Shown here piece by piece: positions 1-44,042 of a stretch of 44,042 bases of DNA. The stretch lies in the IMG/VR virus record IMGVR_UViG_3300037516_001153, positions 1 through 44,042 of that record; one strand, written 5' to 3'. The notes under the pieces are model-generated. The model searched no databases and was not told the origin of the DNA. It was given only the letters and a program-made list of their open reading frames with translations. Every line of letters begins with the position of its first letter. Position 1 is the first letter of the stretch. The position numbers and the translations under genes were made by a program. This stretch comes from a virus.

Positions 1-17
1 TAATAAAAACCAAAAAA

Positions 18-1904
18 ATGGGAGCATTATTAGAATCAGGTCTAGTTGGTAACATCGGGTTAAAACACCTTAAAGTTATTAAAGAAGACACAATCAACAA
101 ATGGGATAAATTAGGATTCCTAGAAGGCCTTAAAGGTCACTTAAGAGAAAACGTAGCTCAATTATATGAGAACCAAGCGTCTTTCTTGATTAACGAAGCT
201 ACTTCTGACGGGTCTTCAGGTTCATTCGAAACTGTTGTATTCCCTATCGTAAGAAGAGTATTCTCAAAATTATTAGCGAATGAAATCGTATCAGTACAAG
301 CTATGAACTTACCAATCGGTAAATTGTTCTTCTTCGTACCTAAAATTCAAGGTTACCAAACAGGACAAGTTCCTTCGGCTGATAATGATTACGATGGTTA
401 TGGTAATCACTTTGGACCACAAGGTGCTGTAGGTGGTTTATCTGTTGCAGCGGCTCAAGGTCAAGCAGGTACAGATAACGGTTACAATGGAACAACCGCT
501 TTCAAGAAAAATCTTTATGATTTATTCTATGAAGGTTCAGAAGGTCAATTAGACCCTCCAGGATTGTTTGATTATTCTAAAGGTCAATGGTCAGCAGTTA
601 CTAAAACTGCGGTTGTTATGGTTTGGTCTAACGGAGAATTAGTTGTTGCTGACGCAAGTGCATTAGCAAACCAATTTAACGGTAAAAACGTTAGAAAAAT
701 TATTATCGCGTTATCAGGTTTCACAACTGCAGGTACAGGTAAATTAATTGGACCTGATGGAAATGAAGTTGATACTGAAACTTTCTTATCTGATTTAAGA
801 ATTTATACATCAGCTCAGGCAACTGCATTCAGTGGAGATTCTCCTTGTGATGTTGTTGGTACTGTTGCGGCACCAAACTCATTATTGTTTAGAGTTGTAA
901 CTCAACAATATGGTCAAGGTATTGTTAATAACTTAAACAAACAAGGTACTACTTCATTCCCTGGAACAGGTAGTAATGGAACTTACAATGACGTATGTTC
1001 TCCTGAAGGTCGTATCTTCTTAGAAGTTGACTTATCTTGTCCTACTTGTCCTTCTTGTGGTGAAACATTAGACGGATATACAGGAACAACTCTTGGAGTT
1101 TTAGCTTCAGGTGATTTCAAAGCTGTTTACAGACGTTACGCTGATATGGAATTTGAAGATAAAATCGGTGAGGTTTCTTTCGAATTAGATTCAGTTACTG
1201 TTTCTGTTACAGAAAGAAAATTAAGAGCACAATGGTCTCCTGAGTTAGCTCAAGACGTTGCGGCTTTCCACAACATCGATGCTGAAGCTGAATTAACAGC
1301 TTTATTATCTGAACAAGTTGCGGCTGAAATTGACCGTGAAATCTTAAGAGATTTACGTAAAGGTGCAGCGTGGAACTTACGTTGGGATTACAATGGTTGG
1401 AGAAGAATATCTGCAACAACAAACTATACACAAAAAGATTGGAACCAAACTTTGATTACTGCAATTAACCAATTGTCAGCACAAATCCACAAATCTACTT
1501 TAAGAGGTGGAGCTAACTGGATTGTAGTATCTTCTGAGGTTTCAGCGATTATGGATGACTTAGAATACTTCCACGTATCTAATGCTTCACCTGAACAAGA
1601 CCAATATAATATGGGTATTGAAAGAGTTGGAACATTAGCAGGACGTTACCAAGTATACCGTGACCCTTACTTCCCAGCTAACCAAGTGTTAATTGGACAC
1701 AAAGGAACATCGTTACTTGATACAGGATACATCTACGCACCGTATGTACCATTACAATTAACACCTACAATGTACAATCCGTTCAACTTTACACCTATCA
1801 AAGGTATAATGACGAGATACGCAAAAAAGATGGTAAACAACCGTTTTTACGGAAGAATTACTGTTGATGGTGTTAGAACATTCGATTTAAGAGAATTGAG
1901 ATAA
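18..1904 (+). CDS. Major capsid protein, T4 gp23-like
   Basis: This is the shell-forming major head protein (628 aa; T4 gp23 is about 520). The segment at residues 386-443 (VSFELDSVTV, then AQWSPELAQD, then EIDREIL) is the conserved gp23 core, and residues 73-108 match the gp23 stretch that follows the propeptide. The sequence FLINE|A at residues 56-61 aligns with the T4 FLTE|A maturation site, so a 60-residue propeptide is probably removed by the prohead protease. The extra length lies mainly in residues about 110-365, an insertion with Cys 277, 327, 341, 344 and 347 (CPTCPSCG), possibly a metal- or disulfide-stabilised surface domain. The start is the first in-frame ATG, preceded by A-rich sequence with no Shine-Dalgarno motif. 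A strong terminator follows the stop. The identification is firm; the role of the insertion is inference. Confidence 0.95.
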   Translation: MGALLESGLVGNIGLKHLKVIKEDTINKWDKLGFLEGLKGHLRENVAQLYENQASFLINEATSDGSSGSFETVVFPIVRRVFSKLLANEIVSVQAMNLPIGKLFFFVPKIQGYQTGQVPSADNDYDGYGNHFGPQGAVGGLSVAAAQGQAGTDNGYNGTTAFKKNLYDLFYEGSEGQLDPPGLFDYSKGQWSAVTKTAVVMVWSNGELVVADASALANQFNGKNVRKIIIALSGFTTAGTGKLIGPDGNEVDTETFLSDLRIYTSAQATAFSGDSPCDVVGTVAAPNSLLFRVVTQQYGQGIVNNLNKQGTTSFPGTGSNGTYNDVCSPEGRIFLEVDLSCPTCPSCGETLDGYTGTTLGVLASGDFKAVYRRYADMEFEDKIGEVSFELDSVTVSVTERKLRAQWSPELAQDVAAFHNIDAEAELTALLSEQVAAEIDREILRDLRKGAAWNLRWDYNGWRRISATTNYTQKDWNQTLITAINQLSAQIHKSTLRGGANWIVVSSEVSAIMDDLEYFHVSNASPEQDQYNMGIERVGTLAGRYQVYRDPYFPANQVLIGHKGTSLLDTGYIYAPYVPLQLTPTMYNPFNFTPIKGIMTRYAKKMVNNRFYGRITVDGVRTFDLRELR

Positions 1905-1926
1905 TCAAAATCTTAAAATATTTAAC

Positions 1927-1954
1927 AAAAAGGGACTATATGTCCCTTTTTTTT
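1927..1954 (+). terminator. Rho-independent terminator after the capsid gene
   Basis: An AAAAAGGGAC stem pairs with GTCCCTTTTT around a five-base loop and continues into a T run. It lies 23 bases after the capsid stop codon and separates this highly expressed gene from the HNH gene. Confidence 0.88.
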
Positions 1955-2007
1955 ATGTTTAATTATTAACACTTGATTTTTTGGACAAATATGTTATATT
2001 TATTAAT

Positions 2008-2694
2008 ATGAAAAAAATAGAATTAACTGAATCTCAGGTTAGTGAAATTATAAAACTGTATACTGAGGACTTATTAGGGTCACCCACTATTAGTGAAAAA
2101 TTAAAAATACATAAAACAATTGTTTTAAATACATTGAGAGCTAACGGTATTGTTCTTGGACCATCCGGTAGAAGAAATATTGGTGGTAGAGAAGTCGCCA
2201 CAAAAAAATATTTTTCTAAACCCGAAACTAAAGAACGTCTAAAGAAAAACCACAAAAAATGGGCGGAACAAAATAAAGAACATTTAAAACAGTATCTTAA
2301 AGAATACCGTGAAAAAAATGTTGACAATATTAGAAAAACAAAACGTGATTATGAAAGAAATCGTAAAGCGAGAGACCCCCTCTATAAACTAATCTCCAAT
2401 TTCAGAACGGCAATCTATCAAGTATTAAAGGAGAGTAATGTAGAAAAGAACGGACATTATTTTGATATTTTAGGATATACTCCGGAGGAATTAATTAATC
2501 ATTTAGAAAAACAATTTACGGAAGGAATGACGTGGGATAATTACGGTGAGTTCCACGTAGACCATAAACTACCTATATCATCATTCAATATCAAAGAAAT
2601 CGGAGACGAAGAATTTATGAAATGTTGGTCATTAGACAACCTTCAACCAATGTGGGGTGAAGAAAATATCCGTAAATCGAATAAGGTTTTATAG
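2008..2694 (+). CDS. Free-standing HNH homing endonuclease
   Basis: A 228-aa HNH nuclease, probably a selfish mobile gene. An N-terminal helix-turn-helix-like segment (residues about 8-48, with SPTISEKLKIHKT) would contact DNA. A basic, coiled-coil-like middle follows (65-120). The C-terminal nuclease core has HVDH at 183-186, LDNLQPMW at 209-216 and Asn220, the usual HNH arrangement. An in-frame TTG lies at 1981, but ATG 2008 is preferred because it follows the TATATTTATTAATATG start context seen at other genes here and begins the recognisable fold. The gene sits directly behind the capsid terminator, a typical intergenic site for such elements in T4-like phages. The nuclease family is clear; target and activity are unknown. 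Confidence 0.85.
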   Translation: MKKIELTESQVSEIIKLYTEDLLGSPTISEKLKIHKTIVLNTLRANGIVLGPSGRRNIGGREVATKKYFSKPETKERLKKNHKKWAEQNKEHLKQYLKEYREKNVDNIRKTKRDYERNRKARDPLYKLISNFRTAIYQVLKESNVEKNGHYFDILGYTPEELINHLEKQFTEGMTWDNYGEFHVDHKLPISSFNIKEIGDEEFMKCWSLDNLQPMWGEENIRKSNKVL

Positions 2695-2707
2695 ATACTG
2701 AGGTATT

Positions 2708-2715
2708 TATATAAA
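2708..2715 (+). promoter_or_regulatory. Putative late promoter (TATATAAA)
   Basis: A variant of the T4 late box TATAAATA, nine bases before the ATG at 2725. With T4 geometry (box at -13 to -6) transcription would start about four bases before the start codon. Confidence 0.5.
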
Positions 2716-2724
2716 AAGAAATTT

Positions 2725-3879
2725 ATGAACAATTTATTTGAGATATCTAGTGAGGAAAGAAATAGGATATTAAATCTTCACGAGGGAGCAACAAAAAGAC
2801 AATACTTAACTTTAGAACAGGCAGGTCAACAATCGGGTGGAGTTTCAACAACTAAATTATCTACACCAACATCATTTTCAAAACAAAATGTTGGGAATCA
2901 ATTTAAATATGGTGAATACCAATCAGATGTGGTTAAAAATTCTATTGCGGCATTAAAACCTAAAATTGAGGAATTTATTAAAAACAGTGGTGGTAGACAA
3001 TTTGTTGTTAACATTAGTGCAGGAGAATCAAATGTAACAAATCCAAAGGGGTTTGAAACAAAAGGTAGTTTGGCATTGGCGAGAGCAAATTCGGTTAAAC
3101 AATATTTCCAAGAGATATTCCCTAATTTAATTAAGAACGGTTCTTTGGTTATTCAAGCACCTGCGGATGTTAGTAAGGTTGTTTTAGGAAAGACTCCTTA
3201 TGATAAAACTAAGGGTGATAATAAAAATCCCCAATTAATCAAATTATATAATCAAGAACAATTTGTAACGTTTGACATTCAGGGTTCGGGACAGGTTGAG
3301 AATGTTACGAGTATTTGTAATTGGAAGGCGACCATTACTGCGGGAACCGGAACGGATGTTGCGGATTATGTAACAACAGATATTAACTTACAAGGTGCGG
3401 GTATATTAACCTTTGGTACGGGAAGTATTCCTGATAGAATGGTTGTTGTTGACAATAAGGGGGGTATTAAACAGGATACCGGATATGTTGCCACAGCACC
3501 TCACAAATATACAAGTTTTAAATATGTTCCATTATATGTGTCAAAACTAACACAATTAAACAAAACTGTATCTGTTAGTGGTGCAAATGTTGTAACTATT
3601 AAAGTTAAGAGTATTGACGATTTAATGAGACAAATACTTTCTCCAAATGTAACACAAATTCCAACAGACCAAGAACTTATGAAGATGGGTGAAACTGAAG
3701 TTTACAATGGTGTTGAAGAATTGAGAGCGTTATATAGTAAAGGTGTTAAAGAATTTGTTGTTTACACAATTACTTCATCAAGTGTAACGGCACCGTTTGA
3801 CAATAAAACCGGAGATTATAAAGTTATAGTTTACTCTCCGGTTGGTAAGACGGGTTACAATTTAACGGGTAAATGTTAA
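2725..3879 (+). CDS. Probable packaged virion protein with OmpA-like domain
   Basis: A 384-aa protein not recognised as a named family. Its N-terminus (ISSEERNRILNLHEGATK, residues 7-24) is nearly identical, at the same residue positions, to that of the gene at 4192. LHE|G at 18-21 fits the [L/I]-x-E cleavage rule of T4-type prohead proteases, so this may be a capsid-targeting segment. Residues about 70-190 resemble an OmpA/MotB C-terminal domain: a strand with NISAGES, then LALARANSVKQYFQ, the usual position of the N-x-x-L-S-x-x-R-A motif, then a further strand. Such domains bind peptidoglycan. The rest looks beta-rich. No membrane segment is seen. The stop overlaps the stop of the converging gene by four bases (TTAA). 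Virion location and wall binding are inference. Confidence 0.6.
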   Translation: MNNLFEISSEERNRILNLHEGATKRQYLTLEQAGQQSGGVSTTKLSTPTSFSKQNVGNQFKYGEYQSDVVKNSIAALKPKIEEFIKNSGGRQFVVNISAGESNVTNPKGFETKGSLALARANSVKQYFQEIFPNLIKNGSLVIQAPADVSKVVLGKTPYDKTKGDNKNPQLIKLYNQEQFVTFDIQGSGQVENVTSICNWKATITAGTGTDVADYVTTDINLQGAGILTFGTGSIPDRMVVVDNKGGIKQDTGYVATAPHKYTSFKYVPLYVSKLTQLNKTVSVSGANVVTIKVKSIDDLMRQILSPNVTQIPTDQELMKMGETEVYNGVEELRALYSKGVKEFVVYTITSSSVTAPFDNKTGDYKVIVYSPVGKTGYNLTGKC

Positions 3880-4118
3880 TCTTTTTTAACTGCGATAATT
3901 TTATAAACTAATTTTTTGTCCTTAACGTAAGAAATGTATGTTGTTGTAACGCCATTATAAGTTTCTTCCATAATTGATTGGACTTTTACTTTATAAACTT
4001 TGGATAATGAATCTAATAAGACGTTGGCCTCTTTGTCAATGTCTTTTTGTTTTGGTTTAGTTTGACCAAAGGTTAATGTTCCAACAAGTAATAACGATAA
4101 TAAGAATAACTTTTTCAT
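3876..4118 (-). CDS. Small predicted secreted protein (signal peptide)
   Basis: An 80-aa protein with a classical Sec signal peptide: MKK, a Leu-rich core to about residue 15, then TFG|Q at 16-19. Cleavage before Gln is typical of Flavobacteriia exported proteins. There is no lipobox cysteine. The mature part (about 60 aa) is charged, with a likely helix followed by strands (TTTYISYV, KLVYKIIAV). It is encoded against the surrounding + strand late genes and has its own host-type promoter box, which suggests expression by the host polymerase outside the late programme, like a moron or a periplasmic effector. The function is unknown; superinfection exclusion or host envelope modulation are guesses only. 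Confidence 0.75.
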   Translation of the reverse strand: MKKLFLLSLLLVGTLTFGQTKPKQKDIDKEANVLLDSLSKVYKVKVQSIMEETYNGVTTTYISYVKDKKLVYKIIAVKKD

Positions 4119-4138
4119 AGTGTTTGTGTTTTATTTTA

Positions 4139-4146
4139 CAAATGTA
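4139..4146 (-). promoter_or_regulatory. Host-type -7 promoter box TACATTTG
   Basis: Reading the - strand, TACATTTG fits the Bacteroidota primary-sigma -7 consensus TAnnTTTG and lies 20 bases before the ATG of the secreted-protein gene. The surrounding 11-mer TTACATTTGTA recurs exactly before the reverse gene at 7343-7786. No convincing -33 TTG is seen at the usual spacing. Confidence 0.5.
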
Positions 4147-4174
4147 ATTAGATTATTTTGTTTTGCCTAATATT

Positions 4175-4182
4175 TATAAATA
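4175..4182 (+). promoter_or_regulatory. Late promoter TATAAATA
   Basis: A perfect T4-type late box nine bases before the ATG at 4192. It is part of TATTTATAAATA (4171-4182), which also contains TATAAATA on the other strand, so it could serve the reverse gene at 3876-4118 too. Confidence 0.65.
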
Positions 4183-4191
4183 AAATATTAT

Positions 4192-5190
4192 ATGAAAAAA
4201 TTATATTTCTTAGACGAAGAAGAAAAAAATAGAATATTGAATCTTCACGAGGGGGCAACCAAAAACCAATATTTAAAAGAATCAAATAGTTTAATTTCAG
4301 AGGGTTATTATAACACTGTTGATTTAAAAAACTTAACATTAACTCTTAACAGTTACCTTGAAATGGAAAGGGATGGTAGTGGAAGTGAATTACGTTTAGA
4401 AAAAGGTGTTGTTTTTAAGAGAGAAAACGCTCTTGGTTTAATCGCTAGTAATGTTAATTACTCATTAGTTGGTGATTATACAGGTGGTGAGGAAGAAAAA
4501 GGTAAGGGTAATATTAGATATACTTGTAAGACTAAAAAATTCTCAATCGAAGGAAGAAATGCAACATTTTTTGGTGAAAATTTTGCTACAGAAACTACCA
4601 AGAATTTTGATGATTTATGTGGGGCGATTGGAGTTACAACTTCGTCGATTGCTGCGTGTGTTAAACAATTTAATGGGACTGACCCTCTACCGGCAAAAAC
4701 ACCTGGTTTTGTCTATATTAAGGGTAATGAAAGTACACTTTTTTTTAGTAAAGATTTTGAATTTAGATATAGATATGAAAAGAGCGGAAAACTTGTGGTA
4801 GGTAATTGGTCTTGTAAACAAGGTATTTTAAAACTTACATTACCTGATGATAGTTGGACAAAGGCCACAGGTTGGGCTTCAAATAAGAAGGGTAAGGTAT
4901 CCTCTGATACCGTTAAAGATGGTAGTAAAACTGTGAAACAAAATCTTACACCAAAAATAATTGAAGTTCAAAAATCTTTAGGGATACAAAATCCTACAGG
5001 ACAGTTAGATGTTGCGTCATTACAAGCAATGTTAACAAAATTAAATAGTGGTGTACAAGCGGCGGCTCCGGCGGCGGCAGCTCCGGTAACAGGAACACCG
5101 GGGTCAGAAGTAACGGCACAATCGGTTTTAGGACAAACACCTGAACAATTACAACAAACGATAAAAAATATAGTAAACAGACCAGTATAA
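4192..5190 (+). CDS. Probable packaged virion protein with peptidoglycan-binding-like C-terminal part
   Basis: A 332-aa protein of no named family. Residues 1-28 match the N-terminus of the gene at 2725 without gaps (NRILNLHEGATK at 13-24, possible LHE|G cleavage after 20). The corresponding DNA is also well conserved. Residues about 35-235 look beta-rich. Around residues 248-283 (IEVQKSLGIQNPTGQLD, then SLQAMLTKL) the pattern resembles a PG_binding_1 repeat, and an Ala/Pro-rich tail follows. A late promoter box lies nine bases upstream. The stop overlaps the next start (TAATG), so the gene at 5190 is translationally coupled. Packaging and wall binding are inferred from the N-terminal motif and weak domain similarity. 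Confidence 0.6.
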   Translation: MKKLYFLDEEEKNRILNLHEGATKNQYLKESNSLISEGYYNTVDLKNLTLTLNSYLEMERDGSGSELRLEKGVVFKRENALGLIASNVNYSLVGDYTGGEEEKGKGNIRYTCKTKKFSIEGRNATFFGENFATETTKNFDDLCGAIGVTTSSIAACVKQFNGTDPLPAKTPGFVYIKGNESTLFFSKDFEFRYRYEKSGKLVVGNWSCKQGILKLTLPDDSWTKATGWASNKKGKVSSDTVKDGSKTVKQNLTPKIIEVQKSLGIQNPTGQLDVASLQAMLTKLNSGVQAAAPAAAAPVTGTPGSEVTAQSVLGQTPEQLQQTIKNIVNRPV

Positions 5191-5825
5191 TGAAAAAAGA
5201 AATTTTATCAGAAGAATTAAATGCGATGAAATACCTTTTGGGGTATAAAAGAGGTGTTGTTATTTCAGAACAACAAGCACCTGCGACAGGAACTCCGGTA
5301 CCGGCAACACCGGCAACGGCTCCCTCAACTGCGGCTCCTGTAGTTGCGGCTCCTACAACAGGAACAACTGCGGCTCCTACAACAGCCGCGGCACCGGCAA
5401 CAAATCTTAGTGTACCTGATTTAATTAAACAAATCCAAACAATTTTAATAACTAAATTTAAAGCTACGTTAGGGAATACTGGACCAAACAAAGATGGTGT
5501 TGATGGTGTTTGGGGTAAAAATACTCAAGCGGCTTTGGAATCTGCAATAAAAACATTACCCGCAGCGGTAGCGGCACCAACAACAGGAACTACGACAGTG
5601 GTGGCAGGTGCACCGGCAGCAGGGGCAGCTCCGGCAGCGGCGGCACCAACAACAGGAGCTCCGGCAGCAGGGGCGGCACCGGTAGCAGGGGCAGCTCCGG
5701 CAACACAATTTAATTTTAACCCTAATCCTAATCTTAATCTTAATCCTCAGAGTGGGGTTAACTTTAAACTACAGACACCTCAAGAATTAGCAAAAGGGCT
5801 TACAACAGCAACTCCAAAATTATAA
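5190..5825 (+). CDS. Ala/Pro/Thr-rich protein with PG_binding_1-like domain
   Basis: A 211-aa protein built as N-terminal segment, linker, small domain, linker, tail. Residues 1-29 (EELNAMKYLLGYKRG, then VISE|Q) look like a diverged form of the N-termini at 2725 and 4192 and end in an [L/I]-x-E site at 25-27. Two low-complexity linkers rich in Ala, Pro, Thr and Gly (about 30-70 and 122-165) flank residues 74-120, which read like a peptidoglycan-binding repeat (LIKQIQTILITKF, then DGVDGVWGKNTQAALESAI, with the DGxxGxxT core). The tail is Asn-rich. It is coupled to the upstream gene by a one-base overlap and ends in a shared bidirectional terminator. Peptidoglycan binding is a motif-level call. 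Confidence 0.65.
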   Translation: MKKEILSEELNAMKYLLGYKRGVVISEQQAPATGTPVPATPATAPSTAAPVVAAPTTGTTAAPTTAAAPATNLSVPDLIKQIQTILITKFKATLGNTGPNKDGVDGVWGKNTQAALESAIKTLPAAVAAPTTGTTTVVAGAPAAGAAPAAAAPTTGAPAAGAAPVAGAAPATQFNFNPNPNLNLNPQSGVNFKLQTPQELAKGLTTATPKL

Positions 5826-5833
5826 TAATAATA

Positions 5834-5866
5834 AAAAAAGAGACCTTATTCGGTCTCTTTTTCTTT
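5834..5866. terminator. Bidirectional terminator between convergent genes
   Basis: AAAAAGAGACC and GGTCTCTTTTT form a strong stem with A and T runs on either side, so it can stop transcription both ways. The stop codon of the reverse gene (5846-5848) falls inside the hairpin. Confidence 0.85.
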
Positions 5867-6073
5867 TTTAGATGATATTCTAATTGCTTTGGATATCACT
5901 TCACATTCTCCCATAGAATAGACTCCTGATTCGTATGCAAACTTAATTGCTTGTATTAGATAATAGATTGAGGTGTCTTTAGTCATTGTATCTAATAACG
6001 TATCTAAGTGTGATTCATTATAGAGTGGAATGGTATTAAATAACTTTCCAAATAGTTCAGGTTGTTGTTCCAT
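5846..6073 (-). CDS. Small hypothetical protein
   Basis: A 75-aa acidic, mostly helical protein (MEQQPELFGKLF, then YLIQAIKFAYESG) with a Lys/Glu-rich end. No family is recognised. It lies against the + strand late genes and has a perfect TATAAATA on its own strand 15 bases before the ATG, so it may be a late gene. It converges on the gene at 5190 and shares its terminator. Good codon structure, its own promoter and the absence of any competing gene make it credible. Confidence 0.65.
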   Translation of the reverse strand: MEQQPELFGKLFNTIPLYNESHLDTLLDTMTKDTSIYYLIQAIKFAYESGVYSMGECEVISKAIRISSKKEKETE

Positions 6074-6088
6074 AATTAAAATTTTGTA

Positions 6089-6096
6089 TATTTATA
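6089..6096 (-). promoter_or_regulatory. Late promoter TATAAATA (reverse)
   Basis: TATTTATA on the + strand reads TATAAATA on the - strand, 15 bases before the reverse start at 6073. The same A/T-rich stretch reads TATAAGTA on the + strand (6093-6100) just before the divergent ATG at 6102, so a compact bidirectional promoter is possible. Confidence 0.5.
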
Positions 6097-6101
6097 AGTA
6101 T

Positions 6102-7331
6102 ATGAACAAAAATAACAAAATACAGATTAAAGAGTCTACAGGTGATAGTGGAGCGAGAGGTTCTTATATTGCACCAATGCAATTAGGTATTAGAGTTTTT
6201 AAAAAGTCTCAAATGGGACCGTTTACAATTCCGGTATCTAAGTATGATAGTCCTGAATTAGAATTTGATAGTTATGATGGTTCAATGGATGAAACAAATA
6301 AAGAGATTAAGAAAATTGAGGGTAAGGCTAAGAAGGTTACCAACTATATAAAAAAACACCCAAATTCAACTTCTAGTGATGAAGATGGAAATAACATTAA
6401 TCAAACACCGGGTAAAAAGGGGTTAAAGGTTGTACCAATAAAAGAGGCTTCTACTATAATTACAGCAGGAGAATACAATGGCCCAATTGAAATAGGTTTA
6501 AAGAAATGGAAAAAATCTGAATTAGGTCCTTTTACCGATGACTCAAACCATATATTAAATAAACACCATAAAAAGAAGGATTTAAAAAATAATATAAATA
6601 GAATTGTTGGTGTGTGGGAGAAAGGTTCTGATAACACATATGAAATAGATACACACGACGTTCATACGGTTAATGAATGGGTTGAGGTAACCGAAGGTAC
6701 CGTTTTGGGAGATATTGTCCCAAATGGTCTAAAAACAAGTTCAAATTACGACAGAGTTATTGATAATTTTAGAAAAGATATTCCTGAGGATAAAATGAAA
6801 GAGTATAACTTAATATCTGAAAAGATTAAAGATTTTATTCAGGATAGAGGATATGTCATAAAAGTATTAAACTCTTGTAATACCGGATTTAAAGGTGTGA
6901 GGACAAGTAATATGATTATACTATGTTCACCTGAGTCTTTACCTAATTTTGCATCGTTTGTTTATATATTATTTCACGAATTGAAACACGAACAACAAAT
7001 GAAGGATTTTGATATGAAAGATTCTTATATGGGGGATATTGAGGATTTTGAAGAGTTCTTTAAAATCTATTGGGAGATGGAAATGGATGCTGACAATTAT
7101 GGTAAGGATTGGGTTAAGAAAATTGGGGATGTATTAAAATTACCAAATGATGTGTATTATTTGGATAAGATGATTGAACATTACCCAACAATGTCAAATA
7201 TGGTTAGACAGATGATGTTACACCTACATAGAGAGGTTCAGATGTTAAAAAGTAAAGGAATGACATATACAGATATTAGTGACTTAGATGTTGTTAAAAA
7301 ACACTTAAACAGTCTTGAAGATATGTTTTAA
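6102..7331 (+). CDS. HExxH zinc-metallopeptidase-like protein with duplicated N-terminal motif
   Basis: A 409-aa protein. The HELKH motif at 292-296 sits in a hydrophobic helix (FASFVYILF before it). WEMEMDAD at 324-331 supplies a plausible third zinc ligand, Glu327, in an E-x-x-A-D context typical of gluzincin-type enzymes. The N-terminal part holds two related units: IKE|S at 9-12 followed by SYIAPMQLGIRVFKKSQMGPF (21-41), and IKE|A at 113-116 followed by YNGPIEIGLKKWKKSELGPF (125-144). Both IKE sites fit the prohead-protease rule. The frame is open upstream to 6030, but ATG 6102 is chosen because the earlier part overlaps the divergent gene and the motif begins here. It may be a packaged protease acting in the virion or after injection. 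No signal peptide is seen. Confidence 0.65.
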   Translation: MNKNNKIQIKESTGDSGARGSYIAPMQLGIRVFKKSQMGPFTIPVSKYDSPELEFDSYDGSMDETNKEIKKIEGKAKKVTNYIKKHPNSTSSDEDGNNINQTPGKKGLKVVPIKEASTIITAGEYNGPIEIGLKKWKKSELGPFTDDSNHILNKHHKKKDLKNNINRIVGVWEKGSDNTYEIDTHDVHTVNEWVEVTEGTVLGDIVPNGLKTSSNYDRVIDNFRKDIPEDKMKEYNLISEKIKDFIQDRGYVIKVLNSCNTGFKGVRTSNMIILCSPESLPNFASFVYILFHELKHEQQMKDFDMKDSYMGDIEDFEEFFKIYWEMEMDADNYGKDWVKKIGDVLKLPNDVYYLDKMIEHYPTMSNMVRQMMLHLHREVQMLKSKGMTYTDISDLDVVKKHLNSLEDMF

Positions 7332-7338
7332 AAAACAA

Positions 7339-7374
7339 ACCCCTACTCTACAGTGGGGGTTTTTATTTTTTTGG
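7339..7374. terminator. Bidirectional terminator between convergent genes
   Basis: AACCCC pairs with GGGGTT around CTACTCTACAGTG, followed by a T run on the + strand and preceded by an A run that serves the - strand. The stop codon of the reverse gene (7343-7345) lies inside the hairpin, as at 5834-5866. Confidence 0.82.
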
Positions 7375-7786
7375 AGTTATCCACTCTATCTAAAATACCT
7401 TTTAAAGAATATTTGATTTGAGACTTCATTTCATTTTTAAGTTCTTGTCTAATACGTTCCACTTTGGTATCGTACATCTTAGTTAATTTATCCCAATCTC
7501 TATTAGACAATAAGATATTACTGTAGTAGTATTCGTGATTGATTATACTAATTTTTTTATCGTCAAGTATAACGAAGATTCCTAACTCGGAGTGTTTAAT
7601 ATATCTCTGAGATGAAAGGGGGGCGATTAAAAATTTTGAACCTTCACTTGTAATAAGTTTACGACATATTGATTTGCACATATGTACATCACCTAATAGT
7701 CCCGGGTCTTCATAATCAAATTGATTTCTTGCTTTTGCAATACGTCTTATTGCCAATCTTTTAAAAAACTTAAATATTTTTCTCAT
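7343..7786 (-). CDS. Hypothetical protein with basic N-terminus
   Basis: A 147-aa protein, family not recognised. The first 20 residues are strongly basic and aromatic (MRKIFKFFKRLAIRRIAKAR), which suggests nucleic-acid or membrane-surface contact. The middle looks beta-rich (KFLIAPLSS, LGIFVILDDKKISIINH), followed by a helical C-terminal region (residues about 100-135). It has a host-type TACATTTG promoter box like that of the small secreted-protein gene at 3876, so it is probably transcribed separately from the late block upstream, from which it is cut off by the terminator at 7852-7890. Confidence 0.65.
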   Translation of the reverse strand: MRKIFKFFKRLAIRRIAKARNQFDYEDPGLLGDVHMCKSICRKLITSEGSKFLIAPLSSQRYIKHSELGIFVILDDKKISIINHEYYYSNILLSNRDWDKLTKMYDTKVERIRQELKNEMKSQIKYSLKGILDRVDNSKKIKTPTVE

Positions 7787-7811
7787 TATGTACTTGATTA
7801 ATTATATGGTA

Positions 7812-7819
7812 CAAATGTA
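7812..7819 (-). promoter_or_regulatory. Host-type -7 promoter box TACATTTG
   Basis: The - strand reads TTACATTTGTA, identical over 11 bases to the box before the reverse gene at 3876-4118. It lies 25 bases before the ATG at 7786 and fits the Bacteroidota TAnnTTTG consensus. Confidence 0.5.
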
Positions 7820-7851
7820 AGGATATTTTTGGCAATAAAAAATAATATGAT

Positions 7852-7890
7852 AAAAAAAAAGAGAGAAACTTTAATTCCTCTCTTTTTTTT
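7852..7890 (-). terminator. Terminator of the reverse structural block
   Basis: On the - strand, an AAAAAGAGAG stem pairs with CTCTCTTTTT and runs into a long T tract, directly after the stop codon at 7892. It closes the long reverse operon. Confidence 0.82.
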
Positions 7891-7891
7891 T

Positions 7892-8497
7892 TTACGAATT
7901 TAATCCGTTCATTCCTCCAAGTTGAACATAATTAAGTTGAACTACAGCCTTTCCGTATTCATTTAAATACGTTGGGTGGGGTGGAACAACTGTTATAGTG
8001 TTACCACTACAATCAATTACACACATAATTGTTTCTGTTCCTGCGGATATAGGTGGTGGTGATACACAATCTTCACAAAGTAGATAGGGTCCTGAACTGA
8101 AATGATAATTTGTTTCACCCGTTGGACTTAATTCTGAAAAAGTACCACAAAATGGTGTTTCACGACCATATTGTATTTCATAAGTAATACCTGTTGTAGG
8201 AACACCACCATATTCGTCACAAAAGTTAAGTGAGTCTATACTAATCTCTTCTGATGTACCACATCGTATAAATTTAAAATTTAAAGAGTCAGTAATACCA
8301 CTTAAACACGTACAACAATCGTCATATAGTGTACCAAAATCTGCCGATGGAGGGCTAGATGTTACTTCCCCAACAGTACCACAATATGATTGCTCGTTAA
8401 AAACAAATCTTATTGTTTGTCCCGGTGAAAACGTAGGTGTTCCAGAAACAATGTATTCATCATTGGTTAAACATTCATTTATAATATAATTTGCCAT
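7892..8497 (-). CDS. Cysteine-rich virion protein with internal duplication
   Basis: A 201-aa protein with 12 Cys (9, 39, 61, 62, 64, 79, 93, 117, 141, 144, 159, 163). Two units of about 65 residues can be aligned: both have an entry Cys, a strand region, a CGT-x-x-E turn (39-44 and 117-122) and a closing cluster (DDCCTC at 59-64, CEDC at 141-144). A shorter third element (MCVIDCSGNT) and a Gly-rich end (VQLGGMNGLNS) follow. The pattern suggests small disulfide- or metal-stabilised beta modules, plausible for a tail tip or head decoration. It has its own late promoter box and precedes the block terminator. No named family is recognised; the virion role is inferred from context. Confidence 0.65.
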   Translation of the reverse strand: MANYIINECLTNDEYIVSGTPTFSPGQTIRFVFNEQSYCGTVGEVTSSPPSADFGTLYDDCCTCLSGITDSLNFKFIRCGTSEEISIDSLNFCDEYGGVPTTGITYEIQYGRETPFCGTFSELSPTGETNYHFSSGPYLLCEDCVSPPPISAGTETIMCVIDCSGNTITVVPPHPTYLNEYGKAVVQLNYVQLGGMNGLNS

Positions 8498-8525
8498 ATC
8501 TTTTGTATTATTTTTTTTTAGTTTT

Positions 8526-8533
8526 TATTTATA
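8526..8533 (-). promoter_or_regulatory. Late promoter TATAAATA (reverse)
   Basis: The + strand TATTTATA reads TATAAATA on the - strand, 28 bases before the ATG at 8497 of the Cys-rich protein. The leader would be about 23 bases. Confidence 0.6.
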
Positions 8534-8542
8534 AATATCTAT

Positions 8543-10015
8543 TTATTCTGAATACTTTACATTAACAATCTGAAATTTGATTTGTTTTTTGTAAGTGTTT
8601 ATCTCCCCACTACTAATAACCTTCATATCAACATAATATTCGTTAGGTATTTTATCTCTAGTGTCGAACATAAAATAGTATTCATTTGGTGTTCTGTTTA
8701 TTTTTGTCCAATCTTGAACTTGAACTTCTGTTTGTCCTTCTCTAACATAAATTCTATAATAAGCATCTACGTTTGGAAGTAATTTATTTGTTGTATAAGC
8801 TTGTTTGATTATAACCCCCACTTTTCTAATGTCGGTGTTATATATTTTTTCATCTTGTTTAATACCAAAATAATCAAACCCATAAATTTTTGGGTCTTGA
8901 GTTGTTGTACCAATTTGGATTGATTTTTTTAATGGGTAAATTACAAATTCGTTAACAACGTTTGGTAAACTAAATCCATTTAGACTAATACTTGTCCAAG
9001 TGTCGTAGAAAGTACAAGGTGTTTTATAACCAATAAGTGGTGGAAGTGTTACTTCGTACACACCTTTAGTTTTTCTACAACTTGGTAAATTGGTTAGACC
9101 TAATATACTTGTTCCGTTTGCGTCTGAAATAGTTACTCTTGGGTTTGAGTCTAAATTAATTGGACTACCATCTTCATATAGATATAGATACAATTTATTA
9201 ACTTTACCTAAAGAGAATGAATTTCTATCATCTTCAATAATGTCATCATAGTTAGTTTCTAAAAATGGTTCGTAAAAAGTTTGAGTGTGTCTAGTAAAGA
9301 ATTGGACTTCATAGTTATCGGTTAATCCTGTTAAGTTCTCAACTTGAGGGACATAAGCAATTCCCCATCCTGAGAATCCCTCAATATCGTCATTTAATAA
9401 ATTAGTTATTTCTTGAGTCATATCAAACGATATGTTTTCATTTCCGAATTGGAAATGTTGAGTATCAACAATTGTTAACTGATTAAAATTAAATGTTCCG
9501 GTATTTTTGTTGTTATAAATTCCCGGTTCAGACCATTTTGTTATCGTGGTTGTTCCACTCCAATTGGAAGGTCTTGTTGAGAAGTTTCTATCTATATTAC
9601 TATAATCGTAAATTAGGTCGGCAAAGTCATAACCAACACCTTCATCCCAATATTGTGGGTCAGTTGTTTGGTCTACCGGAGGAATTCTAAATAAGACTAA
9701 ATCAAATGAGGTTGCTCTAATTCTACCTTGAGATGTGGTAGTGTTTAATGTTTCCGGATTAAATGTTGAGGTATTAACCATTCTTAATGTATGGGTAATA
9801 TTATCACTACATTCTGTCGATATTGTACCGTCAGATATTTTTTCTCTTAAAAGAGTTAAATCCAAATCAAAGATGAATCTACTAAACCCATTTGGGTATT
9901 GTACTGATACACCTGAACCATAAAATAACTCAGTAACAGGGTTTCTACCCGTGTTAGTTAAGCTATTTGATATGATTGTGTTGTTTTTACTAAAATAGGA
10001 ATTGTTAATTGACAT
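8543..10015 (-). CDS. Virion structural protein, DNRLRE-like N-terminal half
   Basis: A 490-aa protein rich in beta strands. Residues about 45-240 follow the layout of DNRLRE-type surface modules: a strand giving THTLRMVNTS, then FDLVLFRIPP, a YWDEGVGYDFADL segment, RPSNWSG, and SEPGIYNNK. The second half (about 260-490) looks like repeated beta-sandwich modules of about 100 residues. The frame extends to a TTG at 10030, but ATG 10015 (MSINNSYF) is preferred. It lies at the end of the baseplate gene group, so a baseplate-periphery or tail-fibre-attachment role is likely. The family call is tentative. Confidence 0.6.
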   Translation of the reverse strand: MSINNSYFSKNNTIISNSLTNTGRNPVTELFYGSGVSVQYPNGFSRFIFDLDLTLLREKISDGTISTECSDNITHTLRMVNTSTFNPETLNTTTSQGRIRATSFDLVLFRIPPVDQTTDPQYWDEGVGYDFADLIYDYSNIDRNFSTRPSNWSGTTTITKWSEPGIYNNKNTGTFNFNQLTIVDTQHFQFGNENISFDMTQEITNLLNDDIEGFSGWGIAYVPQVENLTGLTDNYEVQFFTRHTQTFYEPFLETNYDDIIEDDRNSFSLGKVNKLYLYLYEDGSPINLDSNPRVTISDANGTSILGLTNLPSCRKTKGVYEVTLPPLIGYKTPCTFYDTWTSISLNGFSLPNVVNEFVIYPLKKSIQIGTTTQDPKIYGFDYFGIKQDEKIYNTDIRKVGVIIKQAYTTNKLLPNVDAYYRIYVREGQTEVQVQDWTKINRTPNEYYFMFDTRDKIPNEYYVDMKVISSGEINTYKKQIKFQIVNVKYSE

Positions 10016-10029
10016 AAAATCTTTTAACA

Positions 10030-10041
10030 ATAAATATTTAG
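10030..10041 (-). promoter_or_regulatory. Conserved upstream 12-mer CTAAATATTTAT
   Basis: The same 12-mer stands before the reverse gene starting at 14117. Here it is 14 bases before ATG 10015 and overlaps the stop of the preceding gene. It contains the palindrome TAAATATTTA. It may be a variant late promoter or a translation-start context; the evidence is two copies only. Confidence 0.3.
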
Positions 10042-11606
10042 TTTATACGAATGTTTTGATTTAAAATAGTATTATTTACATTAGCTAAAGATTCTGTGAT
10101 GTCTTTCTTACTGGTTTTAGACCCTTGAGTGTTTTCATCGGGTGATTTGTTAGAGTGAGCGTGTACGTGATTAAGTAAAAAATCCGCCATTTTTTCAAGT
10201 AATATAACTAACTCTTCACCTCTAACAGATGAGTAAGTTCTGTCATATAATGTATTCCCGGCACCAATAAAACTATCTTGTGGGATTCCATATAATGTAT
10301 TTGACAAATCAATTTTCCCTTTTGGACTTTTAGAATTTTGAGATAGTAGATATAATTGTTGAGCACCTAACGCCCCATAAGTAATGTCTTCGTCTTGAAA
10401 TTCAGTAGGTCTAATAAATTCTTGTTTTAAATCTCCTTGAGGTCCAAAAATAGGTTTACCACCTTTGTTATCCCAAACCAAAAACCACCCATTCTCTTTT
10501 GAATTGTTTAAATTAATTGCGTGATAAAATCTTCTATAATTAACATATTCAAGAACATCATTAGTAAGACTATCAGGTAAAAACTTTTTACCAATTTCAT
10601 AAGTTTGTTGAGATGGTGTGACAACTAAAGGAAACGCATCTCCGGGTAAAATATTTAATGGGTTAATAGTTGACGCAGTAAATAAAATATTTGGTGTAAA
10701 AATTTGTGAAATAAATTGATTAATAATAGTAATACATTTTTCAAACGGTTCTCCCGTAAATTCCACCGTTTCAAGTGGTACACCATAATCATCACCAACT
10801 TTTAATTCTGATATTGTAGGGTATTTAAAATTTTTAGTGTTAACTTTTGTACTAGGTTTTAAGTTATATAATTTGACATAACCATTAAAATTAGAAGTAC
10901 TGTTTAATGTTGAAATATCCCACACAACCATTTTTTTAACTACTTTTACATTCTCAACAATTCTTGACTTACTTTCTTCGGGTAAAGTTCTTTTTGTTTG
11001 AGTAAATCTAGTTAATTGTAAAAAGGCTCTATTACTATCTCCAATTGGGAATTTATCTGTCGATAACTCTTTTGTTTTTCCGGCTCTAATTAATACTTCA
11101 TCTTCTTTTACAATAACATCCGCAGTTCCTCTACCTAATAACGCGTTATCTCCCGGTTCAGGAAAAACTCCTTGACTCTCGGTATTGGCGTAAGACCCAT
11201 CTAAATTCTTAATACTTAATCCTTGTTTAATTCTATCACCAGCGGCTAAGAATTTCTTAGCACCTTGATAATATTCAAAGGGTGTTGTCATCGGAGATGA
11301 ATAAGGTCCTTGTATATAAAATTGATTTTGGTATTCGTATTTTTTATTTTGATAAACTAAATGAACGTACTCATCAATTTTAGGTATTTGGTTAAAAAAG
11401 AAAGGTAGTAAAGGAAGAAATACTAAAGGGTCTTTTGATGACCATTTATCTGTTTCTTCATTCCAACTTGAAACTGAGGCAATAACGTCTTGATAATTTT
11501 TTGTTTCAGGTATAATACGAAGTCTACCTAACATCATAGGGTCCTGATTGTCATATACAAAGCCAGGAAATAATATTTGATACTTATTTTCGTTATCTAT
11601 TGTCAT
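10038..11606 (-). CDS. Baseplate hub protein with gp5-type OB-fold
   Basis: A 522-aa protein. Residues about 10-105 carry the T4 gp5/VgrG-type OB-fold signature: FPGFVYDNQDPMMLGRLRII, then a Pro-rich strand LVFLPLLPFF, IPKIDEYVHLVYQN, and FYIQGPYSSP. No lysozyme domain is visible, unlike T4 gp5. The remainder is an uncharacterised extension with a late NHVHAHSN segment (about 471-478) that could hold a metal ion. The start overlaps the upstream small gene by 14 bases, so the two are probably co-translated. Its likely place is the central hub or spike region of the contractile tail. The OB-fold call is good; assignment to the gp5 position is inference. Confidence 0.65.
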   Translation of the reverse strand: MTIDNENKYQILFPGFVYDNQDPMMLGRLRIIPETKNYQDVIASVSSWNEETDKWSSKDPLVFLPLLPFFFNQIPKIDEYVHLVYQNKKYEYQNQFYIQGPYSSPMTTPFEYYQGAKKFLAAGDRIKQGLSIKNLDGSYANTESQGVFPEPGDNALLGRGTADVIVKEDEVLIRAGKTKELSTDKFPIGDSNRAFLQLTRFTQTKRTLPEESKSRIVENVKVVKKMVVWDISTLNSTSNFNGYVKLYNLKPSTKVNTKNFKYPTISELKVGDDYGVPLETVEFTGEPFEKCITIINQFISQIFTPNILFTASTINPLNILPGDAFPLVVTPSQQTYEIGKKFLPDSLTNDVLEYVNYRRFYHAINLNNSKENGWFLVWDNKGGKPIFGPQGDLKQEFIRPTEFQDEDITYGALGAQQLYLLSQNSKSPKGKIDLSNTLYGIPQDSFIGAGNTLYDRTYSSVRGEELVILLEKMADFLLNHVHAHSNKSPDENTQGSKTSKKDITESLANVNNTILNQNIRIN

Positions 11607-11817
11607 TTATCTTAGTTCTTTTTTGATATTCTTTTAGGACGGTGTTATATGTTAATTCTAATTTATCCAAATGAAGTGTTGAATCAATCACAATTTTTTT
11701 AGTAAATTCAAAATCTTCTTGAATCGTATCCATAACCAACATTAAATCTTTATTAGATGAGTTTTTAATATCACCAATAATTTTTAAAACTTTTTCACTT
11801 TTTTCTTTTTTATTCAT
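11593..11817 (-). CDS. Small helical protein, possible baseplate chaperone or linker
   Basis: A 74-aa protein that is almost entirely charged helix with heptad-like spacing (MNKKEKSEKVLKIIGDIKNS, then LHLDKLELTYNTVLKEYQKR). No family is recognised. It is wedged between two large structural genes, overlapping the baseplate gene start by 14 bases and following the upstream gene after two bases, so it is co-transcribed with them. Assembly chaperone or minor baseplate component are guesses from context. Confidence 0.65.
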   Translation of the reverse strand: MNKKEKSEKVLKIIGDIKNSSNKDLMLVMDTIQEDFEFTKKIVIDSTLHLDKLELTYNTVLKEYQKRTKINDNR

Positions 11818-11819
11818 AA

Positions 11820-13727
11820 TTAAAACTTTTTACCAAAAGCGTTAGCCGGAACCGTAAAACCTGCTGGTGTTAGTGTTAATGGACCTACAGCAATTTGAAC
11901 TTTATTATTTTCTGACTCCTCGAAAGCCATTGCTTTCATTTGTGAAAATTTACCCAAAATATCCAAATTAGGGGCTCCACTTGGCATATCACCGGTAGGG
12001 ATTCCAATTTTTTGCATTTCCTCTATTGCCCCAATAAAGGCTCTTGTTTCAGAATAACCATCACAGAATTGAGCAGCAAACATTATTGGTAACGGGACAG
12101 GACTTCCACCAAAACCTGGAAGATTAATCAAATTTAATATCCTAAATATATCATCAACTAAACTTTTACATTTCCTAAAATCATTTAATAATCCGGCTAA
12201 TATTAATAATAAGGAAATTAATTTTAAAATCATTGCATATTTCTTAATTTGTTTTTCTTTAACAATATCAGTAATGACTGATTGTAATAATTTTAAAATA
12301 TCGCTTTTTATTAATCTATATAATTCTTCAACAAATATTGCCCCTACTTTAGAAACTAAATTAATGAAGAATGTTTTAAATATTTTAACAAAATCTGTAA
12401 ATGATTTAATATTATCAGCAATACTATTACCTAAGGCTTTAAACATTGTGATGATTGGTAATATCAGTTTTGGTGTAATTAATGCACTTATTAAACCATT
12501 TGTTATTAGTTTAATAAAGTTGGTGTCAATTACAACTTGAGGATTTATATTTATTCCTATACCTTTCCAATCAGGGTTATTCGCTAACACATCTGAAATT
12601 CCATTTGCCGCTTCTTCAAATTCAGAACCCTCAACAAAATTTAATTGTCCTAACGCAGTTATTATATCTTCATAGTTCACAGGTAATAATACATCATCAC
12701 AATCTTCAAACTGTACTACACCATTTTTAATGTTCCCAACTCTAATATCAATATTTCTTAAATCGATGTCAGTAAATTCAAAAAATGAATCATCAATACC
12801 ATCTAATTCCGGTACTTTTGCAACACCACTAACATCAATCTCTCCATCGCTGGCACCACTATCAAAACAAAGACCTAAAATTCTTGCCAATATTATTTCT
12901 GCTTGACTAGCGTTCTGAACTTGAGATGTACCGGCATCGACTTTCATCGATACGGCACCACATAGTGACTCCATAATAGACCCCATAATATCGGTGTCTT
13001 CCGCCATTTTAATTGTGTCATAGTAGTCAATCATAAATTCACCAACTCTATTAACACCATTTAATCTATTTGCAAGGTTAATTTTATACCAAGGCCCTGT
13101 TTCACCAAATTGACCTAGTTCTTTATATTGAATAGTGAATAATTGTTGATTTGATTTTCCTACGTGAGTATATGTTAGATTATCATCTTGGATTAGGTCA
13201 TACATTTTATGATTCATTGAAAATGGTATACCTGGTGATACCGGTTCTTTTTCATAGATAATTTTACCAACCTCATCATTTGGGTCAATTTTTAATCTAC
13301 TAAATAAATCAATTGAATTTATTTTAACCCAAACTTCTTGATTGGCCCCATAAGTCTGTTCTTGGTCACAACCTAAAGCGGTTAAACAATCATTCATAAC
13401 GATTGTTCTTAATCTAGGTTGAATGTTATGGACAGTTCGTATTAAGAGTTTTTTAATGTATTTTGGAGAGCCACTACCACTTCCTCCGGTGGTATTAGCT
13501 AAATCTAAAAGTTGTTCAAATTGGTTTTTAATTTGTTTTTGATATCTTTTAGTTTGGTCTTTAAATTTATCTAATGATTGGGAAACATCTTTTTTAGTTT
13601 TTTCAAAAGAATCTCCAACTTGTTTACCGGCATTATTATATTGCGACTTAGCATTTGCATATGTTTTAGTCGCGTTTAATTTACCTTGAATTTTATTATA
13701 GTCAAAATTTAAATCTACTGATGGCAT
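11820..13727 (-). CDS. Large virion/baseplate protein with hydrophobic helical region
   Basis: A 635-aa protein of no recognised family. Residues 1-78 form a polar, Gln/Lys-rich helical segment, followed by a Gly/Ser linker (80-87). Residues about 90-400 form a mixed domain (Cys 114, 120, 256, 287, 343). Residues about 403-520 are an unusually hydrophobic helical stretch, including MILKLISLLLILAGLLNDF (499-517), which could be a membrane-seeking region. The end (545-635) has FGGSPVPLPIMFAAQFCDGY and a Pro/Gly-rich tail. The position between the gp5-like baseplate gene and the 127-aa gene suggests a hub, baseplate or tape-measure-related role in DNA delivery. That role is inferred from context and hydrophobicity only. 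Confidence 0.6.
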   Translation of the reverse strand: MPSVDLNFDYNKIQGKLNATKTYANAKSQYNNAGKQVGDSFEKTKKDVSQSLDKFKDQTKRYQKQIKNQFEQLLDLANTTGGSGSGSPKYIKKLLIRTVHNIQPRLRTIVMNDCLTALGCDQEQTYGANQEVWVKINSIDLFSRLKIDPNDEVGKIIYEKEPVSPGIPFSMNHKMYDLIQDDNLTYTHVGKSNQQLFTIQYKELGQFGETGPWYKINLANRLNGVNRVGEFMIDYYDTIKMAEDTDIMGSIMESLCGAVSMKVDAGTSQVQNASQAEIILARILGLCFDSGASDGEIDVSGVAKVPELDGIDDSFFEFTDIDLRNIDIRVGNIKNGVVQFEDCDDVLLPVNYEDIITALGQLNFVEGSEFEEAANGISDVLANNPDWKGIGININPQVVIDTNFIKLITNGLISALITPKLILPIITMFKALGNSIADNIKSFTDFVKIFKTFFINLVSKVGAIFVEELYRLIKSDILKLLQSVITDIVKEKQIKKYAMILKLISLLLILAGLLNDFRKCKSLVDDIFRILNLINLPGFGGSPVPLPIMFAAQFCDGYSETRAFIGAIEEMQKIGIPTGDMPSGAPNLDILGKFSQMKAMAFEESENNKVQIAVGPLTLTPAGFTVPANAFGKKF

Positions 13728-13733
13728 AATTTA

Positions 13734-14117
13734 TTATTTTTTCATTTTATATGAATCACCATCTTTTGCAATATCTTTTTCGATTAGACTTTTTAGTAAA
13801 TCGTCGTCACTACCTAAATCAGTTATCGAAAACCCTCCACCACTATCTTTGCTTGAGTTGGATTTTTCCCACATACCGGATTGTAATTTTGATAAAGTTA
13901 ATTTTTTCTCAACACAATCATTTATGATTTTTTGTTGTTTTTCAATTACTGGCCCGATGATTGTCATATCTTCAGGTTCTTTCATCATTGTTAACATTTT
14001 ATTTTGTATTCTGATGGCAGTATTTCTTTGTTCTACAAGTTCATTGTAGATTTCCTGCATCAACGATAACATTGATTCTTTACTTAAATTAATTTCTTTT
14101 TTTGTTGGTCTTCCCAT
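13734..14117 (-). CDS. Conserved-looking hypothetical protein
   Basis: A 127-aa, mostly helical protein. It begins MGRPTKKEINLSKESML, followed by two amphipathic helices (about 15-45 and 55-90), then a Ser/Gly linker and an acidic end (DLGSDDDLLKSLIEKDI). The opening GRPTKKE resembles starts of DNA-binding or terminase-small-subunit-like proteins, but no helix-turn-helix is convincing. It lies between the late sigma factor and the large structural gene, and the 12-mer CTAAATATTTAT stands four bases upstream of its start. Confidence 0.6.
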   Translation of the reverse strand: MGRPTKKEINLSKESMLSLMQEIYNELVEQRNTAIRIQNKMLTMMKEPEDMTIIGPVIEKQQKIINDCVEKKLTLSKLQSGMWEKSNSSKDSGGGFSITDLGSDDDLLKSLIEKDIAKDGDSYKMKK

Positions 14118-14121
14118 ATTG

Positions 14122-14133
14122 ATAAATATTTAG
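14122..14133 (-). promoter_or_regulatory. Conserved upstream 12-mer CTAAATATTTAT
   Basis: Identical to the 12-mer at 10030-10041. Here it ends four bases before the ATG at 14117, in the 26-base gap after the sigma factor gene. Whether it acts as a promoter or an initiation context is unknown. Confidence 0.3.
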
Positions 14134-14143
14134 ATGGCGTTTT

Positions 14144-14893
14144 TTATTTAACCATATTTTGAATCAATGTGAAATACATATTTTTGTATTTCTTCATTGA
14201 CCCTCTAATTTCTTTTGTAGAAAGATTAGTCATTTCTCTTAGTGAGAGTAATATAATATTTTTATTAAACTTATTATTATCGTTTCCGACAAAAATATTC
14301 TCATAGTTATCAAATAAGTCATATAATGCTTGACCTAATTTGATTTCATTTTCTGATAGGTTTTCATTTTTAATAAATTCTTCTAATTGTATTAAAAAGT
14401 GATAAATAACTCTTTCAGAATCTAATCCGTCATTTTCGATATAGTATGCGAATCCTTCATCATTTTCTAAACTAGACGAAATATCCTCATAGGATATTTT
14501 TCTATTCATTTCTTTTTGGTCTTTAATGATTTGACCCATAAGGTAATTTTTACATATGGTTCCAAAATAAGAGTAAGCCTTCTTTTCTTTAGAAGGCTTG
14601 AACTTATCTATTTTTGTCATTAAGAACGAGTGAGTGTCTACGTGGATATCTGTGAAATCCATATCTTTTCTATATAATTTGTATCTCCGTATAATTGAAG
14701 ATATCATCTTATCTAAAGGTTTTTTTAAAAACTCATTATATATTTTATTTTTTTCTTCGTAACAAGTAGACTCTAAAAATCTTACCACAGCCAGTTCTTC
14801 CCGAACATCAAAATAATTTAATTGGGTTGGTTTTCTACCTTTCTTCTTTAACTCAACACTGGTATCTCCTGTTAAATTAATTGGTTCAGACAT
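14144..14893 (-). CDS. Late-transcription sigma factor, T4 gp55-like
   Basis: A 249-aa diverged sigma-70-family protein. The region 2 pattern spans about residues 55-130: PLDKMISSIIRRYKLY, then DFTDIHVDTHSFLMTKIDKF, then AYSYFGTICKNYLMGQI. This matches the YFTTI-type core of gp55 and ECF-like phage sigmas. A basic stretch (KKKGRKPT, 16-23) precedes it. Residues 200-249 look helical (LSLREMTNLSTKEIRGSMKK) and resemble a short region-4-like helix-turn-helix. The protein would direct host RNA polymerase to the TATAAATA boxes found across the window. It overlaps the upstream glycosyltransferase stop/start by one base. The sigma-family call is fairly strong; gp55 equivalence follows from the promoters and phage type. 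Confidence 0.78.
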   Translation of the reverse strand: MSEPINLTGDTSVELKKKGRKPTQLNYFDVREELAVVRFLESTCYEEKNKIYNEFLKKPLDKMISSIIRRYKLYRKDMDFTDIHVDTHSFLMTKIDKFKPSKEKKAYSYFGTICKNYLMGQIIKDQKEMNRKISYEDISSSLENDEGFAYYIENDGLDSERVIYHFLIQLEEFIKNENLSENEIKLGQALYDLFDNYENIFVGNDNNKFNKNIILLSLREMTNLSTKEIRGSMKKYKNMYFTLIQNMVK

Positions 14894-15699
14894 TAAACTT
14901 CTTGTGGTTCGTACTTTATGGCTCTATCATTTGTAAAGAAATATTCTTTTTTAGCCGAATCAATCCAAAATTTAACCTCATCGGCAGTTAAAGCATTTTC
15001 ACCATTTTTATAGTTCCAAAAAATTGAACCATCTCTTAAGTTAGTATGTTTATAACCAATCTTAGGGATTGACATTATTTTAACTGAATTATTAGTTAAT
15101 CTTAAAAATAATTCATATCCGTATGTTAACTTGAATGATGATTTAAATAACCCATTATCAACTAATGCGGATTTTTTAATAACCATTCCTGATGTTTGGA
15201 AATTTTGATAATCTTGTAAAGTTTCATTAGATAAAATTCCCATTTCAGATGAGAAGTTAGCTGCGAATGTTGCTTCATTAGTAAATCCGACAAATTTACC
15301 CATTTGGTCTGTATCGACGACAATTGGTAAAAATGCGTCAACATCTGGATAAGCGTTGCTATATTTCTCAACATTGTTAAACCATATTGTTGAATACTCG
15401 TCATCAAATTCAAATAATGAAACCCATTTAGAATTTGAATTTTTAACACCAAAATTAATTTGTAAGGTGTAATTAGGTTCTTCAGTCCAAGCAAGTTTAA
15501 TAACTGTTAAGTCACCAAAGTCGAAATTATTTAAAAATTCAATAATAACATCTTCATCTGTGTGAACAATGATTAATTCATTAATTTTTAATTTTTGAGT
15601 TTTTAATGACTCAATACATTTTGTAAAATACTCAGAGAAGTCAAAGGCCCTCCCGGATTTAATTGGTAATATTACTGATACGTCAAAATAGTTTTCCAT
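14893..15699 (-). CDS. Family 2-like glycosyltransferase (GT-A)
   Basis: A 268-aa predicted sugar transferase. The N-terminus has the GT2 opening VSVILPIKSG, a CIESLKTQKLKINELIIVHT strand-helix-strand, a nucleotide-sugar region INFGVKNSNSKWV, and FEFDDEYS as the D-x-D-like metal site (about residues 94-101). FQTSGMVIKKSALVDNGLF and GYELFLRL fit the acceptor half. ATG 15699 is chosen because it follows the upstream stop by one base; an ATG at 15711 is also in frame. It belongs to a run of sugar-modifying genes on this strand. The acceptor is unknown: virion protein, phage DNA or host surface glycan. Confidence 0.78.
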   Translation of the reverse strand: MENYFDVSVILPIKSGRAFDFSEYFTKCIESLKTQKLKINELIIVHTDEDVIIEFLNNFDFGDLTVIKLAWTEEPNYTLQINFGVKNSNSKWVSLFEFDDEYSTIWFNNVEKYSNAYPDVDAFLPIVVDTDQMGKFVGFTNEATFAANFSSEMGILSNETLQDYQNFQTSGMVIKKSALVDNGLFKSSFKLTYGYELFLRLTNNSVKIMSIPKIGYKHTNLRDGSIFWNYKNGENALTADEVKFWIDSAKKEYFFTNDRAIKYEPQEV

Positions 15700-15700
15700 A

Positions 15701-16762
15701 TTATTCTTCAATTGTTTCTAGTTTATTTAATTGTTCTGTGAACGATTCTAATCTTGTATTCATAACTTTATCAAAAATTGATAATGCTTGTTCATCAAAC
15801 ATTTCTTTAGTTAAAAGTTCTTCTGATGTTTTTTTCATACCATCAAGTAAAGTTTCACTAACATTATCTTCTAACCAATTTTGTAAATAATCGGCAACAA
15901 AATCAACAATTTGAACTTTGTTATTTATCCATAGACCATTATCTTCGTTCATCCAATCAGGTACCATATTAGGAACCAAACCTAATACAGGAACATTTGA
16001 TTTAATCGATTCTAACGGGAATGTTCCATAAGCACTTGTTTCATCAATCCAAACAGATAAACAACACTCTTGAATACCTTTAGCAAACTCGTCTTCAGAT
16101 AATGTTCTTAAATCTCTAAAAGTTATCCAACGATATTGTGGAAATTTAACATAGAAACTTTTAATTAAGTTAATTGTGTCTCTATGTTCTCTAGTGTGAA
16201 CTGCAATAATAGGTTTAGCCGGTAAATTACTTGGTTTAAATTTATCTGAAAAATATGGTTTTAAAACATCATAAGAGACTCCTCTCATAATACCCTCAAT
16301 AAATTCTTTTTGATAATCAGATGTTGTAATACATTTGTAAAATCCTAATTGAGTCCAACTTTCTCCAGGTTGTAACGTTTCAAAAATATGGTCGTAAGCT
16401 TGACATAACACAATTTTACCGCAAGGTAATTTAGATACTTGACTCATTACATACCCAAAAAGTTCCGGAATAATTAATAAATCTTCAGGAGATACTTCTA
16501 AATTTTGACCTTCAATAACTCTATGAGGAAGTGTCATATATTCTTCACCTAACCATTCAGAAACACCTGTATAGTCAGAACTTTCGTGTAGGATTATCGG
16601 GTTATACCCTCCTTTTAATAATGCCATACCTAATCTATAGATATAAGCAATAGATGCTTTGGCGTTACCTTTTGTGTCTTGAGCAATAAGATAAATTCTG
16701 GCTTTCTTATTTTTCATATTCTCAATAGACAATTCTAATTTTGATAGTTGTTCTTGATTCAT
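15701..16762 (-). CDS. GT-B fold glycosyltransferase
   Basis: A 353-aa protein with two Rossmann-like halves. The first has ARIYLIAQDTKGNAKASIAYIYRLGMAL and GGYNPIILHE. The second has KPIIAVHTREHRD, then a donor-site-like segment with WIDETSAYGTFPLESIKSNVP and VPNMVPDWM (about residues 238-272), the position of the E-x7-E-like motif of GT4 enzymes. It overlaps the frame of the next gene's alternative start and is clearly in the same transcript. The donor and acceptor cannot be told from sequence. Confidence 0.72.
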   Translation of the reverse strand: MNQEQLSKLELSIENMKNKKARIYLIAQDTKGNAKASIAYIYRLGMALLKGGYNPIILHESSDYTGVSEWLGEEYMTLPHRVIEGQNLEVSPEDLLIIPELFGYVMSQVSKLPCGKIVLCQAYDHIFETLQPGESWTQLGFYKCITTSDYQKEFIEGIMRGVSYDVLKPYFSDKFKPSNLPAKPIIAVHTREHRDTINLIKSFYVKFPQYRWITFRDLRTLSEDEFAKGIQECCLSVWIDETSAYGTFPLESIKSNVPVLGLVPNMVPDWMNEDNGLWINNKVQIVDFVADYLQNWLEDNVSETLLDGMKKTSEELLTKEMFDEQALSIFDKVMNTRLESFTEQLNKLETIEE

Positions 16763-16763
16763 A

Positions 16764-17039
16764 TTATAATTTGTTTAGTAATTTTTTATATAGTAACGTG
16801 TTAAACGCTATTTTAAACGGTATTGATAAGTTATTTGTTCCTTTAGCCCCTAATGTTTCATCAATTTCTTCAGGCTCATCCATAATAATTTCCATCATTA
16901 ATTTAACGGTTTCATATTTTATAATGCTAATATGCGTTGTGTCCGTAATACCTGTTGATGGTGTAACTTCTTTTATTTGGACGTAATCATCGATTTTATC
17001 TAAATCTAAATAGTAGTGTTCTCCTAATACTTTTAACAT
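16764..17039 (-). CDS. Small hypothetical protein
   Basis: A 91-aa protein, family not recognised. The first half looks like strands (LGEHYYLDLDKIDDYVQI, then TTHISIIKYETVKLMMEII) and the second half like a basic helix (IAFNTLLYKKLLNKL). It overlaps the stop of the HAD-like gene by one base and precedes the GT-B gene by one base, so it belongs to the same operon. No function is proposed. Confidence 0.6.
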   Translation of the reverse strand: MLKVLGEHYYLDLDKIDDYVQIKEVTPSTGITDTTHISIIKYETVKLMMEIIMDEPEEIDETLGAKGTNNLSIPFKIAFNTLLYKKLLNKL

Positions 17040-17635
17040 TATAGTATTTTTATTAATTCGAATTCAAATTCTTTAAGGTTAGTTATAGAATGTTTTGTTT
17101 CGATATGTTTATTGTATTCCGTTTGATATTTAATTAATATTTTATCATCCGGATGTTCTAATAATAGTGCAGGGTTTGATGTAAGTAAAACATCAATCTC
17201 ATCCCACATTGAATTTATTGTCAAATTACTATAGAATTTTACTTTTTCTACTTGACAACCAAATTTTGATAAGAAGAATAATGATGCCGGTTTAGACCTT
17301 CCCATTTCATCTGACACTATTAATAAATCGTGATTATCTCTTAAATTAACGTATATATCATTTAAATCGTTGAATGTTTGATATTCAGATGATTGTGAAT
17401 GACCAAAGATTTCCATTGGGAAATCTTCGTATAAAAAAGAATATAGTTCTTCATCATCGATAAACGTAAAATGATTTCTTAATTCTAAACTATCTATAGG
17501 TAATTTAATTTCACGAACAATATCTTCTTCTTCTTCAATACCCTCAGTTTTATCTATCATATATTTTTGATAGGTCTGTTGAATTTTATCTAAGGTGTTT
17601 CTTAAAACACCATTAATCTCAATTGCTATTCTCAT
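17039..17635 (-). CDS. HAD-like protein with altered nucleophile site
   Basis: A 198-aa protein with the outline of a HAD-family phosphatase or nucleotidase. Residues 1-11 (MRIAIEINGVL) occupy the place of the D-x-D-G-V-L nucleophile loop, but Glu6 and Asn8 replace the two Asp. LLIVSDEMG fits the Ser/Thr motif II, RSKPASLFFLSKFG the Lys helix, and WDEIDVLLTSNPALL the late acidic motif. Loss of the nucleophile suggests a non-catalytic binding protein or a diverged enzyme. It overlaps PhoH by 17 bases. The fold call is moderate. Confidence 0.55.
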   Translation of the reverse strand: MRIAIEINGVLRNTLDKIQQTYQKYMIDKTEGIEEEEDIVREIKLPIDSLELRNHFTFIDDEELYSFLYEDFPMEIFGHSQSSEYQTFNDLNDIYVNLRDNHDLLIVSDEMGRSKPASLFFLSKFGCQVEKVKFYSNLTINSMWDEIDVLLTSNPALLLEHPDDKILIKYQTEYNKHIETKHSITNLKEFEFELIKIL

Positions 17636-18383
17636 CCGGTTCGTTATCGTATTTACGTAATATCTTACTAATTAATGGGTTTCTAACAATATCGTTTTTA
17701 TCTTTGAATTCGAATGTTGAAACGTAGTCATCATCCCTAAACTTTTCAATCGCGTCCCACAATCCACTTAATGTTTTGTTTTTATACTTATCTGATTGTT
17801 CCACATCTCCTGAAATAAAGAACTTACTGTTAAAACCAATTCTTGTTAAAAGAAGTTTCATTTGACTTGGGGAAGCGTTCTGCCCCTCTTCAAATATTAA
17901 GATTGAATTATCAATATTCATACCTCTCATAAATGCTAACGCAAATACTTCAATAACTTCAATCTCTTTAAGTTTTTCACGAGACTCTTTTCCAATAATT
18001 TTATTTAATAAATAATAAGAGGGGAAAATGTACGGGTCTAACTTTTCTTCAACATTACCGGGTAGAGAACCCAATTTTTCTTCGGCTTCAACGGCCGGTC
18101 TAACAATAATTATTTTCTCGTAGGGTGTTTTTGGGTCTGAAAGTAAATCAATTGCTGCTTTCATTGTTATGTAACTTTTACCAACACCCGCTGGTCCCGA
18201 ACAAACTGTAATTTCACTATCAATTAAAGTATCGTAATACTTTTTTTGATTTATAGTTAAAAACTTTTCTTTAGTTTTTCTCTTGATGATTTGACCAATT
18301 AAATCTTTTTTACTTATTGGTTTACCTGTAGTTTCCGGAGTAGGAGTTGGTTTAGTGTTTTTTGATTTGCTGTATGTAGCCAT
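17619..18383 (-). CDS. phoH: PhoH-like P-loop ATPase
   Basis: A 254-aa PhoH family NTPase, common in T4-like phages. Walker A is GPAGVGKS at 63-70. KIIIVRPAVEAEEKLGSLPG (90-109) is the diagnostic PhoH segment. ILIFEEGQNASPSQMKLLLT (161-180) is the Walker B region with Glu in place of the usual Asp. FFISGDVEQSD (188-198) is sensor I. The first 25 residues are a Lys/Thr/Pro-rich tail not needed for the fold. The cellular PhoH role is in phosphate-starvation or RNA metabolism; the phage role is not settled. Confidence 0.93.
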   Translation of the reverse strand: MATYSKSKNTKPTPTPETTGKPISKKDLIGQIIKRKTKEKFLTINQKKYYDTLIDSEITVCSGPAGVGKSYITMKAAIDLLSDPKTPYEKIIIVRPAVEAEEKLGSLPGNVEEKLDPYIFPSYYLLNKIIGKESREKLKEIEVIEVFALAFMRGMNIDNSILIFEEGQNASPSQMKLLLTRIGFNSKFFISGDVEQSDKYKNKTLSGLWDAIEKFRDDDYVSTFEFKDKNDIVRNPLISKILRKYDNEPDENSN

Positions 18384-18387
18384 TTAA

Positions 18388-19893
18388 TTATTGTTGTATA
18401 ATTTTATGTTTTAATTTATCAACATTTTTCATCGTAAATGGTAATAAATTATTTATGTAGTCATACTGTAACTTCTCAATATTTTTAGGGTCTTCATTTC
18501 TAGTTTGACTCTCAAAATGATACGACACTAAATTAAGGTCACATATATTCCTATAACCTAAGATAGTTGTTTTAAAATTTAACTCAACATCTTCAAAACA
18601 ATTAATATAATTTTCGTTAAAATAGTCACACTGAATAAATACAGATTTTTTTATCATAAGTAACGCACCGGTAGACCCAATAACTTCTGAGATAGAAGAT
18701 GATTTAGGATAATAATTTCTTAAATTATAATGACTAACATCAAATCTATTATTTTGAATTATCGCAAAAATCCCATCGTGTTGAATTGTATTATCTTTAA
18801 AATAAAGCCTCGCACCAATTGTACCTATTTTATTATGAGTTTTAAAATTCTTTAACATACCATAAATAACATTATTAAGAATTTTAATATCGTTATTTGA
18901 AAATAGGAGATACTCATATTCGTCCCCTACGTGATTTTTTACAACATCATTATTAATTTTTGCAAAATTATAATAATCATATTCAATAAGTTTTATATCA
19001 CCAAGTGGTAGTATATTAGTTTTAATCCATTCTTTTTCTGTCTCTGACGACCCAGTGTCGGCAATAAAAACATCAAACAATTTTGAGTTACAGTGTTGAT
19101 AGAATGAATTAACACAATCAAATAACATTTCTACATTACCTTTAGTCGGTATAATTATCGCAACTTTACCAATATTTTTAATAGGTTTTTCTTTAATCTC
19201 AGGGACATATACCTTAGATGGTTTTAAATCTAATGGAAGATTATTACCCCATTTTTCTATAAATTTTTCTCTACTCTCCCAAAATTCTTGATTTGGTTGA
19301 CCAACAGATTGGTGTGTTATTTCAAAAGATGATGTCACACCAATGTTAACTCCGTCTAAATAATTTGGAACACAAAATAAATGGTCATAGAAATGAAATT
19401 TACCAATAGTTTCATCAAATTGATGTTTAATTTTTGTTTTATCAAATGATATGAATAATCCATCAATAGTTACAACAGGAATTAAAAATGGTAGTTTTGC
19501 CGAATAATTATTTACCCATTTTTGTTTACCTTCGGGATGATGGTAAACTTGACCAACCATTGTTTGTTGCATACGTTCCCAGTAAACACCGGATTCCGCA
19601 AAATAACAAGAACCTGCTTTACCTATGATACCATAGTTAGGGTTATTTTCAAAATCGGTTAATAATTTTTTACCCCACCCATTTTCAAGTTTAATATCAT
19701 TATGACAACAAACAACAATATTAAAAAGAGATTCTTTAATTCCTTTGTTATATAGTTCAGACAGGGTATATTGGTTATGGTTAACATATTCTAATATTTG
19801 AACATCTTTTAATCCGGAACTTTGTAACAAATGTTGTTTAAATTTGTTATTATAAATTTCGTCTTTATGTGTTGAGTAAATTATTGTAATCAT
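18388..19893 (-). CDS. Two-domain family 2 glycosyltransferase
   Basis: A 501-aa protein with two GT-A-like halves. The first (about 1-235) opens ITIIYSTHKDEIYNNKF, has NIVVCCHNDIKLENGW as the D-x-D-type region and TIDGLFISFDKTKI in the acceptor half. The second (about 242-475) is a clearer GT2: KVAIIIPTKGNVEMLFDCVN, then LFDVFIADTGSS, then EYLLFSNNDIKI, and STGALLMIKKSVF. Tandem GT2 domains are common in rhamnan-, O-antigen- and phage-type sugar transferases that add alternating residues. It overlaps the methyltransferase stop by one base. Confidence 0.8.
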   Translation of the reverse strand: MITIIYSTHKDEIYNNKFKQHLLQSSGLKDVQILEYVNHNQYTLSELYNKGIKESLFNIVVCCHNDIKLENGWGKKLLTDFENNPNYGIIGKAGSCYFAESGVYWERMQQTMVGQVYHHPEGKQKWVNNYSAKLPFLIPVVTIDGLFISFDKTKIKHQFDETIGKFHFYDHLFCVPNYLDGVNIGVTSSFEITHQSVGQPNQEFWESREKFIEKWGNNLPLDLKPSKVYVPEIKEKPIKNIGKVAIIIPTKGNVEMLFDCVNSFYQHCNSKLFDVFIADTGSSETEKEWIKTNILPLGDIKLIEYDYYNFAKINNDVVKNHVGDEYEYLLFSNNDIKILNNVIYGMLKNFKTHNKIGTIGARLYFKDNTIQHDGIFAIIQNNRFDVSHYNLRNYYPKSSSISEVIGSTGALLMIKKSVFIQCDYFNENYINCFEDVELNFKTTILGYRNICDLNLVSYHFESQTRNEDPKNIEKLQYDYINNLLPFTMKNVDKLKHKIIQQ

Positions 19894-20495
19894 TATTTTA
19901 TTTTTTTATAAATTATAAAGTCATCGTCATTTCTGTTCCCCATATATATTTTTAATATTTCAAAATCAGTCAATTTTATATTGGTGAATATATCCAAATC
20001 TTTTCGTTGAATATCTTCAATAATATATAAACCGTCAACCTTCAAGTATTTTGATAATGTTTTAAAGGTTAATAACATATGGTCAACAATGTGACTTCCA
20101 TCATCAATAATTAAATCAAACAATAAATTAGAATCGTTATTAACATTTCTAATTTCGTCAATTGTTTTATTTAATTCATTCTCGTTAGATTGGTCTGTGT
20201 AAAAACAAGATACTCGGTTCTCGGAAAATAACACGTCTCTAAGTATATCTAAACCATAAATCTTTGCGTTAGGAAAAAACTCCTCCCAAGATTTAAGACT
20301 AGCACCTAAAATATAGTCATTACCACAAATAGGTTTCATCAATTTATCATTACCAATTCCTACTTCAAGTATATTGGTAAATGTTTCTCTATATGGGTTT
20401 AAATGGTTATAATATTCGGGTGAATAAGAATGGTTTATTTTTGAGCATTTGTCTGATTTATATTTGTAAAATATTTTACATAATTCTGTTTCCAT
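19893..20495 (-). CDS. Class I SAM-dependent methyltransferase
   Basis: A 200-aa Rossmann methyltransferase. Motif I is NILEVGIGND at 41-50, the ribose-binding acid is IYGLD at 79-83, motif IV is FDLIIDDGSH at 126-135, and LKVDGLYIIEDI follows. The DDGSH motif is typical of TylF/macrocin-type and related sugar or small-molecule O-methyltransferases. Placed among glycosyltransferases, it probably methylates a sugar or its precursor. The start lies two bases after the stop codon of a dUTPase-tail remnant (20498-20533). Confidence 0.8.
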   Translation of the reverse strand: METELCKIFYKYKSDKCSKINHSYSPEYYNHLNPYRETFTNILEVGIGNDKLMKPICGNDYILGASLKSWEEFFPNAKIYGLDILRDVLFSENRVSCFYTDQSNENELNKTIDEIRNVNNDSNLLFDLIIDDGSHIVDHMLLTFKTLSKYLKVDGLYIIEDIQRKDLDIFTNIKLTDFEILKIYMGNRNDDDFIIYKKIK

Positions 20496-20497
20496 AA

Positions 20498-20533
20498 TTA
20501 AATTCCTGTACTTCCAAATACATTGGAGCCTCT
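20498..20533 (-). pseudogene. Remnant of a dUTPase 3' end (motif 5)
   Basis: On the - strand this intergenic piece reads RGSNVFGSTGI and then a stop. The intact dUTPase at 22204-22806 ends RGSNGFGSTGIQ. The similarity extends upstream at DNA level (both have AAATAAACGA before an A-rich run) and includes 14 identical bases (TTTGGAAGTACAGG). It has no start and is too short to be a gene. It reads as a duplicated boundary flanking the two genes 20546-22202. Confidence 0.8.
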
Positions 20534-20545
20534 TTTTTTTATCGT

Positions 20546-21433
20546 TTATTTGTATTTTTTATTTTCCCAACCTAATTCGTTAATTTTATTTTTTTTTGAT
20601 TCAAAGTGTTCGATAAAATATTTCTTAGCATTTTCTTCCGCAATTTTATAAATATCTTGGTTTAATTGTGTTGGGTATCCACCATCTAATGGGGACCAAT
20701 ATGAGTGTTTGAAGTTTTCTCGATAGTCTGTAAATTTATAACCTTTTAAATGTAGACTTTTAAACCAACGGTCACCTAAATCTAATCCATACATACCAAA
20801 AAATGGTGTATCTCCATTTGGGTATGTTTCTTTATTATTTAATTCTCTATTAATTAAACACGCCCATTCATTAAGTCTACATTCAGGCATTGGTTTTGGG
20901 TTTTCTCTATCAATATTATGTAACCCTGTTCTGATGTGAGGAAGTTTCAAACTTAAAACTTCTTCAATTGATGGGTTCCAATCATAAAATTTACTACCAC
21001 TGCAAAGACCTTCGCTAAATGCGGGGCAATTCCAACATTGACCCATTTCGCCAATTCCAACGGAATCACCAATTTTGTCTAACATATCACCAATTATATC
21101 TCCGGTATATAAAACATCATTATGTGTAATAAAAATAAATTTCTTATCACTTTTTTCAATACCGTATTGATATCTTACGGTATGTCTATCAGATTCATCT
21201 AAATTATTTATATGATGTTTTGTGAAAATATATGTATTAGGTGTGTGAATAATTAAATTATCAAAATAACTAAAAATCCAAAGTAAACTTTCATTGTATG
21301 GTTGGGTAGATTCAATAATTAAATAAATTTTATCAATTTTATCTCCGCTATGTTTCATTAAAGTTTTTAATGTACATAATGTTTGCCAAGGTTTTCCGAA
21401 TACGTTTATACAAACGTCAACTTTATTATTCAT
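20546..21433 (-). CDS. Glycosyltransferase-like protein
   Basis: A 295-aa protein (from ATG 21433; an ATG at 21445 is also in frame). The N-terminal half looks GT-A: KVDVCINVFGKPWQTLCTLK, DKIYLIIESTQPYNESL, then KFIFITHNDVLYTGDI with an HND in the D-x-D place. Several Cys cluster around residues 134-144 (CWNCPAFSEGLC). The second half has FFGMYGLDLGDRWFKSLHLKG, an acceptor-side-like segment. Together with the next gene upstream it is bracketed by the dUTPase 3' end and its remnant copy, a sign that the pair entered together. Family assignment is moderate. Confidence 0.6.
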   Translation of the reverse strand: MNNKVDVCINVFGKPWQTLCTLKTLMKHSGDKIDKIYLIIESTQPYNESLLWIFSYFDNLIIHTPNTYIFTKHHINNLDESDRHTVRYQYGIEKSDKKFIFITHNDVLYTGDIIGDMLDKIGDSVGIGEMGQCWNCPAFSEGLCSGSKFYDWNPSIEEVLSLKLPHIRTGLHNIDRENPKPMPECRLNEWACLINRELNNKETYPNGDTPFFGMYGLDLGDRWFKSLHLKGYKFTDYRENFKHSYWSPLDGGYPTQLNQDIYKIAEENAKKYFIEHFESKKNKINELGWENKKYK

Positions 21434-22202
21434 AATGTTCTTCAATTATTTTATTTGTATCGTATTCAACAATTTCAGTTCTTAACCTCCCAATCAATTC
21501 ATTAAAATTATCTAATAGGGATAATTCTGTTATTTTATTTTTAAAAAATGGTATTCTATTATGACTCTCGTGAGTACCAATATGTCTTAAAAATTGGTCT
21601 TTATGTGAATCAACAAACATAACATCATCAATAAGTAATATTTCTTCAGGATTAGTCAATTCAAACATTTTATAAACCGCCCATTGTTCATATGGGTGAT
21701 TGATGTCACAACCATCTGAAGAATACCATTCTTTAATAAATTTCATTGAATTGGAATTATTTTTTAAAATGTAATATCCGGCACAAGGGGACTCGGGATG
21801 CCAAGGTCTGTCATTTAAAAAAAGTATATTTGACTTTTCAACATTACCTTTATTAACTATTGTTAAATTTTTATAATAATCTTGTATTGTTAAATTAATA
21901 TTATTTAATATACAATCGGAATCAATATACACTATGTAATCGTATTGTTCATATTCGGTCATTGATTTAATTGTTGATAACAATTTAGCCCAAGAAGAAT
22001 GTCTTAAAGATTTAGACGGTGAGTAACAATTATGTAATGAAAATTCACCATTATTGTGTGGTCTAAAATATTTAAAACCATAGTTATTTTTTTGACAATA
22101 ATTATAGTTAATTAACGCACATAAAGTATTATAATCACAATTATCTATGTCGTTTATGATATCTCGATTATCAGACATAATTACCAATATATTGTTTGAC
22201 AT
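21426..22202 (-). CDS. Galactosyltransferase-like protein (GMA12/MNN10 type)
   Basis: A 258-aa protein with the D-x-D core YDYIVYIDSDCIL (about residues 96-108), preceded by RHSSWAKLLSTIKSM. It is followed by SPCAGYYILKNNSNSMKFIKEW and HPYEQWAVYKMF, the order seen in GT34-type and related transferases. The frame extends to 22232, but ATG 22202 is preferred: it lies one base past the dUTPase stop and starts MSNNILVIMSDNRDI, the first strand of the fold. It overlaps the following gene by eight bases. The acceptor is unknown. Confidence 0.68.
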   Translation of the reverse strand: MSNNILVIMSDNRDIINDIDNCDYNTLCALINYNYCQKNNYGFKYFRPHNNGEFSLHNCYSPSKSLRHSSWAKLLSTIKSMTEYEQYDYIVYIDSDCILNNINLTIQDYYKNLTIVNKGNVEKSNILFLNDRPWHPESPCAGYYILKNNSNSMKFIKEWYSSDGCDINHPYEQWAVYKMFELTNPEEILLIDDVMFVDSHKDQFLRHIGTHESHNRIPFFKNKITELSLLDNFNELIGRLRTEIVEYDTNKIIEEHYE

Positions 22203-22203
22203 A

Positions 22204-22806
22204 TTATTGAATCCCTGTACTTCCAAACCCATTTGAACCTCGTTCTTTTTCGTTTATTTTATTTGTTTGTTGTAAATCAACCCAACCCCCATTCACAACC
22301 GGACATAAAACCGCTTGACCTACTTTCATACCTTTTGGTATTGTTACCGATGTTGGGTTAGTATTAAAGATGATTGCTTTAACTTCACCTGTATAACCAT
22401 TGTCCACAGTTCCCGGTGAGTTTAAGACCATAAGACCTTGATTGATGGCTAATCCACTTTTAGTTCTAACTTGTATCTCATATCCATCTTGAATGTCAAA
22501 TGATAAACCTGTTGGTACAAGTGCTCTACCAAACGCAGGTATTTCAATTTCATTTACAGAATGTAAATCAAATCCTGAATCACTACCATAATTATATTTA
22601 GGTAATGTGGCATCAGGATGTAAAACTTTAAACCCCAAAGGTAGAAGTCTACGTGTCTCAACCATATCTTTTTCAAGTTGAACTATGTCAATATCCATTT
22701 CATTTAAAATGTCTTCATAATTCATTTCTTCCGATTCTGTTTGAAGAGACTCTTGTAATTTAAGAATTCTATTTCTTAACTCATTTAAATCATTAATCTC
22801 ACTCAT
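22204..22806 (-). CDS. dut: Deoxyuridine 5'-triphosphate nucleotidohydrolase (dUTPase)
   Basis: Hydrolyses dUTP to dUMP and pyrophosphate, keeping uracil out of phage DNA and feeding dTMP synthesis. All five trimeric-dUTPase motifs are present: GSDSGFDL (74-81), RTKSGLA (114-120, with TK before the SGLA core), GTVDNGYTGEVKA (132-144), GQAVLCPV (163-170) and RGSNGFGSTG (189-198). The first 55 residues are a helical extension absent from typical 150-aa enzymes. It is coupled to the exonuclease by a one-base overlap. Its last codons are duplicated at 20498-20533. Confidence 0.95.
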   Translation of the reverse strand: MSEINDLNELRNRILKLQESLQTESEEMNYEDILNEMDIDIVQLEKDMVETRRLLPLGFKVLHPDATLPKYNYGSDSGFDLHSVNEIEIPAFGRALVPTGLSFDIQDGYEIQVRTKSGLAINQGLMVLNSPGTVDNGYTGEVKAIIFNTNPTSVTIPKGMKVGQAVLCPVVNGGWVDLQQTNKINEKERGSNGFGSTGIQ

Positions 22807-23507
22807 TATTCTAATTCTTTTAATTTTTTTATTACATCAATCAAAACTAACACATCTCTTTCGCAGTACGCTGTGATTTCAGGTAACATATTTTTATTCC
22901 AATATGCGTCGTGAACTTTATCTCCGGTAACATCACCCTCTTTTGGAGACGGAACGTCCATACAAGAACACATTAAGTCCAATGAACCAATTGCAGTGTA
23001 TGCCCCGTATTGCCAAATCTCTTTGGTGTCGATAGCTTTGATTTCCCACGGCTTGGTATCGTATGATGGTAATAATGTTGGAGGCATTAATCCATTAATA
23101 ATCATTCTTTTCGCCAACATTGGAATATCAAAATTCTTAAGGTTGTGACCACATAGATAAAAATCTAATTTACCACAACGATTAAGTAATGTTTGACATT
23201 CTTTTAATAACGATTTTTCATCATCACCTGAGAATGATTGTTTTTTAATCTCACCATTATCCATAACAAAGGCAACACTTACACAAACAATTTTTGCAAA
23301 CTCAGGAACTAACGCGGCTCTTTTTTCAAAAACTTTATCGGCCGAGAATCCAGCATCTTCCGGAAATCTTTTTTGGAACCAATCAAAATATTTCTCAAAT
23401 TGTTTTGCAACATTTGGATTACTTACTTGACACTCTGTATAGTTTTTACAACCACCAACAGTTTCTATATCAAGAAACAATATTTTGGTTAAAGGTATTT
23501 TTATCAT
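22806..23507 (-). CDS. 3'-5' exonuclease, DEDDy type (DnaQ/PolB-exo-like)
   Basis: A 233-aa nuclease. Exo I is FLDIETVGG (11-19, Asp13 and Glu15), Exo II is CGHNLKNFDIPML (119-131, Asp127), and Exo III is AYCERDVLVLIDV (213-225, Tyr214 and Asp218), the Y-x3-D form. The match is closest to the predicted exonuclease family related to the PolB proofreading domain. It probably acts in DNA replication, repair or end processing. Between Exo I and II it carries an insertion (about 20-65). It lies next to dUTPase as part of nucleotide and DNA metabolism. Confidence 0.88.
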   Translation of the reverse strand: MIKIPLTKILFLDIETVGGCKNYTECQVSNPNVAKQFEKYFDWFQKRFPEDAGFSADKVFEKRAALVPEFAKIVCVSVAFVMDNGEIKKQSFSGDDEKSLLKECQTLLNRCGKLDFYLCGHNLKNFDIPMLAKRMIINGLMPPTLLPSYDTKPWEIKAIDTKEIWQYGAYTAIGSLDLMCSCMDVPSPKEGDVTGDKVHDAYWNKNMLPEITAYCERDVLVLIDVIKKLKELE

Positions 23508-23517
23508 TTGTTATGTT

Positions 23518-24738
23518 TTAATTAATTAAACTTTTGTACCAAGAGGCTCTTTCATCTGTAACCTTATTAAGGTCGTATTTGTCTTTTACTGTGTTATATA
23601 ATCTTTCACCTAACTCTGTAATCATTTCAGGATTTTGAACTAATTTTTTAATTGATTTAGACCAATCACTATGATTTCTTGATTCAGGGATTAAAATAGC
23701 ATTACCATTATCATTAAACTCTCCATTTTTTAAACAATGTACTAAATCAATAGTATATGGTCCAATCTCAGATGCGATTAACGCCTTTTTATAAAACCCC
23801 GCCTCAATAACTTTTAATTGAGATTTCATTCTATTAAAGACGTGATTTTTAATTGGTGCTAAAGATATGTCAAACTTTGAATAATTCATAGCGTAACTTG
23901 TAACGGGTTTTGTCCAAACTCTTAAATAAGGTAATTCAATATTTGATTTATATTCTTCTTCCTTATAAGTTAATAAAAATTTCTTATACTCCTCATCAGT
24001 TGTTTTATAATTATTTGTAAAGATTTCTTCATATTTTACCCAAACGGTTTCGTGTGGCAAAATAGGTCGTTGTTTTTGTTCTTTAGTTTGAGGGTTGATT
24101 TCAGTAACTGTTCCTCTAGTATCAAACCCACAAATAACATATTGTAATTTATCGTTAATGTCTTGATTTTTTTGAACAAACCCTCCTAACAGGTTTAAAT
24201 CTTGTAGGTGAGAAGACCCACCTAACCATCCTATTCTAATTTTATCAGATGGTGGGGTTGGTTGATTAAATTGTGGTTCTTTTGGATTAATTGCGTTTGG
24301 AAAAACAAGGACATTTTTATTTATCTTTCTTATTTCATTTGCAAATATATCGGTGGTTGTTGTAACATATGAAGCAACTTTTAAATTTGCTTTAATTTTC
24401 TCGTCAATTTTATTTTGAACAATAATACTGTGAATTGGGTGGTCTACGGTTGGTAACCAATAATCGTCCAAATCTATAATAACAACAATACCTAACGATT
24501 TTAACCATTCAATTAACCTTGGCGAATTATCATAATCGTTACCAATAGTTCTGTGAGCGTGGATTATCTGATATTTCTTCCAATATCCAATATTGTTCAT
24601 TTGAGGTTCGTAGTCGATATCTACGTGGAAGTCATCAGGATATAAGTTTTGTAAAAATACGTGTGGGTCAATAGACCTAAATTTCCCAACACCTGTTTTA
24701 TCTGAGGGTAATACTAATACATTAATTTTTTCTTTCAT
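23518..24738 (-). CDS. GT-B glycosyltransferase (GT4-like)
   Basis: A 406-aa predicted glycosyltransferase. The N-terminal half has KINVLVLPSDKTGVGKFRS, YQIIHAHRTIG and VVIIDLDDYWLPTVDHP. The second half opens with IRIGWLGGSSHLQDL, has KLQYVICGFDTRG, and ends with SLAPIKNHVFNRMKSQLKVIEAGFYKKALIASEIGPY, in which KxxEAGFYKKA is the donor-binding helix of GT4-type enzymes. It is about the normal length for the family. It is the first gene of this reverse section after a terminator hairpin, so it may have its own promoter, though no TATAAATA is seen upstream. Confidence 0.82.
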   Translation of the reverse strand: MKEKINVLVLPSDKTGVGKFRSIDPHVFLQNLYPDDFHVDIDYEPQMNNIGYWKKYQIIHAHRTIGNDYDNSPRLIEWLKSLGIVVIIDLDDYWLPTVDHPIHSIIVQNKIDEKIKANLKVASYVTTTTDIFANEIRKINKNVLVFPNAINPKEPQFNQPTPPSDKIRIGWLGGSSHLQDLNLLGGFVQKNQDINDKLQYVICGFDTRGTVTEINPQTKEQKQRPILPHETVWVKYEEIFTNNYKTTDEEYKKFLLTYKEEEYKSNIELPYLRVWTKPVTSYAMNYSKFDISLAPIKNHVFNRMKSQLKVIEAGFYKKALIASEIGPYTIDLVHCLKNGEFNDNGNAILIPESRNHSDWSKSIKKLVQNPEMITELGERLYNTVKDKYDLNKVTDERASWYKSLIN

Positions 24739-24795
24739 ATTCTTAAATTATATCCGAAAATATAAGAAGAAATAAAAACAATATCAACCATATAA

Positions 24796-24828
24796 AATAA
24801 AAAACCCTCAACTTGGTAGATGAGGGTT
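24796..24828 (-). terminator. Terminator for the head-protein group (reverse)
   Basis: On the - strand, AACCCTCA pairs with TGAGGGTT around a ten-base loop and runs into TTTTATTTTA. It lies about 20 bases after the stop at 24849 and separates that group from the glycosyltransferase at 23518. Confidence 0.8.
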
Positions 24829-24848
24829 AATCTTGAGAGTAAATAAAG

Positions 24849-25466
24849 TTAAGAGATTTTTTTTATCTTAGTAACCTTACCTTCAAATATATGTTTTCCA
24901 ACTTTAAAAGAAAAGACTTCATTAGATTTTTGTTCAGATTCTGATAAAATTCCGTTTTCTTGTAAGACTTCCTCTACAACTTCACGAAGCATAGACTTTA
25001 ATTCTTTCATATTAAAGTTTGATTGTTGAGGTTGAGATTGTTCTTGAACTCTTTGTTTTGGTTGATTACCTCTAGCGTCAGTGTTCATTAATCTTGCTGC
25101 TTTCTCGACTAAGTCATTAGATAATGTTGCCCCCCCTCCCATTGAGTTTGGAACTTCAATTGGGTGCTCAATCATTAATCTTTTGATTTCATCAGGAAGA
25201 TTTGATGACATAACTCTATCTTTAGTCATTGCTTGTGGCATTGTTGGAGTTTTTGGAATTGATGATAAGTATGGTTCATTTGATTGAGATTCTTGTAAGA
25301 ATTCTTGTGGGATGTTATATTTTGCCCCAACCGGTTCGTAAGATTCTACTTCAGGTGAACTATATGAGTCCATTGATGGCATATTACCTCTTGGTGTTTG
25401 ATTGTGTTTATCCATTATTTGTTTGGATATCATTAATTTTTGAATTAAATCAGCTTCACTATTCAT
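24849..25466 (-). CDS. Putative head/core protein, disordered with helical C-terminal part
   Basis: A 205-aa protein of no recognised family. Residues 1-150 are Pro/Ser/Gln-rich and probably disordered (for example YSSPEVESYEPVGAKYNIP and QEQSQPQQSNFN), with one helical patch (DLVEKAARLMNT). Residues about 152-172 are a strong helix (MKELKSMLREVVEEVLQENG), and the end looks like a small beta unit (VFSFKVGKHIFEGKVTKIKK). Such composition is common in prohead scaffold or core proteins. It is the last gene of a five-gene group (27486-24849) followed by a terminator. The role is inference. Confidence 0.55.
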   Translation of the reverse strand: MNSEADLIQKLMISKQIMDKHNQTPRGNMPSMDSYSSPEVESYEPVGAKYNIPQEFLQESQSNEPYLSSIPKTPTMPQAMTKDRVMSSNLPDEIKRLMIEHPIEVPNSMGGGATLSNDLVEKAARLMNTDARGNQPKQRVQEQSQPQQSNFNMKELKSMLREVVEEVLQENGILSESEQKSNEVFSFKVGKHIFEGKVTKIKKIS

Positions 25467-25469
25467 ATT

Positions 25470-25889
25470 TTACTGTATTGGTTCAGTTGTCGGTTCTTCT
25501 GTTGGTTGACCAAAAACTGCGTTTATAATAACTCTTGTCATACCTTTATCACCTCTTGGATTATATCCCGGTTTTGGTTCGTTAAATTTCTCACCCGTTG
25601 GTTTGAATGATGCGATTTTGTCGGCTCTGAATAATCTCCACCCTGGTAAAGGTTGTTCACCTTTGTAAGCGGTGTGAGATGCTCCTTCATTATCCCAAGC
25701 TCGTAACACAGGGTTACCGGCTTTAGAATATCCGAAACAAACTGGTTCAATAGTTCTTAAACCACGACCACCCGGTTCATCACCATCGTAGTATACGACA
25801 ATTCTATCTTTATTTTTTATAGCGCTGACAATTGAGTCGACAGACGCTACTTCTAAAATAAGAGATTTAAATGTGTTGTAAAGTTTCAT
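25470..25889 (-). CDS. WYL-domain protein with capsid-targeting-like N-terminus
   Basis: A 139-aa protein. Residues about 18-100 follow the WYL domain: SAIKNKDRIVVYYDG, RGLRTIEPVCFGYSKAGNPVLRAW, then GWRLFRADKIASFKPTGEKF. WYL domains bind ligands or nucleic acid, usually in regulators with an added DNA-binding domain, which is missing here. The first residues, MKLYNTFKSLILE|VA, closely resemble the T4 capsid-targeting sequences (MKTYQEF...E|A) cleaved by the prohead protease, so this may be packaged in the head. The end is Pro/Thr-rich. WYL assignment is good; packaging is inference. Confidence 0.68.
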   Translation of the reverse strand: MKLYNTFKSLILEVASVDSIVSAIKNKDRIVVYYDGDEPGGRGLRTIEPVCFGYSKAGNPVLRAWDNEGASHTAYKGEQPLPGWRLFRADKIASFKPTGEKFNEPKPGYNPRGDKGMTRVIINAVFGQPTEEPTTEPIQ

Positions 25890-26185
25890 TACGCACTCGG
25901 TGTTGTATATGGAGAATTTGATTTATATTGGTTAAATACAAGTTCTGATTTTCTTTCAAGGATATCTTGGATTGCTCCGGCACTTTCATTATTAGTATCT
26001 AAGTCCCCACCTGTACCTTTACCTTGAGCATCTCCAGTTGCAAGAGCGTCAGGGTTAACTGCTGAGTATTCGTTAGCAGTGTCTTTATAATCGTTTTTTG
26101 GGAATAATAACGCTCTTTGAGCAGCTGCGATTTGGGATAATTTATTATCCGGTTGTGCGAAATCTAAAGGTTCTAAATTTGCCAT
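25889..26185 (-). CDS. Small structural-type hypothetical protein
   Basis: A 98-aa protein, not recognised. It is polar and Asn/Asp/Gly-rich with a short helix near the start (KLSQIAAAQRALLFP) and a low-complexity centre (GDAQGKGTGGDLDTNN), then IQDILERKSELVFNQY. It shares a one-base overlap with the WYL gene and lies one base after the previous gene, so it is part of the same transcription unit. A minor head component is plausible from context only. Confidence 0.6.
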   Translation of the reverse strand: MANLEPLDFAQPDNKLSQIAAAQRALLFPKNDYKDTANEYSAVNPDALATGDAQGKGTGGDLDTNNESAGAIQDILERKSELVFNQYKSNSPYTTPSA

Positions 26186-26186
26186 A

Positions 26187-26657
26187 TTATAATATTTTTT
26201 TTATTAGTTCGTTTATTCTTTTTAAGTTTTCTGTAATATCGGTATTATATTGATTAACAGATGAACTATGACTTTTACTTGGTCTATTCATTGTTCTTAC
26301 ATCATTTTTATCGTGAGTATCTATTTGTTGATTTGGTAATACAATTGATTTAGTTTGGTTTGACGTTTCAATATCATCTCTTTTACCTTGTAAAGTATTG
26401 TTAACCCAACTTTTTACATAATGTCCACCATTTAAAATGTGAGGTACTTCATCTTCGTGACCACTGAACTCATCAAACCAATTCTTCATTCGTTTAAGTT
26501 GTTGGTAAGTGACTTGTTTCTTTTCTCTTAAATCTTTGTTTCTTTTATATCCTTCAGTTGTTTCATCAACGTCTCCGGCTGCCGAATGACATTGGTGTAG
26601 ATAATCTACAACATCTTGAGGGACATCAAAAACTTTTCCGTATAAATCACTATTCAT
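26187..26657 (-). CDS. Conserved-looking phage hypothetical protein
   Basis: A 156-aa protein. Residues about 10-95 form a compact helical domain with many charged and aromatic residues (VPQDVVDYLHQCHSAAGD, then KKQVTYQQLKRMKNWFDEFSG, then HILNGGHYVKSWVNNTL). The rest is a polar linker and a C-terminal helix (ITENLKRINELIKKIL). No catalytic motif is seen. It overlaps the gene upstream by eight bases. It belongs to the head-protein-like group; no function is assigned. Confidence 0.6.
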   Translation of the reverse strand: MNSDLYGKVFDVPQDVVDYLHQCHSAAGDVDETTEGYKRNKDLREKKQVTYQQLKRMKNWFDEFSGHEDEVPHILNGGHYVKSWVNNTLQGKRDDIETSNQTKSIVLPNQQIDTHDKNDVRTMNRPSKSHSSSVNQYNTDITENLKRINELIKKIL

Positions 26658-27486
26658 TGTCGGATGATTTTAAAGCTTTTATTAACATATTGATACTAAT
26701 ACCTTCTTTATCTGCAATATTTTTTATTGCTTTAAGGTTTTTCTTTAAAATTTTACTAACACCAGTATTTTTAATTATATCAGAATCTGTTTTAGGTTTT
26801 TTGGTTAAAATATCTTCGACCATTTTTTTCATTAATCTATGTTGACGTTCTTCTAATGTTTCTTTTTCGGATAATCTTTGTCTTAATTCACCATCTTCAA
26901 CTTCTGCTTTTGGAAGTTTGCCAAATTCTTCTGCTCTTTCCTCAGCATTTTCAACACCCATTTCTTCAAGAGTTTTAACAGTGTCTTTATAGTCCATATC
27001 TTTTGTTTCTTCATAACCAAAGGCTTCAGAATAATCAATCTCATTAATAACTTCTTCAGAACTTTCTTTACCTTCACCATAATAGACTCTATAACCTCTT
27101 GTAACAGGGTCGTTTGTAGTTCTAGCCATAACAACATATTGGTCAGTAGTTTTTCTAGGTGATAGTGTGTGGTTAATATCCGGAATTCTTGAACCTAATA
27201 AACCACCATCTTCATCAACTAGTTCATCAATTTCTTCTTTGGATTTAAGACCTTTAAGTTTTTTATCCAAACCTTTCTTTGTTACTTTTGATTTTGTTTT
27301 TAATGCTGCGGAAACCACTCCTTTAACTTTTTTTTCGTCTTTTTTATCAAACTCAAGTTTATCGTCAGACTTTCTTGATTCTGTTAAAGTGTCTGCCACA
27401 TTATAATAAAGGGATATTTTGTTACCTCTATCTTTAATATAGAAATAACAATTGTTTCCAAAATATTCGGTATTAAAATTAATCAT
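26650..27486 (-). CDS. Charged hypothetical protein, possible prohead core
   Basis: A 278-aa, strongly charged protein (many Lys, Glu, Asp), first gene of the reverse block. A short beta-like start (CYFYIKDRGNKISLYYNV) leads to LTE|S at about 34-37, another [L/I]-x-E site. Lys-rich segments (KKVKGVVSAALKTKSKVTKK), a GGLLGSRIPDI turn and Glu-rich helices (about 170-215) follow. The end is a helical domain (about 220-278). High charge and helicity are typical of scaffold or core proteins. A late-type box on the - strand stands directly before the start. Confidence 0.55.
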   Translation of the reverse strand: MINFNTEYFGNNCYFYIKDRGNKISLYYNVADTLTESRKSDDKLEFDKKDEKKVKGVVSAALKTKSKVTKKGLDKKLKGLKSKEEIDELVDEDGGLLGSRIPDINHTLSPRKTTDQYVVMARTTNDPVTRGYRVYYGEGKESSEEVINEIDYSEAFGYEETKDMDYKDTVKTLEEMGVENAEERAEEFGKLPKAEVEDGELRQRLSEKETLEERQHRLMKKMVEDILTKKPKTDSDIIKNTGVSKILKKNLKAIKNIADKEGISINMLIKALKSSDNE

Positions 27487-27494
27487 ATCAACTT

Positions 27495-27508
27495 TTTATA
27501 TATAAATA
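27495..27508. promoter_or_regulatory. Divergent late promoter region
   Basis: TTTATATATAAATA holds TATAAATA on the + strand (27501-27508), 33 bases before the GTG start at 27542, and TATATAAA on the - strand (27495-27502), eight bases before the ATG at 27486. This 55-base gap is the only start point visible for both the reverse block and the + strand fibre block. Confidence 0.6.
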
Positions 27509-27541
27509 CTTCGTTTCTGACTATTTATCATAAAAAAGATT

Positions 27542-30463
27542 GTGAGTCAAAATATAAATCAATTTCCGAAACCAAATTGGGGGGTAAAATTAGCGTTAGA
27601 CGTTAGTGATATGACGTTATCTACTGATGAAAGAAACTACAAAGAAGAAGTGGTTTTCTCACCTTATTTAATTGCCGAAACATATGGTAACAGATTACCT
27701 ATTAATTTTGATATTAACGATTCAATATCGGTACAACCAATTTCATTATATTATAAGGAATATGACTTTAATAATATTTTTGTTTCAAAAAATTATTATA
27801 ACCCCGAGAATATAGATTTAAGTTGTGTAACAGCAGGGACATCTTGTGACATTGGTCTAACAGGTATTGACAACGGATTGGTTGAATCAATGACAGGACA
27901 ATCAATAACATTCACTAATGGGATTAATGACTATACTAAATTTGATAGATTATCATTTGATAGAAGATTAAAATTATTCCAAGTTACAGGTTATACTAGT
28001 TCTAATGTTAGATTCTCAGGATTTGACGATACTATATTATATGAGGTTGTTAGTAAGAATGATAGTGTAGGTAGATACCACGAATTATATGGTGGATTCT
28101 ATCAGGGATTCTATAGATTATTTGGATACGACTATGATATATTCCCTGAAAGGATGAATAAAGGATGGTCGGTTGAAATGTTATTAAAACCAAGATTATT
28201 CAATGAATATTCACCGAGCAGTGGGGAAACAACTTTAAATGAAATTTACCCAAACAATAAAGATATGTTTTTTTATTTTGGGGCTCGTGCTGAAAATAAA
28301 TTTTATCATTATGCTGACGGGCATCCAAGATGTCTAACAGGTTATACAAGAGTTACATCTGAAGTTACAGGTTTAACGACTTGTGCTTGTTGTGATAATT
28401 CGGTAGTAAATAGTAGATGTATATATGTTTATCCTCCAAGACCGACCAAATCAGATTGTGACGGTTGTATTACTTGTGGGTGGGAATATAAATCACACGA
28501 TTGTCCAATCCCAAGTCCTACTCCGACACCAACACCTACTCCGGTACCATCACCATCAAATTGTGAAACAATCAGTGCTTGTACACCGGGATGTACTTGT
28601 TTAATATGTACAACTTGTAACGATTGTAATCCTTGTATTGATTGTAATTTAAACCCTGGTTCTGTTGAAAATACTTGTGAAATCGACCCATTATTTGATT
28701 CAATGTCAAACGCATTGGCTTTCAAATTATGTGGTAGTCCAAATAATCCTCAAATAGGTGTAAGAGTATTAAGATTTACTGGAGGTTGTGAAACTAGTGG
28801 AACTTGTTCGACAACAGGTATTACTTACACAACAGGATATACAATAGACAACTATTGTTCACCACCGATTTACCCATATTGTTTACAACATAACCCATCG
28901 TATTTAGATTTGGAACATTGGTTTCACATTACTGCCGTTTGGGAAAGATATACTTGGTTAGATAGTTGTGATTTATGGTATAGAGGTGGTATTGGAGATA
29001 TTAGTGAGGAAAAATTATTAGATGGTTTAGCCGATAATTCCGTGTCGTTAATTACGGTACCTTATACACAAGATTGTGGTAAAGACCCAGAAAAAATACA
29101 ATTAGTTAATCTTAATGAAAAATGGTTAATTGATAAAGATTATAGAAAAGGTAGATTAAAAATCTACATCAATGGTAGGATATTTTATACTATTGAGGAT
29201 TTTGAGGAAATAATTCCAAGAGCTTTAAGTACTGATAAGGAAAAACAAGTTGGGGTACCTTATAATATTTCGTGGGGTGGTGGGACTCAAGGTTTAAGAG
29301 AGAATTTGACATTCTCATCTACAACAGGGACGACTTATATTCAAGACCCTGAGTGTTTACCAACAAATGATTTAGTTGGAACAACATTTAGCGGGTTAAC
29401 TACTGATATATTATTGGAACAAAATTTTGCGGGTTCATTTGATGGGGGGATATCTCAATTTAGAATGTATGTTGAACCATTATCTGCGGATGAAGTTAAA
29501 CATAATTTTAATTTATTAAAAGATACGTTTAATATGTTTAATCCAGATTGTCCCGATTGTGGAGAAGTATGTCCGGTTAATGATTTTACATATGTAATAA
29601 CAACACCGGAAGAACTACCTCCATTTGATTTAGGTAGGATTTATATTCCGGATGAGAGAGATAATAATTATTTAATTAAAGACCATTTTGAATTAATTAA
29701 AAGTGTAACTAGAGTTGTAAGACGACCCTTACCAACAAAAACACCTACACCTACAAAAACAAGAAGTCTTGTACCAACACCTACTCCAACACCAACAAAA
29801 ACAATAAATATTACCCCGACACCTACCCCGACAATTACACCGACAAAAACAAGAAGTATTTTACCAACCCCAACACCTACGCCAACAATTGTTGGATTAA
29901 CAAGTAGATATTGGGATGCTAATGTTTGGTGGGGAAATCAAGGAAATACTCCTCAATGTGTAGGATATGCTTGGGCACATTGGATTGCTGACGGACCTAT
30001 AGTTCATTTAGGTGTTCAACCACCGGTAAATCCGACAACAATATATAAAGAAGCTCAAAAAGTTGACCAATGGCCTGGTGAGAATTACGCAGGAACTTCG
30101 GTTAGGGGTGGTGCTAAATATTTAAACACAACTCGTAAAATTGGTAATTATTATTGGGGTTACGATGTTCAAACATTAATAAATACATTATTACAAATTG
30201 GGCCGGTAGTTGTTGGTACTAATTGGTATCGTAATATGTTTTACCCAAATTCAAATGGAGTGATTAGTATTGGAGGTTCATTGGCTGGTGGTCACGCCTA
30301 TGTGATAAATGGTGTTGATACAGTTAATAGATTATTTAGAATAAAGAATAGTTGGGGCCAATCTTGGGGTAAATCGGGTCACGCATTTATCTCATTTACA
30401 GATATGACAAGATTAATAAATGAACGAGGTGAAATATGTTTGGCCGTTGAAAATAATTTTTAA
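27542..30463 (+). CDS. Tail-fibre/adhesion protein with LamG-like and papain-like protease domains
   Basis: A 973-aa multidomain virion protein (GTG start). Residues 1-260 look like a beta-rich structural region. A Cys-rich part (264-379, with CACC, CDGCITC and [12 protein letters not shown]) is split by a Pro/Thr linker (324-339). Residues about 450-660 have a LamG/concanavalin-like layout: [23 protein letters not shown], then [21 protein letters not shown] second Thr-Pro linker (729-782) leads to a C-terminal papain-family (C1A-like) domain: NQGNTPQC (Gln800, Cys806, same six-residue spacing as papain Gln19-Cys25), [11 protein letters not shown] (His918) and [10 protein letters not shown] (Asn936). 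No signal peptide or pro-domain is seen. Likely role: host surface binding plus protein cleavage, or self-processing. Confidence 0.82.
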
Positions 30464-30466
30464 AAG

Positions 30467-31456
30467 ATGAGTTCAATAATAATACAAAGTGTAAGTCATA
30501 TTGGTGAGACAGCAAATATCATATTTAAACCGTCAAAAGTTAATGTGGTGATTAATTTAGGTAATCAAATTCTACCTTATGAGTTTGACCCTACATTATT
30601 ATCTCCTCCTCGTAACGTATACGGAACTTATACTATTTTAGTTGAAGGGTCAGATTGTCCTATAATAATGAATGTACCTGAACCTACACCGACACCGACA
30701 CCGACACCGACAATAACAAGAACAGCAACACCAACAGTTACTCCAACAATGACACCTACACCAACATTTGACCCTTGTAAAGTACCGACACCAACACCAA
30801 CTGTTACAAAAACTCAAACACCAACACTAACGGTTACCCCAACAAGAACACCAACACCTACGTTTGACCCTTGTAAAGCACCAACACCGTCAATTACTCC
30901 AACAAATACTGTTACTCCAACAATTACTTTAACCCCTACCGTGACACTAACATCAACTCCAACCCCAACACCAACATTAGAACCATTAAATTTAGAACTT
31001 TTTGTTGAATATGAACCGGGTTCAATAATCTCGTATTATACATTAGTATTAAACCGTCCACATAGTGAAGAAATAAATGTTACTTTTGAAAATGTTCTAA
31101 ATGTTTATAGTGGTTCTCCAATTACAATATTTACAGGTGTTACGGTTAGTTTGGGAAGTTTATCAGGACAAACTATTGTTACAATAAATGAAGATTATAA
31201 CAACTACACAGGAGAGCCGTTTTTTAGTCAATTATCAGGAACTCCGGTTGGAAGTACATATGAAATTATTGTTATTCCTTTTATTCCTACGCCAACGCCA
31301 ACACCTACATTTACAAGTACCCCTACACCAACATTTACAAGTACTCCTACACCAACTCCTACACCTTCAACACCAATTGACATTTTAATTAACCCAATTT
31401 TAATCGGTAATGATGAATATATAAGTGTTGGGAATAATGAATATTTAGAGTATTGA
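30467..31456 (+). CDS. Thr-Pro linker protein (fibre component)
   Basis: A 329-aa protein: N-terminal domain (1-70), Thr-Pro linker (about 71-172), beta-sandwich-like domain (174-275, LFVEYEPGSIISYYTLVLN, then VTVSLGSLSGQTIVTI), second Thr-Pro linker (277-304) and a short end with NDEYISVGNNEYLEY. The N-terminal domain (INLGNQILPYEF, then YGTYTILVE) matches that of the protein at 36080 ([12 protein letters not shown], then YGQYKIYLP), so they are paralogues. The linker repeats TPTP units with differing codons. It starts three bases after the protease-fibre stop and is co-transcribed. Likely a fibre or fibre-tip subunit. Confidence 0.7.
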   Translation: MSSIIIQSVSHIGETANIIFKPSKVNVVINLGNQILPYEFDPTLLSPPRNVYGTYTILVEGSDCPIIMNVPEPTPTPTPTPTITRTATPTVTPTMTPTPTFDPCKVPTPTPTVTKTQTPTLTVTPTRTPTPTFDPCKAPTPSITPTNTVTPTITLTPTVTLTSTPTPTPTLEPLNLELFVEYEPGSIISYYTLVLNRPHSEEINVTFENVLNVYSGSPITIFTGVTVSLGSLSGQTIVTINEDYNNYTGEPFFSQLSGTPVGSTYEIIVIPFIPTPTPTPTFTSTPTPTFTSTPTPTPTPSTPIDILINPILIGNDEYISVGNNEYLEY

Positions 31457-31483
31457 TAATCCATCTTAAAAAATTAAACTATT

Positions 31484-31491
31484 TATAAAAT
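31484..31491 (+). promoter_or_regulatory. Putative late promoter (TATAAAAT)
   Basis: Within TATTTATAAAATA, 12 bases before the ATG at 31504. The box is one base off the late consensus in a 47-base gap that otherwise holds no gene. Confidence 0.45.
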
Positions 31492-31503
31492 AAAAAACAA
31501 ATT

Positions 31504-33891
31504 ATGTCATTAACAGGTAAAACAATTGGACAACTAACATATCTTTCGGGAGTAACAACGGATACATTATTTCCTGTAGAATTGAGCGGTGATACATACC
31601 ATATAGCATATTCGGCATTCACTAATTCAAACTATAACGAAGGAACTTACGATGAGTTATATTCATTCGCCACAGGTGAAACACTAACCGCAGGAAGTTA
31701 TTATTTAATGACTGACTTCCAAACGTGTTACGACCAACCAAACTATGATGTTAATGGTGCCCCAATAACTATCGGTAATTATAAGACAGGAACAACAGAA
31801 CCTATATTATTGTTGGCAATTTCAACAACAGGATTCTCCCCTACAGTTTATTCAACACTATATCCACAAGATAAAATCTCTTATGATATTACTTGGAATG
31901 CAACTGAAGTTACAGATAATCCTGCTAAAGGTAGAATTACTGAAAGAATTGACGAGTTTAATAACAGAACAGATTATGACCATAGACAAGTGGTATTTAA
32001 ACGATACGAAACATCACTTTCAAGTGGTATTTATACAGTAATTAAAGATAATGGGAATCCTTACATTGATGATATTCCAACTTTTGGAACAGGTTGTTAT
32101 TCTAATAAAATAGGGAACTTTTATACCACCTTAGATTTAAACAATACAGGTTTTATTTTATCAAATAATATATTTGATGATGATTGTTGGGACAATACAA
32201 CAGGAGCAGATTTTTATAATAATACAATAGGCTCATTAGTTTACGAAAATAAGTTTGGAGATTTATGTCACGATAATGTAATACAAGGAGATGCTTATAA
32301 CAATGTAATGAATAATAATTTTAGTTTAAATGTAATAGGTAGTCAGTTTTATAATAACTCTATTTTTAACGGATTTAGATTAAATGTAATAGGTTCACAA
32401 TTTCAAGGAAACGAAATTTTAAGTGGATTTAGAGAAAATACAACATCTGATGGATTTGTTAAAAATAGAATTGGGTATGATTTTACAAATCCAAGCATTA
32501 TAATTGGTACAAACTTTTTAGATAATCAAATAGGTAATAATTTTAGTTTAAATGTTGCTATTGGAAATAGTTTTACTAATAACGTAATAGGAGATAATTT
32601 TCAAACAAATTCAATAGCAGATAATTTTTTAAACAATCAAATAAAAAATTATTTTCTAAGTAATACAACAGGTAATGTTTTCTCATCTAATAATATAGGA
32701 GATAATTTTAATACTAATACCATATATTTTGAGTTTAGAAAAAATTCAATATTAAATGGTTTCAATCTAAACACAATTGGGGATGTTAATAATTCAGGTC
32801 TTCTTTTTGAGAACAATCAAATAATGAATAACTTTAAAGGAAATGACATTCAAGGTAATTTTTGGAGTAACCAAATTAAAACAGATTTTAAGGGTAATGA
32901 TATATTTGAGGAGTTTGGATTTAATAATATAGGGTTTGGGTGTTCACCAAATACTTTTAGTGGTAATACATCACATAACAATATTGGGGATTATTTTTCA
33001 TTTAATACTTGTTATGGTTCATTTTTATACAATACACTGGGTACAGATTTTCGAAATAATGAAATACAAGATGGATTTGGTTTTGGTGGTTCATATAATC
33101 AGGGAAATAGAATTGGAAATTATTTTAATGATAATACTATTGGTGAATACTTTTACAACAATACAATTCCTGATAACTTTTACAATAACACAATTGGGGA
33201 ATACTTCCAATGGAATATTGTTGATACCTATGTAGATAATATCGATTTCACCACAAATTATGGAAACATAAGTGGTATTACTTATTTTGCTACAGGAAAC
33301 ACCGCTACAGATTCTAGTTATGGTAATGTTGGTGGTACAACTAATGGTAATGGTGTTAACGCATTATTTCAAATTGATGTGATTAGTGGAAGTGTTATTA
33401 ATGTTAGTGTAAATAATTCAGGTAAACTATATGTTATTGGTGATACAATAACAATATTAGGTACATCTATTGGAGGTGACACAGGTATTATTACTACATT
33501 TTCAGGGAATGGGATTGGAATAACAGGGGTTACAGGTTCATATCCTAATATATTTGCTCAAGGTACGGGTAGTGGTGAAAACGCATCTTTTGATGTTACA
33601 GTTACTAGCGGAGTAGTTAGTAGTGTAGTGTTAAATCAGGGAGGTACAGGTTATTTAGTTGGAGAGATATTAACAATATCTGGAGATGTGTTTGGTAGTA
33701 CGGAAGACATAACCATAATTGTTGAATCCGTTTATTCTGATGATGTAATCATTACGGTTACAAGTATTAGTCAAAACCCTTCAGTTTATGAGTTATATAC
33801 TTGTAATATTTTCAAAAACTCGAATCTAACAAATAGATTATCTTACTACGACGCAAGTGATGTCTTAACAATAAAAAATATTAACGAATAA
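31504..33891 (+). CDS. Fibre protein with nonapeptide-repeat beta-solenoid
   Basis: A 795-aa protein. Residues 1-195 form an N-terminal beta-rich domain (probable attachment). Residues about 200-575 consist of roughly 40 nine-residue units of the form N-x-I-G-x-x-F-x-x, for example NVIGDNFQT, NSIADNFLN, NQIKNYFLS, NNIGDNFNT, NTIGEYFYN. The strict Asn, Ile and Phe positions suggest a coiled beta-solenoid with inward Ile/Phe and Asn ladders. The C-terminal part (about 605-760) has two copies of a GxNAxFxIxVxSGxVxxVxVN module followed by a GDTITI-like strand, a pattern common in phage structural proteins. Host-surface recognition or a stiff fibre shaft is the likely job. Confidence 0.75.
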   Translation: MSLTGKTIGQLTYLSGVTTDTLFPVELSGDTYHIAYSAFTNSNYNEGTYDELYSFATGETLTAGSYYLMTDFQTCYDQPNYDVNGAPITIGNYKTGTTEPILLLAISTTGFSPTVYSTLYPQDKISYDITWNATEVTDNPAKGRITERIDEFNNRTDYDHRQVVFKRYETSLSSGIYTVIKDNGNPYIDDIPTFGTGCYSNKIGNFYTTLDLNNTGFILSNNIFDDDCWDNTTGADFYNNTIGSLVYENKFGDLCHDNVIQGDAYNNVMNNNFSLNVIGSQFYNNSIFNGFRLNVIGSQFQGNEILSGFRENTTSDGFVKNRIGYDFTNPSIIIGTNFLDNQIGNNFSLNVAIGNSFTNNVIGDNFQTNSIADNFLNNQIKNYFLSNTTGNVFSSNNIGDNFNTNTIYFEFRKNSILNGFNLNTIGDVNNSGLLFENNQIMNNFKGNDIQGNFWSNQIKTDFKGNDIFEEFGFNNIGFGCSPNTFSGNTSHNNIGDYFSFNTCYGSFLYNTLGTDFRNNEIQDGFGFGGSYNQGNRIGNYFNDNTIGEYFYNNTIPDNFYNNTIGEYFQWNIVDTYVDNIDFTTNYGNISGITYFATGNTATDSSYGNVGGTTNGNGVNALFQIDVISGSVINVSVNNSGKLYVIGDTITILGTSIGGDTGIITTFSGNGIGITGVTGSYPNIFAQGTGSGENASFDVTVTSGVVSSVVLNQGGTGYLVGEILTISGDVFGSTEDITIIVESVYSDDVIITVTSISQNPSVYELYTCNIFKNSNLTNRLSYYDASDVLTIKNINE

Positions 33892-33893
33892 AA

Positions 33894-34856
33894 ATGGAAA
33901 CAAAATACATAGTAAATAACTTATCGGGACAAACCATAAATGGTAATATAACAATTAATGGGAATTTAAGTGTTACCGGAGTTACAACAGGAAGTTTAGC
34001 AACTTACAAAGCACTACTAACTCAGATAGGTTCTCAGACTGGCACTACCTTAAATGATTTTGGTGGTTTTAATGATGGTTTTATTATAGGTGAAACTTAC
34101 ACGATAGTCACTTATGTTAGTGGTGATAGTTTTAGTAATATTGCTAATGTAACAAGTGGAGTTATAGACACAACGGGATGTGTATTCATTGCAACAGGAG
34201 AAACACCAACAAATTGGGATAACGGTTCTACTTTAGTGTCTAGTGGTGATTTAGCGGTAACAGTATTAGAAAATAACTTGGGATTCGATATTGAGTGGAT
34301 TGAGGATTTTACAGGTATTTACATCGCTTTTAATTCAATTACAGGACCACTGTATAATACTTTTAATAGAAACACAACATTTGTTTTAAGTGGAAATGTT
34401 GCAATACCATTTTTTGGTCCTACCACAATAGATACTTTCGTATTACCCTATACTGTTATTGAAAAAGACGATAGTATTCTTCTTGCGGTTTTTGATGTTA
34501 GTGTTCCTGAACCAGTTTCTAATAGTTTGTATTATTTCCCTATTGAGATTCAAATTATACAAGATACTGATACCACACCGACAGTAATTAGTGGAACTAC
34601 AGCATCATTTCCTTTCACAAATGTAAGTATTGATTTTTATTGCGGAGATATGTTTATTCAATCTTTTTACACAAGTGGTGGTACTATTGTTAATGACATA
34701 TCTGAAGTTGTTACCGTATTGAATACAGATACTAATACAAGTTTTCTTGGTACGTTTTCTGACGATGGGGGGGGCATAATTTTAACTATGGCAACAAATC
34801 TTGAAACTCAGTTCTGTGCTAATAGCACATTAACATTTTATGTTTTCAATGACTAA
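33894..34856 (+). CDS. Virion structural protein (fibre-associated)
   Basis: A 320-aa, Thr/Ser/Asn-rich, beta-strand-rich protein. The start (YIVNNLSGQTINGNITINGN, then LSVTGVTTGSLATYKALL) resembles the N-terminal repeats of phage tail proteins that lead into a fibre. GDSFSNIANVTSGVIDTTG and FIATGETPTNWDNGSTL (about 81-118) look like a small beta domain, and two further beta domains follow (130-215 and 220-320). There are few Cys (149th base region aside, near residues 98, 256 and 311). It starts two bases after the solenoid stop and is co-transcribed. The family is not recognised; the role is from context. Confidence 0.65.
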   Translation: METKYIVNNLSGQTINGNITINGNLSVTGVTTGSLATYKALLTQIGSQTGTTLNDFGGFNDGFIIGETYTIVTYVSGDSFSNIANVTSGVIDTTGCVFIATGETPTNWDNGSTLVSSGDLAVTVLENNLGFDIEWIEDFTGIYIAFNSITGPLYNTFNRNTTFVLSGNVAIPFFGPTTIDTFVLPYTVIEKDDSILLAVFDVSVPEPVSNSLYYFPIEIQIIQDTDTTPTVISGTTASFPFTNVSIDFYCGDMFIQSFYTSGGTIVNDISEVVTVLNTDTNTSFLGTFSDDGGGIILTMATNLETQFCANSTLTFYVFND

Positions 34857-34879
34857 TAAAAAAATTAAAACAGAAAAAA

Positions 34880-35122
34880 ATGATAAAATATATTAAAAGA
34901 AAAAGTGATAATAAGTTTCTACAATCTTTAGAAAACGATATTTGGGTTGATAACTCAAAGGAGGCTTATGAAATGACACACAGAGAGTGTGAGGATACTA
35001 AAACTACATTACTTAATACATATACTTCTGAAGAAATTACTGAAGTTTTTAATTTGTTCAAGAGTAAACCGAAATCAAGAGAAGAAAAAAAAGAACTACT
35101 TAATTTATTAAAAAATAAATAA
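34880..35122 (+). CDS. Small hypothetical protein
   Basis: An 80-aa basic protein. It starts with strands (MIKYIKRKSDNKFLQSLEND, then IWVDNSKEAYEMTHREC) and ends with a helical half (EITEVFNLFKSKPKSREEKK). No family is recognised. It begins 23 bases after the structural gene with an A-rich leader and is followed after one base by the next small gene, forming a short group of three non-structural-looking genes inside the fibre module. Confidence 0.6.
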   Translation: MIKYIKRKSDNKFLQSLENDIWVDNSKEAYEMTHRECEDTKTTLLNTYTSEEITEVFNLFKSKPKSREEKKELLNLLKNK

Positions 35123-35123
35123 T

Positions 35124-35372
35124 ATGAGAATAAATATTTTAACAGAAAACGATAAGGTAGAACAAGTTAGAGAAGCTTGGGTAAATAAAAATGTAATGAA
35201 AATACCTTGTTCCCCAACAGGAGAAGAACCTGCAACTCATTGGTTTTGCACAATGGCCGGCTCTGAAGAACAAATGATGAAAATTTACAATAAAAAAAAC
35301 TTATCAATAATGGAGTTAGAAATCGGTCCAAAAGAATTTCTTAATAAATGGGGAGTGAAGATTATAAAATAG
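35124..35372 (+). CDS. Small hypothetical protein
   Basis: An 82-aa protein of unrecognised family with a compact, globular look: MRINILTENDKVEQVREAWV, then KIPCSPTGEEPATHWFCTMAGS (two Cys, His and Trp), then LSIMELEIGPKEFLNKWGV. The central His/Cys residues could form a small active or metal site, but nothing diagnostic is visible. Its end overlaps the oxygenase-like gene by 25 bases. Confidence 0.6.
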   Translation: MRINILTENDKVEQVREAWVNKNVMKIPCSPTGEEPATHWFCTMAGSEEQMMKIYNKKNLSIMELEIGPKEFLNKWGVKIIK

Positions 35373-35980
35373 TAAAAGGGTTTATTAACGATGATGAGGT
35401 TTTACAACTCGTTAGTTGGGTTGATTTGTTAAATCCGGAAGACGGAGACCCCAATTACCACTTAAGTGAAATTTCAAAGGTACTAAAGGGTAAATCTTGT
35501 ATTATAGACATTTCAAATACTGAACTTACAAACTACATTACAAATTTTCAATCGGTTTCTAAAGTTTCAAACCAAGATGTCCCACAAATTATAATGAACA
35601 TCTTTGAAAGAATCTCAAAGGAAAATAATATACCCCTTGATAATGTATTTCTTCAAGCGGTTGATATGAATAAAGGTGGTAGAATACAACCACATTACGA
35701 CGCATCTATTGAAGGGTACATTAATTACAAATGTAATATAAGTGTTTTATCTGAAGATTATAAAATTTTCATAGATAAATCATCACCAACAATAGAACAA
35801 AAAGATTTGTATTGTTTTGAGGCCTCATTATTTAAACATTGGACAGAGGAGTTTAACTCTCGAAGAGTTTTTTTAAGTTTTGGTTTTTTAGTACCATACA
35901 ATGTTTTAGGTAGAAATGAAAATGACCCAAGAATAAGATTAAGCCGTAGAATTGAAAATTATTTTCAAAATAAAAAATAA
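35348..35980 (+). CDS. 2-oxoglutarate/Fe(II)-dependent oxygenase-like protein
   Basis: A 210-aa protein with the double-stranded beta-helix oxygenase pattern: GGRIQPHYDASIEG (His116 and Asp118, the H-x-D pair), then FKHWTEE (His164, distal ligand), then SRRVFLSFGF (Arg172 or Arg173 for the 2-oxoglutarate carboxylate). NYKCNISVLS and YKIFIDKSS fit the intervening strands. The family includes prolyl hydroxylases and DNA/RNA demethylases. Its position just before the collagen-like gene suggests virion-protein hydroxylation, but the collagen repeats here contain very little Pro, so Ser/Asp/Asn or a host substrate is equally possible. The start overlaps the previous gene by 25 bases. Confidence 0.72.
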   Translation: MGSEDYKIVKGFINDDEVLQLVSWVDLLNPEDGDPNYHLSEISKVLKGKSCIIDISNTELTNYITNFQSVSKVSNQDVPQIIMNIFERISKENNIPLDNVFLQAVDMNKGGRIQPHYDASIEGYINYKCNISVLSEDYKIFIDKSSPTIEQKDLYCFEASLFKHWTEEFNSRRVFLSFGFLVPYNVLGRNENDPRIRLSRRIENYFQNKK

Positions 35981-35994
35981 TAATTAACAAATAT

Positions 35995-36024
35995 TAAATC
36001 CTCCAAATTAAATGGGGGATTTTA
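35995..36024 (+). terminator. Terminator after the oxygenase-like gene
   Basis: AAATCCTCC pairs with GGGGGATTT around an A/T loop and runs into TTAATTTTA. It ends the transcript before the tandem late promoters at 36046-36074. Confidence 0.75.
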
Positions 36025-36045
36025 ATTTTATACACGTCTACTATT

Positions 36046-36074
36046 TATATAAAATACAAAACTATTTATAAATA
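36046..36074 (+). promoter_or_regulatory. Tandem late promoter boxes
   Basis: TATATAAA (36046-36053) and a perfect TATAAATA (36067-36074), the latter five bases before the ATG at 36080. With T4 spacing the second would start transcription at or next to the A of the ATG. Confidence 0.65.
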
Positions 36075-36079
36075 AAAAA

Positions 36080-37060
36080 ATGGCAAAGACCTTTAGAATA
36101 TTTACGGACAATTATAGCGGGTATAGTGGAAGCATTATATTTTACCCAGCAACTGGTGGTGTGATAAATTTAGGTACACATATTTTACCGTATGATTATG
36201 AAACTGATGATTATTATGGTCAGTACAAAATATATTTACCACAAGTTAAAAAAACTTGTATATTAGATTTTTATTTACCAACATTAACACGTACACCAAC
36301 ACCAACGCCAACTCCAACTCTAACACCAACATTAACAAATACACCAACCGTGACTCCAACGATAGGTGCAAGTCCTACCCCAACAATGACTGTTACTCCA
36401 ACAATGACAGAAACTCCAAGTGCTTCTCCAACACCTACATTAACAATTACACCAACAGAAACCCCAACAAACACTCCAACACCAACTCCAACACCGGTAT
36501 ATTTTGCCAATTTATTTATAGAACCTATGAGTGGTTCACAAGATATTGGTCAATGGATGTATGATGGTGGGTCTAATTTCTTTGGATTCACAAATAATAG
36601 TCAACCAGCTCAAGACCAAACACAGTTTGATATTGATATGAATAGATATGTTGACTTTAGTGGATGGACTAGTGGGTTATTCCCGTCAATTATTAGACAA
36701 AGTGTACCACAAAGTAATGGTGGATTTGACAGTTTTGGACATCCAATTGTTGCATATAATTTTACAACCACTGAGATACTTCAAGGTACTATACCTGAAT
36801 CATCTTGGTATACTTGGATTATTCCAATATCATTAACCAATAATCAAACACAAACAGCTATTGATGTTAATAGTGATGGTGATGCAAATTCATTAATTAC
36901 AGTATTAACAGAAAGAACTATAAGTCAATATACATTTACATATACAGGAACAACAATTCATCCGGTAACATATAAAGTTTATACAACTTTCCCTAATAGA
37001 TTGTTTGTCTTAAACAATAATCAAAGTATTTATTTTAGAGGAAATACGGTTTCTTCGTAA
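36080..37060 (+). CDS. Thr-Pro linker protein, paralogue of the 30467 protein
   Basis: A 326-aa protein: N-terminal domain (1-67, [20 protein letters not shown], then YGQYKIYLP), Thr-Pro linker of about 75 residues (68-142) made of TPTPT, TPTLT and TPTMT variants, and a C-terminal beta domain (143-326, rich in Asn, Thr, Tyr and Phe, with [20 protein letters not shown]). The N-terminal domain is homologous to that at 30467, while the C-terminal domains differ, as in exchangeable fibre tips. It is the first gene after a terminator and two late promoters, and precedes the collagen-like gene by 19 bases. Confidence 0.72.
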
Positions 37061-37079
37061 CTATTAATTTGAAAAAAAT

Positions 37080-40000
37080 ATGTCTAACTTAAACTATAAA
37101 AATCCATTATCTCCTTTAATATCAACAGGTAGTCAATCTTTACTACGTTCAAGTACTTTTGGAACAACATTCAGCGTGCTAAATACGGGGGGTTTTATGG
37201 AGGTTTATACTCTAAACGATTTAGTATATACAATCCCACCTAGTTTTGTTGGGGATGTTGAATTTACAGGTAATACAATTCCAATTCAATTTTATAAAGG
37301 TAATGGTGGGACATTTTCATTTGATACTTTAACGTTAAATTCTGATAACATTTCATCAGGAAGACGACGTTTGGGTATGTTAGTGTATGTTTATCAAACT
37401 AACCAAATTTATCAATACTCAATAGACAATTACAATACTTTATGGTCTAACGCTCTTGCGGCATCAGGTATTGGTGGTAACACTGTTGTAATATCAGACT
37501 TTGGGACAACCGTTAAAAATAATTCACCTGAGGGTCAAACTTTTATCGATACTTGGACAGGTTCAACTATTGAAGGTGTTAATGGTGTTACAAGACCAAA
37601 CGCTCGATGGAGAATTTTAGCAACATCATCTACAGACATATTTGTTACAGGAGGTACTTATTTTTCTGCAACATCAACATTAGATTTATATAGAAATGAC
37701 GGTAATACCGTATCTGTTACTGGTATTACATCCGGTGGAGGAGTTGGTGTTAGTGGTATTTCGGGTTTATCAGGATTAGAAGGTAATGTTGGTATTTCAG
37801 GATTGCAAGGTCTTTCAGGATTAATTGGAGACTCAGGTCTTTCAGGTGATAGCGGTATAAGTGGTGATTCCGGTTTATCAGGTTTAAGTGGTACCGGACC
37901 ATCAGGTTTAAGTGGGGATTCCGGTTTAGAAGGTATTTCAGGATTGCAAGGTCTTTCAGGATTAATTGGAGACTCAGGTCTTTCAGGTGATAGCGGTATA
38001 AGTGGTGATTCCGGTTTATCAGGTTTAAGTGGTACCGGACCATCAGGTCTTTCAGGTATAAGTGGTCAACAAGGTATCAACGGTGTAAATGGAGGTGCAA
38101 TTTTCTTTTTTAACACAACAGAATCACAATCACCATATTTAGAGTTTTCAACGGTTCCTAAAATTACCGTAGAGAGTAGTGCAACAACATTAGTCAGTGC
38201 TAGTACAATAGCGACAATACAAACATATATGACACCCCCAGACGTACCGGGTGTTACAGCAATACCCGCAGGGTTTTGGAGTTTTTACTTACATTTAAGT
38301 AAACAAACTCAAATATCAACATTTAACGCGTTTGTCGAGGTTTATCTTAGAACAACGGGTGGAACGGAAAGTTTTTTATTTCAAACAGACCCAGTCAATG
38401 TTACTGGTTATGGAACATTAGCAGAAATGGTTGTGACCGATGTTTATCAAACAGGTTATACTCAAAATTTCTCAGATAGAATTGTTGTAAGAGTTAAGGC
38501 ACAAAATTTATCCCCCTCTAATAGACAAATAACGTTATTATCTCAAAGTAATGTTCATTACTCATTTGCTCAAACAACGTTAGGGACAGGAGTTTCAGGA
38601 GTTTCAGGGTTAAGCGGGATTTCAGGGTTAATCGGGACTAGCGGAAATAGTGGATTATCAGGAGATAGTGGATTAAGTGGTGAATCAGGTTTAAGTGGAA
38701 CAGGACCATCGGGTATTAGCGGTTTAAGTGGAACAGGTGATTCAGGTATTTCAGGAGATAGTGGTATTAGCGGGTTAAACGGGGTCTCAGGACTTTCAGG
38801 TGATAGTGGTTTATCGGGAGATAGTGGTATTTCAGGTTTAATCGGGGATAGCGGAATTTCAGGTTTAGTTGGTCCCGATGGTATCGCCGGAGTTGATGGA
38901 GCATCAGGTATTAGCGGTTTATATGGTTCAAGTGGTATATCAGGAAACTCAGGTATTAGCGGTTTAAGTGGTGATGGTGGTATATCAGGTATTTCAGGTG
39001 ACTCAGGTTTAAGTGGTATTTCAGGGTTATCAGGAGATAGCGGTTTAAGTGGAGATTCAGGGTTATCAGGGGATAGTGGTTTATCAGGATTATCAGGAGA
39101 CTCAGGTCTATCAGGCGATTCAGGTCTATCAGGTATTAGTGGATTATCAGGTGATTCCGGTATTAGTGGATTAAGTGGTGATTCTGGTATTAGTGGATTA
39201 TCAGGTGATATCGGTTTAAGTGGTTTATCGGGGGACTCAGGTCTTTCAGGTTTAAGTGGTATATCAGGAGATTCGGGTATTAGTGGATTATCAGGTGATA
39301 GTGGTATTTCCGGTTTAAGTGGAGACTCAGGTCTTGAAGGAACCTCAGGTCTTTCAGGTGATAGCGGTTTAAGTGGTTTATCGGGGGACTCAGGTCTTTC
39401 AGGTTTAAGTGGTAATTCAGGTCTTTCAGGAGATTCAGGTATTAGTGGATTATCAGGTGATTCCGGTATATCAGGTATTAGTGGAATAAGCGGAGATTCA
39501 GGTTTATCAGGTATTAGTGGAATAAGCGGAGATTCAGGTTTATCAGGTGATAGTGGTATTTCAGGTTTAAGTGGTATTTCAGGTTTAAGTGGATTAAGTG
39601 GTGATTCAGGTATCTCAGGATTATCGGGAGATAGTGGTGTTTCAGGACTTGAAGGGACTTCGGGACTTTCGGGTGACTCAGGTATTTCAGGTATCTCAGG
39701 TGATAGTGGATTAAGTGGAGACTCAGGTCTTTCGGGTGAATCAGGTATTTCAGGTTTATCGGGAGAGTCAGGGTTATCAGGCCTTGAAGGTATATCAGGT
39801 ATTAGTGGATTATCAGGTGATTCAGGTATATCAGGTTTATCAGGTGACAGTGGTATTTCAGGACTAAGTGGGGACTCAGGTCTTTCAGGAGATAGTGGTA
39901 TTAGTGGTTTATCAGGTGACAGTGGTATTTCAGGACTAAGTGGGGACTCAGGTCTTTCAGGAGATAGTGGATTAAGTGGTGATAGTGGTATTTCAGGATT

Positions 40001-43000
40001 AGTAGGTGCAGATGGTATTGCAGGTGTAGACGGGGCGTCAGGTATTAGTGGTATATATGGTTCAAGTGGTATCTCAGGTTTATCCGGAGATAGTGGATTA
40101 AGTGGGGATTCAGGTTTGTCAGGGCTTTCGGGAGATAGTGGTATTTCAGGTCTTGAAGGAACATCCGGTATTAGTGGTTTAAGTGGAGATTCAGGTATTT
40201 CAGGAATAGAGGGAACATCAGGACTTTCAGGAGATAGTGGTCTTTCAGGTTTAAGTGGTGATTCAGGATTATCGGGAGATAGTGGTATTAGTGGATTGTC
40301 AGGAGATAGTGGTATTTCAGGACTAGAAGGAACATCAGGTTTATCAGGAGACTCAGGTATTAGCGGATTAAGTGGTATTAGTGGTGACTCAGGATTATCA
40401 GGTGATAGCGGATTAAGTGGTGTTAGTGGTATTTCAGGTTTAAGTGGTGATTCAGGATTATCGGGAGATAGTGGTATTTCAGGTCTTGAAGGGACTTCGG
40501 GACTTTCAGGTTTAAGTGGTGATAGTGGTATTTCGGGTATTGAAGGGACATCAGGTATTAGTGGATTATCAGGTGATTCAGGTTTATCAGGGGATAGTGG
40601 TATTTCAGGATTATCTGGCGATTCAGGAATTAGTGGATTATCAGGAGATAGTGGTATTTCCGGTTTAAGTGGAGACTCAGGACTTTCAGGTGACAGCGGT
40701 ATATCAGGATTGTCAGGAGATAGTGGTCTGTCGGGAGATTCAGGTATTAGCGGTTTAAGTGGAGACTCAGGAATTTCAGGAGACTCAGGTATTTCGGGAC
40801 TTTCAGGGGATAGTGGTATTTCAGGTTTAGTTGGTGCCGACGGTATTGCCGGAGTTGATGGAGCATCAGGTATTAGTGGTATAAATGGTTCAAGTGGTAT
40901 TTCAGGAACTTCAGGTATTAGCGGTTTAAGTGGAGATAGTGGAATTAGTGGTTTATCGGGTGATAGTGGCGTTTCCGGTATTGAAGGGACATCAGGTATT
41001 AGCGGATTAAGTGGGAACTCAGGTATTTCAGGCTTAAGTGGTGATAGTGGTATTTCGGGTATTGAAGGAACATCAGGTCTTTCAGGTATTAGTGGACTAA
41101 GTGGTGCCAGCGGATTATCGGGAGACTCAGGTATCTCAGGACTAAGCGGTACATCAGGTATTAGTGGGTTATCAGGAGATAGTGGTCTATCGGGTTTAAG
41201 TGGTAATAGTGGAATCTCAGGATTATCAGGAGAATCAGGTGTTAGCGGATTAAGTGGCGACTCAGGTTTATCAGGTGATTCCGGGTTAAGTGGAACATCG
41301 GGATTATCAGGAACAAGCGGTATTAGCGGAACTTCAGGTATCAGTGGTTTATCAGGGACTAGCGGATTAAGTGGGGACTCAGGTATTAGTGGTTTATCCG
41401 GAGATTCAGGTATTTCAGGATTGTCAGGTACTTCAGGTTTAAGTGGAGATTCAGGTATTTCAGGTTCAAGTGGAATTTCAGGTCTTTCAGGAGATTCAGG
41501 TTTATCGGGAGACTCAGGACTTTCAGGTGACAGCGGTATATCAGGTTTGTCAGGTGATAGTGGATTAAGTGGTGACTCAGGACTTTCAGGAGATTCGGGT
41601 ATTAGTGGTTTATCGGGGGATTCAGGTCTTTCAGGTGATAGTGGTATTAGCGGATTAAGTGGAGACTCAGGTATAAGTGGTATTTCAGGAGACTCGGGAC
41701 TTTCAGGTATTAGCGGATTAAGTGGTGACTCAGGTCTTTCAGGAGATAGTGGTCTTTCAGGGTTAATTGGTCAACAAGGTATAACTTCAGGACAAATTTA
41801 CTATTTAAATGAAAGTCAAAATTCTGACGTTTCAGGGTATAAAGTTTTAACAACAATCCCTTCAACGGCAACCACACAAACATTAACAACAAATTTAACA
41901 AGTAACCAACAGAATAAATTGGTTTCTGATTATATAACACCACAACTAGGTTTTGCGGTAATTCCTGCTGGTGTACAAAGATTTCATATACATTATTTAA
42001 AACAAGCCTCAAATGATGATATTGATGCTTATGTGGAAATACAATTAGCCAATTCAGCAGGTACCCCAATAGGACCAACATTTACAACAAACATTGGATT
42101 AATTGGATGGGTTAGTAGTGTGGTACCGGTTGAGATTAATCTTGACGTTGTATTATCAACAACAACTATTGACCCAACAAATAGAATGATAGCTAGACTA
42201 TATTTGAATAGTAATGAGTCATCAGCAAAATCAGTAGTATATTACACAGAAGGTAATTCATATTATTCATTTGCTCTTACAACAGTAGGAGCTATTGGTA
42301 ATAGTGGTATTTCAGGATTATCAGGTATTAGTGGATTGTTAGGTATTTCAGGATTAAGCGGTATATCAGGAACTGTTGGTACTAGTGGTATCAGTGGTTT
42401 ATCAGGGACTGTTGGTACTGGTGGTATTTCAGGTTTAAGTGGAACATCAGGACTTTCGGGGACAATCGGTATTAGTGGTACTTCAGGTTTATCAGGTATT
42501 AGTGGATTGTTAGGTATTTCAGGATTAAGCGGTATATCAGGAACTGTTGGTACTAGTGGTATCAGTGGTTTATCAGGAACAAGCGGATTAAGTGGTACTT
42601 CGGGTATTAGTGGAATCTCAGGGACTGTTGGTACTTCAGGTATCAGCGGTTTATCGGGAACTCTTGGAACATCAGGTACTAGCGGATTAAGTGGTACATT
42701 AGGTACTTCAGGTATCAGCGGTATTTCAGGAACATTAGGAACTTCAGGTATCAGCGGTATTTCAGGAACATTAGGAACTTCAGGTATTAGCGGTATTTCA
42801 GGTACTAGCGGATTAAGTGGTACATTAGGAACATCAGGTATCAGCGGTTTATCGGGAACTCTTGGAACATCAGGTATTAGTGGTTTATCAGGTGCTAGCG
42901 GATTAAGTGGTACATTAGGTACATCAGGTATTTCAGGTACAAGCGGTTTAAGTGGAGCCTCAGGTATCTCAGGAACTTCAGGAGTTAGTGGATTAAGCGG

Positions 43001-44042
43001 TACTTCAGGGTTATCCGGTAATAGTGGTATTAGTGGTATTTCAGGAACATTAGGTATTAGTGGTTTATCAGGAACTCTTGGAACTTCAGGTGTTAGTGGT
43101 TTATCGGGTACTTCAGGATTGTCAGGTACTAGTGGTGTTAGTGGTTTATCAGGTACTAGCGGATTAAGTGGTACATTAGGTACTTCAGGTTTATCAGGTA
43201 CAAGTGGTTTAAGTGGTACATTAGGTACATCAGGTATTAGCGGTTTGTCAGGAACTCTTGGAACTTCAGGTATCAGTGGATTAAGTGGTACATTAGGTAC
43301 ATCAGGTATTTCAGGTACAAGCGGTATCAGTGGAGCATCAGGATTATCAGGAACTTCGGGTGTTAGTGGATTAAGTGGGACATCAGGTCTTTTAGGAATT
43401 TCGGGTATTAGTGGTTCAATCGGAACTTCAGGTATCTCAGGACTTTCAGGTACATTAGGCACTAGTGGTTTATCAGGAACATCAGGTTTATCAGGTACTA
43501 GTGGTATATCAGGACTTTCAGGAACTCTTGGTACTTCAGGTATTAGCGGTCTATCAGGAACAAGTGGTTTAAGTGGAACGTCAGGTCTTTCAGGTACATT
43601 AGGAACATCAGGTATTAGCGGATTAAGTGGAACTTCAGGTTTATCAGGGACTAGCGGTTTAAGTGGTACATTAGGAACTTCAGGTATTAGCGGTATTTCA
43701 GGTACTCTTGGAACTTCCGGTGTTAGTGGTTTATCAGGTACTAGCGGATTAAGTGGTACATTAGGAACATCAGGTATTAGTGGATTAAGTGGTACATTAG
43801 GAACATCAGGTATTAGTGGTTTATCAGGTACTAGCGGATTAAGTGGTACATTAGGTACTTCAGGTATTAGTGGACTTTCAGGTACAAGTGGTATCAGTGG
43901 AGCGTCAGGATTAAGTGGAACATCAGGTCTATCAGGAACAAGTGGTTTATCAGGTACTAGTGGATTAAGTGGTACATTAGGAACATCAGGTATTAGTGGT
44001 TTATCAGGTACTAGCGGATTAAGTGGTACATTAGGTACTTCA
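37080..44042 (+). CDS. Giant collagen-like tail fibre protein, 3' end outside window
   Basis: Open from ATG 37080 to the last base (2,321 codons, no stop), so partial. I checked the frame at several widely spaced points and at the end. Residues 1-220 are a beta-rich N-terminal region ([20 protein letters not shown]). Three Gly-x-Ser-type collagen-like blocks follow: about 222-339, 504-1569 and 1737-2321 onward. They are separated by two related globular modules (about 339-504 and 1571-1737), each with IPAG-x3-F-x-x-H-x-x-KQ and ending in YSFA. The first two blocks are dominated by GDS, GLS and GIS, the third by GTS, GLS, GIS and GTL. Collagen-like repeats in phage fibres form trimers even without hydroxyproline. 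It is by far the longest gene here and probably the main adsorption fibre shaft. Confidence 0.9.
37791..38048 (+). repeat. 117-bp exact direct repeat inside the collagen-like gene
   Basis: 37791-37907 and 37932-38048 are identical by reading, offset 141 bases, encoding two copies of a block starting [19 protein letters not shown]. Elsewhere the collagen repeats are similar in protein but varied in codons, so this is a recent duplication. Confidence 0.88.
38862..40898 (+). repeat. Three 75-bp [11 protein letters not shown] elements in the collagen region
   Basis: At 38862-38936, 39996-40070 and 40824-40898 the Gly-x-Ser pattern changes to GLVG(P/A)[11 protein letters not shown], then a Tyr or Asn residue and GSSG. 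The positions are 1,134 and 828 bases apart. They read as marked interruptions, possibly kinks or trimer-register sites, in an otherwise uniform shaft. Confidence 0.8.

Follow-up and report, generated by a model that had tools for sequence, protein, structure and literature searches.

Genomic setting of a fibre-like protein with a protease end

Why should a fibre-like protein of a large, uncultured, T4-like phage end in a papain-like cysteine protease? The question is raised by one open reading frame (ORF) in a stretch of viral DNA of 44,042 nucleotides (IMG/VR record IMGVR_UViG_3300037516_001153), analysed at its full length and called the window here. The ORF lies on the plus strand, runs from a GTG start at 27542 to a stop at 30463 and encodes 973 amino acids in a frame that is open throughout. 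Its parts, and the gene that follows it, are listed below.

27542..29608, plus strand: carrier body, residues 1-689, fibre-like and possibly of the Laminin-G/concanavalin type
29624..29725, plus strand: conserved LGRxYxxDxRDxxYLI segment (DxR segment), residues 695-728, which opens the peptidase module and resembles a pro-segment
29726..29887, plus strand: Thr-Pro-rich linker, residues 729-782, separating the catalytic domain from the DxR segment
29888..30463, plus strand: predicted C1A (papain, xylellain-type) catalytic domain, residues 783-973 and stop, from Pfam, PHROG, fold and profile
29939..29941, plus strand: Gln800, oxyanion-hole Gln, pairing with the xylellain Gln
29957..29959, plus strand: Cys806, nucleophile, pairing with the xylellain Cys
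30293..30295, plus strand: His918, pairing with the xylellain His
30347..30349, plus strand: Asn936, pairing with the xylellain Asn
30467..31456, plus strand: next gene, Thr-Pro-rich protein 'MSSIIIQSVSHIGETANIIFKP', with relatives directly after the body in 5 of the 6 loci viewed

The window starts with a gene for the Gp23 capsid protein. Of 20 related records tested for Gp23, 18 contain it, the exceptions being those of L005 and L037. The nearest matches of the window's protein are the capsid proteins of Microcystis phage Mel-JY01 and Flavobacterium phage immuto (40-43%), a match that does not settle the host. The run from 27542 to 44042 looks fibre-like by eye, with Thr-Pro-rich proteins, a repeat-rich protein of 795 amino acids and an open-ended SGLSGDSG-repeat protein. 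The 795-residue protein (31504-33891) has many 'NNIGDNF'-like repeats, looks like a beta-helix by eye and is matched by neither Pfam nor PHROG at E 0.01; the open-ended ORF (37080-44042) exceeds 2,300 amino acids and consists mostly of SGLSGDSG-type collagen-like repeats. A block on the opposite strand holds two glycosyltransferase genes (18388-19893 and 23518-24738) and a PhoH gene (17619-18383). The sequence TATAAATA at 27501-27508, 34 bases upstream of the start codon of the ORF, resembles a T4 late promoter; enrichment of this sequence in the window is not clear (16 occurrences against 11.0 expected, with 10 of 100 shuffles reaching as many).

The C-terminal domain is a predicted xylellain-type peptidase

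A preliminary description of this DNA, made from its letters, had read a papain-like cysteine protease at the C-terminus of the ORF, with Gln800, Cys806, His918 and Asn936 in papain order and spacing, and had proposed to check it by an HMM search of residues 785-973 and by structure prediction. Both approaches bear it out. In Pfam, PF00112 (Peptidase_C1) matches the ORF at E 3.3e-6, with 27.8 bits where the cut-off is 20.7, and is the only domain found at E 0.01, with C1_2 following at 0.15 and no match to the NlpC/P60 profile; the same PF00112 profile is matched by all 20 body-carrying proteins scanned at E <=0.5 (best 3.6e-7). The PHROG family phrog_16701 ('peptidase') matches residues 785-970 at E 2.6e-50. 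An AlphaFold2 model of residues 690-973 gives ten-residue pLDDT means of 80-98 across the catalytic domain and a papain fold for which xylellain of Xylella fastidiosa (PDB 3OIS) is the best match in both Foldseek (E 2.0e-10) and VIA-align (Z 21.4, rmsd 2.9, 210 residues aligned), the top VIA-align matches being xylellain and cathepsins with Z of 16-21. Xylellain also heads the PDB sequences when these are searched with a profile of 53 aligned modules (E 3.5e-16), in an alignment that pairs all four catalytic residues.

The four residues are found at the positions first read, separated in the ORF by 6 residues from Gln to Cys and by 18 from His to Asn, a spacing close to that of papain, and they are invariant in all 53 aligned modules. 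To place them in a wider family, we draw on two scans of viral contigs for relatives of the peptidase, which returned 78 distinct loci (the best 80 of 81 matches) and 80 loci (the best 80 of 146). These contain at least 88 distinct ORFs; four cut ones (L001, L052, L065, L151), one with a frameshift (L064) and the distant bacterial ones (L128-L131) were left out, and 79 were kept. The ordered Gln-Cys-His-Asn pattern occurs in 79 of these 79 ORFs (among the matches listed). In L064 the frameshift, at 5001-5565, splits the peptidase domain, which is intact in other copies. The catalytic domain has dN/dS ratios of 0.112 and 0.119 against its two nearest relatives and 0.183 against L005, which argues that it is kept by selection. 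Profiles and predicted fold together confirm a C1A (papain) peptidase domain of the xylellain type at the C-terminus of ORF 27542-30463. A chance catalytic motif is ruled out by profile, fold and conservation. The likeness to xylellain, the closest protein by both fold and profile, extends to the fold and the catalytic residues at an identity of about 20-22%; the domain of the window differs in that it ends a phage protein of 973 amino acids and has a Thr-Pro linker inside its module.

The carrier body is conserved among viral loci

The body that carries the domain is conserved in 41 viral loci, and the 'LamG-like fibre' label that it was first given is weakly supported by sequence matches. 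Of the 20 body-carrying proteins scanned, two match the Laminin_G_3 profile, at E 0.0034 at best, and that of the window is not one of them; phrog_8510 ('virion structural protein') matches residues 611-660 of the ORF at E 0.0023, a hint only. The body has no homologue at E 1e-3 in 50,697 phage records, and its profile finds no match among PDB sequences, even at E 5. A full-length AlphaFold2 model of the 973 residues is poor (mean pLDDT 42.9), and Foldseek lists for it the papain domain as the sole match and none for the body. A Cys-rich stretch (28382-28678, residues ~281-379) with CxxC repeats and a Thr-Pro run of its own interrupts the body and varies among relatives.

The conserved module begins before the linker

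The preliminary description had placed the protease after a Thr-Pro linker and had seen no pro-domain. The linker is real and precedes the catalytic domain: 39 of its 54 residues are Pro, Thr or Ser, and its pLDDT is below 50 over most of its length in the model of residues 690-973. The conserved module, however, starts earlier, at about residue 695, with the DxR segment. Asp704 and Arg706 of this segment are invariant in 53 of 53 aligned modules, alongside the catalytic residues and their neighbours, and a loose form of the motif is found in all 79 ORFs kept (among the matches listed); the segment is also predicted with a pLDDT of 89-93 at residues ~700-719, despite the disordered linker downstream. 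All 21 standalone proteins have a distance of 29-37 residues from the DxR segment to the catalytic Gln. Of the 58 fused ORFs, 44 have one of 33-41 and the remaining 14 one of 56-99 (among the matches listed); the ORF of the window, with a distance of 96, is one of these 14. The extra residues are rich in Pro, Thr and Ser in all 14. These distances across the 79 ORFs therefore show the linker to be an insertion inside an otherwise fixed module and not a spacer at its edge. Without it, the module has about 220 residues, with a short N-terminal segment and no long pro-domain of the I29 type.

In C1A zymogens, an N-terminal pro-segment runs through the active-site cleft. When the module model is aligned with VIA-align, the rows for procathepsins and other pro-forms start at model residue 1 and have about 200-210 residues aligned (judged from end points only), many rows for mature forms have 175-192, and two for mature cathepsin B have 195-196. 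The absence of a pro-domain was thus overstated, since in the model the conserved segment upstream of the linker superposes partly on procathepsin pro-regions; this partial overlap is a hint, not proof, that the DxR segment may be a short pro-segment.

The peptidase is an optional cassette on the body

Could the enzyme serve the protein that carries it? Among the 41 body loci, the peptidase lies in the same ORF in 13, in a neighbouring ORF in L107 and in another ORF of the record in L108; the other 26 have no peptidase match anywhere in the record, records of 160, 176, 272 and 308 kb included, although, as the loci are record fragments with many near-copies, 26 of 41 is not a population frequency. 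Over residues 1-686, peptidase-less bodies are up to 88% identical to that of the window. At the DNA level, the homology between L080 and L091 ends at 7052/2088, the end of the body, and restarts at 7920/2106, in the next gene; L092, with the peptidase, and L095, without it, share 90% identity over the 8 kb that precede the junction. Long arrays of DUF285 (BspA-like) repeats take the place of the peptidase in L082 (ORF 4980-10916, E 6.1e-97) and L094 (ORF 4980-9329, E 3e-136), and short ends do so in L091, L105 and L106. In L107 (5001-8627) the body gene is interrupted, and its C-terminal end and the peptidase form a separate ORF of 435 amino acids with another N-terminus.

These pairs bear on the idea, raised in the preliminary description, that the protease processes the fibre itself. 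Such a domain might act like the Peptidase_S74 of tailspikes, aiding the folding of the fibre and then cutting itself or the fibre during assembly, and its C-terminal position on several fibre-like carriers, as well as a DxR segment that precedes a long and possibly cuttable linker, would fit. Peptidase_S74 is likewise of protease type and is exchanged between the C-termini of various tailspike and fibre proteins, but it has another fold and another catalysis and is a self-cleaving folding chaperone, not a host-directed enzyme; the S74 chaperone is a trimer, whereas enzymes with a papain fold are monomers, and the Pfam scan of the ORF of the window contains no Peptidase_S74 match. Moreover, the body occurs at 88% identity in records without any detected peptidase, and the module is also a separate gene in 21 of the 79 ORFs kept (among the matches listed). 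Because bodies of up to 88% identity lack the enzyme, and the slot holds DUF285 repeats or a short end in other relatives, it is unlikely to be needed to mature the body, and self-processing in general seems to us quite improbable. We reject fibre maturation that requires the peptidase on account of the 26 of 41 body loci in records without a peptidase match.

The same module recurs on several carriers

When carriers were classed by BLAST of their N-terminal parts, the 79 ORFs kept fell into 58 fusions on seven carrier types and 21 standalone proteins (among the matches listed). The window-type body accounts for 36 of the fusions, followed by the types named 'MDFFIKK' (9), 'MASTVV/MPSVV' (6), 'MYCNTD' (3) and 'MIKLIQR' (2), and by one fusion each of the L032 and L033 types (all among the matches listed). 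An oddity of one phage is ruled out by the at least 58 fused ORFs among the 79 kept. Most of the genes to which the peptidase is fused are fibre-like or belong to tail regions. Proteins that by eye start like 'MSSIIIQSVSHIGETANIIFKP', the product of the gene after the ORF, carry the peptidase in L014, L035, L036, L041, L042 and L048, and one carrier type has a match to the baseplate domain BppU_N in 1 of 7 members, under the cut-off at E 0.08.

A quick tree of the catalytic part suggests, at the level of sequence, that the peptidase has been swapped between carrier genes. The eight labels need 14 changes on it, against a possible minimum of 7 and an average of 38.3 in shuffles; support is mixed, with 23 of 75 inner branches starred, and the starred branches force only 2 changes for each of the three main carriers. 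In L014, part of the C-terminal end of the carrier body accompanies the peptidase onto a different carrier. A plausible step to a fusion is seen in L011, where the gene of a standalone peptidase and a gene whose relatives are peptidase-fused in L008 and L010 overlap by 4 bases.

Large phage C1 proteins have already been deposited, as an 829-amino-acid 'Peptidase_C1 domain containing protein' from an uncultured phage in BFVD attests. A scan of bacterial genomes matched 45 stretches, 7 of which are relatives of the peptidase. The closest (L126, QHXS01000048.1, an 'Acidobacteria' MAG, 2881-3576) has exactly the sequence of the protein on viral contig L066, which makes it likely that a phage contig was misbinned into this MAG.

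Relatives in isolate phages are standalone and sometimes lie in lysis cassettes

The 14 homologues viewed in isolate phages are all separate proteins of about 205-275 amino acids, and 0 of 14 is fused to a fibre. The DxR segment is present in 11, those in lysis cassettes included. A simple His pattern misses eight of the 14; in seven of these, GGH or GH stands ahead of NSW where it is expected, and the ZL12 protein is divergent, with its His within GGHE and without the Q-5-C and NSW patterns. The standalone C1 peptidases of phrog_16701 (XacN1 ORF382, RAS14, Streptomyces phage Wakanda and the Gordonia lysis-cassette 'cysteine protease') are homologous to the domain of the window over nearly its whole length, at best with 39-40% identity (39% for XacN1), and they differ from it in being separate proteins where the window has a fusion to a fibre-like body. 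Passages of the literature describe short xylellain-type C1A peptidases acquired by tailed phages (PMC10380794), and jumbo phages with concanavalin-like domains and with NlpC/P60 domains associated with the tail (PMC7824862). The virion-associated NlpC/P60 hydrolases described there share the papain-like fold and are sometimes tail-associated, but they belong to another family and have peptidoglycan substrates. Phage peptidases of the xylellain type are thus already known, and in the open-access full-text literature we found no account of a fibre with a C1A domain fused to it or serving as its exchangeable tip.

The gene neighbourhoods of the isolates bring in the main rival reading, in which the domain is an envelope lysin that cuts stem or cross-bridge peptides of peptidoglycan, or wall-linked proteins, either at entry from the particle or at lysis from inside. 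Six of the 14 homologues adjoin lysin A and/or holin genes (Gordonia phages GMA2, Morgana, Mareelih, Lilbeanie and Sixama, and Arthrobacter phage Mufasa8), the GMA2 protein is annotated 'putative lysin', and a BFVD match from Gordonia phage OneUp is named endolysin. In the corresponding Gordonia and Arthrobacter isolate loci (L213-L217, L222), the C1 peptidase lies in the lysis cassette, directly before an annotated holin in five. Passages of the XacN1 paper list the C1 peptidase among potential lytic enzymes (PMC5852040), and those on virion proteomics report a chitinase, a lipase and an M23 peptidase and do not name the C1 peptidase (ORF382) among them (PMC5852040). On the other side, 8 of the 14 homologues are not clearly in a lysis cassette: seven lie elsewhere, for instance beside a metallophosphoesterase and near ribonucleotide reductase, after terminase or among tRNAs, and ZL12 is ambiguous. 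The six that are in lysis cassettes are standalone and at most about 28-35% identical to the domain of the window. C1A enzymes are protein endopeptidases, and a fibre tip is badly placed for reaching peptidoglycan. We therefore regard an envelope lysin as unlikely for the fused domain. The isolate gene settings and the naming in XacN1 nevertheless imply that the family may be directed at the cell envelope in general, where its substrates could be surface proteins or wall peptides.

The varied places of the standalone relatives, such as early or metabolic gene blocks, would also suit an effector that acts inside the cell or in the lysate on proteins of the host or of rival phages, for which a fibre fusion is merely a convenient site of expression. 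The fused partners, being mostly fibre-like or tail-region genes, argue against this, and we give such an effector very little weight.

Discussion

We propose that the domain is an optional, exchangeable protease tip, displayed by the virion on a fibre-like protein, that would cut proteins of the host surface, and we put the probability of this reading at roughly 0.5. As read from the sequence, a predicted xylellain-type C1A peptidase with its own short DxR segment occupies the C-terminal slot of a fibre-like protein, with a Thr-Pro leash of 54 residues between that segment and the catalytic domain in the window. The carrier would sit on the particle, at its tail or fibre, and the enzyme would be active, cutting during adsorption such surface proteins as receptor-masking layers, adhesins, S-layer or outer-membrane proteins, and this could give the phage access on some hosts. 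The DxR segment, as a minimal pro-segment, might keep the enzyme latent until needed, as its weak structural overlap with pro-regions suggests. The cassette is gained, lost and moved between genes, possibly by recombination at the Thr-Pro repeat DNA.

The reading draws on the fold and the catalytic residues, purifying selection, optional presence, the sharing of the slot, swapping between carriers, the tail-gene setting and the T4-like context; most simply, an accessory enzyme in a variable C-terminal slot would act outside, on the host surface. Against it count the isolate homologues, with none of 14 fused and 6 of 14 in lysis cassettes, the passages of the XacN1 paper whose virion list is without the C1 peptidase (PMC5852040), and the mixed support of the tree, with its 23 starred branches of 75 and two forced changes per main carrier. 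Because the 50,697 phage records yielded no counterpart of the body among isolates, we infer its location on the particle from its neighbours and from weak matches.

A more specific and distinctly speculative form of the protease tip, to which we assign a low probability, is a latent warhead: the DxR pro-segment would be anchored in the fibre, and the catalytic domain, on its Thr-Pro leash, would be unlocked at contact with the cell to clear protein layers around the receptor, in a cassette traded between tail-region genes. To our knowledge, the enzymes described from phage fibres act chiefly on sugars. If the warhead reading were true, surface proteolysis would be a host-range trait parallel to that of polysaccharide depolymerases; a recurrent, exchangeable protein-cutting tip would likewise mean that surface proteins, too, are cleared or shaved during adsorption. 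A leash between a pro-like segment and its enzyme is a testable idea for how such an enzyme may be kept quiet, and the question of surface proteolysis itself can be tested in natural pairs of phages that share a body, one having the cassette on it and the other lacking it.
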